Assembly: GCA_014730255.1 (NCBI GenBank) | Contig: WJIQ01000016.1 | Coordinates: forward strand, 1 to 54,707 | Direction: 5' to 3' | DNA from: a bacterium | GTDB taxonomy: Bacteria > Krumholzibacteriota > Krumholzibacteriia > LZORAL124-64-63 | DNA length: 54,707 bases | In this document: piece by piece, positions 1 to 54,707 of the stretch | How the letters are laid out: each line of letters starts with the position of its first letter | How positions within the stretch are numbered: position 1 is the stretch's first letter | Notes under the pieces: model-generated | What the model was told of the DNA's origin: nothing | The model's input: only the letters and a program-made list of their open reading frames with translations | Database searches by the model: none | Program-made: the position numbers and the translations under genes

Positions 1-282
1 GATCCCGAGACCCTGCTGGTGGTCGACGCCAACACGGGCCAGAACGGCCTGGCGCAGGCCAAGATCTTCGCCGAGACCGTGCCGGTCGAGGGCCTGATCC
101 TCACCAAGCTCGACGGGACGGCCAAGGGCGGCATCGTCGTCGCCATCGCCGAGACGCTCGGCCTGCCGGTCCTCTACGTCGGCATGGGCGAGACGGTCGA
201 GGATATCGAGCCGTTCGACGCCGAGACGTTCTGCGACGCCCTGTTCTCCGAGTGGGGGGAGGAGGTCGACGGCGACGAGTGA
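1..282 (+). CDS. ftsY: Signal recognition particle receptor FtsY, C-terminal fragment (cut by left edge)
   Basis: Frame open from base 1: [75 protein letters not shown]; typical SRP-GTPase G-domain C-terminus ([10 protein letters not shown], GxGE..DL/I.PF). Confidence 0.95.
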
Positions 283-397
283 CGCGGCGTGGGGGCGGGG
301 CCATGGACCAGGAGGGCGGCTGGAAAACGCTTCGCGAATGTTCCGGCCGCCCTCCTGGTCCATGGCCCCGCCCGCCGTGTCACTCGTCGCCGCCGAC
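265..397. repeat. Long inverted repeat A between convergent genes; perfect 28-bp arms (293-320 / 346-373) around a 25-nt core (321-345), possible bidirectional terminator
   Basis: gggcggggccatggaccaggagggcggc [tggaaaacgcttcgcgaatgttccg] gccgccctcctggtccatggccccgccc. Imperfect arm similarity continues outward through both stop codons (gtcgacggcgacgagtgacgcggc vs RC gtcggcggcgacgagtgacacggc). Confidence 0.9.
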
Positions 398-646
398 GCC
401 GGAGCAGCCGATCTCGCCCGCGGCCCACTCGCCGGAGACCACCAGGTGCAGCTGGTCGATGGCGGTCACGCCGTCGGGGATGGTGAACGCGACGGTGCGC
501 GTGCTCGGGTACCCGAAGTCCGGCTCCAGCCCGTCCAGCATCTCGTACTCGCCCGCGAGCCCCGGCAACGGCACCTCCACCGCCCCTCCGACGGCGACCA
601 CCAGCCCCACCAGAACCAGCCCGCCCCCGATCCCCTTCCTCGGCAT
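380..646 (-). CDS. Small predicted secreted/lipoprotein-like protein (~88 aa) of unknown function
   Basis: Minus ORF; start chosen at 646 (MPRKGIGGGLVLVGLVVAVGGAVEVPLPG...) because GGAGG lies 4 nt upstream; N-terminal positively charged/hydrophobic signal-like segment. The track gives a longer start at 706. Confidence 0.5.
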   Translation of the reverse strand: MPRKGIGGGLVLVGLVVAVGGAVEVPLPGLAGEYEMLDGLEPDFGYPSTRTVAFTIPDGVTAIDQLHLVVSGEWAAGEIGCSGVGGDE

Positions 647-708
647 CCCCCCTCCGATCGAGCCCACTCCATTCCACCACACCGCCTCTGAGTCACCCGC
701 ACCCACCG

Positions 709-779
709 TCGCGACATCGAGGGGTGGGGGCAGGAAAATTCGCGAAGCGTTTTCCAGCCCCCACCCCTCGATGTCGCGG
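709..779. repeat. Inverted repeat B; perfect 22-bp arms (710-731 / 757-778) around a 25-nt core (732-756) that is the reverse complement of the repeat A core with 2 mismatches
   Basis: cgcgacatcgaggggtgggggc [aggaaaattcgcgaagcgttttcca] gcccccacccctcgatgtcgcg; RC of core = tggaaaacgcttcgcgaattttcct. Confidence 0.9.
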
Positions 780-975
780 CAGCCGAGCGTCGGAGAGGGA
801 CAACGGAACCTGTGGGCGAACGATCCGCTGCTCCATAATGCGACTCATGGTCCGGACCGGAGTCGCTTCGCTCATGGGTTCCAGCGGGAGCGTGGTCAAC
901 GATGCGGGACCTCCGGCCTCCCGACTGCCGCGCATCACGTTACGGAAATCCCCGAGCGCGCGACAGGGGGGCGTC

Positions 976-1004
976 TTGACTGGCCTGCGGCCGCTGGCTA
1001 ACTT
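976..1004 (+). promoter_or_regulatory. Putative sigma70-type promoter for the rib operon
   Basis: TTGACT - 17 nt - TAACTT about 40 nt upstream of the FMN riboswitch. Confidence 0.6.
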
Positions 1005-1040
1005 GGTGCCAGTGATCGTCGCACGACGAGCACGGTCCAG

Positions 1041-1150
1041 CTTCAGGGCGGGGTGAAAGTCCCCACCGGCGGTGACAGCCCGCGAGCCCGCAAGGGCAGG
1101 ATCCGGTGGAATTCCGGGGCCGACGGTGACAGTCCGGATGGGAGAAGTTG
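1041..1150 (+). promoter_or_regulatory. FMN riboswitch (RFN element)
   Basis: Conserved blocks AGGGCGGGGTGAAAGTCCCCACCGGCGGTGACAGCCCGCGAGC...GGATCCGGTGGAATTCCGGGGCCGACGGTGACAGTCCGGATGGGAGAAG, followed by ribD. Confidence 0.95.
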
Positions 1151-1215
1151 GGTACGTGGCGAGCGGGAACGCGGCATCGAGCCGCTGAAAACACCTGCTC
1201 AAGACCCCCGCTTCC

Positions 1216-1247
1216 CCCTTCGCGCCACGCTGCTCGAAGGGTTTTTT
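1216..1247 (+). terminator. Intrinsic terminator / expression platform of the FMN riboswitch
   Basis: CCCTTCG cgccacgctgct CGAAGGG TTTTTT, directly before the ribD ATG (1249). Confidence 0.75.
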
Positions 1248-1248
1248 G

Positions 1249-2397
1249 ATGCCAGAGGAAGGGTCGTCGACGGCGCGTCCACTCGACCGCGACGAGGAAT
1301 TCATGCTCGAGGCGCTCGGGCTCGCCCGGCGCATCCCGGACCGCCCGTGGCCCAATCCGCCCGTGGGCGCGCTGGTCGTGCGCGATGGCGAGGTCGTCGG
1401 TCGTGGCGCGCACGCCGGAGCCGGCCAACCGCACGCCGAGGTCGTGGCCCTCGCCGCGGCGGGAGAGCGGGCCGGCGGGGCGACCCTCTACTGCACCCTC
1501 GAACCCTGCAACCACCATGGCCGGACGCCGCCCTGCAGCGAGGCGATCCTCGCCGCGGGGATCGGCCGCGTGGTCCATGCGGTGGCCGATCCCAACCGGT
1601 CGGCCACCGGCGGAGCCGCCCGACTGCGCGACGCCGGCGTCGCCGTCCGCGGGGGCGTGCTCGCCGCCGAGGCGCTCGAGCTCATCTGGCCCTACGTCTG
1701 CTCCGACCAGTTCGAGCGGCCGTACATCGAGCTCAAGACCGCCACCAGCCTCGATGGCCGCTTCGGACCCGCCGGCGCCACCGGTGGATCGCCGGCCTAC
1801 CTCACCGGCGAGGCGGCGCGGCGCGACGTCCACGACCGCCGACGCTGGGTCGACCTCGTGCTGGTGGGCCACGGCACCGCGCGGCAGGATCGGCCGCGCC
1901 TGGATACGCGCCTGGCGAGCGAGCCGCCGCTCGGGCCGTCCGCGCCGCCCCTGGCGGGCGTCGTCGCCCGGGACGGCGGCCACGACGCGCCCCTGGATCG
2001 GGACCACTGGCTCGTCTTCCACGCCGACACCGGTCCGGTGCACCTGGCCGTCGACGCGACCGGCGTGCCGTGCCACACGCTGCCGGGCGGGGCGGTCGAT
2101 CCGCGCGACCTGGTCGGCGCCATCACCGCCCGCGGCCTGCACGCGATCATGCTCGAGGGCGGACCGCGGCTCGCGGCGGCGTTCCTGGCGCTGGGCCTCG
2201 TCGACCGCTGGATCCAGTACGTGGCCCCGTGCGTGGTGGGCGAGGGGCCGATCTGGCCGGACTGGACCGCGGCCGGCGACGCGGACGGCTGGTCGCTGAC
2301 GCGCGTGGACCGCATCGGTCGCGACGTCCGCATGATCTGGGACCGGCGGGACTTCGCCAGCACCCTCGCGATCCTCGCCGCCGCAGGAGGCCGCTGA
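1249..2397 (+). CDS. ribD: Bifunctional diaminohydroxyphosphoribosylaminopyrimidine deaminase / 5-amino-6-(5-phosphoribosylamino)uracil reductase
   Basis: HAEVVALA...[19 protein letters not shown] deaminase motif plus reductase domain ([14 protein letters not shown]); preceded by FMN riboswitch. Confidence 0.95.
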
Positions 2398-3104
2398 TGT
2401 TCACCGGGCTGATCCGCGAGATCGGAACCCTGCGCCGCCTGGTGCCCGGCCGGGAGTCGACACGGCTGGACATCCGGGCGCCGCGCACCGCCGGCGACCT
2501 GGCCGCCGGCGACAGCCTCGCCGTCGATGGCATCTGCCTGACCGTCACCGGCACGCGCGGCGAGGTCGTCACCGTGCAGGCGGCGGTCGAGACGCGCCGG
2601 GTGACGACCCTGCGCCGCTGGCGGATCGGCCGGCGCGTGCATCTCGAGCCGGCCCTGCGCGCGGGCCAGGCGCTCGACGGGCACCTGGTGCTCGGCCACG
2701 TCGACGGCACGGGCCGGATCGCCCGCGTCGCGCGGCGTGGCGACAGCCTGCTGATGACCGTCCGCTGCGGGGGGCGGCTCGCGGCCTGGCTCATGCCCAA
2801 GGGATCGGTCGCCGTCGACGGCGTCTCGCTCACCGTCGACGAGGGGCCGCACACCGACCGCTTCACGGTGAACCTGATCCCGTACACCCTGCAGTGGACC
2901 CGCTTCGCGCAGGCCCGCACCGGCGACGAGGTGAACCTGGAGATGGACGTCCTGGTCAAGGCCGCGCGCACCGGCCGGACGGCCGAGGCGTTCGGGGCGC
3001 TCGGCGGTGCGGACGATCGCGCCGCCAGCGACGGCAAGGATCGCAGCATCCCATCGCTCGCCTACATCCTCGACCGCGGCTTCGGCCGCAAGGGGCGCTC
3101 ATGA
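2397..3104 (+). CDS. ribE: Riboflavin synthase, alpha subunit
   Basis: [15 protein letters not shown]... with two lumazine-binding-type repeats; TGATG overlap with ribD. Confidence 0.95.
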
Positions 3105-4342
3105 ACGACCGGATCCCGCTCGACGGCATCGACGAGGCGCTCGACGCGCTGCGCGCCGGCGAGATCATCATCGTGGTCGACGACGAGGACCGCGAGAACG
3201 AGGGCGACTTCATCATGGCCGCCGAGAAGGTCACGCCCGAGGCCATCAACTTCGTGGCCAAGCACGGGCGTGGCCTGGTCTGCCTGGCCGCCACCAGCCA
3301 GCGCATGCAGCAGCTCGACCTCGAGCCCATGGTCGAGAACAACACGGCCGCCCTGGCGACCCACTTCACCGTGAGCGTCGACGCCGCCGAGGGCACGACG
3401 ACGGGCATCAGCGCCCATGACCGCGCGCGCACCGTGCAGGTGTTCATCGACCCGCACACCCGCCCCGAGGACCTGGCCCGGCCCGGCCACATCTTCCCCC
3501 TCGAGGCCCAGCCGGGAGGCGTCCTGCGGCGGGCCGGGCACACCGAGGCCGCGGTCGATCTCTGCCAGGCGGCCGGCCTGTACCCGGCGGGCATCCTCTG
3601 CGAGATCATGGCCGACGACGGGTCGATGGCCCGGCTGCCCGAGCTGCGCGAGATCGCCGACCGTTTCGACCTGAAGCTGGTCTCCATCGCCGACCTCATC
3701 CGCTGGCGACGTGGCCACGACCGGCTGGTCGAGCGCGTTGCCGACGCCAGCCTGCCCACGCGGTTCGGCGACTTCCGCCTCGTCGCGTACGACTCGCGCG
3801 TCGACGGCCAGACCCACCTCGCGCTGGTGCGGGGCGAGATCGATCGCCGCGAGGAGGTCCTGGTGCGCGTGCACTCGGAGTGCATGACCGGCGACCTGTT
3901 CCACAGCCTGCGCTGCGACTGCGGCGAGCAGATGGAGGCGGCCCTGAAGGCCATCGACGCCGCCGGCCGCGGGGTCCTGCTGTACATGCGCCAGGAGGGG
4001 CGCGGCATCGGCCTGGTGAACAAGCTCAGGGCCTACAACCTCCAGGACGCCGGCGCGGACACCGTCGACGCCAACCACGAGCTCGGATTCCCGGACGATC
4101 TGCGGGAGTACGGCATCGGCGCGCAGATCCTGCGCGACCTGGGCGTGCGCCGCATGAAGCTGATGACCAACAACCCGCGCAAGGTCGTCGGCCTCGAGGG
4201 TTACGGCATCGAGATCACCGGGCGGGTCCCCATCGAGATCCGCCCCAACCTGCGCAACCTGCGCTACCTCGAGACCAAGAAAGAGCGCATGGGACACCTG
4301 CTGGAGCATCTCGAGGACTCCGGACAGGAGAGCCAGGCCTAG
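3101..4342 (+). CDS. ribBA: Bifunctional 3,4-dihydroxy-2-butanone 4-phosphate synthase / GTP cyclohydrolase II
   Basis: Rib[27 protein letters not shown]; Rib[21 protein letters not shown]...[18 protein letters not shown]. Confidence 0.96.
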
Positions 4343-4365
4343 CCGAGGCGGGCCGAGGAGACGAC

Positions 4366-4839
4366 ATGGGCAAGACCTTCGAGGGTCGGTTCGACGCGCG
4401 CGGTCAGCAGATCGCGCTGGTCGCCAGCCGCTTCAACGATTTCTTCACCTCCGAGCTGGTCGAGGGGGCGCGTGACTGCCTGCGGCGGCACGGCGTCGAG
4501 GACGCGCAGGTCGAGACCTGCTGGGTGCCCGGCGCCTTCGAGGTGCCGCTGGCCGCCAAGCGCTTCGCGCAGACCGGTCGCTACGCCGCGGTCATCTGCC
4601 TCAGCTGCGTGATCCAGGGCGACACGCCGCACTTCCATTACGTGGCCAGCGAGCTGACCAAGGGCATCGCCCAGGTCAGCCTCGATGCCGACGTGCCGGT
4701 GGTCTACGGGGTCGTCACGGCCGAGACCCTCGACCAGGCCATCGAGCGCTCGGGAACCAAGGCGGGCAACAAGGGGTTCGACGCCGCGCTCACCGCGCTG
4801 GAGATGATCGACCTGTTCGCGCGCATCGACGCGGGCTAG
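4366..4839 (+). CDS. ribH: 6,7-dimethyl-8-ribityllumazine synthase
   Basis: VASRFNDFFTSELVEGARDCL...VPGAFEVPLAAKRFAQTGRYAAVICLSCVIQGDTPHFHYV; operon context. Confidence 0.95.
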   Translation: MGKTFEGRFDARGQQIALVASRFNDFFTSELVEGARDCLRRHGVEDAQVETCWVPGAFEVPLAAKRFAQTGRYAAVICLSCVIQGDTPHFHYVASELTKGIAQVSLDADVPVVYGVVTAETLDQAIERSGTKAGNKGFDAALTALEMIDLFARIDAG

Positions 4840-4842
4840 ACC

Positions 4843-4871
4843 TTGCGACGCCCGGCAGCCGGGCCCATAAT
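4843..4871 (+). promoter_or_regulatory. Putative sigma70-type promoter upstream of nusB
   Basis: TTGCGA - 17 nt - CATAAT. Confidence 0.5.
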
Positions 4872-4926
4872 CCCAGGTTCGTGGCGCGTCCATGTCGGGC
4901 ACGCCCACCGGAGCGGAGAACACATC

Positions 4927-5385
4927 GTGGGTAAACGCAGCAAGGGCCGCGCGTTGCTGTTGCAGGCCATGTACGCCGCGCGCATCAGCGACCGCACCCT
5001 CACCGACTGCCTCGAGGAACAGATCGAGCGCCGCGAGTCGGCCCCCGAGACGGCCGAGTTCGCGCGGCGCGTGGCCCGTCGCGTGATCAACCACGGCGAG
5101 GAGCTCGAGGCCAGCGTGGCCCCGCTGCTGGCCAACTGGGACATCGAGCGGGTCGGCCTGCTGGAGCGGCTGATCCTGACGCTCGCGCTGGCGGAGCTGC
5201 GGTACTTCCCGGAGGTGCCGTACCGCGTGGCCATCAACGAGGCCTGCGAGCTGGCGCGCTCGTTCTGCGACGAGAACGCCGTCCGCTTCGTCAACGGCGT
5301 GCTCGACCGGGCGGCGGCCGACCTCAGGGCCGCCGACGCGACCGCGCCCGGCGGGGATCGCGACCGGGGGGCGGACCAGGCGTGA
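4927..5385 (+). CDS. nusB: Transcription antitermination factor NusB
   Basis: GKRSKGRALLLQAMYAARISD...NWDIERVGLLERLILTLALAELRYFPEVPYRVAINEACELARSF; GTG start with upstream GGAG. Confidence 0.9.
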   Translation: MGKRSKGRALLLQAMYAARISDRTLTDCLEEQIERRESAPETAEFARRVARRVINHGEELEASVAPLLANWDIERVGLLERLILTLALAELRYFPEVPYRVAINEACELARSFCDENAVRFVNGVLDRAAADLRAADATAPGGDRDRGADQA

Positions 5386-6170
5386 GAGAGTCGACCCCGC
5401 GCCACTGGCAGGAATTCTGGGAGGAGGCCGATCGCCATGGCCTCGAGGACGTCTACGACAACGACGGCCGCCTGGTGCGCGAGATCGCCGCGCTGGGCCC
5501 CCTCGCGGGCAAGCGCATCCTCGAGGTGGGCGCCGGTACGGGGCGCGACGCGGTGGCCCTGGCGCGCGCGGGCGCCGAGGTCTACACCCTCGACTACGTC
5601 GCCGGGTCGCTCGGCCTGATCGAGCTGGCCGCACGGGATGCCGGCGTCACCGTGGCCCTGGTCTGCGGCGACGGCCTGGCGATGCCCTTCGCCGACGACT
5701 CCTTCGACGTGATCTTCCACCAGGGCCTGCTCGAGCATTTCCGCGACCCGATGCCGCTGCTGCGCGAGAACGTGCGGGTCCTCAGGCCCGGCGGCATGCT
5801 CGTGGTCGACGTGCCGCAGACCTTCCACTACTACACCGTCGGCAAGCAGGTCCTCATCCGGCTCGGCCGCTGGTTCGCCGGCTGGGAGACCCAGTTCACC
5901 GTCGGCGAGCTGGAGCGGCTGATGCGCGATGCCGGCACGGACATCGCCCGCAGCTACGGCGACTGGATGGTGCCCGGGCTGTGGTACCGCGCGCTCCGGA
6001 AGGTCGTCCTGCGGCACACGGGCAAGCGACTGCCCAAGTACCCCGAGCCGATCTGGCCGCTGGGACCGCTCGGTCGGAGCTGGCGGCGCACGTTCGGCCG
6101 GACGCGGCTGTCGCTCTACACCACGCCCACGATCGGGGTGATCGGCCGCAAGCGCGGGAGCCCCGCGTGA
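5382..6170 (+). CDS. Class I SAM-dependent methyltransferase
   Basis: GKRILEVGAGTGRDAVALARAGAEVYTLDYV...DVIFHQGLLEHFRDPMPLLRENVRVLRPGG. Confidence 0.85.
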   Translation: MRESTPRHWQEFWEEADRHGLEDVYDNDGRLVREIAALGPLAGKRILEVGAGTGRDAVALARAGAEVYTLDYVAGSLGLIELAARDAGVTVALVCGDGLAMPFADDSFDVIFHQGLLEHFRDPMPLLRENVRVLRPGGMLVVDVPQTFHYYTVGKQVLIRLGRWFAGWETQFTVGELERLMRDAGTDIARSYGDWMVPGLWYRALRKVVLRHTGKRLPKYPEPIWPLGPLGRSWRRTFGRTRLSLYTTPTIGVIGRKRGSPA

Positions 6171-7294
6171 GGATCCTCGCGGTCAACTGGCGTGACATCG
6201 GCGATCCCCTCGGTGGGGGCGCCGAGCAGCACCTGCACCACATCCTCGCCGGGGCGGTGGCGGCCGGCCACGAGGTCGAGCTGGTCTGCTCCGCGTACGA
6301 GGGCGCGCCCGCCGAGGACGAGATCGACGGGGTCCGGATCCGTCGCCACGGCGACTGGCGCGTCGCCAACTTCCTGCTCCCGGGCATGGTGCGTCGCCGG
6401 CTGCGCGAGGAGTCCTGGGACCTCGTCCTCGAGGACATCAACAAGATCCCGTTCTACACGCCGCTCTACGCCGGTCCGGTGCCGGTGCTGGCGGTGGTGC
6501 CGCACCTGTTCGGCCGGACGATCTACCGGGAGACCAACCCGCTGGCGGCCACCTACGTCTGGGCGGGCGAGTGGCCGCTGCCGCTGGTCTACCGGCGGGC
6601 CTGGTTCGAGGTCATCAGCCCCTCGACGCGCGACGACCTGATCGCCCGTGGCCTGCCGGCCGACCGGATCGAGGTCGTCTATTGCGGCCTGGAGCACGAC
6701 CGGTTCCGGCTCGACGCCCCGCCGCCGCGGGACGAGGCGCCCCTGGTCGTGTGCTGGTCGCGCCTGCGACGGTACAAGAGCAACGACGTCGCGGTGCGGG
6801 CCTTCGGCCACATCGTCAGGGAGTTCCCCGCCGCCACGATGAAGATCATGGGGCGCGGGCCGGACGAGGCACGGTTGCGACGCCTGACGGCCGACCTCGG
6901 CCTCGAGGGCCGGGTCGAGTTCACCGGACACCTTCCCTGGGACGAGCTGGTCACCCTGCTGCATCGCGCCCACGTCTTCCTGAACCCCAGTCCGAAGGAG
7001 GGCTGGGGGCTGACCGTGATCGAGGCCAACCAGTGTGGCGTGCCGGTGGTCGCGAGCGACCGGCCGGGTCTGCGCGACTCGGTGCGCGACGGGCAGACCG
7101 GTCGGCTGGTGCCCTACGGCGATCCGCGCGCCATGGCCCAGGCGGCGCTCGAGCTGCTGCACGACCGCGACCTCTGGGCCTGTTACAGCGAGGCGGCGCG
7201 CACCTGGGCGGCGAGCTTCAGCTGGCCGCGCTGCATCGACGAGACCCTCGACCTCTGCGCGCGCATCGTCGCCGCGAGCGGGGGGCGCGCCTGA
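6167..7294 (+). CDS. Glycosyltransferase family 4
   Basis: GDPLGGGAEQHLHHI N-terminal motif; KIMGRGPDEARLRRL...FLNPSPKEGWGLTVIEANQCGVPVVASDRPGLRDSVRDGQTGRLV. Confidence 0.9.
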   Translation: MRILAVNWRDIGDPLGGGAEQHLHHILAGAVAAGHEVELVCSAYEGAPAEDEIDGVRIRRHGDWRVANFLLPGMVRRRLREESWDLVLEDINKIPFYTPLYAGPVPVLAVVPHLFGRTIYRETNPLAATYVWAGEWPLPLVYRRAWFEVISPSTRDDLIARGLPADRIEVVYCGLEHDRFRLDAPPPRDEAPLVVCWSRLRRYKSNDVAVRAFGHIVREFPAATMKIMGRGPDEARLRRLTADLGLEGRVEFTGHLPWDELVTLLHRAHVFLNPSPKEGWGLTVIEANQCGVPVVASDRPGLRDSVRDGQTGRLVPYGDPRAMAQAALELLHDRDLWACYSEAARTWAASFSWPRCIDETLDLCARIVAASGGRA

Positions 7295-8280
7295 TGCGGC
7301 AGCACCTGATCTTCCTGATCAAGCTCGTAGTGAGCGTCGGGCTGCTGGCGCTGGTCCTGTCGCGGCATTCGCTGAGCGAGGTCACGGCCGCCCTGGTCTC
7401 GCCTCGCTGGGGCTGGCTCGTGGCGGCGGTCCTGGTCTACCTGCTATCGGTGATCGGCGGGGCGATGCAGTGGTCGTGGCTGCTGCGTGCGTCGGGGCTG
7501 CGGACCGCGCCGGGCGAGATCCGCCGGCTGTACTTCATCGGGCTCTTCTTCAACAACTTCCTGCCGGCGAACATCGGCGGCGACGCCTACAAGATCGTCG
7601 ACCTCGGCCGTCAGGAGGGCTGCCCGGGACGGGTCTTCTGCGTCACCCTGCTCGACCGCCTGCTGGGCCTGAGCGCGCTGACGGTGGTCGCGGTCCTGGC
7701 CTGGCTGGTCTGCATCGCGCTCGACGTGGCCCTGCCGTCGCTGGTCTGGATCCTCGCCGCCGTGCTCGTGGGCCTGCTCGTGGTCCTGGCGATCCTCGTC
7801 AGCCGCCGCCTGGGACAGCTCGCGCCGCGGCTCCTGGTGCGTCTGCGGCTGCCGACGGTGGCGGCGCAGGTCGGCAACATGGTGGCCGAGTTCGCGGTCT
7901 TCCGCCGGCGGTGGCCCTGGCTGGGGCGGGTGTTCGTCTTCTCGATGGGCGTGCAGACGCTGCGGATCGTGGTCCACCTGCTCGTGGCGCACGGCCTGCG
8001 GCTGGACCCCTCGACCGGGCAGGCGCTGCAGCTGCTGGTGCTGATCCCGCTGCTGGCCCTCCTGCTCACGCTGCCGGTGACGGTCAACGGGATCGGACTG
8101 CGCGAGAAGGGGGCCGAGGGGTTCGTGGCCGCCAACGCCGGCCTGCCGGTGCCCGGGACGGTGGCCATGGAGATGGTCGCCTTCCTGGTCATGGTGCTGG
8201 TGAGCCTGACCGGCGGCGTGCTCTGGTGGCGCCGTCGCGGACTCGCCGGCGGGGCCGCCGCCACGACGCGGTCGTCCTGA
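7294..8280 (+). CDS. Flippase-like / lysylphosphatidylglycerol synthase TM-region family membrane protein
   Basis: Polytopic protein with YFIGLFFNNFLPANIGGDAYKIVDLGRQ, characteristic of the family (FFN.FLP..IGGD). Confidence 0.8.
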   Translation: MRQHLIFLIKLVVSVGLLALVLSRHSLSEVTAALVSPRWGWLVAAVLVYLLSVIGGAMQWSWLLRASGLRTAPGEIRRLYFIGLFFNNFLPANIGGDAYKIVDLGRQEGCPGRVFCVTLLDRLLGLSALTVVAVLAWLVCIALDVALPSLVWILAAVLVGLLVVLAILVSRRLGQLAPRLLVRLRLPTVAAQVGNMVAEFAVFRRRWPWLGRVFVFSMGVQTLRIVVHLLVAHGLRLDPSTGQALQLLVLIPLLALLLTLPVTVNGIGLREKGAEGFVAANAGLPVPGTVAMEMVAFLVMVLVSLTGGVLWWRRRGLAGGAAATTRSS

Positions 8281-8341
8281 TCGGCGGGAACCCAGGCCGC
8301 CGCGAGGGGTACCCAGTCCACCGGGGGCCGGGTGGCGGCGC

Positions 8342-8370
8342 TTGTGGACCCCGCCCGGCTGTGTTACCTT
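8342..8370 (+). promoter_or_regulatory. Putative sigma70-type promoter upstream of the DUF2723 gene
   Basis: TTGTGG - 17 nt - TACCTT. Confidence 0.45.
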
Positions 8371-8417
8371 CTGCCGCCTGAAGTTCTTCGGGTATCGTCG
8401 CTTACGTTGGCGCCCGC

Positions 8418-11400
8418 ATGCGCGGCCGATCACGTCAGGGGACCGTCTTGGACCGCACTTGGTATCGCCGGGTGGAGACCTGGCTGCCCGCGCTGGTGCT
8501 GGTGACCGCTCTCGGGGTCTACACCGCCACGCTCGGGCCGACCATCGACTTCTGGGACTGCGGCGAATACGTCACCACCAGCCACATCGTCGGCGTCCCC
8601 CATCAGCCGGGCACCCCGATGTACGTGCTGGTCGGACGCGTGTTCGACGTGGTCTTCGGCAGTCCCGACCTCGACGAGCCGTCCTTCCGCACGGCCTGGG
8701 CGGTCAACTTCATGTCCGCGGTGTTCAGCGCGCTGGCGGTGATGATGGTCTACCTGATCATCGTCCGCGTCGCGCGCGCGAACGATCCGGACGCGGGCTG
8801 GCTGGCCCGCGCCGGCGGCCTGGTCGGCGCGTTCTTCCTGCTCTTCTCCGACACGTTCTGGAACAACGCCATCGAGGCCGAGGTCTACGGCCTGGCCGGG
8901 TTCATGATGACCTTGCTCACCTGGGTGAGCCTGGTCTGGTACGAACACCGCACCGAGCGCCGGAGCGACTGGCTGCTGCTGCTCCTGATCTACCTCTGCG
9001 GCCTGGGGGTGGGCTTCCATCTGGGGTCGCTCCTGGTCTATCCGGCGTTCTTCGTCATGGTCTGGCTGGCGACCGACCGGCAGCTGCCGGTGCTCGACCT
9101 GACCCTGGTGAGCATCGGCCTGGCCCTGTTCCTGGCCTCGACCACCTTCGTGACCGACGGCCAGGTGCTGCAGGCGATGGTGATCCTGTTCACCATCGGA
9201 TGCGTGGTGCGCGCGGCCTGGCCGCAGCTGCGCCGGCTGGCCGGGGCGAGCGACCCGGACGAGCCGGCCTGGCGGCCGTTCGCGCTCTTCGGCCTCTTGC
9301 TGTTCATGGTCGGCCTGTCGGTGCACGCCGTCCTGATGATCCGCGCCGGGGCGACGCCCGAGCCGGCGATCAACCAGACCGTGCCCGACGACTTCGCGAC
9401 CCTGCTCTCGGTGCTGCGCCGCGAGCAGTATCCCCCGCTGAATCCCCTCGAGCGCCAGGCCCCGCTGGCCTTCCAGTTCGGCTACTACTACGACTTCCTG
9501 CTGCGCCAGTGGTCCTTCCTGCCGCACCCGGGCGAGTGGCTCGATCGCGCCTCGGTGCTCGTCGGGCCGATCCTGCTGGCGCTGCTCGGCGTCGTGCACA
9601 CCGTGCGCCGGGCGCGGCCGCTCGTGTGGCTGCTGGTGCTGGGATACCTGATCAACGCCGACGGCCTGACCCTGTACCTGAACTTCACCGACGAAGAGGT
9701 GCGCGAGCGCGACTACTTCTACTTCGCGGCCTTCCTCTTCGGCAGCGTGTTCATCGGCCTGGGCACCGCGGCGCTCCTGCGCTGGACCAGCGGGCCCCTG
9801 GGTCGGACGCTCGACCAGTTGCAGCGGGACGTGATGCCGCCGCCGCCCGCGCGGCCGTTCGTGCTCAACGGCTTCGTCTTCCGGGTCCTGGTGGCGTTCG
9901 TGGTCGCCCTGGTGCTCATGGCCGTGATCGGCGCCGAGACCAAGGCGGGCTGGCTGGGGCTGTTCCTGTTCGGCGCCGTGTTCGTCGGCCTCGGCTGCGC
10001 GCGATGGCTGGACAGCCTGGGCGTCGGCGGGTCCGGCGGCGTGATCTGGAACGAGAAGCCCTGGGCCTGGCAGTTCGGGATGCTCGCCGGGCTCGTGGGC
10101 ATGGTGCTCGCCGCCGCGTGGGTCCTGTGGCTGTTCGCCACGCCGAGCGACCGCGTGTTCGTGCTGGGCATCTACGTCGCGCTGATGGGGGGCGCCGTGC
10201 TCCCGTACGGCGAGCGCCGGGCCACGGCCCGGCCGGCCGCCGAGATCGAGTGGCCGCGCGCCGTGCGGGTCGATCCGCTGAGCGGGATCGCCGCCGGCGC
10301 ACTCGTCTTGCTCGCGGCGCTGCCGCTGGTCTGGTCGCTGGGCCCGGACACGCACCGCAAGTGGTTCACGCACGACCGCAGCGAGAACCGCATCGCGTAC
10401 GAGTACGCCTACAACATCCTCGCCGGCCTCGATGAGAATGCGATCGTCTTCACCAACGGCGACAACGACACGTTCCCGATCTGGTACCTGCAGGAGGTCG
10501 AGCACTTCCGCCGCGACGTGACCGTGGTCAACCTCTCGCTGGTGAACCTGCCCTGGTACGTCAAGCAGCTCAAGCGTCTGCCCGTGCCGGTGGCCCTGAG
10601 CTACACGAACCAGGAGATCGACGCGCTGCGGCCGCGCCTCTACCGGGACCAGGACAGCGGCCAGGTGATGGTCTACCCCGTGCGCGAGTACGTGGTGCAG
10701 GACATCGTCGAGACCAACCGGCGTCAGCGCGACCCGCGGCCGGTGTTCTTCGCCGTCACGATCCCGCGCGGGAACATGGCGCGGTACTACCCGTTCCTGC
10801 AGATGGAGGGCCTGGCCTACCGCCTGACCGAGACGCGCAGCGACGACGGCATGCCGTCGACCGATCCGGATCGCCTGCTGGTCAACGTCCTGGGCGCCTA
10901 CGAGCTCGGCGCCGTCACCACCGGCGACAACGAGGCGCGCCTGGACCGGTTCGCCGCCGAGGCGGGCTGGTCGACCGAACAGCCGCGCGGCCACTACCTC
11001 ACGGACGATCCGATGCCCGAGGGGCTCGATCTCGCGGCGCTGCTGGACATGGTGGGCGAGAATCGCACCGACGTGTACCGGAACCCGTCCACCGAGAACC
11101 TGCTGGGCAACTACCCGGCGAGCATCGCCCGCGCCGGGTTCACCTACCTGTCGATGGCCGAGGAGCTGCGCCAGCCTGACGGCACGCTCGCCGACACCGA
11201 CACGCTGGTCTACGACCGGCTCACCGACCGGGCGATGATCGCCTACGAGCTCTCGCTCCGGTTCGACCCGGACAACAGCCTGGTCGCGGCCGGCTACTAT
11301 CCCGCGCTCCTGATCGAGCGAGGCCGGCTCGACAGCTCGCTGTCGTACCTCTCGCGCGTGCGAGGCCGGTTCCCGCCGGAGGTCGAGGAGGCGGCGGTCC

Positions 11401-11708
11401 TCTCGGGCATGCGCAGCCTGGTCGCCCTGGAACAGTACGACCTCGCCCTGGCCTGGATCGAGACCGAGCTGGCCGAGGATCCGACCTGGCGCCTGGGCTA
11501 CGAGCTGCAGTTCCGCATCCACGAGTCGGCCGGCAACGTGGGCGCGGCGGCCGCGGTGGTCGACCGCTGGCGCGAGGTCACCGGCGAAGACGATCCGGTG
11601 ATGCGCCGCCAGCTCGAGAGGATGCGTGAGCGGGCGGGCCAGCAGGAGCGCGACAACGTGGAGCAGCGCCTGCGCGACAGCGGCGCCCTGCCGGAGGATC
11701 GCAAGTGA
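8418..11708 (+). CDS. DUF2723-family GT-C-like membrane protein with C-terminal soluble/TPR-like region
   Basis: YTATLGPTIDFWDCGEYVTTSHIVGVPHQPGTPMYVLVGRVF (DUF2723 N-terminus, D-x-GE GT-C-type motif), many TM segments, long soluble C-terminus. TTG at 8448 (AGGGG upstream) is an alternative start. Confidence 0.8.
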   Translation: MRGRSRQGTVLDRTWYRRVETWLPALVLVTALGVYTATLGPTIDFWDCGEYVTTSHIVGVPHQPGTPMYVLVGRVFDVVFGSPDLDEPSFRTAWAVNFMSAVFSALAVMMVYLIIVRVARANDPDAGWLARAGGLVGAFFLLFSDTFWNNAIEAEVYGLAGFMMTLLTWVSLVWYEHRTERRSDWLLLLLIYLCGLGVGFHLGSLLVYPAFFVMVWLATDRQLPVLDLTLVSIGLALFLASTTFVTDGQVLQAMVILFTIGCVVRAAWPQLRRLAGASDPDEPAWRPFALFGLLLFMVGLSVHAVLMIRAGATPEPAINQTVPDDFATLLSVLRREQYPPLNPLERQAPLAFQFGYYYDFLLRQWSFLPHPGEWLDRASVLVGPILLALLGVVHTVRRARPLVWLLVLGYLINADGLTLYLNFTDEEVRERDYFYFAAFLFGSVFIGLGTAALLRWTSGPLGRTLDQLQRDVMPPPPARPFVLNGFVFRVLVAFVVALVLMAVIGAETKAGWLGLFLFGAVFVGLGCARWLDSLGVGGSGGVIWNEKPWAWQFGMLAGLVGMVLAAAWVLWLFATPSDRVFVLGIYVALMGGAVLPYGERRATARPAAEIEWPRAVRVDPLSGIAAGALVLLAALPLVWSLGPDTHRKWFTHDRSENRIAYEYAYNILAGLDENAIVFTNGDNDTFPIWYLQEVEHFRRDVTVVNLSLVNLPWYVKQLKRLPVPVALSYTNQEIDALRPRLYRDQDSGQVMVYPVREYVVQDIVETNRRQRDPRPVFFAVTIPRGNMARYYPFLQMEGLAYRLTETRSDDGMPSTDPDRLLVNVLGAYELGAVTTGDNEARLDRFAAEAGWSTEQPRGHYLTDDPMPEGLDLAALLDMVGENRTDVYRNPSTENLLGNYPASIARAGFTYLSMAEELRQPDGTLADTDTLVYDRLTDRAMIAYELSLRFDPDNSLVAAGYYPALLIERGRLDSSLSYLSRVRGRFPPEVEEAAVLSGMRSLVALEQYDLALAWIETELAEDPTWRLGYELQFRIHESAGNVGAAAAVVDRWREVTGEDDPVMRRQLERMRERAGQQERDNVEQRLRDSGALPEDRK

Positions 11709-12760
11709 GCGGCCTGGACTGGGACGGCCTGCGCCAGGAGCTGCCCGCGCCGGTGTCCGAGCTGCTCGCCGAGGGCACGCCGGTCGTGGTGACCGGCTGC
11801 GCCGGATTCATCGGCAGCCACCTGACCGGGGCATTGCTGGCGCTGGGGTGCGAGGTCACGGGCGTCGACTCGCTCACCGACTACTACGACGTGGCGCAGA
11901 AGCGGGCGAATCTCGCCGGGCCGCTGGCCTCGCCGGACTTCTGTTTCCGCGAGAGGGATCTCAACGACCTCGACCTGAGGATGCTGCTGACGGGCAAGCG
12001 TGTCTGCTTCCACCTCGCCGCCCAGGCGGGCGTGCGGGCGAGCTGGGGGGCGGAGTTCACGCGCTACCTCGACTGGAACGTGCTCGCCACGCAGCGGCTG
12101 CTGGAGGCCTGCCGGCACGAGGACGTCCGCGACGATCTCGTCCGCGTCGTCTACTCGAGCAGCAGCTCGGTCTACGGCGATCAGCCGCGCTATCCGGTGA
12201 CCGAGGACGACCTGCCCATGCCGCGCTCGCCTTACGGGGTGAGCAAGCTCGCCGCCGAGCATCTGTGCGTGCTGTACGGCGAGAACTACGGCGTGCCCAC
12301 CACCAGCCTGCGCTACTTCACGGTCTACGGACCGCGCCAGCGCCCGGACATGGCCTTCCGGAAGTTCCTGGAGGCGGCCCTCGACGGCCGGCCGTTCAGC
12401 ATCTACGGCGACGGCGCGCAGACGCGCGACTTCACCTTCGTCCGTGACGCGGTGCGGGCCAACCTGCTGGCCACCGTGGCGCCCGACGTGACCGAGGTGG
12501 TCAACATCGGTGGCGGCTCGCGGGTCTCCCTGCGCGAGGCGCTCGATGTCCTCGCCACCGAGCTCGCCGCCCGCGTGCCGGGCGCCGGGCCGGAGATCCT
12601 CCGTGAGGAGACCGCGCGCGGCGACGTGCGGCACACCGCGGCGGACGTCTCGCGGGCGGCCGAGCGGATCGGCTGGCGGCCGGCCGTCGCGCTCGGCGAC
12701 GGCCTCGCGGCCGAGGCCGCCTGGACGGTGGCACGAAGGAGCGGGCATGACGCCGGATGA
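11705..12760 (+). CDS. NAD-dependent epimerase/dehydratase (extended SDR, UDP-sugar epimerase type)
   Basis: VVTGCAGFIGSHLTGALLALG...YSSSSSVYGD...SPYGVSKLAAEHL; GxxGxxG and YxxxK motifs. Confidence 0.9.
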   Translation: MSGLDWDGLRQELPAPVSELLAEGTPVVVTGCAGFIGSHLTGALLALGCEVTGVDSLTDYYDVAQKRANLAGPLASPDFCFRERDLNDLDLRMLLTGKRVCFHLAAQAGVRASWGAEFTRYLDWNVLATQRLLEACRHEDVRDDLVRVVYSSSSSVYGDQPRYPVTEDDLPMPRSPYGVSKLAAEHLCVLYGENYGVPTTSLRYFTVYGPRQRPDMAFRKFLEAALDGRPFSIYGDGAQTRDFTFVRDAVRANLLATVAPDVTEVVNIGGGSRVSLREALDVLATELAARVPGAGPEILREETARGDVRHTAADVSRAAERIGWRPAVALGDGLAAEAAWTVARRSGHDAG

Positions 12761-13727
12761 GAGGATCCTCACGCCGGACAGCCGGGTGGTGACGCCCGGG
12801 GAACGGATCGACCTCTCGGTCGTGGTGCCGGCCTGGAACGAGGCCGACTCGTTGCCCGAACTCACCCGGAGGATCGCCCTGGCGGTCGCGCCCCTGGATC
12901 TGGACTGGGAGGTGCTGGTGGTCGACGACGGGTCGGTGGACACGACCTGGGAGACGGTCGAGCGCCTGCACGTCGATCAGCCGCGCGTCCGCGGGCTCCG
13001 CTTCGCCCGCAATTACGGCAAGGCCGCCGCGCTGGCCGCGGGCTTCGCCGCCGCGCGGGGGGAGCGGATCGTCACCATGGACGCCGACCTGCAGGACGAC
13101 CCGGACGAGATCCCCGACCTGCTCGCCCGCCTGGACGAGGGCTGGGACCTGGTCAGCGGCTGGAAGCAGGACCGCAAGGACACCTGGGTGAAGAACAACT
13201 CCAGCAAGCTCTTCAACTGGGCCACCGGTCGGATGTGTGGCCTGCGCCTGCACGATTTCAACTGCGGCCTGAAGGCCTATCGCCGGGCCGTGACCGATCG
13301 CGTGCGTCTCTACGGCGAGATGCACCGGTACGTGCCGGCGCTCGCGCACCTGGAGGGGTTCCGCGTCACCGAGATGCCGGTCCGCCATCACCGCCGCAAG
13401 TTCGGCGCGACCAAGTACGGCTGGAACCGCTTCCTGCACGGTTTCCTGGACCTCCTGACCGTCTACTTCCTGCACGCGCGCGGCACGTCGCCGCTGCACC
13501 TGTTCGGACGGTTCGGGGCCCTGTTCGGCGGGGCGGGCCTGGCCATCTCGCTCTACTTCCTGGTCTACTGGGCCACCGGTCATCCGTTGCGCGTGCGGCC
13601 GATGCTGGTCGGCGGGCTGGTGCTGATCGTCATGGCGGTGCAGTTCGTCAGCCTCGGGCTCCTGGCCGAGCTGATCGTCGCCGGACGCAAGCCGGAGGCC
13701 GCCTACCGGGTGAGCGACCGTGTCTGA
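12747..13727 (+). CDS. Glycosyltransferase family 2, polyprenyl-phosphate glycosyltransferase (GtrB/ArnC/DPM-like) with C-terminal TM helices
   Basis: LSVVVPAWNEADSLPELTRRI...DWEVLVVDDGSVDTTW...MDADLQDDPDEIPDLL...two C-terminal TM segments. Confidence 0.85.
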   Translation: MTPDERILTPDSRVVTPGERIDLSVVVPAWNEADSLPELTRRIALAVAPLDLDWEVLVVDDGSVDTTWETVERLHVDQPRVRGLRFARNYGKAAALAAGFAAARGERIVTMDADLQDDPDEIPDLLARLDEGWDLVSGWKQDRKDTWVKNNSSKLFNWATGRMCGLRLHDFNCGLKAYRRAVTDRVRLYGEMHRYVPALAHLEGFRVTEMPVRHHRRKFGATKYGWNRFLHGFLDLLTVYFLHARGTSPLHLFGRFGALFGGAGLAISLYFLVYWATGHPLRVRPMLVGGLVLIVMAVQFVSLGLLAELIVAGRKPEAAYRVSDRV

Positions 13728-14673
13728 GCCCGCACCCCGGTTGCCATCGCTGTGCGTCGTGGTCGTCAACTGGAACGGGCGCGACCTGCTGCCCGATTGC
13801 CTCGGCTCGCTCGCCGACAGCGATTACCCCGACCTGCGCGTCATCATGGTGGACAACGGATCGGCCGACCGCTCGGTCGAGTGGACCCGCAAGCACCACC
13901 CCGGGGTCGAGATCATCGAGACCGGTGCCAACCTGAGGTGGGCCGGCGGCAACAACGTGGCCCTGCGGCGGCTCGCCGACGAGGGCTGGCCCCAGGATCA
14001 CGTGCTCCTGCTGAACAACGACACGATCGTGCCCGGCGGTAGCCTGGAGCGGCTCTGCGCCGGGGTCGCGGCCGACGAGCGCGCCTGGGCGGGCACGCCA
14101 CGGATCGTCTACGCCGACGACCCGTCGCGTGCCTGGTACGACGGCGGCAGGGTCGGTGCCTGGAGCGGCTGGGTCCACCACGCGGGCATCCGTCGCCGGA
14201 CCGGGACGCTGCCGACACGGGCGCGGCCGGTGGAGTACGGCACCGGATGCGCGCTGCTGGTCACGCGCAAGGGGCTCGCGCACGGCGGTCTGCTCGACGA
14301 CGGTTTCCACTTCTACGGCGAGGACGTCGATTACAGCCTGCGCTTGCGCCGGCTCGGAGCGGTGATCCGGCACGTTCCCCGGGCCGTGATCCTGCACAAG
14401 GTGAGCGTCAGCCTCGGTGCGGTCAGTCCCCGCAAGGCCTACCTGCGCAGCCGCAGCCACGTCCGTCTGCTCGCGCGGCACTGGCCGGCGCGCCGGTGGC
14501 CCGTGCTGGGGCCGGCCCAGCTGGTGTACCACGCGGCCCACGTGCTGTGGCACTGCTGGCACGGACGGCCGGCCACCGCGCTGGCGATGATCGACGGGGT
14601 GCTGGACGAGATCCGCCACCGGCCGGTGCCGGGGGCGGAAGTGGACAGGTCCGCGGACCCGATGGTAACCTGA
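13720..14673 (+). CDS. Glycosyltransferase family 2 (rhamnosyltransferase-like)
   Basis: LCVVVVNWNGRDLLPDCLGSLADSDYPDLRVIMVDNGSADRSVEW...LLLNNDTIVPGG...FHFYGEDVDYSLRLRRLG. Confidence 0.88.
   Translation: MSEPAPRLPSLCVVVVNWNGRDLLPDCLGSLADSDYPDLRVIMVDNGSADRSVEWTRKHHPGVEIIETGANLRWAGGNNVALRRLADEGWPQDHVLLLNNDTIVPGGSLERLCAGVAADERAWAGTPRIVYADDPSRAWYDGGRVGAWSGWVHHAGIRRRTGTLPTRARPVEYGTGCALLVTRKGLAHGGLLDDGFHFYGEDVDYSLRLRRLGAVIRHVPRAVILHKVSVSLGAVSPRKAYLRSRSHVRLLARHWPARRWPVLGPAQLVYHAAHVLWHCWHGRPATALAMIDGVLDEIRHRPVPGAEVDRSADPMVT
14642..14671 (+). promoter_or_regulatory. Possible promoter inside the 3' end of the GT2 gene, upstream of the YfhO-like gene
   Basis: TGGACA - 18 nt - TAACCT. Confidence 0.3.
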
Positions 14674-14716
14674 GCGACGATTCCGCCCCGGAGGGGGTCC
14701 CCGCGAGGAGTTCGAC

Positions 14717-17302
14717 GTGTCCAGGCGCAAACGCAGTTCCCAGTCCGCGGACGCCTCGCGGCCGGCGGCGACGAACCGGTCGGCGTCGGCCGACCCCTCG
14801 CCGCCGATCTGGCGACGGCTCGCTCCGCTGGTGCCCTGGCTGGTCGCCTTCGTCCTGGTGGCGGTGCTCTACCCCGGGGCCACCTTCCAGGACCGGGTCT
14901 TCGGCAGTGCCGACGCCCTCGCCTCCGACGCGTTCCGGCAGGTCGCCGATCAGGCCCGCGCCGCGGGCGACTACCCGTTCTGGAACCCGTACCTGTTCAT
15001 CGGCATGCCGACCTTCGGCTCGCTCGCCTACACCCTGGGCGTCTATCCGCCGACCCTGCTCCTCGAGAACCTCCTGCAGAACCAGCTGGGCTTTCCACCG
15101 CTGACCTGGATGCTCGCCCACCTGATCCTCGGCGGGGTGGGCGTCTGGTGGCTGCTCGGCCGCTGGCAGGTGCCGTGGGGTGGCCGCCTGCTCGCGTGCG
15201 TCGTGTTCCTCTGGTTCGCGCGGGTGGTGGCCTGGGGGGTGCACGGCCACGGGTCCAAGCTCGGCGCGGCGATGGCCATGCCCTGGCTGCTCGGGCTGGC
15301 GTGGGAGGTGCTGGCGCGCGGCCGGCTGCGCGCCGTCGGCCTGGCGGCCATCGTGCTCGGCCTGCAGTTCCTGCGCGGACACGTGCAGATCAGCTATTAC
15401 ACGCTGCTCGTCCTGGGCTTCCTGACGGTGTGGAATCTCGTGCGTCCGCTGGCCACGGACGAGGCGCCGCCGCTGCGCGAGCGAGGCCGGCGGTCGGGCC
15501 TGATGGCGGTCGCCCTGGCGCTGGGGTTCGCCATGGGCTCGGTGCTGCTGCTACCGGTGCACGACTACGCCGAGATCTCGACGCGTGGCCAGGAGGGCGC
15601 CAGCGGCGGCGGACGGACGCCCTACGAGTACGCCACCGACTGGAGCCTGGCCCCCGAGGACCTCGCGGCCACGGTCGTGCCCGGTGCGGCCGGCTTCGGC
15701 AAGGCGACGTACGCCGGCCGGATGCCCTTCACCGACTATCCGAACTACCTCGGACTGGTGGTGCTCGGACTGGCGGTCGCGGCGTGGTGGTCGCCGCGGC
15801 GTCGCCTCGTGCTGGCGTTCACGGTCACCGCGGCGCTCGGCCTCCTGCTGGCGATGGGGCGGTTCAGCCCGGGGATCTACCAGCTGGCCTACGAGGTGCT
15901 GCCCTATTTCACGAAGTTCCGCGTTCCGTCCATGGCGATGGTGGTGCCGGCGCTGCTGCTGGCCGTGCTCGCCGCCCTGGGTGCGACGACCCTCGCCCGC
16001 GGCGAGCGGATCGGGATGACCTGGCTCGGGCGCGTTGCCATCGGCGTGATGGTCGTCGGGGCGATCCTGCTGGTTGGCGGTGGCGGCGGCCTGTTCGAGG
16101 ACGCGTACCGCGACCACCTCTCCGGCCTCGCCGAGCGTTCGGGCAAGCCCACCGCCCCGGCGCTCCTGGCGGCGGCCTGGGACGTGCACTCGGGGCTGCT
16201 GGTCCGTCAGGGCCTGGTGGTGATGGTGGCCGGCGCGGCGCTCCTGCTGGCCGCGCGTCGCGACGCGTTCCGGCGCCTGGGCCTCGTGCCGGCGCTGGCG
16301 CTGCTCGTGGCGGTGGATCTGGGCTCGGTGGCCCAGCTGGTCACCCATCCCGAGCGGGGGCTGGTCGACGTCGTGCGCACGGCCGACGGTGGCGCCCGTC
16401 TGGCCCGGACCCAGCCGCTGGAGCGGCCCTGGCGCCCATCGGACCGGGTGCAGCTGCCACTGGGCCAGGCGCAGGTCCTGCAGCGCGTGGTCGGCCACGA
16501 TCGCCTGCTTCCTCTCGGACAGGACGCCGGCAGCAACGCCTTCATGACCGCCGGGGTGCGATCGCTCGGCGGTTACCATCCGGCCAAGCCGGCCGCCGCC
16601 GAGATCATCCGTCAGCGGCTGTTCGCCGGCATGCCCAGCGGTCCGGTGGCGCGCTGGCTCGCCGCGGCGGCCATCCTGACGCCCGGACCGCTGCCCGCCG
16701 AGTCGCTCGAACGCCTGGCGGCCGCCGGCCTGGCGGTCGATCCCGAGGCCATCGACGCCGGCGACCGGACGGTGTACGAGGTGCGCGAGGCGTTGCCGCG
16801 GGCGCGCCTGATCGACCGCTGGGAGCCAGTGCCCGCCAGAGGAGACGATCTGGACGGTTTCCTGGACGATCTCGAGGCCGGTCGGCACGACCCCGCGGCC
16901 GTGGTGCGGCTGGACCGCGCGCCCGATCCGCCCCCCGAGACCGGCCCGGAACTCCTGCCAGCGCCCGAATTCGTGCGCGACGGCCTCGACGAGGTGGTCC
17001 TGGCGGTCGAGACCCCGCGGCCGGCCCTGCTCTTGCTTGCCGATCTTGCCACGGACGGCTGGCGGGTCGAGATCGATGGCGAGGAGGCGCCGCTCCTCGT
17101 CGCCGACCACGTCCTGCGCGCCGTCGCCGTGCCCGGGGGTCGACACGAGGTGCGCTTCGAGTACCATGATCCGGCGTTCACGCGCGGATTGATACTGGCC
17201 ATCTGCGGGCTCGCGATGGCCCTCGTGCTGGTGGTCTGGCCCTGGCTCCGCTCCCTGCGGCAGCCGGTCGCCGCTCCCGTGGGAGATCGCACCGAGCCAT
17301 GA
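14717..17302 (+). CDS. YfhO-family-like GT-C membrane protein
   Basis: YPGATFQDRVFGSADAL...YPFWNPYLFIGMPTFGSLAYTLGVYPPTLLLENL, multiple TM segments, C-terminal extracytoplasmic domain and final TM. Confidence 0.7.
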   Translation: MSRRKRSSQSADASRPAATNRSASADPSPPIWRRLAPLVPWLVAFVLVAVLYPGATFQDRVFGSADALASDAFRQVADQARAAGDYPFWNPYLFIGMPTFGSLAYTLGVYPPTLLLENLLQNQLGFPPLTWMLAHLILGGVGVWWLLGRWQVPWGGRLLACVVFLWFARVVAWGVHGHGSKLGAAMAMPWLLGLAWEVLARGRLRAVGLAAIVLGLQFLRGHVQISYYTLLVLGFLTVWNLVRPLATDEAPPLRERGRRSGLMAVALALGFAMGSVLLLPVHDYAEISTRGQEGASGGGRTPYEYATDWSLAPEDLAATVVPGAAGFGKATYAGRMPFTDYPNYLGLVVLGLAVAAWWSPRRRLVLAFTVTAALGLLLAMGRFSPGIYQLAYEVLPYFTKFRVPSMAMVVPALLLAVLAALGATTLARGERIGMTWLGRVAIGVMVVGAILLVGGGGGLFEDAYRDHLSGLAERSGKPTAPALLAAAWDVHSGLLVRQGLVVMVAGAALLLAARRDAFRRLGLVPALALLVAVDLGSVAQLVTHPERGLVDVVRTADGGARLARTQPLERPWRPSDRVQLPLGQAQVLQRVVGHDRLLPLGQDAGSNAFMTAGVRSLGGYHPAKPAAAEIIRQRLFAGMPSGPVARWLAAAAILTPGPLPAESLERLAAAGLAVDPEAIDAGDRTVYEVREALPRARLIDRWEPVPARGDDLDGFLDDLEAGRHDPAAVVRLDRAPDPPPETGPELLPAPEFVRDGLDEVVLAVETPRPALLLLADLATDGWRVEIDGEEAPLLVADHVLRAVAVPGGRHEVRFEYHDPAFTRGLILAICGLAMALVLVVWPWLRSLRQPVAAPVGDRTEP

Positions 17303-18045
17303 CGACACGATCGAGCTCGACCGAACGCACACGCATCGAACGGCCCATCGTGGTGGTGCCGACGTACAACGAGGCCGAGAACATCGGGCGGCTGGTGCCG
17401 CAGATCCTCGCGCAGGACAGCCGGCTGTCCGTCCTCGTGGTCGACGACAACTCGCCCGACGGCACGGCGGACGTGGTGCGACGGCTCCCGGACTACGGCG
17501 GCCGGGTCAAGCTCCTCCTGCGCGAGAAGAAGGAGGGGCTCGGCCAGGCGTACATCGCCGGCTTCCAGTGGATCCTGGCCAACACCGACCACGACGCCGT
17601 CTTCGAGATGGACGCCGACTTCAGCCACGATCCGGCCGCGCTGCCGCAGTTCCTGCGCGAGATCGCCGTCCACGACCTCGTGCTCGGGTCGCGCTACCTC
17701 AATGGCATCACCGTGGTCAACTGGCCGCTCAGCCGGCTCATCCTGTCGGTCGGGGCCAACATGTACGCCAGCATGATCACGGGCCTGCCGCTGAAGGACT
17801 GCACCGGTGGCTTCAAGTGCTTCCGCCGCGAGCTGCTCGAGGTCCTGCCCCTGGACCGGATCAAGAGCGACGGCTACAGCTTCCAGATCGAGGTGAACTT
17901 CCACGTCTGGAAGCGCGGCTACCGCATCAAGGAGATCCCGATCATGTTCGTCGATCGGCAGGTCGGGACCAGCAAGATGTCCCGCAGGATCATCTTCGAG
18001 GCGGCCTGGATGGTCTGGGCCCTGCGCTTCAAGCGCATATCGTAG
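17299..18045 (+). CDS. Polyprenol-monophosphomannose synthase-like GT2 (DPM1-like)
   Basis: IVVVPTYNEAENIGRLVPQIL...LVVDDNSPDGTADVVRRL...EMDADFSHDPAALPQFL...SRYLNGITVVNWPLSRLILS...CTGGFKCFRRE; no TM tail. Confidence 0.88.
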   Translation: MTTRSSSTERTRIERPIVVVPTYNEAENIGRLVPQILAQDSRLSVLVVDDNSPDGTADVVRRLPDYGGRVKLLLREKKEGLGQAYIAGFQWILANTDHDAVFEMDADFSHDPAALPQFLREIAVHDLVLGSRYLNGITVVNWPLSRLILSVGANMYASMITGLPLKDCTGGFKCFRRELLEVLPLDRIKSDGYSFQIEVNFHVWKRGYRIKEIPIMFVDRQVGTSKMSRRIIFEAAWMVWALRFKRIS

Positions 18046-18054
18046 CGAGGTCTC

Positions 18055-20154
18055 GTGACCCGGCGTCTGAGCATCGTCATCGTCCACTACAACACGCCCG
18101 GCGACCTCGGCCGCTGCCTCGAGTCGCTCGCGGCCCACGCCCCGTCATGCGACCACGAGATCGTCGTCATCGACAACGCCAGCACCGCGTCGGGGCTCGA
18201 CGAGCTGCAGGCCCGCTTCGCCGAGGTGCGCTGGGTGCGCAACACCGAGAACGTCGGATACGGCAAGGCCTGCAACCAGGGCATGGCGCTCGTGCCGGCC
18301 GACTTCCACCTGATCCTCAATCCGGACATCGTCGTCCTCGAGGGGGCCATCGATCGCCTCGTGGCGTTCGCCGCGGACACGCCGCGCGCCGGGATCATCG
18401 GCCCGCAGCTGTTGAACGAGGACGGCACGATCCAGGAGTCGTGCCGACGCTTCTACACCTTCTGGACGCTGCTGCTGAGGCGCACGATCCTCGGCAAGCT
18501 CCTGCCGAACAGCCGGACGATCCACCGCCACCTCATGCGCGACTTCGACCACCAGACCACCCGTACGGTGGACTGGGTCCTCGGCGGCTGCCTGCTCGTC
18601 CGCCGCGAGGCGCTCGCCCGCTGCGGGCCCATGGACGATCGCTTCTTCCTCTACTTCGAGGACGTCGACTGGTGCTACCGGATGTGGCAGTGCGGCTACG
18701 AGGTGGTCTACCTGCCCGACGCGCGTTTCGTGCACCGGCACCGGCGCGCGAGCGCCAAGGGTGCGTTCAGCCGCAGCTTCTGGCTGCACCTGACCAGCCT
18801 GATCTCGTTCTACGAGAAATGGAGCCTGGTGGTGTACGTGGCCAAGAAGTGGCGCCGACCGGTGGAGGTGGTGCTGCACTGGGCGCTGGACATGGCCCTG
18901 CTGGCGGTCGCCCTGCTCGGCGCGTACGGCGTGCGCTGGCTCGCCGGGCCGCTGTTCGACGACCAGCTGCTGCGCCTGTCCTGGTACGCGGGCTGGGCGG
19001 GATGGTCGGCCCTCATGGTCACCGTCGCCTTCACGCTCATGGGGCGCTATGGCCGCGCCTCGTTGCAGAGGGGGCTGATCTGGACCGCGCATCTGCGCCA
19101 GATGGGCATGGTCGCCCTGCTGCTGCTCGCCGGCTCGTACCTCGGGCGGGACGAGGTCGTCAGCCGGGCCGTACTGGTCGTGTTCCTGGGCCTGTACACC
19201 CTGCTCGCGGCCTGGGCGCTGCACTGGGCGCACGGCCTGCATCGACGCCTGACGCAGGGTTACTTCACGCTCGAGCGGACCCTGCTGGTGGGCGCCGAGT
19301 CGCAGCTCGCGCCGTGGCTCGCGTCCGGGCAGGACCTGCGCGAGGCCGGCGTCGACGTGGTCGGCTACCTCACCGACGATCCCCCCGATCCGGACCGGCC
19401 TGCGCTCGGCAGCGGGGAGGTGCCGTGGCTGGGCACGACCGATCGGCTGGCCGATCTCGTCGAGCGCCATCGCGTCTCGCAGATCGCGTTCTGGCAGCGG
19501 CCGGGGCCGGATGCGGACCTCTGGACCACCCTGGCCGCGCTGCGCGGTCAGAGGATCCGGCTACGCTGGATCCTGGACGAGGCCTGGCTGCTGTCGGTGG
19601 GCGCGCGGGCCGACCGCTTCGGCACCAGCCCCAGTGGCGTGCTGGACCCCGACGACGGCCTCGCCGTCCGGCATGGACTGCTGCGACCGGTGGAGATCCT
19701 GTTCGGCACGTTGCTGGTCGTGGCCTCGCTGATCGGATGGCCGTCCCGCCGCCGGCGCCGCCGGCGGGGGGAGCTACGCGCCGTCGAGGTCGACAGATCG
19801 GCGGGACGGCCGCATCATGAGACCCTGACGATCGAGACCGACCCGGATGGCTGGCCGCTGCCGATCTGGTCGCAGACCGACCTCGCGCGGTCCCTGGTCA
19901 CCGGGCGCGTCGGCCTGGTCGGCGCGCCGCTCCGGCCGGACGCGGCGCTCGCCGACCCGGCCAGGCTCCTGACCGAACTCGATACCCTGCGCCCCGGGCT
20001 GACCGGCGCGTGGGCGCGATCGGACGACGCGCCGGCCACCGGTGGCTCGGCATGGCGGACGTTCTTCCTGAACCCCGGAGGATGGGGGCGACGCCCGTCG
20101 TCCTCGGGAACCACGGCTCCTCGCGCGAGCGGGGAGGAGGTGCAACGATCATGA
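18055..20154 (+). CDS. GT2 domain fused to TM / Rossmann / degenerate polyprenyl-phosphate phosphoglycosyltransferase-like C-terminus
   Basis: N-term LSIVIVHYNTPGDLGRCLESL...IVVIDNASTAS...LILNPDIVVLEG...FFLYFEDVDWCYRM; C-term TMs, LLVGAESQLAPWLASGQDL..DVVGYL (CoA-binding-like), then GLVGAPLRPDAA...LRPGLTGAWAR resembling SLVGPRP...PGITGLWQ. Confidence 0.75.
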   Translation: MTRRLSIVIVHYNTPGDLGRCLESLAAHAPSCDHEIVVIDNASTASGLDELQARFAEVRWVRNTENVGYGKACNQGMALVPADFHLILNPDIVVLEGAIDRLVAFAADTPRAGIIGPQLLNEDGTIQESCRRFYTFWTLLLRRTILGKLLPNSRTIHRHLMRDFDHQTTRTVDWVLGGCLLVRREALARCGPMDDRFFLYFEDVDWCYRMWQCGYEVVYLPDARFVHRHRRASAKGAFSRSFWLHLTSLISFYEKWSLVVYVAKKWRRPVEVVLHWALDMALLAVALLGAYGVRWLAGPLFDDQLLRLSWYAGWAGWSALMVTVAFTLMGRYGRASLQRGLIWTAHLRQMGMVALLLLAGSYLGRDEVVSRAVLVVFLGLYTLLAAWALHWAHGLHRRLTQGYFTLERTLLVGAESQLAPWLASGQDLREAGVDVVGYLTDDPPDPDRPALGSGEVPWLGTTDRLADLVERHRVSQIAFWQRPGPDADLWTTLAALRGQRIRLRWILDEAWLLSVGARADRFGTSPSGVLDPDDGLAVRHGLLRPVEILFGTLLVVASLIGWPSRRRRRRRGELRAVEVDRSAGRPHHETLTIETDPDGWPLPIWSQTDLARSLVTGRVGLVGAPLRPDAALADPARLLTELDTLRPGLTGAWARSDDAPATGGSAWRTFFLNPGGWGRRPSSSGTTAPRASGEEVQRS

Positions 20155-22586
20155 AGACCTCGATCAACCTACCGCGCCTGATCATGATCTGGTGCCTGCT
20201 CTGGACCGCCGGTGCGATGGCGCAGGAGCCGGTCTTCCGTCCGATCCTCACCGGTCACCGGATCGTGTCCGCCATCGAGGTGGATGGGCTGGTCTACGCC
20301 GGGATGGCCAAGGGCGGCGTGCTGGAGTGGGATCCGGACGCGCGCGAGCTGCGCCGGCACCTGGACCGCGCCGACGGTCTGAGCGGTCACTTCGTCAACG
20401 ACATGACCTGGTCGGGCAGCCGCCTGCTCGTCGCCTATGACGACGGGGGCATCACCGCGATCAGCAACCCGGGCAGCGGGCAGGAGTTCTTCCAGCTCTA
20501 TCGCGACGGCCTCGCCTCGCTCACGGTCACCTGCGTGACGGGCCAGCAGATCGGCGGCTCCGAGCGCATCTACTACGGGACCGACGGCAACGGCATCGGT
20601 GTGATCGACGGCGGTCGCGAGGGGGCCTACTTTTCGACGCTCGAGGGCCTGATCGACGACACGGTCGACGCGATCGCCCTCTCGGGCGACCTGTTGCTGG
20701 TGGCCACGCCCACCGGCGTGTCCCGGTTCGTGGACAACGCCTTCACCAACTACGAGTACGCCGACACGGGTTGGCCGGTGATCAACCGACTGGTCACCGC
20801 CGGCGACGGGGCGATCTGGGCGGCGACCCAGGGCGGCATCAAGCGCTGGGACGACGAAGGCCGCACATGGGTCGACGTCTTCGGCACCGTGCCGTTCGTG
20901 GACCTCGCCGCCGACGGCGACGCGATGATCGCCCTGACGCGGTTCGGCGACGTCGTGAGGCTGATCGGCGGGTCCGCTCCTGCGATCACGGTGCCGGCCG
21001 ATCCCGACGGCGAGGATCTCGAGATCACCTCGGTGTTCCCGGTCGATGGCGAGATCTGGGTCGCGGGCGAGATCACGAGCCTGGCCCTGGGCCCCGGCTC
21101 GCGCGCGTCGCGCTCGTGGCTCGCGCCCACGGGCGATGCCGCGCAGGCGCCGTACGAGGTCGCCACGTGCCACCTCGGCGTCGGCGGTGGCTTCGACGGG
21201 GTGGCCATCGACGATCGCGGTCGCGCGTGGGTCGGTGACCGTGAGGGCGACGGCGTGACCGGCTACGATGGGACCACCTGGTACAACGTCGATCGCGAGG
21301 GAAGCGAGGAGAACGGTTTCAACGGCCTCTACAACTTCTCGGGCAGCATCCTCACCATGACCTCGAGCGGGGACGACCTCTGGATCTATCAGTACACCGT
21401 CGGGGCGCTGCGCTTCCGGCCCGCGGCCGCGCCCGGGGGCGAGGAGAGCTGGGAGCGGATCAACCGCGGCACGACCGCCATGCGGACCGACGGGGCGATC
21501 ACCATGGCGACGCACCCGGACGGCGCGATCCTCTTCGGCTCGGATGCGGCCCAGTGGTGGGACGGTGCGGCCGAGAACTCCCAGTTCGGTGTCGACATCC
21601 TCTTCGACCCGGAGGCGCCGTTCGACGATGCGTCGTGGCATCACGTCTCGATCGACGATCTCGATGGCAACCTGGTCCGCGCGATGGCCTTCGAGCGCCG
21701 GGACGTCGTCTGGTTCGCGGTGCAGAACACCGGGCTGAAGCGCTGGGACATCAACGGCCTGGGCTCCGGCCCGGACGACCCGCTGACCTGGGACGATCCG
21801 AGCGACGACCACTGGTCGCCCGCCCTGATGTCGGTCTCGCCGAGCACGGTCACCTTCGAGACGGTCAACACGCTGGCCGCCGATGCGGCCGGCACCATCT
21901 GGGTCGGAGGCTCCGGACTCGTGCGCTTCGAGTACGCGCCCGAGTTCGGCCTGGCCACCCTGCGCGGCGAGTGGTCGCAGAAGGACCAGACCCTCGAGCC
22001 CGGTCTGCTGGGGCAGCTGGTGCGCGGCCTGGAGTTCGATCGCAACGGCGATCTCTGGATCCTGACCGATGGCGGCCTGGACCGCTTCCGCATCACGGAC
22101 GACGCGGTGACCGTCGACTCGTACACCGACCTGGTGACCTTCGGCGGCCTGGACCAGCGCTTCTACTCCGCGAGCGCCATCGCCCCCCTTCCGGGCGGCT
22201 CTTACCGCGATCTGACCATCTCGGCCGACGGTGCGCGCCTGGCCTTGACCAGCGATCTCGGCGCTGTCATGGTGGACGTGCCCGCGCGCGCGACGACGGG
22301 CGCCGAGGCCCTCGCGTCGCTGTACCTCTATCCCAACCCCTTCCCGGGTGACGGGGCGGCGCGGGTGGGCATCGGTGGCCTGGAGGTCGACGAGGCGAAT
22401 CCGGCGCGGGTCGAGGTCCTCAACCTCGTCGGGCAGATCGTCTACCGCGACGACCGCGTCACCGACCCCTCGGGTTTCTGGGACGGACGCAACCGGCTGG
22501 GCGAGCGCGTGGCGTCGGGGATGTACGTGGTGAAGATCTCCCAGGACGACGCCGTGCGGGTGGTGCCGCTGGCCGTGGCGTTCTAG
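20151..22586 (+). CDS. Secreted beta-propeller protein (two-component-regulator-propeller-like) with C-terminal FlgD-Ig / T9SS-type sorting-like domain
   Basis: Signal peptide MKTSINLPRLIMIWCLLWTAGAMAQ; repeated W-containing propeller blades; C-term LYLYPNPFPGDGAARVGI...VEVLNLVGQIVYRD...GFWDGRNRLGERVASGMYVVKI. Confidence 0.75.
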   Translation: MKTSINLPRLIMIWCLLWTAGAMAQEPVFRPILTGHRIVSAIEVDGLVYAGMAKGGVLEWDPDARELRRHLDRADGLSGHFVNDMTWSGSRLLVAYDDGGITAISNPGSGQEFFQLYRDGLASLTVTCVTGQQIGGSERIYYGTDGNGIGVIDGGREGAYFSTLEGLIDDTVDAIALSGDLLLVATPTGVSRFVDNAFTNYEYADTGWPVINRLVTAGDGAIWAATQGGIKRWDDEGRTWVDVFGTVPFVDLAADGDAMIALTRFGDVVRLIGGSAPAITVPADPDGEDLEITSVFPVDGEIWVAGEITSLALGPGSRASRSWLAPTGDAAQAPYEVATCHLGVGGGFDGVAIDDRGRAWVGDREGDGVTGYDGTTWYNVDREGSEENGFNGLYNFSGSILTMTSSGDDLWIYQYTVGALRFRPAAAPGGEESWERINRGTTAMRTDGAITMATHPDGAILFGSDAAQWWDGAAENSQFGVDILFDPEAPFDDASWHHVSIDDLDGNLVRAMAFERRDVVWFAVQNTGLKRWDINGLGSGPDDPLTWDDPSDDHWSPALMSVSPSTVTFETVNTLAADAAGTIWVGGSGLVRFEYAPEFGLATLRGEWSQKDQTLEPGLLGQLVRGLEFDRNGDLWILTDGGLDRFRITDDAVTVDSYTDLVTFGGLDQRFYSASAIAPLPGGSYRDLTISADGARLALTSDLGAVMVDVPARATTGAEALASLYLYPNPFPGDGAARVGIGGLEVDEANPARVEVLNLVGQIVYRDDRVTDPSGFWDGRNRLGERVASGMYVVKISQDDAVRVVPLAVAF

Positions 22587-22617
22587 GGCGACGAGTTTCT
22601 CGAGGGAGGACGAGGCC

Positions 22618-24081
22618 GTGGCCGGATCGGCGGAGGAACCCAGGACCCGGATGCTCATCGTCGGTGCCGGCGAGGCGGGTCAGATGCTGGCGCGCCAGAT
22701 GCGCGGTGATCCGGGGCTCGGACTCGAGCCCGTCGGCTTCGTCGACGATGATCCGTCGCTGATCGGCACCGACGTGCTCGGACTGCCGGTGGCCGGCAAG
22801 ATCCAGGAACTGGTCGAGGCCGCCGATCGGCTGGCGGCGCAGGAGATCCTGATCGCGATCCCGTCGGCGCGCGGTTCGCTGATCCGCCGGCTGGTCCTGC
22901 TCTGCAAGCGGGCGGGCCTGCCGTTCCGCATCGCCCCGGGCCTGCGGGCGATCATCGACGGCGACGTGAGCTTCAAGCAGGTCCGGCCCGTCGCCCCGGA
23001 GGATCTGCTGGGGCGCGAATCGGTGCGGTTCCGGGCAGAGTCGGCCCGCTCGGTTGTGGCCGGCCGATCGGTGCTCGTCACCGGCGCGGGCGGTTCGATC
23101 GGCGGCGAGCTCTGCCGGCAGCTCGCCGCGCTCGGTGCGGCGGAGATGCTGCTGCTGGGCCGCGGCGAGAACAGCCTGTTCCAGATCATGGGCGAGCTGG
23201 ATGCCCTGAACACCGGCACACGTCTGGTGCCGATCGTAGCCGACATCCGGGACGTCGACCGTCTGGCCGTGCTCGCGAGTCGTCACCGGCCGGGGTTGAT
23301 CCTGCATGCCGCGGCGCACAAGCACGTCCCGCTCATGGAGGACAACCCCGAGGAGGCGATCGTCGTCAACGCGGGCGGGACCGCCAACCTCATCGAGTTC
23401 GCCCGGAGGGTCGAGGCCGAGCGCTTCGTCCTGATCAGCACGGACAAGGCGGCCGAACCGAGCAGCGTGATGGGTGCGAGCAAGAAGCTCGCCGAGCTGC
23501 TCGTCCGCCACGCGCAGGACGGGGCGGAGACCCGCTTCATGACCGTGCGCTTCGGCAACGTCCTCGGCAGCCGGGGTTCGGTCGTGCCGTTCTTCCTCGA
23601 CCGCATCGCCGCGGGCAAACCGCTGCCGGTGACCCACCCGGAGATGACCCGGTACTTCATGACCATCCGCGAGGCGGCCATGCTCGTGATCGAGGCGATG
23701 GTCCTCGGCGAGGCGGGCACGACGTACATCCTCGAGATGGGCGAGCCCGTGCCGATCCTCGAGCTCGCCCGCAACCTGCTCGTGCTCTGCGGATTCGATC
23801 CGGACGAGGGCGGCCCGGGCATCGAGATCGTCGGCATGCGGCCGGGCGAGAAGCTGCACGAGTCGTTGCTCGATCCGGGCGAGAAGCTCGAAGCGAGCGG
23901 TGCCGAGCTGATCCATCGCGCGCGATGCCGCGTCGGCGATCCGGCCGCGGCGGTGGCGGCCCTGCCGCGCCTGCTGGACCACGCCCGACGCGGTGATCGC
24001 CAGTCGCTGCGGCGCGACCTGGCCGACGTGCTCGACCGCCCCGGGCTGGCCGAGCCGTTGACGGCCCGGAGCCGGACGTGA
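22618..24081 (+). CDS. CapD/FlaA1-like polysaccharide biosynthesis nucleoside-diphosphate-sugar epimerase/dehydratase, lacking N-terminal TM helices
   Basis: RMLIVGAGEAGQMLARQM...VGFVDDDPSLIG...VLVTGAGGSIGGELCRQL...AAAHKHVPLMEDNPEEAIVVNAGGTANL...STDKAAEPSSVMGASKKLAE. Confidence 0.9.
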   Translation: MAGSAEEPRTRMLIVGAGEAGQMLARQMRGDPGLGLEPVGFVDDDPSLIGTDVLGLPVAGKIQELVEAADRLAAQEILIAIPSARGSLIRRLVLLCKRAGLPFRIAPGLRAIIDGDVSFKQVRPVAPEDLLGRESVRFRAESARSVVAGRSVLVTGAGGSIGGELCRQLAALGAAEMLLLGRGENSLFQIMGELDALNTGTRLVPIVADIRDVDRLAVLASRHRPGLILHAAAHKHVPLMEDNPEEAIVVNAGGTANLIEFARRVEAERFVLISTDKAAEPSSVMGASKKLAELLVRHAQDGAETRFMTVRFGNVLGSRGSVVPFFLDRIAAGKPLPVTHPEMTRYFMTIREAAMLVIEAMVLGEAGTTYILEMGEPVPILELARNLLVLCGFDPDEGGPGIEIVGMRPGEKLHESLLDPGEKLEASGAELIHRARCRVGDPAAAVAALPRLLDHARRGDRQSLRRDLADVLDRPGLAEPLTARSRT

Positions 24082-25118
24082 CCGGTGGCGACGCCGCCCA
24101 TGATCTGACCACCGCGATCGCCGACGCCCCGCCGCCCGGCTGGGACGACCTCTGGTCGCGCACGCCGGACGCCGAGTTCACGCAGACGTCCCTGTGGTCC
24201 GAGCTGGCCGCCCGCCACTTCCCGGCGGCCTTCGCCCGCTGGCACACCGTGCGCGCCGGCGACGACCTGCTGGGCGGCGCCGTGCTCCTGGGCCGGGCGC
24301 GACGGGGGCTCGTGCGGCTCGAGGGGCAGGTCGAGGGCACGGTCGGCGGTCCGCTGGTGCGGGGCGACCTCGGCCCGGCGCGGCGGGATGCAGTGGTCGG
24401 CCGGCTGCTGCGCTCGATCGCCGATGCGCTGGGCGGGCGGACGGGCCTGGTGGCGCTGACCGCGTCCGGCCACGACCGCGATCGCGTGGCCGCCCTCGCG
24501 CCGCCGCGCACCTGGCGTCGCGACGACTACGACTCGGCCATCGTCGATTGCCGCGGCGGGCTCGATCAGGTCGGGCGCGAGCTGTGGACCAACAACCGCC
24601 GCAACGAGCGCAACCGCGGGCTCAAGCGCGGCGCCACCCTGCACTCCGGCGCCGACGTCCAGGCGCTGACCGAGTGGTACCCGCTGTACGAGGCCAAGGC
24701 GGCGCAGTGGTCCCAGGCTCCAGTACCCCTCGCCTTCCTCGCGTCCCTGCTCGAAGCGGCGCCGGGGGCGACCTCGTTCGATCACGTCCGGCTCGACGGC
24801 GCCGTGGTCGCCGGGCACGTCGGCTTCGTCTCCCGTGGGCGCCTGGTGGCGTGGCAGGGGGCGGTCCGTCCCGACCTGGTCCGCACGCATTTCCCGACCA
24901 CCCTGCTCTACTGGCGCAACGTCATGACCGCCTGCGAGCGCGGCCTCGAGGCCGTCGACTTCGGCGGGTGCGTGGGGCGCGACACGCTCTGGGACTTCAA
25001 GCGCCGCTGCGGCGCCGTCGCCGAACCCCGCACGCAGTTGCTGGCCCGTTCGTGGTATGGCCGCGCGCACCGGCGGTTCGCCGGGTTGGTCCGCGGGTCG
25101 GCGGGGGTGGGCCCATGA
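24078..25118 (+). CDS. FemAB/GNAT-like acyltransferase family protein
   Basis: TPDAEFTQTSLWSELAARHFP...WTNNRRNERNRGLKRGATLHSGADVQALTEWYPLYEAKAAQW...FGGCVGRDTLWDFKRRCG. Confidence 0.65.
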   Translation: MTGGDAAHDLTTAIADAPPPGWDDLWSRTPDAEFTQTSLWSELAARHFPAAFARWHTVRAGDDLLGGAVLLGRARRGLVRLEGQVEGTVGGPLVRGDLGPARRDAVVGRLLRSIADALGGRTGLVALTASGHDRDRVAALAPPRTWRRDDYDSAIVDCRGGLDQVGRELWTNNRRNERNRGLKRGATLHSGADVQALTEWYPLYEAKAAQWSQAPVPLAFLASLLEAAPGATSFDHVRLDGAVVAGHVGFVSRGRLVAWQGAVRPDLVRTHFPTTLLYWRNVMTACERGLEAVDFGGCVGRDTLWDFKRRCGAVAEPRTQLLARSWYGRAHRRFAGLVRGSAGVGP

Positions 25119-26410
25119 AGCTCGCGCTGACCGGATCGCAGGTGCTGCTGTGGCGCGCGGCGCAGAAGGCGGCGGGGGTGGCCACGGCGATCGTGGTCAT
25201 GCAGGGGCTCGGTCCCGAGGGCAACGGACGCTACAGCCTGACCGTGACGATCATCACCGTGCTGGGCGCCGTGCTCAGCGCGGGGGTGGGGCTGGCCTCG
25301 GTGCCGCGATTGCGCGACGGCGAGGAGTCGCCGCGGCGCATCCTGCGCGCGCAGGGGGCCTGGCTGCTCGTGGTCGCCGGCGTCCTCGTGATCCTCGCGC
25401 TGCTCACGCGCGACTCCGCCCCCTGGGGCTGGCTCGAGGGGAGCCTGGGCTGGCACCCCGGATTGCTGGCGGCCGTGCCGCTGGCGGTGCTCGGGCTGGT
25501 CGCCTACGAGACGGCGAACTACGACCTGCTGGCGGCCGGTCGCGTGGTGGTCGGGACCGTGACGGCGTCGGGCCGCGCGCTGCTGCTGCTCGCGGCGATG
25601 GTGCTGCTGCTGCTCGTGTGGTCGCACGGGATCGTGGCCGCGGTGCTCGCGCTGGTGGGCGCGCATGCGCTGGCGGGGCTGGTCCTGGGGCGTCGCGCCT
25701 GGGTGACGGTCACGACGCGCCTGCCCGCCGACGGACGTGCGCGCACCCCGCTGCCGCGGCTCGCGGGGCGGCTCGTGCGTCACGGCTGGCTGGGGCAGCT
25801 GTCGGCCCTGATCTACCTGCTCCTGTTGCGGCTCGACCAGTTCCTGCTCGAGTCCTCGCTCGACGTGCGGGCGGTCGGCCTCTATGCGGCGGCGGCCTGG
25901 GCGGCCGAGCTCCTCTGGCTGGTCCCGGAGGCGCTCAATCCGCTGCTCGTGCACTCGTCGTCGAACCAGGCCGACCGGCACCGCGATCGGACCGCGGCGC
26001 GCGCGGTCCGCCTGGGTCTCGGGCTGACGGCGCTGGCGGCAATCCCCCTGGCGGTGGTCTGCGAGCCGCTGCTGGCGCTGGTCCGCGACGGCGAGTTCCA
26101 GGCGGCAGCGGCGCCGTTGCGCGTGCTGCTGCCGGGCATCGTCGCGTTCGCGCCGGGGGTGATCCTCGCCGGCGATTTCATCGGGCGGGGCAGGCCGGCG
26201 TGGAACACCCACGCCAGCGCGGTCACCGTCGTGGTGAACGTCGCGCTCTGCCTGCTCTGGATCCCCCGCTTCGGGATCATGGGGGCGGCCTGGGCCTCGA
26301 CGGTGGCCTACACGCTCGGCGCGGCGATCATGATGGTCCGGTTCCAGCGCCTGACCGGCACCCGCTGGGCCGACCTGCTGGTCCCGCGACCCTCGGACCT
26401 GCGCCGCTGA
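25115..26410 (+). CDS. Wzx-like polysaccharide flippase (MOP/MVF superfamily membrane protein)
   Basis: Polytopic; N-term QVLLWRAAQKAAGVATAIVVMQGLGPEGNGRYSLTVTIITVLGAVLSAGVGLA; C-term LLPGIVAFAPGVILAGDFIGRGRPAWNTHASAVTVVVNVALCLLWIPRFGIMGAAWASTVAY. Confidence 0.8.
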   Translation: MKLALTGSQVLLWRAAQKAAGVATAIVVMQGLGPEGNGRYSLTVTIITVLGAVLSAGVGLASVPRLRDGEESPRRILRAQGAWLLVVAGVLVILALLTRDSAPWGWLEGSLGWHPGLLAAVPLAVLGLVAYETANYDLLAAGRVVVGTVTASGRALLLLAAMVLLLLVWSHGIVAAVLALVGAHALAGLVLGRRAWVTVTTRLPADGRARTPLPRLAGRLVRHGWLGQLSALIYLLLLRLDQFLLESSLDVRAVGLYAAAAWAAELLWLVPEALNPLLVHSSSNQADRHRDRTAARAVRLGLGLTALAAIPLAVVCEPLLALVRDGEFQAAAAPLRVLLPGIVAFAPGVILAGDFIGRGRPAWNTHASAVTVVVNVALCLLWIPRFGIMGAAWASTVAYTLGAAIMMVRFQRLTGTRWADLLVPRPSDLRR

Positions 26411-26543
26411 GGCCGGCCGTCCTTCTTTTTTCTTCCCACCTTTCCCCACCAGCCGCCTCTTCTCGCCAGATCGGCCGTTAAAGCCCATTCAATGGGATTC
26501 AGGGGCGATTCTCGAAAATTCTCGTTTCCCTCGATAAACCCGC

Positions 26544-26572
26544 TTGACAGCGTTCATGGGGCCATCTATCCT
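26544..26572 (+). promoter_or_regulatory. Putative sigma70-type promoter of the dcw cluster (Pmra-like)
   Basis: TTGACA - 17 nt - TATCCT in an AT-richer intergenic segment. Confidence 0.75.
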
Positions 26573-26577
26573 GCGGG

Positions 26578-26617
26578 TGGATTGTGGTGGGTGTTTATGG
26601 GGGAATATGGTGAAAAC
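26578..26617 (+). promoter_or_regulatory. Putative MraZ operator: four TGG-led direct repeats with 10-bp period
   Basis: TGGATTGTGG TGGGTGTTTA TGGGGGAATA TGGTGAAAAC immediately downstream of the promoter and upstream of mraZ. Confidence 0.65.
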
Positions 26618-26644
26618 GAGGCGGGCCAGCAGGAGTCCCATGCG

Positions 26645-27124
26645 GTGAGCGACGACGCGACCACGAGCAGCAACCCCATGGAGCCGTTCTTCTTCGGCTC
26701 CTACGAACGTGCCCTGGACGACAAGGGGCGCTTCGCCGTGCCGTTCCGCTTCCGCCGCCAGGATCTGGCCAAGGAGGAGGAGCCTCCCCGCTTCGTGATC
26801 TTCGAGGACCCGGACGGGATCGTGAGCCTGTTGACCTTCGACCAGTACGTCCGCTCCATGCAGCAGATCATGGCGATGGACGCGGACGAGGAGCGCGACG
26901 AGTTCCTCCGCTGGATGGCCGACCACTCCCAGGAGGTCCCCATGGACAGCCAGGGGCGCGTCGCCATCCCCGCGGCGTATCTCGAGCGCATCGGGATCAG
27001 CAAGCGCGTGAAGGTCCGGGGCATGGTCAACCGGATGGAACTCGTTCGACCGACGGAAGCAGCGGAAGCGGAGCAGGCGGGCGCGGCGCCACCGCGCAAG
27101 TACTTCAAGCGTTTCTTCGAGTGA
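26645..27124 (+). CDS. mraZ: Transcriptional regulator MraZ
   Basis: FFGSYERALDDKGRFAVPFRFR...MDSQGRVAIPAAYLERIGISKRVKVRGMVNRMELV (two SpoVT-AbrB-like repeats). GTG 26645 has AGGAG 9 nt upstream; ATG 26597 or 26678 are alternatives. Confidence 0.88.
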   Translation: MSDDATTSSNPMEPFFFGSYERALDDKGRFAVPFRFRRQDLAKEEEPPRFVIFEDPDGIVSLLTFDQYVRSMQQIMAMDADEERDEFLRWMADHSQEVPMDSQGRVAIPAAYLERIGISKRVKVRGMVNRMELVRPTEAAEAEQAGAAPPRKYFKRFFE

Positions 27125-27175
27125 GCGAGGACACGCCGCCCACGGAGGGGCGGTGATCGCGGAATGGAGTCCACG

Positions 27176-27589
27176 ATGCCGACCGAGGGGATCCGCAGTT
27201 CGACGACCAGTCGCACACCGAGACCGAACTGCCAGCATCGCATCAAGGTCCAGGGACGGACCGTGCGGATCCACCTCGGAGGCGTTCTCGATCGCCCGGG
27301 CGCGACACGCCTGATCCGGTCGGTCAATCATCTGCTGATCGGCGGACGCTGCCTCGTGGTGCTCGACGCGACGGAGCTCGTGCACCTCGACTATCGCTGC
27401 GTGGGGATGCTCGTCCGCTGGCAGCGCGGGCTACGGTCGTTCGGCCACCGGCTGATCCTCGAGAACTGGAACGATTACCTGCGCACCATCCTGGCCATGG
27501 AGGACTGGGATGGTGAGCTCGAGAGGAGGACGCTCGGCCCCGAGCCCGCGGGGGCTCGTGTCCGGGCCATGCAAGTCCAGGCGCCATGA
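27176..27589 (+). CDS. STAS-domain-like protein (anti-sigma antagonist fold)
   Basis: VQGRTVRIHLGGVLDRPGATRLIRSVNHLLIGGRCLVVLDATELVHLDYRCVGMLVRWQRGLRSFGHRLILENWNDYLRTIL; ATG 27176 preceded by GGAG. Confidence 0.65.
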   Translation: MPTEGIRSSTTSRTPRPNCQHRIKVQGRTVRIHLGGVLDRPGATRLIRSVNHLLIGGRCLVVLDATELVHLDYRCVGMLVRWQRGLRSFGHRLILENWNDYLRTILAMEDWDGELERRTLGPEPAGARVRAMQVQAP

Positions 27590-28530
27590 TGAATCGCGCG
27601 CACGTCCCGGTCCTCAAGGACGAGATCCTCGGCTTGCTCGAGCCGGGGCCGGGCCGGCGATTCGTGGACGGCACGTTCGGGTTCGGGGGGCACAGCGAGG
27701 CCCTCCTGGACGCCGGCGCGGACGTCCTGGGATTGGACCTGGATACGGAGGCGGTCGCGGCCTGCAGAAGGATCTCGACCGACCGCCCCCGGCTGCATTG
27801 CCAGCAGTGCAGCTTCCGTGACCTCGTCGTGGCCGTCCGCCAGGAGGGCTGGGATGCGGTCGACGGCGTCCTGCTCGATCTGGGCGTCAGCTCCCGCCAG
27901 CTCGACGATCCGGACAAGGGCTTCAGCTACCGCGCCGACGGGCCGCTCGACCTGCGCTTCGACCAGGGCCGGGGAGAACCCGCGCACGTCCTGCTCGGCA
28001 CGGTCGACGAGGTCGAACTCGCGCGCATCCTCTTCGAGTACGGCGAGGAACGCGGTTCGCGCCGCCTGGCGCGCGCGATCAAGCTCGCCGATCAGGACGA
28101 GCCGGTGCGCACGACCACGCGCCTGGCCGACGTGGTCCGCGACACGTTGCCGGCCAGCGCACCGATCAACGCGATCCTCAGCCGGGTCTTCCAGGCCCTG
28201 CGCATCGCCGTCAACGACGAGTTACGGGCCCTGGAGGAGGCGCTGGCCGCGACCATCGCCGTCGTCCGTCCCGGCGGCCGCATCGCCGTGATCTCGTACC
28301 ACTCGCTCGAGGACCGGCGCGTCAAGCAGTGGCTGGCGCGCGAGCGCCGCGACTGCCTTTGCCCGCCGGAGGTGCCGGTGTGCCGGTGCGGCCACGCGGC
28401 GACCCTGCGACCGATCACCCGTCGCGCGGTCACGGCCGGCGACCAGGAGGTCGCTACCAACCCGCGCGCCCGCAGCGCGCGGCTGCGTGCGGCCGAGGTG
28501 CTTCCATCCGCCGCGAAGGAGCGATCATGA
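27586..28530 (+). CDS. rsmH: 16S rRNA (cytosine(1402)-N(4))-methyltransferase
   Basis: HVPVLKDEILGLLEPGPGRRFVDGTFGFGGHSEALLD...GVLLDLGVSSRQLDDPDKGFSYRADGPLDLRFD. Confidence 0.96.
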   Translation: MMNRAHVPVLKDEILGLLEPGPGRRFVDGTFGFGGHSEALLDAGADVLGLDLDTEAVAACRRISTDRPRLHCQQCSFRDLVVAVRQEGWDAVDGVLLDLGVSSRQLDDPDKGFSYRADGPLDLRFDQGRGEPAHVLLGTVDEVELARILFEYGEERGSRRLARAIKLADQDEPVRTTTRLADVVRDTLPASAPINAILSRVFQALRIAVNDELRALEEALAATIAVVRPGGRIAVISYHSLEDRRVKQWLARERRDCLCPPEVPVCRCGHAATLRPITRRAVTAGDQEVATNPRARSARLRAAEVLPSAAKERS

Positions 28531-28949
28531 CCGGAGTATCGACCATCCGTCGGGTCCCGACGTCCACCGTGATGGCGCGCCGGCGTGGCGCCGGTCGCGC
28601 CGCGCCCTGGAAGTTCGTGCTCGCGGGCCTCCTGGTGACCGCCGGGCTGGCGGCCTCCATCCAGGTGGCCGGCGAGGTCACCCAGCTGCGCAGCGAGATC
28701 CAGACCCTGCGGGCCGCATGCGACGAGATGGCGGCGCGGCAGGCGGTGCTCGCGGTGACCTGGAACACGGAGACCTCCCGGCAGCGCATCATGCGCCGTG
28801 CCGAGCGTGAGCTGGGGCTGGTCTGCCCCGAGGAGCCCGGCCCGATCCTGGTGGCTCGCATGGTGCGGCCGACGACCGGGAGCGAGGTCCTGGCGCGGGA
28901 CCGCACGGTCGCCGGCGTTCCGTCCGCCCTGGCGGGCGAGCGGCCGTGA
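28527..28949 (+). CDS. ftsL: FtsL-like small bitopic division protein
   Basis: Single TM (FVLAGLLVTAGLAASIQVA) followed by coiled-coil-like VTQLRSEIQTLRAACDEM; position between rsmH and ftsI. Confidence 0.65.
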   Translation: MTGVSTIRRVPTSTVMARRRGAGRAAPWKFVLAGLLVTAGLAASIQVAGEVTQLRSEIQTLRAACDEMAARQAVLAVTWNTETSRQRIMRRAERELGLVCPEEPGPILVARMVRPTTGSEVLARDRTVAGVPSALAGERP

Positions 28950-31051
28950 CCCCGGGGCGCTGGACACCGGACCGGCGCTTCGCCGCCGTGCGGTTCCTGG
29001 CCGTGGCCGTGGGGCTGGTGCTCGCCGCCCGCATGGTCCAGGTCCAGCTCGTCCAGCACGCCCAGTGGCGGGACGAGGCCCGGGGCCAGTGGCTCAAGAC
29101 CCGCGTCGTCCCGGCCCCCCGGGGCAGCATCCTCGATCGCGAGGGCCGCCCGCTGGCGCTGACGGTCAGTTCCTACCGGGTCGGCCTGTCCGGAACCCTG
29201 GTCGAGGACCGCGGCGCCCTCGCCGCGGCGCTGAGTGACGTCTTCGGCGGGGACCCGCGACACCACCAGCGGATGCTGGAGCGGCTGGGCGACCGGTATC
29301 GCGTGCTCTCGGCGCAGACCCACCTCGACCACGCGCGCCGGGAACGCCTGGCGAGGTTCCCCGAGGTCAACGTCCAGGAGCAGCTCGGCCGCGTCTACCC
29401 GCTCGACGGCGTCGGCGCGTCCCTGCTCGGGTTCTACCGGGTCGACCCCGACAGCACCCGGCATCTGACCGGCCTGGAGCTGGGACTCGACGACCTGCTG
29501 GCCGGCCAGCCAGGCCAGGCGCGCCGCGTCCAGTCGGCCCGGCGGGGCGAGGACCACGGCGAGGTGGTCGTCGAGCCGGCGCGCCACGGCCGGGACGTCA
29601 TCCTGACCCTGGACGCCGACCTGCAGGAGATCTGCGAGAGCCGCCTGGCCCCGGCGGTCCAGCGCACGGGGTCTGCATCCGGCAGCATCCTGGTGATCGC
29701 CCCGGACACCGGTGACATCCTCGCGGCCGCCAGCTGGCCCCTGGTCGCGACCAGGGAGCGCCCCGTGGCCGCGGCGGCGGCCTGGGTCAACCGCAACCTG
29801 ACCGTCCCGTACGAGCCGGGGTCGGTGTTCAAGATCTTCACCGCGGCGGCGCTGCTGCAGTGCGGCGCCGTCGACACGACCACCGTCTTCGACTGCCGCG
29901 ACGGGCGATTCGGCGGTTTCGAGATCGGGGAGGCCGCGGGCCACGAGTTCGGTCGCATCGGCTTCCATGCCGCCCTCGCGCTGTCGAGCAACCGCTGGTT
30001 CGCGCGGGCGGTCGCCAACATCTCGCCCCGGGAGCACTTCCGGACCCTCCTGGACCTCGGGTTCGGACGCGGCACCGGCGTGCCGTATCCCAACGAGCAG
30101 GACGGCACCCTCCAGGTGCCCGCGGGCTGGTCGGCCCGCTCGCAGGAGACGATCGCCATCGGCCAGGAGGTCGCGGTCACGCCGCTGCAGCTCGCCCTGG
30201 CGGTGGGCGCGGTGGCCAACGGTGGGACGCTGCTCGCCCCCCGCCTCGTCGATACGATCCGGGACGAGCGGGGCCGCGTGGTCGAGCGCCGGCCGGTGCG
30301 GCCGTTGCGACGCGTGCTCGAGCCGGACGTGGCCGCGATCCTGGGCGAGGCCATGGAGAACGTCGTGGAGTGGGGCACGGCCCGCGGCATCCGGCTGGAC
30401 GGCCTCGCCATGGCCGGCAAGACCGGGACGGCCCAGAAGGCCCGCCCGGGCGAGGGCTACGTGCCCGGCCTCTACATCGCGACCTTCGCGGGCTACCTGC
30501 CGGCCGACGATCCCCGGCTGGTCATCGTCACGGTCCTCGACGAGCCCGACTGGGAGCACCACTACGCCTCGACGAGCGCCGCGCCGCTGTTCGCGGCGAT
30601 CGTCGACGACATCCGCCGGACCACCGACTGGCTCAGCGACCGGCGCCGCGACCACATCACCGTCCCGGCCCCGGTGGGCGAGGACGGCGTGATCGTGCCG
30701 GACGTCCTGTACCTGGACGCCGCACGGGCAGCCCAGCGACTGCGCCTGGCGGGCCTGGAGGTCACGGGCGGGCTCGAGGGCGGGCCGGTGCTCGCCCAGG
30801 TCCCGGAGGCCGGTGGACGGGTCGCTCCCGGCACGCCGGTCACGCTGACGACCCGCCCTGCGCGCGCGACGGAACCATCCCATGCGCCGGACTTGATCGG
30901 GCTGAGCAACCGCCAGGTCCGTGCGATCGCGGCCAGCCTGGGCCTCGAGGTGATGCTCGAGGGAACCGGGTACGTGGAGCGTCAGGACCCGGCGCCCGGC
31001 ACCCCGCTATCGGGTGCGCCGATCACCGTCAGCCTGGAGGCGGCCTGGTGA
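28946..31051 (+). CDS. ftsI: Penicillin-binding protein / peptidoglycan transpeptidase FtsI with two C-terminal PASTA domains
   Basis: SVFK (SxxK), SSN (SxN), AGKTGTAQ (KTG) motifs; C-term PASTA-like repeats VPDVLYLDAARAAQRLRLAGLEV and APDLIGLSNRQVRAIAASLGLEV. Confidence 0.92.
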   Translation: MTPGRWTPDRRFAAVRFLAVAVGLVLAARMVQVQLVQHAQWRDEARGQWLKTRVVPAPRGSILDREGRPLALTVSSYRVGLSGTLVEDRGALAAALSDVFGGDPRHHQRMLERLGDRYRVLSAQTHLDHARRERLARFPEVNVQEQLGRVYPLDGVGASLLGFYRVDPDSTRHLTGLELGLDDLLAGQPGQARRVQSARRGEDHGEVVVEPARHGRDVILTLDADLQEICESRLAPAVQRTGSASGSILVIAPDTGDILAAASWPLVATRERPVAAAAAWVNRNLTVPYEPGSVFKIFTAAALLQCGAVDTTTVFDCRDGRFGGFEIGEAAGHEFGRIGFHAALALSSNRWFARAVANISPREHFRTLLDLGFGRGTGVPYPNEQDGTLQVPAGWSARSQETIAIGQEVAVTPLQLALAVGAVANGGTLLAPRLVDTIRDERGRVVERRPVRPLRRVLEPDVAAILGEAMENVVEWGTARGIRLDGLAMAGKTGTAQKARPGEGYVPGLYIATFAGYLPADDPRLVIVTVLDEPDWEHHYASTSAAPLFAAIVDDIRRTTDWLSDRRRDHITVPAPVGEDGVIVPDVLYLDAARAAQRLRLAGLEVTGGLEGGPVLAQVPEAGGRVAPGTPVTLTTRPARATEPSHAPDLIGLSNRQVRAIAASLGLEVMLEGTGYVERQDPAPGTPLSGAPITVSLEAAW

Positions 31052-32577
31052 CGGTCCTGGCCGAACTCCTGGCGCCCTGGCCCGAGCTGCGCATCCACGG
31101 CGATCCCGGCGTGGCCGTGGGCGCCGTGGTCGAGGACTCCCGACAGGTCGCACCGGGCGACCTCTTCGTGGCCGTCGCCGGTCATGGCGCCGACGGCCAC
31201 GCCTACGTCGCGCAGGCGGCCGCCGCCGGCGCGGCGGCGATCCTCATCGACGAGGCCCGATTCGACGAGCTCCGGGCCGCTCCTGGCACCGATTCTCCCG
31301 TGACCTGGGTCACGGCCTCCCGCACCCGGGGGCTGTCGGCCCGTCTGGCCCGGGAACGCGAGGGGCGGCCCGACGACCATCTCTGCGTCGCCGGCGTCAC
31401 CGGCACCAACGGCAAGACGACGACCGCCTTCCTGCTGCAGGCGGTGCTCGCCGCCCGCGGCGGTCCGTGCGGCCTTCTCGGCACCATCCGCTACGACGAT
31501 GGTCGCGAGCAGGTGACCGCACCGCTGACCACACCCGGCGGACCGGTGCTGTACCGCTGGCTCGCACGCATGCGCGCCGCGGGCTGCCGCAGCGTCGCCC
31601 TCGAGATCTCGTCGCACGCGCTGGACCAGGAGCGCACGGCCGACCTCGCCGTCGACGCGGCCCTGCTGACCAACCTGGGCCGCGACCATCTCGACTACCA
31701 CGGCACCATGGAGGCCTACCTGGCGGCCAAGCGACGGATCGTCGACCTGCTGGCCGGCGAGCGGCGACGGGCCGGTCCCGGCGTGCTCGTCGTCAACGAC
31801 GCCGACCCCGCGCTCGCACCGATCGGGAATCCGGCCGGGGAGCGCGTCGGCTTCAGCGTCGATCCCACGGTCACCGGTGCCGATCTGCGGCTGCGTTCGG
31901 CCGACCTCGCCCTGACGGGTAGCCGCCTGGAGCTCGACTGGCGGGGCGAGCGGCTGACCCTGGCCAGCGGGCTGGTCGGCCGTTTCAACGTGGAGAACCT
32001 GACCGCGGCGCTGGCGGTGGGCCTGGCCCTGGGCCTGGACGCCGCGACCTGCCTGGACGCCCTGGCGACGGTCGATCAGGTCCCCGGTCGCATGGAGCGA
32101 TTTCTGCTTCCCAGCGGGGCCCTCGCCGTGGTGGACTACGCCCACACGCACGATGCGCTGGCGGCGGTCCTGGAGACCGCGCGCGAGCTGGTCGAGGGGG
32201 AGCTGTCGGTCGTCTTCGGGTGCGGGGGCGACCGCGATCGGGGCAAGCGTCCACTGATGGCGCGCGTCGTCGCCGAACTCGCGGACACGGCCTGGATCAC
32301 CTCGGACAACCCTCGCAGCGAGGACCCGCAGGCGATCTGCGATGACGTCGTGACGGGGTTCGACGCCGTCGAGGATCCGCGCGCGGGGCGGCGAGAGGTC
32401 GTGGTCGACCGGACGAGGGCCATCGAGGCCGCACTCGCGGACGCCGGCGCGGGCGACGTCGTGGTCATCGCGGGCAAGGGGCACGAGGACTACCAGCTCG
32501 TCGGCGACCGCGTCCTGCATCTGGACGACCGGGAGATCGTGCGTCACTGGATCGCGAGGAGGAGCGATGGTCGCTGA
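31048..32577 (+). CDS. murE: UDP-N-acetylmuramoyl-tripeptide synthetase MurE
   Basis: DSRQVAPGDLFVAVAGHGADGHAYV...GVTGTNGKTTTAFLLQ...TNLGRDHLDYHGTMEAY...PGRMERF...DYAHTHDAL. Confidence 0.95.
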   Translation: MTVLAELLAPWPELRIHGDPGVAVGAVVEDSRQVAPGDLFVAVAGHGADGHAYVAQAAAAGAAAILIDEARFDELRAAPGTDSPVTWVTASRTRGLSARLAREREGRPDDHLCVAGVTGTNGKTTTAFLLQAVLAARGGPCGLLGTIRYDDGREQVTAPLTTPGGPVLYRWLARMRAAGCRSVALEISSHALDQERTADLAVDAALLTNLGRDHLDYHGTMEAYLAAKRRIVDLLAGERRRAGPGVLVVNDADPALAPIGNPAGERVGFSVDPTVTGADLRLRSADLALTGSRLELDWRGERLTLASGLVGRFNVENLTAALAVGLALGLDAATCLDALATVDQVPGRMERFLLPSGALAVVDYAHTHDALAAVLETARELVEGELSVVFGCGGDRDRGKRPLMARVVAELADTAWITSDNPRSEDPQAICDDVVTGFDAVEDPRAGRREVVVDRTRAIEAALADAGAGDVVVIAGKGHEDYQLVGDRVLHLDDREIVRHWIARRSDGR

Positions 32578-33997
32578 GGGATATGCGCTGGCCGATGCCG
32601 TGGCCGATCTGGCCGCCGCCGGGATCGGCGTCTCCACGGCCGTCGCCACGGCCGCCGGCTGGCAGCCGGTCGATCCGACGGGACTGGACCGGACCATCAA
32701 CGGTGCGCGGCTCGATTCGCGCCGCATCGGCCGGGACGAGCTGTTCGTCGCGCTGCCGGGCCCGCGCGCACATGGACGCGAGTTCACGGGGGACGCGCTG
32801 GCGGCCGGCGCCGTGGCGCTGACCGATCGCCTGCCGTACGCGGCCGCCCCGGAAGGGAGCGTCGTCCTGACGGTGGACGATCCGCTGGGCGCGCTGGCGA
32901 CCCTGGCCGGCAGCTGGCGGGCGCGGCTGCCGGTCCGCGTGATCGGCATCACCGGCAGCAACGGCAAGACCACGACCAAGGACCTGCTCCGGGCCGCCCT
33001 CGCGTCGTCGGGGCCGATCCACGCGACCTCGGGCAACCTCAACAGCGAGCAGGGCGTTCCCCTGACCCTGCTCGGCCTGCGGCCCGAGCACCGGCTGGCG
33101 GTGATCGAGATGGGCGCGTCGGCGGTCGGACACATCGCCGGCCGCGCGGCCCTCGCGCGCCCCGAGGTCGGCGTGATCACCAACGCGGCGGCCGCGCACC
33201 TGGCCGAGTTCGGCGACCTCGAGCGCATCATCGAGGGCAAGGGCGAGCTCGTGGCCGTGCTGCCGGAGAACGGGGTCGCGGTGCTGAACGCCGACAGCCC
33301 GGGCTACGCCGACTGGCGACGACGGATCCGTTGCCGGCTGGTGTCCTGGGGCCGGCAGGCCGGCGATCACCGCTGGGCGTGGAAGCCCGGCGACCGGACC
33401 GCGGCAGGTTGGCTGGAGCTCGATGGGGAGCGCTGGCCCGTGCCCCTGCCCGGGCGCCACAACGCGGCCAACCTCGTGGCCGCGATCCTGGCCGCCCGCG
33501 CCGTGGGGACGGCCGACGACGATATCCGCGCGGGGCTGGACGGGTTCGTGCCGTCGCCCCATCGCGCTCACCTGCGGCGTCTGGCCGGACGCCTGCTCCT
33601 GGACGACGCGTACAACGCCAACCCGACCAGCGTGGTCGCCGCCGCCCGCATGCTGGCCGACCTCCGGGGCGGCCGGGCGTACGCGGTCCTCGGACACATG
33701 GCCGAGCTGGGTCCGGACAGCGACCGCCTCCATCGCGAGTGCGGCGCGTCGCTGGCCGCCCTCGACCTCGCTGCCCTCGTGACCGTCGGCGACGAGGCCG
33801 GTCCCCTGGCCGAGGGCCACGAGGCCAGCGGTGGGGCCACCGTGCGCTGCGACGACCCGGCGGCGGCGGCGGCGTGGCTCGACGCGCACACCGGCGAGGA
33901 CGATCGGATCCTCCTGAAGGGATCACGGTCGGCCGCGATGGAGCGGGTCCTCGACGTGCTTCAGGAGGCCCACGGCTGGACGGAGGACGCTCCATGA
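32567..33997 (+). CDS. murF: UDP-N-acetylmuramoyl-tripeptide--D-alanyl-D-alanine ligase MurF
   Basis: DSRRIGRDELFVALPG..AHGREF...IGITGSNGKTTTKDLLRAAL...LNSEQGVPLTLL...LLDDAYNANPTSV. Confidence 0.95.
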   Translation: MVAEGYALADAVADLAAAGIGVSTAVATAAGWQPVDPTGLDRTINGARLDSRRIGRDELFVALPGPRAHGREFTGDALAAGAVALTDRLPYAAAPEGSVVLTVDDPLGALATLAGSWRARLPVRVIGITGSNGKTTTKDLLRAALASSGPIHATSGNLNSEQGVPLTLLGLRPEHRLAVIEMGASAVGHIAGRAALARPEVGVITNAAAAHLAEFGDLERIIEGKGELVAVLPENGVAVLNADSPGYADWRRRIRCRLVSWGRQAGDHRWAWKPGDRTAAGWLELDGERWPVPLPGRHNAANLVAAILAARAVGTADDDIRAGLDGFVPSPHRAHLRRLAGRLLLDDAYNANPTSVVAAARMLADLRGGRAYAVLGHMAELGPDSDRLHRECGASLAALDLAALVTVGDEAGPLAEGHEASGGATVRCDDPAAAAAWLDAHTGEDDRILLKGSRSAAMERVLDVLQEAHGWTEDAP

Positions 33998-35373
33998 CGC
34001 GGCCCGAGATCGCGGGGCGAGCCCTGCTCGTGCTCGGCCTCGGGCGGAGCGGCTGCGCGGCCGGCGCCCTCCTGCGCCGCCACGGCGCGCGCGTGATCGG
34101 GGTCGACGATGCCGAGGGCGAGACGGTGGCCCGGCGCTGGCAGGCCGACGCGCTCGTCGCCCTGGCCGACCGGGCCTTCGACGAGGTGATCGCCGGACGG
34201 GACTGGCCGCTGAGGCTCGCGACCGAGCCGGACGCGGTCGTGCTCAGCCCCGGCGTGCCGCCGGATCATCCGGCGCTCGCGCGCTGGCGGGTGGCCGACG
34301 TCCCGATCCACGGCGAGCTGGAGTGGGCGACGCGGTATCTGCCCGGCCGTTCGATCGGCATCACCGGCACCAACGGCAAGTCTACGACCACCGCCTGGCT
34401 GGCGCACGTGCTGCGGGCCGGCGGGCTGGACAGCGCCGCGGTCGGCAACCTGGGCACGCCCCTCGCGGCGGTCGTGGACGAGCTCGACCCGTCGGCCGTG
34501 CCGGTCGTCGAGTGCAGCAGCTTCCAGCTCGAGACCATCGACACCTGGCGGCCCGACGTCGGCGTGGTCCTCAACCTGGCGCCGGATCACCTGGACCGTT
34601 ACCCGGACCTCGCGGCCTACCATGCCGCGAAGGCGCGACTGGCCGCGCACGTGGCCGAGGACGGCCACTACGTCACCTGGACCGGATGCCCGGAGGCGCG
34701 CCGCTGGCGCCACGGCGGACGGCTCGCGCTGTTCGGCGACGAGGATCCCGGGTCCGTCGCCTGGATCGCCGGCGATCGGCTGCGCGTGCGCCGCGGCGGC
34801 GAGAGCGTCGACCTCGTGGACCTGGCCGACCTCGCCCTCGATTCGCCGCCGAACCTGCTCAACGCCGCCGCCGTCGCCGCGGCCGCGCTGCCCCTGGTCA
34901 AGGACCTGGAGGCCATCGCGGCCGGCCTGCAGACGTTCCACGGTCTGCCGCATCGCCACCAGCTGGTCGGCCGGCTGGGCGGCGTCCGCTTCGTCAACGA
35001 CACCAAGGCGACCAACGTGCACGCGGTCGAGGTCGGGCTGGCCGGTTATCCGCGGCCGGTGGTGCTCATCGCCGGCGGCCGCGGCAAGGGCGAGGACTAC
35101 ACGCCGCTGCGCCAGGTCATGTCCTCGGTCCGTCACGTGGTCACCATCGGCGAGGAGGGGCCGGCCATCGCCGCGGCGCTCGCCGGCGTGGTGCCGACCT
35201 CGGCGGCCGACGACCTCGCGACGGCCGTGGCCGAGGCAGCGGCGCTCGCCAGGCCCGACGCCACGGTCCTGCTCTCGCCCGCCTGTGCGAGCTTCGACAT
35301 GTACGCGAACTACCGCGAACGCGGCGAGGCCTTCGTCGCGGCCGTCCGGGCGCTGGGCGCCGGGGAGGAGTGA
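33994..35373 (+). CDS. murD: UDP-N-acetylmuramoylalanine--D-glutamate ligase MurD
   Basis: LVLGLGRSGCAAGALLRRHGA...SPGVPPDHP...GITGTNGKSTTTAWLAHVL...VNDTKATNVHAVEVGL. Confidence 0.95.
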   Translation: MTRPEIAGRALLVLGLGRSGCAAGALLRRHGARVIGVDDAEGETVARRWQADALVALADRAFDEVIAGRDWPLRLATEPDAVVLSPGVPPDHPALARWRVADVPIHGELEWATRYLPGRSIGITGTNGKSTTTAWLAHVLRAGGLDSAAVGNLGTPLAAVVDELDPSAVPVVECSSFQLETIDTWRPDVGVVLNLAPDHLDRYPDLAAYHAAKARLAAHVAEDGHYVTWTGCPEARRWRHGGRLALFGDEDPGSVAWIAGDRLRVRRGGESVDLVDLADLALDSPPNLLNAAAVAAAALPLVKDLEAIAAGLQTFHGLPHRHQLVGRLGGVRFVNDTKATNVHAVEVGLAGYPRPVVLIAGGRGKGEDYTPLRQVMSSVRHVVTIGEEGPAIAAALAGVVPTSAADDLATAVAEAAALARPDATVLLSPACASFDMYANYRERGEAFVAAVRALGAGEE

Positions 35374-35374
35374 G

Positions 35375-36523
35375 ATGCGCTGGCCGCGATCCTGGTCCGC
35401 CCTGCGCGGCGACGACGTCGACATGGTCTTCCTGGGCGCCGTGCTGGCCCTGGTCCTGCTCGGCACCATCGCGGTGTTCGGCGCCGGGAGCTTCCAGCCG
35501 GGCGTCGGCACGATGCACTACTACCTGCTGCGCCATCTGCAGCGCCTCGCGCTGGGCATCGTGCTCGCGGTCGCCCTGGCCATGATCGACCACGTCCGCC
35601 TGCGGCGCGCCTGGCTGGTCTACACCGCGCTCGCCGGCAGCCTCGTGCTGATGGCCCTGCCGGTGGTCATGCGCGGCGTGGGCATCGACCGCTGGATCGA
35701 GATCCCCGGGCTCGGCCAGTTCCAGCCCATCGAGATCGCCAAGCTCGCCCTCGTGCTGCTGCTGGCCTACCGGCTGTCCGCCTCGCACTTCGACCGGCCG
35801 CTGGCCGCCCGGAACCTCCTGGTCACCCTGGCCATCGGGCCCCTCGCCCTCGTCGTCCTGCTGGTCCTGCAGCCCAACTTCGGCAACGTGGTGGTCATGG
35901 CGCTGGTGACCCTGCTGATGCTCTTCCTCGCCGGTCTGGACGGACGATGGGTGCTGGCGACGGTCCCGGCCGCCGCGGCGGCCCTCGCCGCCGGCTTCCA
36001 CGTGGTGAGCAAGCTGAACTTCCGCATCAGCCAGTGGTGGGCGGGCTGGCAGGGGATCGGTCCGGACGGCGAGCCTCCCTTCGGCTACCAGGTGCACCAG
36101 TCCCTGCTGGGCATGGGGGCGGGCGGCTGGCGCGGGCTCGGACCCGGCAACAGCCACAACAAGTTCGCCTTCCTGCCCGAGAACCACACCGACTTCGCGT
36201 TCTCTTTCATCGGCGAGGAGCTGGGCCTGGTGGGCACCCTGATCGTGGTGGCCGCGCTGGTGACCGTGCTCTGGCGCGCGATGGTGATCGCCCGCCGGGC
36301 GACCACGCTGTTCGGCCGGCTGCTCGCCGCCGGTCTCGGCGGCATGCTCTTCATCTACGGCGCGGCGAACGTCGCCATGGTCTCGGCCGTGATCCCGGTG
36401 ATGGGCGTGCCGCTGCCCTTCGTCAGCTACGGCGGATCGGCGCTCGTGACCAACCTCGCCGCCGTGGGGCTGATCATCAACGTCGACCGCCAGAGCCGTG
36501 GACGCCGCCGCCGGGGCGGCTGA
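35375..36523 (+). CDS. ftsW: Lipid II glycosyltransferase/SEDS protein FtsW
   Basis: SEDS motifs: GVGIDRWIEIPGLGQFQPIEIAKLALVLLLAY, LPENHTDFAFSFIGEELGLVG, GVPLPFVSYGGSALVTNLAAVGL. Confidence 0.95.
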   Translation: MRWPRSWSALRGDDVDMVFLGAVLALVLLGTIAVFGAGSFQPGVGTMHYYLLRHLQRLALGIVLAVALAMIDHVRLRRAWLVYTALAGSLVLMALPVVMRGVGIDRWIEIPGLGQFQPIEIAKLALVLLLAYRLSASHFDRPLAARNLLVTLAIGPLALVVLLVLQPNFGNVVVMALVTLLMLFLAGLDGRWVLATVPAAAAALAAGFHVVSKLNFRISQWWAGWQGIGPDGEPPFGYQVHQSLLGMGAGGWRGLGPGNSHNKFAFLPENHTDFAFSFIGEELGLVGTLIVVAALVTVLWRAMVIARRATTLFGRLLAAGLGGMLFIYGAANVAMVSAVIPVMGVPLPFVSYGGSALVTNLAAVGLIINVDRQSRGRRRRGG

Positions 36524-36536
36524 TCGCAGCGCGCGT

Positions 36537-36565
36537 TTGACCGGCGCCGGCCGGCGCGCTACTCT
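36537..36565 (+). promoter_or_regulatory. Putative internal promoter upstream of murC
   Basis: TTGACC - 17 nt - TACTCT. Confidence 0.55.
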
Positions 36566-36617
36566 CGCGTCGGACTCTCCGCCAGGATCCCCGGACGGCG
36601 AGGCGCAGGGAGGCGCG

Positions 36618-37999
<1,382 letters not shown>

Positions 38000-38003
<4 letters not shown>

Positions 38004-38824
38004 GCGGCGATCGCGTGGCCATCGGCAGTCTCCGCGGCGACCGCGTCCGCACGCTCGCGCGATGGCGCACGCCGCGACGGTCGCGCCGCCAGACGGCCGC
38101 CCGGGCTGCCGTGGTGACGGTCACGGTCGCCATGCTCGTCGCCGGCGCTTGGTGGATGCTCACCACGCCCACCTTCGCCGTCGCGCGGGTCGAGTCCGGT
38201 CCGTACCGGTTCAGCACGAGGGCCGAGGTCGACCGCGCGCTCCGCGACGTGCTCGGGCGCAACATCTGGCGGCTATCCTCCGGCGAGATCGCCGCGGCCT
38301 TCACCGGACTGCCCTGGGTCCGCGAAGTCCACGCGCGGCGGCGCGTCCCGGACACCGTCGTGGTCGAGCTGGTCGAATGGCGGCCGCTGCTGGTCGTCGC
38401 GCCGCGCGATGCCGACCCGGTGCGCGACCTCGTGCTCGTCGGCGACGGCCGGGTGCTGCCGATGCCGGACCACCTGGACCCGCCGGCCTTGCCGGTGCTG
38501 GTGGGGGCGAGCCTGACCGAGGATGGACCGGACGCGTGGCGGATCGACCCGGTGCGGGCCGGTCAGGTCGCGAGGCTGCTCGACGCGCTCGCCGCGACCG
38601 GTTTCGAGGTGGCCTGCCCCGTCGATTTCGTGCGCCTGACCGCGACGGGGATCTGCCTCGAGCTCGCCGATCGCGCGGGCACCGTGCACCTCGGTCGCGA
38701 GGCGTTCGACGAGCGTCTGGGCCGCTACCTGCTCGCCCGCGACCGGATCCCGCGCGGAGCGGCCGTGGACCTGCGCTTCGCCGATCGCATCACCATCGCA
38801 TCGCCGGCGGCGGACCAGAGCTGA
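38000..38824 (+). CDS. ftsQ: Division protein FtsQ (POTRA domain)
   Basis: One TM then POTRA/FtsQ-like FAVARVESGPYRFSTRAEVDRALRDVLGRNIWRLSSGEIAAAFTGLPWVREVHARRRVPDTVVVELVEWRPLL; between murC and ftsA. Confidence 0.85.
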
Positions 38825-38843
38825 CCGCCGCCCGGGGGAACCG

Positions 38844-40088
38844 ATGAACGACGCGCCATTGATCGTCGCCTGCGACCTGGGGACCACGGCCTTCCGGGCG
38901 GTCGTGCTCGAGGTACCCGTCGGTGGCCGGCCCCGCGTGGTCGCCGGCGCCAGCGAACCGGCCGACGGTTTCGAGGACGGCGACTTCGTCGACATCAAGA
39001 CCGGAAGCCTGGCGCTGGCCCGGCTGTTGCGACGGCTGCAGGACGAGGCCAACGTGGACATCCGCGGCTTCACCTTCAACGTCGCCGGATCGCACCTGCG
39101 GTCGGTGATGGCCACCGGCCAGATCCCTCTCGGCCAGGCTGGTCGCGAGATCACCCAGCGCGACGTCGACGAGGTGATGACCATGGCCCGCAGCCTGACC
39201 ATCCCGTTCGATCACCGGACCCTGACCGTCAATCCCATCGAGTTCTCGGTCGACCGCATCGGCGGCGTGCGCGAACCGCGAGGGCGCGTGGGCAGCCGCC
39301 TCGAAGTCAAGGCGCACCTGATCACGGGGTCGAGCTCGGTGATCCAGAACATCGAGCACACGGTGGACAAGGCGGGCTTCGAGCCCGTCGGCCACGCGGT
39401 CGACGTGCTGGCGGTGGCCTCGTGCCTGCTGAGCGAGGACGAGCGCGATCAGGGCGTGCTGCTGATCGACGTCGGCGGAGACGTCACCCAGTGGGCCGCC
39501 CTGGCCGGCGGACGCCTGCTGGGCATCGGATCGGTGCCCTGGGGAGGCGAGCATTTGACCAGCGACCTCGCCAGCGGCCTGCGGATCGGCGCCGACGCGG
39601 CCGAGGAGGTCAAGCGCGACCGCGGGGTCGTGCTGCGATCGCTGGTCGAGGAGGCCGACATCGATGCGCTCTTCGACGAGGAGGACCCCGTCGAGACGCC
39701 CGGTCTGGTGGCGGCGATCCTCGAGCCGCGCTTCGAGGAGATCCTCTCCCTGGTCAAGGATGCGCTCGGACCCGATCTGCCGCTGGCCTCGTTCGGCGCG
39801 GGTGTGGTCCTGACCGGCGGCGGCAGCCGCTGCCGCGGGTCCCGCGAGCTCTGCGAGGAGGTGTTCGGCCTGCCGACGCGTTCGCGTCGCCTGCCGGAAT
39901 CGGTGGACGACCTTTCACGGCTCGGAGAGGGGCAATGGGCGTCGGCGCTGGGCCTGGGCCTCTGGGGCGGCGGCCTCGGTCCCGCCGCGGCGACCGAGCC
40001 GGAGACCGAGCGCCCGCCGGGCTGGATCGACCGTCTCCGCGGCCTGTGGCGACGCGGTGGGCGTGGCCCTTCCGTCGATCCAAATTAG
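38844..40088 (+). CDS. ftsA: Division protein FtsA
   Basis: VACDLGTTAFRAVVLEV...SSVIQNIEHTVDKAGFEP...LLIDVGGDVTQWA...VVLTGGGSRCRG; C-terminal amphipathic PPGWIDRLRGLWRR. Confidence 0.92.
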   Translation: MNDAPLIVACDLGTTAFRAVVLEVPVGGRPRVVAGASEPADGFEDGDFVDIKTGSLALARLLRRLQDEANVDIRGFTFNVAGSHLRSVMATGQIPLGQAGREITQRDVDEVMTMARSLTIPFDHRTLTVNPIEFSVDRIGGVREPRGRVGSRLEVKAHLITGSSSVIQNIEHTVDKAGFEPVGHAVDVLAVASCLLSEDERDQGVLLIDVGGDVTQWAALAGGRLLGIGSVPWGGEHLTSDLASGLRIGADAAEEVKRDRGVVLRSLVEEADIDALFDEEDPVETPGLVAAILEPRFEEILSLVKDALGPDLPLASFGAGVVLTGGGSRCRGSRELCEEVFGLPTRSRRLPESVDDLSRLGEGQWASALGLGLWGGGLGPAAATEPETERPPGWIDRLRGLWRRGGRGPSVDPN

Positions 40089-40163
40089 GGTTGGTGCGTC
40101 CGGCCTTCATGTGCTACCAATGGCCTCAGAGGCGAAGGACGCCCGTTCGAGACATGACTGGAC

Positions 40164-40234
40164 GATGGACCACGGGCCGGAACGCTCGCCCGTCCGTCCA
40201 TCCTGGAACTCATGCCCATCCTGGAATTCATGCC
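40164..40234 (+). repeat. ftsZ leader: imperfect hairpin (40164-40202) followed by two 18-bp tandem repeats (40199-40216, 40217-40234)
   Basis: gatggac..cggg / cccg..gtccatc; catcctggaactcatgcc catcctggaattcatgcc. Confidence 0.6.
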
Positions 40235-40257
40235 CATCTCATGGAGGAGGCGGGTCA

Positions 40258-41856
40258 ATGAACATCCATTTCGCACCGGAGAACAACGCGCGGCGGGTCC
40301 GCATCAAGGTCGTCGGTGTCGGTGGCGCCGGCGGCAACGCGGTCAACCGCATGGTGGAGGCCGGCCTCGGCGACGTCGATTTCTACGCCGTCAACACCGA
40401 TGGCCAGGCCCTCGACACCTCCCGCGCGCATCAGACGCTGGCCATCGGCAACGAGATCACCCGCGGACTCGGCGCCGGCGGAGATCCCGAGATCGGCCGC
40501 CGCGCGGCCGAGGAGGATCGCGAGCTCATCGCAGGGATCGTCGAGGATGCCGACATGGTGTTCGTGACCGCCGGCATGGGCGGGGGCACGGGCACCGGTG
40601 CCGCACCCGTCGTCGCCGAGCACGCGCGGGCCGGTGGCGCCTTGACCGTCGCGGTCGTCACCCGTCCGTTCCTCTTCGAGGGCGTCCGCCGTGGCCAGCA
40701 GGCCGACCAGGGTCTGGAGGCGCTGCGGGATCAGGTCGACGCGCTGCTGGTGATCCCCAACGAGCGGCTGATGGACATCGAGACCGCGGGCTCGAGCATG
40801 ACCGAGATCTTCCGGCTGGCCGACGACGTGCTGTACGAGGCCACCCGCGGCATCACGGAGATCATCTCGCGCAGCGCGATCGTCAACCTCGACTTCGCCG
40901 ACGTGCGCACCGTCATGCAGGACAGCGGGGCGGCCATCATGGGCACCGGCCGGGCCGGGGGCGAGGACCGCGCGGCGCAGGCCGCCCGCGCGGCGATCAA
41001 CTCGCCGCTGCTCGAGGAGGTCGACATCGACGGCTCGCGCGCGGTGCTCGTCTACCTCGCCGCGAGCGAGGTCACGCGCGAGGACCTGCGCGGCGCCATG
41101 ACCCTGGTGCAGCAGGCGGCCGGGCAGGACGCCCACGTGTTCTTCGGGTTCGCCAACGACCCCGAGCTAGGCGACGAGCTGCAGGTGACCGTGATCGCCA
41201 CGGGCTTCCCCTCGTCGGTGCAGCGGCGGCCGCAGCCGACGGCGGCCGACGCCATGGCGTCGCTCATGGCCGCCCTGCCGGAGGCCCCGCGGAGCGGGGA
41301 GGATGCGCCCGGACCCGACGAACCCACCGGGCCGGCCGAGGTGTCGGAAACGATGGATTCGAACGGGCCGGTCGAACCGGTCGAGACGGTCGAGCAGGCA
41401 CGGCCGAGTCAGCCGGCCGGAGCGGTCGAACCGGTCGAACCGGTCGAATCGGTTGAACCGGCCGAGACGGTCGAGCGGGCATGGCCGAGTCAGCCGGCCG
41501 AAGCGGTCGAGGCCGAGCCTCCTGCGCCCGCGCCTCCGGATCCGCGGCCGGCCGCACCGGCGCCTCCCGAGGTCGGCCGCGAACCGTCGCCGCCACCGAT
41601 GCAGCAGACCATCTCGACGTCGACCGACGAGCTCGCCGCCCGGGCCGCGGCCGCCGGCGCCGGGACGGTGCACGAGGCCGGGCCAGCGGAGCGACCGACG
41701 TCGGAGACGAGCCAGCGATTCCTCGAGCCCATGGGGACGGTCGAGCTCGGGGGCGATCCGCCGCCGGCCGGCGGGACCACCGGTCAGCGGTTCCGGCGCT
41801 CGGTGCTGACCAACGACAAGACGCGACCAGCATGGGAGCGCAAGTACGTGGACTGA
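40258..41856 (+). CDS. ftsZ: Cell division protein FtsZ with long repetitive C-terminal linker
   Basis: IKVVGVGGAGGNAVNRMVEAGLGDVDFYAVNTDGQAL...TAGMGGGTGTGAAPV tubulin signature; C-terminal DKTRPAWERKYVD. Confidence 0.96.
   Translation: MNIHFAPENNARRVRIKVVGVGGAGGNAVNRMVEAGLGDVDFYAVNTDGQALDTSRAHQTLAIGNEITRGLGAGGDPEIGRRAAEEDRELIAGIVEDADMVFVTAGMGGGTGTGAAPVVAEHARAGGALTVAVVTRPFLFEGVRRGQQADQGLEALRDQVDALLVIPNERLMDIETAGSSMTEIFRLADDVLYEATRGITEIISRSAIVNLDFADVRTVMQDSGAAIMGTGRAGGEDRAAQAARAAINSPLLEEVDIDGSRAVLVYLAASEVTREDLRGAMTLVQQAAGQDAHVFFGFANDPELGDELQVTVIATGFPSSVQRRPQPTAADAMASLMAALPEAPRSGEDAPGPDEPTGPAEVSETMDSNGPVEPVETVEQARPSQPAGAVEPVEPVESVEPAETVERAWPSQPAEAVEAEPPAPAPPDPRPAAPAPPEVGREPSPPPMQQTISTSTDELAARAAAAGAGTVHEAGPAERPTSETSQRFLEPMGTVELGGDPPPAGGTTGQRFRRSVLTNDKTRPAWERKYVD
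41371..41505 (+). repeat. In-frame minisatellite in ftsZ linker: two 54-nt copies separated by 27 nt of 9-nt (VEP) repeats
   Basis: VEPVETVEQARPSQPAGA [VEPVEPVES] VEPAETVERAWPSQPAEA. Confidence 0.85.
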
Positions 41857-41879
41857 GTCCGCGGCGAACGTGAGGCGCG

Positions 41880-43574
41880 ATGACGTTCCTGCGCAGGATG
41901 TTCGGAGGCCGCAGCCAGGATGGTTACGCGCGGGCGATCGCGCTGGTCGAGGATGGTCGTCTCGCCGAGGCGCTGCCCATCCTGCGCGAGGTCTACGCCG
42001 CCGACCGCGCGTCGCCGCAGGGCTCGGTCACCGGTTATTATCTGCGTCAGGCCCTCGTCGGCGAGGGCCGTCGCCTGCTCGAGAACGGGGACCACGCCGA
42101 GGCCGCACGGACGCTGACCGAGGCCACCGGCCACTGGCCCGATTACCCCGATCTGCAGTTCCTCGCCGGCGCCGCGGCATGCGGCACCGGCGACTGGGAC
42201 ACGGCCCTTGGCCACGCCCGCGCCGCGCTGCAGCGCAATCCCGATTACTGTGAGGCGCGGCTGCTCGAGGCGGCCGCCCTGCAGGGCCTCGGACGCGACG
42301 CCGAGGCCGCCGGAAGCCTCGACAAGCTGCTCGAGAGCGGCCGTCGCGTCGACCACGAGCTCGTCCGCGAGTTCGCGCGTGACGACCCTCACGCGGTCGG
42401 GGACCTGCCCGACGACCTGACGGCGCGCGTGCGCCGCGTGGCCGTTGGCGACGACGCGAAACGCCGTCTGAACGAGGCGGTCGCGCAGTGCCGGGCGGGA
42501 CGCTGGGACGAGGGGCTGGCGGCGTTCACCGAGCTGGTCGATCGCTACCCTCGCTATCCGGACATCCGCGCCAAGCACGCCGCGGCGCTGTACCAGGTCG
42601 GGAGGCTCGACCTGGCCCAGCGAGAGGTCGAGGCCGCCCTCGCGATCAACGATCGCTATCGCAGCGCGGTGAGCCTGCACGGCCTGATCCTCGCCGAGCG
42701 TGGGCGCCTGCGCGAGGCCGCGCACGCGCTCGAGGTCGCCGTGCCGCGCTTCGAGGGGACGATCGGCCGTCACGAGGAGCTCTTCCTGGCCTATCTGCGT
42801 GCGACCCTCGCGCTCCTGCTCGGTGAACGGGGCGTCTGCCGCGAGCTGCTGTCGGGCTGGAACGACCTCGGACGGCAGTTCGCGCGGGCCGAGCTGCTGC
42901 TCGTGGCCTGCGATGACCTGGACGGCTGGCACGATGCGGCGCAGCGACGCCTCGACACGCTGCTCGAGATCTGGACCGCCGATGCCGAGATGACCTTCCT
43001 GCGGGCGGTGATGCTGCTGGCGGCGGGCCAGTGGGCGGCCGTCGAGGCGGCGATCACGCACTGGCCGGGCGGCGCGGGCAACGGCGACGACGCGCGCCCG
43101 CTGCTCCTGCAGGCCCGTCTGGACGTCTCCCGCGGGCGCGAGCCGACCCTGCCCGCCGACTGGTCGGAGGCGGTGGGGGTGAGCGGACCGGGCGAGGTCC
43201 CGGCCGGGACCTGGCGCCAGATCGCCGTGCACGGACTCCTGCTCGGCGGTCACTACCAGGCGGCCTGGGACGAGATCCAGGCGCTCGTGGCCGACGAGGA
43301 GGGCGACGAGGAGACGGGACGCCTGTGGCTGCGGGCGGCCGCGGCGCGGATCGCCGGCGAGCCCGAGCTGCTCGCGCATCCACGCCTGGAGGCGCCGCGA
43401 GCCGTGCCGGATGCCTGGGTGCCGGAGCTCTGCTGCACGCTGCGGCGGGGCGGAGCCGCCGACCGCGCCGAGGCGCTGGTGAGGTCCCGCGCCCGGGTGC
43501 GGCCCGACGTCGTGACCTGGTCGTGGCTCTCGGCCGGTTTCTGGCTCGCGCCCGTGCGCCGCTGGATCGCCTGA
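41880..43574 (+). CDS. Tetratricopeptide-repeat protein
   Basis: Repeated TPR-like helices: ALVEDGRLAEALPILREVYAADRAS, LLENGDHAEAARTLTEATGHWPDYPDL, ALYQVGRLDLAQREVEAALAINDRY. Confidence 0.75.
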   Translation: MTFLRRMFGGRSQDGYARAIALVEDGRLAEALPILREVYAADRASPQGSVTGYYLRQALVGEGRRLLENGDHAEAARTLTEATGHWPDYPDLQFLAGAAACGTGDWDTALGHARAALQRNPDYCEARLLEAAALQGLGRDAEAAGSLDKLLESGRRVDHELVREFARDDPHAVGDLPDDLTARVRRVAVGDDAKRRLNEAVAQCRAGRWDEGLAAFTELVDRYPRYPDIRAKHAAALYQVGRLDLAQREVEAALAINDRYRSAVSLHGLILAERGRLREAAHALEVAVPRFEGTIGRHEELFLAYLRATLALLLGERGVCRELLSGWNDLGRQFARAELLLVACDDLDGWHDAAQRRLDTLLEIWTADAEMTFLRAVMLLAAGQWAAVEAAITHWPGGAGNGDDARPLLLQARLDVSRGREPTLPADWSEAVGVSGPGEVPAGTWRQIAVHGLLLGGHYQAAWDEIQALVADEEGDEETGRLWLRAAAARIAGEPELLAHPRLEAPRAVPDAWVPELCCTLRRGGAADRAEALVRSRARVRPDVVTWSWLSAGFWLAPVRRWIA

Positions 43575-43668
43575 GCGTGGAACTCTTTTAGGTCGCCGCC
43601 CTTTTCACTATGTTCTGGCGTGTCCACGCCACGCGTCCCTTGCCGTATCCGCCCCGGGAGGACCCCGT

Positions 43669-45093
43669 TTGACCAGTCTCCGACGCGCATGTCTGGGCGT
43701 GATGCTCATGTCCGCCGCCGCGGTGGCCCAGGAGGCCGCCGTCGATCCCTGCGAGAAGGGGCAGCGGTACTTCGAGGACGACAACTACATCGCGGCCGAG
43801 CCGTTCCTGCGCCAGTGCCTCGCCCGGGACGAGTCGCTCCGTGCGTTGCTGCCCTTGACGGTGATCGCCGTCCTGCAGGAGCGGATCGACGACGGGCTGG
43901 AGCTCGGAGCGCGGGCCCTGGCGGTCGCGCCGGACAATCCGCGCGTGCGGTACTGGTACGGCCGGGCCCACCTGGTCGCCGGCAACCCGCAGGAGGCCAT
44001 GGACCAGTGGGAGGAGGGCCTGCAGCTCGACGTCAACCATGCCGGCATCCTCGAGGGGCTCGCCCGCCTCAGCCTCCGGCTCGGCGACGACGCCCGCGCC
44101 TACAACCTGCTGCTGCAGCTGCGCATGCAGGGCACCGACGACCTCTGGCTGCACCACATGCTGGCCGATCTGGCACGGCGCCGCGGACTGTGGGACCGCG
44201 CGGCCACGCACTGGCGGGACGTCGTCGACCTCGAGGGCGAGTCCGAGGAGAACCTCGTCGTCCTCGGCGAGCTGACCATCCTCGCCGGCAAGCACGAGGA
44301 GGCGGTCGAGATCTTCCGGCACGCCGTCGACACGATTCCGAGCGGGGCGACCTGGGGCGGGCTGGGCGAGGCCTGGTTCGCCATGAGCGAGGTCGATTCG
44401 GCCATCGTCGCCCTGCGCCGCGCCGTGGCGCTGGCGCCGGAGAATCCCCACAACCGCTTCAACCTCGCCAACTCCCTGCAGATCAAGGGGGATCTCGAGG
44501 GCGCCGAGGAGCAGTTCGTCACCTACCTCGAGGCCAGGCCGGACGACCCGGTCGGACACTTCAAGTACGGCGTGCACCTGGAGCTGCGGGGCGAGTCCGA
44601 GCGCGCGCTGGCCGCCGTGGAGAAGGCCGTCTCGCTGGACTCGCGATACATCGAGGCCCTGGTCGTCCTGGCGCAGATGTACGAGAGCCGGGGGCGCATC
44701 GAGGAGACCCTCTCGACGCTGGATCGCCTCGAGCAGCTCGACCCCGGGGCCGCCGACGAGCTGGCCGAGTGGCGGGGACGGCTCGAGTCCGTCCGGGCCG
44801 AGGAGCAGAGCGCCGTGGCCGAGGGCAAGTTCCGGCTGCGGCACATCGTCACCGCCAACCCCGACGCGGTCGCGAAGGTGCGCGAGGGCATCGCTGCCGG
44901 CGAGGACTTCGCCACGCTGGCGACCCGGTTCTCGTCCGGTCCGACGGCCGCGCGGGGCGGCGACATCGGGTGGGTCCGGCCGGTCGACCTGATGCCGGGA
45001 GTCCGCGACGCGGTGACGGACCTCGAACCGGGCGACGTGACCGCGGCGATCGAGGCCGGCGGGCGCACGCATTTCTTCATGCGGACGCGCTGA
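43669..45093 (+). CDS. Secreted TPR protein with compact C-terminal parvulin-type PPIase-like domain
   Basis: Signal-like N-terminus; TPRs; C-term FRLRHIVTANPDAVAKVREGIAAGEDFATLATRFSSGPTAARGGDIGWVRPVDLMPGVRDAVTDLEPGDVTAAIEAGGRTHFFMRTR. TTG start. Confidence 0.75.
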   Translation: MTSLRRACLGVMLMSAAAVAQEAAVDPCEKGQRYFEDDNYIAAEPFLRQCLARDESLRALLPLTVIAVLQERIDDGLELGARALAVAPDNPRVRYWYGRAHLVAGNPQEAMDQWEEGLQLDVNHAGILEGLARLSLRLGDDARAYNLLLQLRMQGTDDLWLHHMLADLARRRGLWDRAATHWRDVVDLEGESEENLVVLGELTILAGKHEEAVEIFRHAVDTIPSGATWGGLGEAWFAMSEVDSAIVALRRAVALAPENPHNRFNLANSLQIKGDLEGAEEQFVTYLEARPDDPVGHFKYGVHLELRGESERALAAVEKAVSLDSRYIEALVVLAQMYESRGRIEETLSTLDRLEQLDPGAADELAEWRGRLESVRAEEQSAVAEGKFRLRHIVTANPDAVAKVREGIAAGEDFATLATRFSSGPTAARGGDIGWVRPVDLMPGVRDAVTDLEPGDVTAAIEAGGRTHFFMRTR

Positions 45094-45124
45094 CCTCCGG
45101 CGACCGACGAACGCGAGCGAAAGC

Positions 45125-47230
45125 ATGGCTGGCAAGGTCCTGCAGCTGACCAGCGACGTGCAGTACGTCAAGTCCGTCGGCCCGGCCCGGGCGACGGCCC
45201 TGCGACGCCTGGGCATCGGCACGGTCGGCGACCTGCTCTGGCATCTGCCGCGCAACCACCTCGATCGCTCCAGCAGCGTGCCCATCGGCAAGCTGGTGCC
45301 GGGCCAGACGGCGACCGTCGCCGGCGAGGTCCTGACCTGCGGCGAGCGTCGCACGCGGCGCGGCGGGACCCAGCAGACCGTCACCGTCGCCGACCGCTCG
45401 GGCGTCCTGTTCTGCGTCTGGTTCAACCAGCGGTACGTGCTCAAGCAGTTCCGCAGCGGCCGCCAGGTGATGCTCAGCGGCCAGGTGCAGGTCTACGGCG
45501 GCCGACGGCAGATGGTGCACCCGGACTTCGAGGTGAGCGAGGACGCCCCCGACCATGCGGACCAGGACGCGGCGCCGCTGCACACCGGTCGGCTGGTGCC
45601 GGTCTACCCGCTGACCGCCGGCGTGGGGCAGCACTGGCTGCGCCGCCTGATCCACGCCACGCTCGTGCAGGTCGCCCCCCAGCTCGACGAGCCGCTGCCG
45701 GACCGCTGGCTGGCCGAGCGGGGACTGGCCGCGCTGTCCGAGGCGCTCCAGCAGATGCACTTCCCGGACGACCAGGCCGCTCTCGGCCGGGCCCGGCGCC
45801 GGCTGGCGTACCAGGAGCTCCTGGAGATCCAGCTGGTGATGGCGCTGCGCCGGGGCGGGTTCCGCGATCGTCCCGGCCTGGCCCTCGCTCGCCCCGGCGA
45901 CCTCACCCGGCGGCTGGTCGAATCGCTGCCCTTCGAGCTGACGGGCGCCCAGCGACGGGTCCTGGCCGAGATCCTGGCCGACCTGCGCGGCGGGCGGGTG
46001 ATGCACCGCCTGCTGCAGGGCGACGTGGGCTCGGGCAAAACGCTGGTCGCGTTCATCGCGGCGCTCTTCTGCATCGAGCAGGGCTATCAGGTCCTGTTCA
46101 TGGCGCCGACCGAGGTCCTGGCCCGCCAGCACGGGCAGACGCTGCGCCGGCTGGCCGAGCCGCTCGGCGTTGTCGTCGAGACGCTTACCGGTTCGACGCC
46201 GGCGAGCGAGCGGCGGACGATCCTCGCGTCGGCCGGCGCCCGGGAGGTCCAGCTGCTCGTCGGCACGCACGCGGTCCTGCAGGACCAGGCGCGGCTGCCC
46301 GACCTCGCGCTGACCATCGTGGACGAGCAGCACCGGTTCGGGGTCCGGCAGCGCGGCGAGAGCGCCCGCGGCGGCGACGACGATCCGGTCCATCTGCTGG
46401 TGATGAGCGCAACACCCATCCCGCGCAGCCTCGCGCTGACCCTCTACGGCGATCTCGACCTGTCGATCATCGACGCCAAGCCGGCCGGCCGCCAGCCGGT
46501 GTGCACGCGGCTGGTGCCGGCCCGGCGCGAGCGGGAGGTGCTCGACGAGTGCCGACGGCTCGCACGGGCGGGCAAGCGCGGCTTCGTGATCTACCCCGTG
46601 GTCGAGGAGTCGGAGAAGACCGACATCAAGGCGGCCGAGGCCGAGGTCGCCGAGCTGCGGTCCGGCCCGTTCGCCGATCTGCGCGTGGGGCTGGTGCACG
46701 GACGGCTCAAGCCACGCGAGAAGCACGCGGCCATGGACGACTTCGCGTCCGGCCGGCTGGACGTGCTCGTGGCCACGACCGTCGTCGAGGTCGGCATCGA
46801 CGTGCCGGAGGCGGCGTGGATGGTGATCCAGGGTGCGGAGCGCTTCGGCCTGGCGCAGCTGCACCAGCTGCGCGGCCGCATCGGCCGGGGTGGGGGCGAG
46901 GCCTGGTGCTGGCTCGTCCCGTCCGGTAGCCTCACCCAGGAGACCGAGGCGCGTCTGCGCTACTTCGCCGACCACGACGATGGGTTCGCCCTGGCCGAGG
47001 AGGATCTGCGCACCCGTGGGCCGGGCGACCTCTGGGGCGTCCGCCAGCACGGCATGCCCGGGTTCCGGCTCGCCAACCCGCTGCGCGACGGCGAGCTGGC
47101 CACGGCCGCGAGCGAGGACGGACGCCGTATCCTGGCCGAGGATCCCGGCCTGCAGACACCTCGCTGGTCGCGTCTGCGCGCGCGTCTGAACGGTCAGTAC
47201 GGCGATCTCGTGCCGCTGGCGACGGGCTGA
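45125..47230 (+). CDS. recG: ATP-dependent DNA helicase RecG
   Basis: VGPARATALRRLGIGTVGDLLWHLPRNHLDRS; LQGDVGSGKTLVAFIAA; DEQHRFGVRQR; MSATPIPRSLALTLYGDLD; QLRGRIGRGG. Confidence 0.95.
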   Translation: MAGKVLQLTSDVQYVKSVGPARATALRRLGIGTVGDLLWHLPRNHLDRSSSVPIGKLVPGQTATVAGEVLTCGERRTRRGGTQQTVTVADRSGVLFCVWFNQRYVLKQFRSGRQVMLSGQVQVYGGRRQMVHPDFEVSEDAPDHADQDAAPLHTGRLVPVYPLTAGVGQHWLRRLIHATLVQVAPQLDEPLPDRWLAERGLAALSEALQQMHFPDDQAALGRARRRLAYQELLEIQLVMALRRGGFRDRPGLALARPGDLTRRLVESLPFELTGAQRRVLAEILADLRGGRVMHRLLQGDVGSGKTLVAFIAALFCIEQGYQVLFMAPTEVLARQHGQTLRRLAEPLGVVVETLTGSTPASERRTILASAGAREVQLLVGTHAVLQDQARLPDLALTIVDEQHRFGVRQRGESARGGDDDPVHLLVMSATPIPRSLALTLYGDLDLSIIDAKPAGRQPVCTRLVPARREREVLDECRRLARAGKRGFVIYPVVEESEKTDIKAAEAEVAELRSGPFADLRVGLVHGRLKPREKHAAMDDFASGRLDVLVATTVVEVGIDVPEAAWMVIQGAERFGLAQLHQLRGRIGRGGGEAWCWLVPSGSLTQETEARLRYFADHDDGFALAEEDLRTRGPGDLWGVRQHGMPGFRLANPLRDGELATAASEDGRRILAEDPGLQTPRWSRLRARLNGQYGDLVPLATG

Positions 47231-47331
47231 CGCCCGCCGACGCGAGAACGGTCCTAAAGGCCCCGCCGGTCCGGTCGATCAACCAGGGGAGACACCTGTA
47301 CCATGCCAGGCCCCCGAGGAGGCATCCGGAC

Positions 47332-48027
47332 ATGATCGTCACGTGCAGCGGCTGCAACGCGCGCTACAAGCTGGACGCCAGCAAGGTTCCACCGCGAGAG
47401 ATTCGCGTTCGCTGTCCCGAATGCGCCGCCGTCTTCACGCTCGACGGCACGCGGCGCGAGGCCCCGGCCGCCCAGGTCGAACCGACCCCGCAGGCGGCCG
47501 CGCCGGAGCCCACGCCGGTCCAGACGCCGCCGTCGCCGCCGGCCGAGCCGACGATGCCTCCGGCACCCGAGGCGCCGCCGGCGTCCGGTGCCGACGACCT
47601 GGCGCTCGAGCCGCCGGCCGCCGCCGCCTCGGTCGATCCGGCGGTCGCGACGCCTCCGGCCGCGCCCACGCCGGCACCTCCGCAGCCTGCGAAGCCGCAG
47701 GAGCCGGCGCCGGAGGCCGGATCGGCACCGAGCGAGCCGTCGACGGCGACGGCCGTGGCGGAGGAGGCGCCGCGCAGCGGTCGTCGTCGCCGCCGCGACA
47801 AGACCGAGATGCTCGCGCGGGCGCTGGTCTCGGACATCCTGGTCTACAACCGCGAGATCCGGGACAAGGCGCTGGCCGACGGCAACCTGCTCGAGGCGCT
47901 CGGCCCGGAGATCAAGAAGTCCTGGGAGCTGTACAAGGAGAAGGTGGGCGCCGAGGCGGCCAGCAACACCAGCTACTTCAAGGACGCGCTCAACGAGATC
48001 CTGGCCGAGGGGAACAAGGTCTTCTAG
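47332..48027 (+). CDS. MJ0042-type zinc-ribbon protein with Pro/Ala-rich linker
   Basis: MIVTCSGCNARYKLDASKVPPREIRVRCPECAAVFTLDG (CxxC...CxxC), PA-rich linker, conserved-looking C-terminal helical segment. Confidence 0.8.
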   Translation: MIVTCSGCNARYKLDASKVPPREIRVRCPECAAVFTLDGTRREAPAAQVEPTPQAAAPEPTPVQTPPSPPAEPTMPPAPEAPPASGADDLALEPPAAAASVDPAVATPPAAPTPAPPQPAKPQEPAPEAGSAPSEPSTATAVAEEAPRSGRRRRRDKTEMLARALVSDILVYNREIRDKALADGNLLEALGPEIKKSWELYKEKVGAEAASNTSYFKDALNEILAEGNKVF

Positions 48028-48058
48028 GCGACCAGCGACCGGGCAGGATGGTGGAACG

Positions 48059-48091
48059 AGAACGCCCGACAGCCGACCTGTCGGGCGTTCT
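48059..48091. terminator. Hairpin between convergent genes (probable bidirectional terminator)
   Basis: AGAACGCCCGACAG ccgac CTGTCGGGCGTTCT, perfect 14-bp stem, 5-nt loop; poor T tract. Confidence 0.65.
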
Positions 48092-48115
48092 GCGTGCCGG
48101 CGGGATCGGGGAGGC

Positions 48116-48565
48116 TCACGACTCGGGCCAGTGCTCCGAGGCGATCTCGCCCAGGATGTCGTCGATCTGCTGCTTGACGCGCTGGTTCTGGTCCGGCTCG
48201 AACAGGGCCTTGCTCACGCGGCCCTGGTCGTCCTTCTTCACGTACCGCAGGGACTGCAGGTCGGCCATCTCCATGAGGATGTCCTTGCTGACCCGCACCT
48301 CGACCGGATGGCCCTCCTTGTCGGCGGTGGGATTGTGGAAGGGATGCATGCCGTTGCCCCAGCCGTGCACCACCATCGAGCAGAGCAGCGCGCGGAAGGT
48401 GTTCTGCCCCTGGACGGTGTCCAGGTCGTAGTTGCTGGAGACGCGTTCGAGCACGCTGTCGATCACGGCGCCGAGGCGGGACTCCAGCTGCGGGTCGACT
48501 TCGAGGTTGAGCAGGCGGGCGAACATCGTCCGCAGGATCACATCCGTGTTCGTCTTCGTGGTCAT
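48116..48565 (-). CDS. Uncharacterised ~149-aa protein
   Basis: MTTKTNTDVILRTMFARLLNLEVDPQLESRLGAVIDSVLERVSSNYDLDTVQGQNTFRALLCSMVVHGWGNGMHPFHNPTADKEGHPVEVRVSKDIL...; bounded by a terminator hairpin; low-bias composition supports coding. Confidence 0.75.
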   Translation of the reverse strand: MTTKTNTDVILRTMFARLLNLEVDPQLESRLGAVIDSVLERVSSNYDLDTVQGQNTFRALLCSMVVHGWGNGMHPFHNPTADKEGHPVEVRVSKDILMEMADLQSLRYVKKDDQGRVSKALFEPDQNQRVKQQIDDILGEIASEHWPES

Positions 48566-48783
48566 GGCATCGCTCCTGGGTCGGGTCGCGGCCGGCGCCG
48601 GCGCCGGGCTCCGTGGGTACGGTCATTCACGCAGTCGACCATGCAAGTTGCTTGCCTCTTCGCGGGCCCCGGCGAACCCGTTTCCAACTGCTTGACGACG
48701 GCCCAGTTGGCGGCGTCGAGGATGGCATGCGGGTTGCAACGCCGGAAGGGACTGTGCCGATTTCACCGTCCGGGAGGCGGACC

Positions 48784-49602
48784 TTGCCCACCACCACGGC
48801 CACATCGACGGCGGTCTGCCGCATCCTGTACTACGGCCCGGCCAACTGCGGGAAGCGGGCAAATCTTGCCCAGATCCAGGCTTCCCTGCCCCCGGAGCAC
48901 CGGCTCGTCATGGCGACCAGCGACCCCAGCCGGGAGATCGCGTTCAGCCTGCGCAACGGCGACAAGGGCGACTGGCAGGTCATCGTGCAATGCATGGATG
49001 CTGGTCAGGAACCGCCGGTGGCGAGCGGGTCCCGGCCATCCTTCGACGGGGTCGTCTTCGTCTGCGACAGCCGCGTGGACCGGCTCGACGAGAGCCTGAG
49101 CGCCATGGAGGCCCTGAAGGCGTATCTGGACCTCTGGCGGCTGGACATCATGTCCCTGCCGATGGTCCTGCAGTATAACCGGCGCGACGGCGAGAGCGTG
49201 CTCGCCGTGGACAAGCTCGAGAGCCTGCTCAACCCCTGGGGACTGCTCGCCTACCCGGCCGCCGCGGCCGCGGGGGAGGGCGTGCGCGAGACGCTCAAGG
49301 CCGCGCTCAGCCTGACCATCAGCCATCTGCTGCAATCCCAGTCGGCGGCCAGCCCCGAGACGGCGTCCGAGCCCGGGTTCGACCCCGGTCCGCCGGTCCC
49401 CGGCGACAGCTACGGCCCGGCGGTCGACCACTCTCCGCCCATCCCGTCCAGCGCCCCCGCCGCGAGCGGTGCGGCCGCCCCGGGCGGCTCGCCGGCCGCC
49501 GGCAACGCGGCGCTCGTGATCCCGGTCACGGTGCCGCGCAGCGCCCTCGGCCCCGACGGCAAGGGGCGGATCATCCTCGAGGTGCACGTGGTCGACGGCT
49601 GA
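48784..49602 (+). CDS. MglA-like small Ras-superfamily GTPase with C-terminal extension
   Basis: ILYYGPANCGKRANLAQIQ (P-loop), QVIVQCMDAGQEPP, FDGVVFVCDSRVDRLDESLSAMEALKAYL, LPMVLQYNRRD. TTG 48784 with GGGAGG upstream. Confidence 0.75.
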   Translation: MPTTTATSTAVCRILYYGPANCGKRANLAQIQASLPPEHRLVMATSDPSREIAFSLRNGDKGDWQVIVQCMDAGQEPPVASGSRPSFDGVVFVCDSRVDRLDESLSAMEALKAYLDLWRLDIMSLPMVLQYNRRDGESVLAVDKLESLLNPWGLLAYPAAAAAGEGVRETLKAALSLTISHLLQSQSAASPETASEPGFDPGPPVPGDSYGPAVDHSPPIPSSAPAASGAAAPGGSPAAGNAALVIPVTVPRSALGPDGKGRIILEVHVVDG

Positions 49603-49634
49603 CCCCGCCGACCTTGCCCGCCGACGTCCGGACA

Positions 49635-49663
49635 TTGACCCGGGTCGCACCCGGGCGTACCAT
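49635..49663 (+). promoter_or_regulatory. Putative sigma70-type promoter of the downstream TPR gene
   Basis: TTGACC - 17 nt - TACCAT; ATG at 49671. Confidence 0.55.
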
Positions 49664-49670
49664 TCCGACC

Positions 49671-50531
49671 ATGACGAGCCCATCCAGCGATTCCGGCGCC
49701 CGTTCCGCCGCCGAGCTGTTCGCCGCCGGCCGCCGCGCCGAGGAGACCGGCGATCTCGAGCATGCGTATTCCCTGTATCGCCGCGCGATGACGGCCGGGC
49801 GAGCCCATGCCGACTGGCTGTACCGGCTGGGCTGCGTCTGTCTGAAGACGGATCGGTTCGACGAGGCGTGCCGGGCCTTCGAGTCCGGCCTCGTCGATGC
49901 GCCGGGCGATCCGCGCATGCTCACCAACCTGGGGGCGGCTCTCGATCATCTCGGAGACCGCGAGGCGGCGCTGGCCGCGTACCAGCGAGCGACGTTCCAC
50001 GACCGGGCGCCGGCGGCGGCGTTCCACAACCTGGGCGCCCTGTACGCCGAGGAGGGGCGCACCGAGGACGCGGTGGTCGCCTTCAGCGAGGCGGTCCGCC
50101 GCGAGCCGGATGCCGACGGCTACTGCAACCTCGGCCTCGTCCTGCTCGGCGAGGGCGACCTCGTGCGGGCCCTCGATGCGTTCGAGAACGCGGTGGCCGC
50201 CGACCGCGAGTGCTCCCGCGGGCACTACTACGCCGGCGTCTGCCTGCTCAAGCGCGGCCGCTACGAGGATGCGCTGCGTCGCTTCGACCTCGTGCTGCGG
50301 CTCGACCCCGGTCTGGTGCGGGCGCACCTGCATCGGGGCGTCTGCCTGCACAAGCTCGAGCGCTACAAGGCGGCGATGGCCGCGCTCACCGAGGCCGAGG
50401 CGGCCTTTCCCGAGGACGGGGGGCTGCACTTCCAGCTGGCGCTGACCTGCGATGCCCTCGGGCTGGCCGTCGATGCGCGTCGGCACTATCATCAGGCGCG
50501 CATCCTGCGCGAGGACCCGGCGCGATCCTGA
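49671..50531 (+). CDS. Tetratricopeptide-repeat protein
   Basis: AAELFAAGRRAEETGDLEHAYSLYRRAMTAG...AFENAVAADRECSRGHYYAGVCLLKRGRYEDALRRFDLVLRLDPG. Confidence 0.85.
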   Translation: MTSPSSDSGARSAAELFAAGRRAEETGDLEHAYSLYRRAMTAGRAHADWLYRLGCVCLKTDRFDEACRAFESGLVDAPGDPRMLTNLGAALDHLGDREAALAAYQRATFHDRAPAAAFHNLGALYAEEGRTEDAVVAFSEAVRREPDADGYCNLGLVLLGEGDLVRALDAFENAVAADRECSRGHYYAGVCLLKRGRYEDALRRFDLVLRLDPGLVRAHLHRGVCLHKLERYKAAMAALTEAEAAFPEDGGLHFQLALTCDALGLAVDARRHYHQARILREDPARS

Positions 50532-50570
50532 CCGGCCGGCTTCCCCCCGATCCCGAAACGCGAGGCCCGC

Positions 50571-51362
50571 ATGCTCGACATCATCCTCCTGGCGGTGGTC
50601 CAGGGGCTCACCGAGTTCCTGCCCGTGAGCAGCTCCGGTCATCTCGTCCTGTTGCAGAGCCTGATCGGTGGTCACGAGGGCGACCTCTTCCTGAACGTCG
50701 TCCTGCATGCCGGCACGCTGGGGTCGGTGCTCGTGGTCTATCGGCGCGAGGTGGGGCGCCTCCTGCGCCTGGACGGCGCCGCGCGCGCGTACGTGCTCTC
50801 GCTGGTGATCGGCACGCTGCCGGCGGTCGCGGTGGGGCTGCTGCTGAAGGACGCCGTCGAGAAGGCCTTCGCGGCCCCGATCTACGCGTCCGTCGGTCTG
50901 CTGGTGACCGGCGTCGTGCTGCTCTCGACGCGGGCGACCCGCGAGGTCGCCGCCCCGCTCGAGCCCTGGACCCCGCGGCCGGTCGCGCCCTGGAAGGCCC
51001 TGGTGATCGGATGCGCCCAGGCCGTCGCGATCTGCCCCGGCATCAGCCGCTCCGGCAGCACCATCGCCGCCTCGCTGTGGCTCGGTCTGCCCCGGCCGGA
51101 GGCGGCCCGTTTCAGCTTCCTCCTGTCGGTGCCGGCGATCGCGGGCGCGCTCGTCCTGCAGCTGATCGACGGCGACCTCTCGACGCGGACCGGACCGGTC
51201 GGGCTCGCGCTGGCGGCGCTCGTGGCGTTCCTCGTCGGGCTGCTGGCGATCCGCTGGACGGCGCTGGCGGTGGTCCAGCGCCACTTCTGGAAGTTCGCGT
51301 TCTACGTGATCCCGCTCGGGCTGGTCGTGCTCGTGGTGCTGGCCCGGTCGAGCCAGGGCTAG
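50571..51362 (+). CDS. uppP: Undecaprenyl-diphosphatase UppP/BacA
   Basis: LAVVQGLTEFLPVSSSGHLVLLQ and ICPGISRSGSTIAASLWLGLPRPEAARFSFLLSVPAI. Confidence 0.95.
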   Translation: MLDIILLAVVQGLTEFLPVSSSGHLVLLQSLIGGHEGDLFLNVVLHAGTLGSVLVVYRREVGRLLRLDGAARAYVLSLVIGTLPAVAVGLLLKDAVEKAFAAPIYASVGLLVTGVVLLSTRATREVAAPLEPWTPRPVAPWKALVIGCAQAVAICPGISRSGSTIAASLWLGLPRPEAARFSFLLSVPAIAGALVLQLIDGDLSTRTGPVGLALAALVAFLVGLLAIRWTALAVVQRHFWKFAFYVIPLGLVVLVVLARSSQG

Positions 51363-51739
51363 TGGGCGAGCGCCGAACCGGCCAGGAGCTTGCGCAGGGT
51401 CTCCTCGACGCGCTCGGGCTCGAACGGCTTGATCACGAAATCGACCGCGCCGGCGCGCACGGCCTCGAGCACGGCGTCCTTCTGGCCGAGGGCGGAGACC
51501 ATCACCACGCGGGCGTCCGGATCGCGCATGACGATCTCGCGACAGGCGGCGACCCCGTCGAGACCGGGCATGGTGATGTCGATCAGGATCAGGTCCGGGC
51601 GATGCTCGACGTAGCGCTGCACGGCCTGGTGGCCGTCGGCTGCCTCGGCGATCACGGTGAAGCCGAGGTCCTCGAGGATGTCCTTCAGCATCACGCGCAT
51701 GAACTGGGCGTCGTCGGCGATGATGACCGTCTGCTGCAT
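51359..51739 (-). CDS. CheY-like single-domain response regulator receiver
   Basis: MQQTVIIADDAQFMRVMLKDILEDLGFTVIAEAADG...PDLILIDITMPGLDGVAACREI...VMVSALGQ...FVIKPF; D-D/D/S/K signature. Confidence 0.92.
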   Translation of the reverse strand: MQQTVIIADDAQFMRVMLKDILEDLGFTVIAEAADGHQAVQRYVEHRPDLILIDITMPGLDGVAACREIVMRDPDARVVMVSALGQKDAVLEAVRAGAVDFVIKPFEPERVEETLRKLLAGSALAH

Positions 51740-51881
51740 GTGTTCCTCCGCCGGAGCAGCCGGGAATCGGCCGGGTCGTGTCAACGGCTGGCGTGCCGAC
51801 CCCGTCTTGTGTATGACAGGGATCGACCCCGGACCGCGGTGCTTTAGCCGGGACTCACCGCATCAAAAGAGGAGTATTCTG

Positions 51882-53279
51882 ATGATCTCGCAGAAGATGT
51901 TGACGACGGTCCTCGCCGCCACGCTGCTGCTCGGCGCGTCGGGCGCCATGGCGGACACGCCCGTGCGCTCGGACCCCGACCAGCGCCAGGCCATCGAGCT
52001 GACGGTGTACACGCGCGACCTCGCCCTGGTGCGCGAGGTCCGCACCGTGCGCATGCCCGATGGCGAGTTCCAGCTGGAGTTCCGGGGCGTGCCCGAGAAG
52101 ATCAAGCCCGCGACCCTGCTCATCGGCGGTGACCGCGGCCTGAGCGTGCTCGAGCAGAACTACGAGTTCGACCTGATGTCGCGGCAGAGCATCCTCGAGA
52201 AGTACGTCGGGCGCGAGGTCGCCTGGATCCTCGAGGACGGCGGTCGGGTCAGCGGCCGCCTGCTGGCCACCGCCCAGGGGCCGGTCTTCGAGGTGGACGG
52301 GGACATCATGTTCGAGATGCCGGGACGGATCGTGCTGCCGAGTCTGCCCGAGGACCTGCGGGCGCGGCCCACCCTCGTGTGGCGGGTGCAGCGCGACGAC
52401 GCGGCCGAGGCCGACCTCGACGTGAGCTACCTCACCAGCGGCCTCTCGTGGAATGCCGACTACGTGCTGCAGCTCGACCCCGAGGGCGTGCAGGCCGACC
52501 TGCGCGGCTGGGTGACGGTGGAGAACCGCAGCGGGTCCGGCTTCGCGGGCGCGACCCTGCAGCTCGTCGCCGGCGACATCCAGCAGGTGCGGCAGGCGAT
52601 GCGGCCGGAGATGGTCATGGACGCGATGATGACCAAGTCGGGCCGGGCGCCGCAGATGGAGTCCGAGAGTCTCTACGACTACCACCTGTACACCGTGCCC
52701 TGGGCCACCGACCTGCCCAACAACAGCAGCAAGCAGGTCTCGATGCTCGCTGCCAGCGGCCTGGACGTCGAGCGCATCTACACCGTGCGCGGGGCGTCGC
52801 ACTACTTCCGTGGCGGCACCGCCGACGACCGGCAGGACGTCTGGGTCAGCTACGCGTTCGAGAACCGCGAGAAGAACCAGCTCGGCCTGCCCCTGCCGGC
52901 CGGCGTGGTGCGGGTCTATGGCCAGTCCGGGGACGGCCGCCAGCAGCTCCTGGGCGAGGACCGCATCCCGCACACGCCCAAGAACGAGCGCGTCGAGCTG
53001 ACCGTGGGCAAGGCGTTCGACCTCGTCGCCGAGCGCACGCGCATGGATTACGAGCGCGTCGCCGACCGGGTGCATCGGACCACCTGGCGCGTCGAGCTGC
53101 GCAATCACAAGGACGAGGACGTGACCGTCGAGGTGCGCGAGTCCGTGGGCGGCGACTGGACGATGACCCGGAGCTCGCACGCGCACGAGAAGGTCTCGGC
53201 CCAGGAGCTGCTCTTCCGCCTGCCCGTGGCGGCCGACGGCGAGACGACGCTCACGTACACGGTCGAGGTGCGCTACTAG
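51882..53279 (+). CDS. Secreted DUF4139-domain protein
   Basis: Signal peptide MISQKMLTTVLAATLLLGASGAMA; VYTRDLALVREVRTVRMPDGEFQLEFRGVPEKIKPATLLI; DVSYLTSGLSWNADYVLQLD. Confidence 0.85.
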   Translation: MISQKMLTTVLAATLLLGASGAMADTPVRSDPDQRQAIELTVYTRDLALVREVRTVRMPDGEFQLEFRGVPEKIKPATLLIGGDRGLSVLEQNYEFDLMSRQSILEKYVGREVAWILEDGGRVSGRLLATAQGPVFEVDGDIMFEMPGRIVLPSLPEDLRARPTLVWRVQRDDAAEADLDVSYLTSGLSWNADYVLQLDPEGVQADLRGWVTVENRSGSGFAGATLQLVAGDIQQVRQAMRPEMVMDAMMTKSGRAPQMESESLYDYHLYTVPWATDLPNNSSKQVSMLAASGLDVERIYTVRGASHYFRGGTADDRQDVWVSYAFENREKNQLGLPLPAGVVRVYGQSGDGRQQLLGEDRIPHTPKNERVELTVGKAFDLVAERTRMDYERVADRVHRTTWRVELRNHKDEDVTVEVRESVGGDWTMTRSSHAHEKVSAQELLFRLPVAADGETTLTYTVEVRY

Positions 53280-54707
53280 TCACATGCCGAGCGTGCGGGC
53301 GCGCTCGCGCAGACGACGGTCCCCTGGACGCAGCGAGAGGGCGCGGCGGTAGGCCGCGCCCGCGCCTTCCCGGTCGCCGAGCTGACGGCGGGCCTCGGCC
53401 AGGTTGGCCCAGCCCTCGAAGTTTCGCGGATCCCGCGCGACGGCCTGTTCGAAGCTGGCGACGGCCTCGCGCATGCGCCCGAGCCGGAAGAGGCACGAGC
53501 CGGCGTTGACCAGCGGCGGCGCGGCGTTCCGGTTCAGACGCGCCGCCCGCTCGAAGCGACGCCGGGCGCTCTCCAGCTCGCCCTGGGCCATCAGCAGGTT
53601 GCCCAGGTTGTGCAACGCCACGGGATGGTCGCCGCGGATCGCGACCGCCCGCTCGAGCAGATCGCGCGCGGGCGGCATCTGTCCATATAGCTGCAGGAGA
53701 CCGGCCCAGGCGACGGCCTCGTCGACCAGCCGCACGTCGCCCTGGCCGGAGGCCTCGCGCAGGCGACGGGTGATCGCCGCGCTCCGGTCGACGAGCCAGG
53801 CGCCGGGGTTCTCCTCGCGGCCATCCGGCGCGCGCACGAGCGCCACGCCGGCGGCGTCGACGGCGATCGGGCGCCAGGCGGAGTCGTCGATCAGCGCGCG
53901 CAGGATCGCGTGGCTGGCGGGATTACGATGGACCACGCAGACGGCGTCGGCGCGCCAGCGATCGAGCAGCCGCCGGGTCGCCGTGCCGCCGCTCCGGAAA
54001 TCGGCATAGGTGCGCCAGGCGGTGGCCGGGTAGGCCTCGGTGCGGCCGTCGATGCTCACGCGTCCGGCCTCCAGGCGGATGAGCGTCGAGGCGGCGTCGA
54101 CGGTGTTGGCGACGCGCTGGACGCCGCGTCCGGCGAGATCCTTGGCCGGCGCGATCGGGTACGTGGCCGGGGTCAGCCCGCCGCCGAAGCGCCGCGCGAC
54201 CCCCTCGCCGAGGTAGAAGCGGTCCGTGACGATGGCCACCAGCCAGAATCCGATCACGGTCAAGCCGATCGCCGTCCCCAGGACCTGGGCGACCCGGCCC
54301 GCCGCGGCGGGAACGCGCCCCTGCCAGCGACCCAGCAGGCGGCCGCGTGCGGTCGGCCGGTCCAGCAGCGGACCGGTGTGCAGGAGGGCGAAGGTCACGG
54401 CATAGAGGCCGAGGTTCCGCTGACCATTCCAGGCGGCCACGAGGCCCAGGGCCCACAGGGCGATGCGCAGCCAGGAGACGCGCGGCCAGAGGGCCACGCA
54501 CCACAGCACGCCCCAGACGATGGAGGCCTTGAACACGAGCAGCGTCGTGGCGAGGCTGCCCCGCGTCTCGAGCAGGGGGACCAGCTCGCTGATCGTCCGC
54601 TGCAGGTCCGGCCCGTCGCCGGTGAACTGGCCGATCACCTGCAGGGGATAGAGCAGACCGGCCGGCCCGCTCGGTGTGGCCGCCCCCGCGAGCAGCCCGA
54701 GCAGCGC
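53280..54707 (-). CDS. Membrane protein with C-terminal TPRs, N-terminus cut by the right edge
   Basis: Frame stays open to 54707 (...GPAGLLYPLQVIGQFTGDGPDLQRTISELVPLLE); TM segments then TPRs (HPVALHNLGNLLMAQGELESARRRFERAARLNRNAAPPLVNAG). Confidence 0.8.
   Translation of the reverse strand, partial: ALLGLLAGAATPSGPAGLLYPLQVIGQFTGDGPDLQRTISELVPLLETRGSLATTLLVFKASIVWGVLWCVALWPRVSWLRIALWALGLVAAWNGQRNLGLYAVTFALLHTGPLLDRPTARGRLLGRWQGRVPAAAGRVAQVLGTAIGLTVIGFWLVAIVTDRFYLGEGVARRFGGGLTPATYPIAPAKDLAGRGVQRVANTVDAASTLIRLEAGRVSIDGRTEAYPATAWRTYADFRSGGTATRRLLDRWRADAVCVVHRNPASHAILRALIDDSAWRPIAVDAAGVALVRAPDGREENPGAWLVDRSAAITRRLREASGQGDVRLVDEAVAWAGLLQLYGQMPPARDLLERAVAIRGDHPVALHNLGNLLMAQGELESARRRFERAARLNRNAAPPLVNAGSCLFRLGRMREAVASFEQAVARDPRNFEGWANLAEARRQLGDREGAGAAYRRALSLRPGDRRLRERARTLGM

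Follow-up and report, generated by a model that had tools for sequence, protein, structure and literature searches.

Large monotopic phosphoglycosyltransferases (PGTs) such as WbaP, WcaJ and EpsZ (TIGR03025; PF13727 + PF02397) combine a TM bundle, a Rossmann DUF and a C-terminal PGT domain, and it is through this DUF, which also binds uridine nucleotides, that WbaP forms its dimer (PMC10942596). In PglC, the active site requires the D93-E94 dyad together with K59, R88 and R111, while its re-entrant helix carries a DX12P motif and is associated with a stabilizing D168 (PMC12802240); R88 and R145 of the same enzyme have been implicated in UndP binding (PMC10519829). Further functional domains can be fused to an active PGT core, giving the Bi-PGTs (PMC10942596). 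Here we evaluate a gene in which a glycosyltransferase is joined to a protein half of the large-PGT kind, found in a stretch of 54,707 nucleotides from a Krumholzibacteriota genome (contig WJIQ01000016.1) that we call the window.

Domain architecture of the fusion protein

The gene occupies 18055..20154 on the forward strand, as the first-pass annotation had it, and its reading frame opens with a GTG start codon and runs for 699 codons. Together with its orthologue matches, this frame defines a 699-aa protein with the order GT2, TM bundle, Rossmann (CoA_binding_3) and pseudo-PGT domain. Its GT2 catalytic domain (aa 1-240; 18055..18774, forward strand) matches PF00535 at residues 6-156 (E 6e-19) and has the GT-A fold, the metal motif NPD (aa 89-91) and the ED motif (aa 202-203), and these two motifs proved invariant in all 67 fusion sequences surveyed (see below).

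Behind the GT2 domain, and likewise on the forward strand, lie a transmembrane region (aa 262-399; 18838..19251) that the AlphaFold2 model resolves into four long helices as in large PGTs, a Rossmann-like DUF (CoA_binding_3, about aa 401-530; 19255..19644), and the pseudo-PGT domain (aa 531-680; 19645..20094), the last delimited by homology, modelling and residue mapping and carrying the motifs LVGAPLRP and RPGLTGAW. Among profile matches, PF13727 was found at residues 349-477 (E 7e-8), and TIGR03025, the NCBIfam model for large PGTs, covers residues 278-526 only, corresponding to the front half of that model (E 5e-15). Pfam returned no match to PF02397, the PGT catalytic domain, in the window protein. 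With four TM helices and PF13727 ahead of the PGT-like domain, the architecture is that of a WbaP-type large PGT preceded by a GT2.

Descent of the C-terminal domain

We evaluated the ancestry of the C-terminal domain by profile comparison and by structural modelling. Direct comparison of the window family with canonical PGTs reached a probability of only 63% (hhalign, E 7e-5), and on the window sequence by itself PGT ancestry would not be provable; sister families of the same phylum were therefore used as intermediates. The C-terminal halves of orthologues in these sister families match PF02397 with E values from 9e-11 to 2e-22 (5 scanned, all above the curated cut-off), the sister-family profile aligns to canonical PGTs of the same phylum at 99.7% (hhalign, E 5e-27), and the window family aligns to the sister-family profile at 98.6% (E 7e-16). 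A tree of the PGT domains, rooted at its midpoint only, splits canonical from pseudo forms with support 0.98, without pointing to any one canonical lineage as the source of the pseudo form.

Structural evidence came from two models. In searches of the PDB the full-length model resembles GT2/GT-A structures, which crowd out its C-terminal half, so a separate model was built for residues 262-699 from 41 aligned sequences (AlphaFold2; mean pLDDT 85.8, pTM 0.79). This C-terminal model places the helices of the TM region at 6-35, 49-67, 82-102 and 110-140 (construct numbering) and breaks the first PGT helix into 536-560 and 562-570, where the re-entrant helix has its Ser-Pro hinge. Searched against 350,542 PDB chains with Foldseek, its top match was WbaP 8t53 (E 4.6e-6, probability 1.00, with 430 columns aligned to a chain of 398 residues), a match that is local along the chain and not rigid (TM 0.33-0.35, rmsd 18.6), so that the domains may be differently arranged or the model may not be rigidly comparable. 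Given the homology through sister families and this structural match, descent of the C-terminal region from a monotopic PGT domain, as the first-pass annotation had proposed from motif resemblance, is supported.

Loss of the PGT active site

To summarize the fate of the catalytic residues, we surveyed 47 distinct window-family sequences and 20 PGT-like sister-family sequences alongside 32 canonical PGTs of the phylum, in which D93-E94, K59, R88, R111, DX12P and D168 are all invariant. The Asp-Glu dyad, present in 32/32 canonical PGTs, is absent in all 67 fusion sequences. In the window protein its positions are taken by S606-Q607, exactly as the earlier ungapped register had placed them; across the window family the first position is W, R, S, C or N and the second an invariant Gln (Q607), and in the sister families the pair consists of V, F, L, A, C or I followed by K, N, Q, A or S. 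The other substrate-orienting residues went the same way, with K59, R88 and R111 lost together with D93 and E94 in 20/20 sister-family sequences, and with the R111 position occupied by Pro in the window and by Arg in 31 of the 47 window-family members. A frameshift or assembly error behind the missing dyad was considered and rejected because the 67 sequences agree.

The domain is not merely point-mutated, since the stretch with KFRSM and the R88 region has been deleted: in sister-family pseudo-PGTs the deletion spans the stretch between KFRSM and SLDELPQ, and the KFRSM segment is absent from the window domain as well. Residues of the fold were treated differently, as D11 and G109 are kept in 20/20 sister-family sequences, P110 in 18/20 and D168 in 15/20, with P24 kept in only 8/20. 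This pattern, in which catalysis is lost and the fold kept, would be expected of a pseudoenzyme, and pseudo-PGT status is strongly supported. The domain has been remodelled further in the window family than in its sisters: the DX12P positions D11 and P24 are mostly lost (E547 and I560 in the window protein), and an invariant Pro674 has been gained in a DPGGF-like motif. As a separate observation, the GPRP loop in the pseudo-PGT domain of orthologue L035 (477-2642) contains a short stretch duplicated in tandem (DGPRPQTGGRRETP).

Distribution and selection

The search for the same fusion in related genomes, recommended at the first reading, revealed that the gene is widespread in its phylum and usually present once. 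In two genomes of the same genus its product is 61-63% identical along the whole protein, and when 84,980 species were scanned, about twenty full-length relatives came up (45-63%, mostly Candidatus Krumholzibacteriia or Krumholzibacteriota). Of the 80 genomes sampled from the phylum, 69 have an orthologue with an E value of 1e-95 or lower, the remaining 11 giving weaker matches only, mostly to the GT2 part (9 of these 11 genomes are less than 90% complete). The gene is single-copy in nearly every genome of the phylum, and two window-family orthologues (L059 and L075) contain one in-frame TGA each. Outside the phylum, the matches listed for 121 genomes of another phylum, which does have single-domain GT2 relatives, did not include the fusion, nor was it found at a strict threshold in 18 genomes of other lineages, and no PGT was found adjoining the unfused GT2 genes outside the phylum (L043-L046).

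Selection on the domains was summarized as omega from pairwise Nei-Gojobori estimates. For the pseudo domain, omega was 0.19-0.44 in most window-family pairs, 0.11-0.23 in two sister-family pairs, and about 0.80 when the window was paired with L008, a relative from its own genus, compared with 0.06-0.20 for the GT2 domain, making the pseudo domain the fastest-evolving part of the fusion. We interpret these values to mean that the pseudo domain is constrained but relaxed, and perhaps decaying in the genus of the window.

Genomic context

The fusion gene sits among envelope-glycosylation genes whose order has been kept across the phylum; the five neighbours described in this paragraph with their coordinates are on the forward strand. 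Immediately upstream is a DPM1-like GT2 (17299..18045; PF00535, E 6e-29), found at the same place with 60-81% identity wherever the contig reaches, preceded by a YfhO-like membrane protein (14717..17302), a putative GT-C with a weak PF09586 match below cut-off, and by GT2a (13720..14673; PF00535). Immediately downstream is a secreted propeller protein with a signal-like start (20151..22586; Reg_prop, weak FlgD_ig). Wherever contigs extend far enough, the 40 loci compared, which come from eight families, share the series YfhO-like, DPM1-like, fusion, propeller, and the distances between these genes hardly vary; most loci also have GT2a upstream, and CapD-like and FemAB-like genes usually follow. 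The CapD/FlaA1-like nucleotide-sugar dehydratase (22618..24081; PF02719, E 4e-99) is a neighbour in most loci; several relatives, L024, L038 and L039 among them, gave no match to it at the corresponding position.

Several further features of this neighbourhood can be read from the window. At 20151-20154 the ATG of the propeller gene overlaps the TGA of the fusion (ATGA), which suggests translational coupling, and the CapD/FlaA1-like protein starts right at its CoA_binding_3 domain, without N-terminal TM helices. Farther upstream lie a TMEM260-like mannosyltransferase, an epimerase and another GT2 (GT2b), which together with GT2a, the YfhO-like and DPM1-like genes, the fusion, the propeller, and the CapD-like, FemAB-like and flippase-like genes form a long envelope-glycosylation operon (8418-26481) whose middle part is syntenic through the phylum. 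Directly downstream of this operon, at 27586-36523, are cell-division and cell-wall genes (RsmH, an FtsI-like PBP with PASTA domains, two Mur ligases and FtsW), and RsmH lies downstream in several relatives too (L022, L028, L030, L035, L039).

No canonical PGT was found in the flanks of the loci or on the contig of the window. The window's genome encodes five PGTs of the active type elsewhere, including a large one, and several PF02397 matches per genome are usual in the genomes sampled from the phylum.

Proposed role of the pseudo-PGT domain

To explain these observations together, we favour as the probable reading that the fusion is a membrane-bound GT2 on a large monotopic PGT chassis that ceased to act as a PGT in the common ancestor of the phylum and now serves as a scaffold. 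The GT2 domain would carry out the reaction, most likely the transfer of a sugar to an acceptor that is polyprenyl-linked and supplied by other enzymes, and the TM helices, Rossmann domain and dead PGT domain would anchor the protein at the cytoplasmic face of the membrane, beside its lipid-borne substrate, probably as a dimer like that of WbaP. Consistent with a scaffold are the selective loss of catalytic residues with D11, G109 and D168 retained, the conservation of a single copy and of the operon across eight families, the constraint seen in most pairs (omega 0.11-0.44), and flanks that hold no active PGT. Against it stand the rapid evolution of the pseudo domain, with omega about 0.8 in the genus of the window, where the domain may be drifting toward no function, and the local, non-rigid nature of the Foldseek match; in addition, as most window-family members have no DX12P Asp, the re-entrant anchor may be altered in that family.

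The first-pass annotation had suggested instead that the domain recruits the acceptor, such that a pseudo-PGT still binding polyprenyl-(pyro)phosphate would pass a lipid-linked acceptor to the fused GT2. We consider this doubtful, since R88 and the Arg of WQVxGR (mapped to R145 of PglC and uncertain by one residue) are invariant in the 32 canonical PGTs but lost in 20/20 sister pseudo-PGTs, and the former active site has had its surrounding segment deleted. In favour of recruitment, the sister families retain the fold, a conserved turn at G109/P110 and, in the re-entrant helix, D11, and residues newly conserved near the old site, some of them basic, also speak for it: a Lys at the E94 position in 8/20 sister sequences, a nearly invariant Arg after the conserved Trp, and in the window family the invariant Gln in place of Glu. 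Because fold residues remain, membrane anchoring or dimerization explains the data at least as well as acceptor recruitment does.

A regulatory role for the large-PGT half, whose Rossmann domain would sense a nucleotide sugar and whose heterodimer with an active large PGT would couple priming to addition of the next sugar, seems to us improbable. The nucleotide-binding, dimer-forming DUF of WbaP (PMC10942596) offers a precedent, the Rossmann domain of the fusion is well conserved, and an active large PGT is among those encoded elsewhere in the genome; the fusion does not, however, co-localize with any active PGT. That the PGT domain still catalyses its reaction with a different set of residues is highly implausible. 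In 17/20 sister sequences a conserved Asp precedes the dyad position by two residues, but it was rejected as an active-site residue because one sister family and the entire window family lack it; K59, R88, E94 and R111 are also missing in the sister families.

Returning to the scaffold, we tentatively propose a broader reading, on which we would place somewhat less than even confidence: that these proteins make up a family of pseudoenzymes extending through the phylum, whose dead large-PGT domain has turned into a lipid-acceptor or membrane docking platform dedicated to the glycosyltransferase fused to it, and that they are a core component of a conserved envelope-glycosylation operon. The open-access papers that we searched, a set outside which the main superfamily survey falls (O'Toole et al. 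2021), yielded no description of a dead monotopic PGT. If the proposal is true, these would be natural proteins that keep the membrane-embedding parts of a PGT without its chemistry, so that the role of those parts alone can be asked. A practical consequence concerns annotation, since the sister-family proteins match PF02397 above cut-off and will therefore be named sugar transferases automatically, which would misplace the priming step of the pathway.

Comparison with known systems

Among the described systems closest to it, the large monotopic PGTs share with the fusion the same order of TM bundle, Rossmann DUF and PGT-like C-terminal domain, and within that group WbaP is the best structural match to its C-terminal half; the fusion differs in adding an N-terminal GT2 and in having lost the catalytic residues along with the KFRSM-to-SLDELPQ stretch. 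Bi-PGTs resemble it in pairing a PGT core with a second functional domain, but in place of an active PGT with a second activity the fusion has a PGT part whose catalytic residues are absent, and because that part is dead the protein is presumably not bifunctional in the Bi-PGT sense; it also has the membrane and DUF domains of large PGTs. Stand-alone GT2 proteins of the rhamnosyltransferase/MftF-like group, single-domain relatives of which are common in another phylum, have the same GT2 domain with NPD and ED, whereas the large-PGT chassis is what sets the fusion apart from them.
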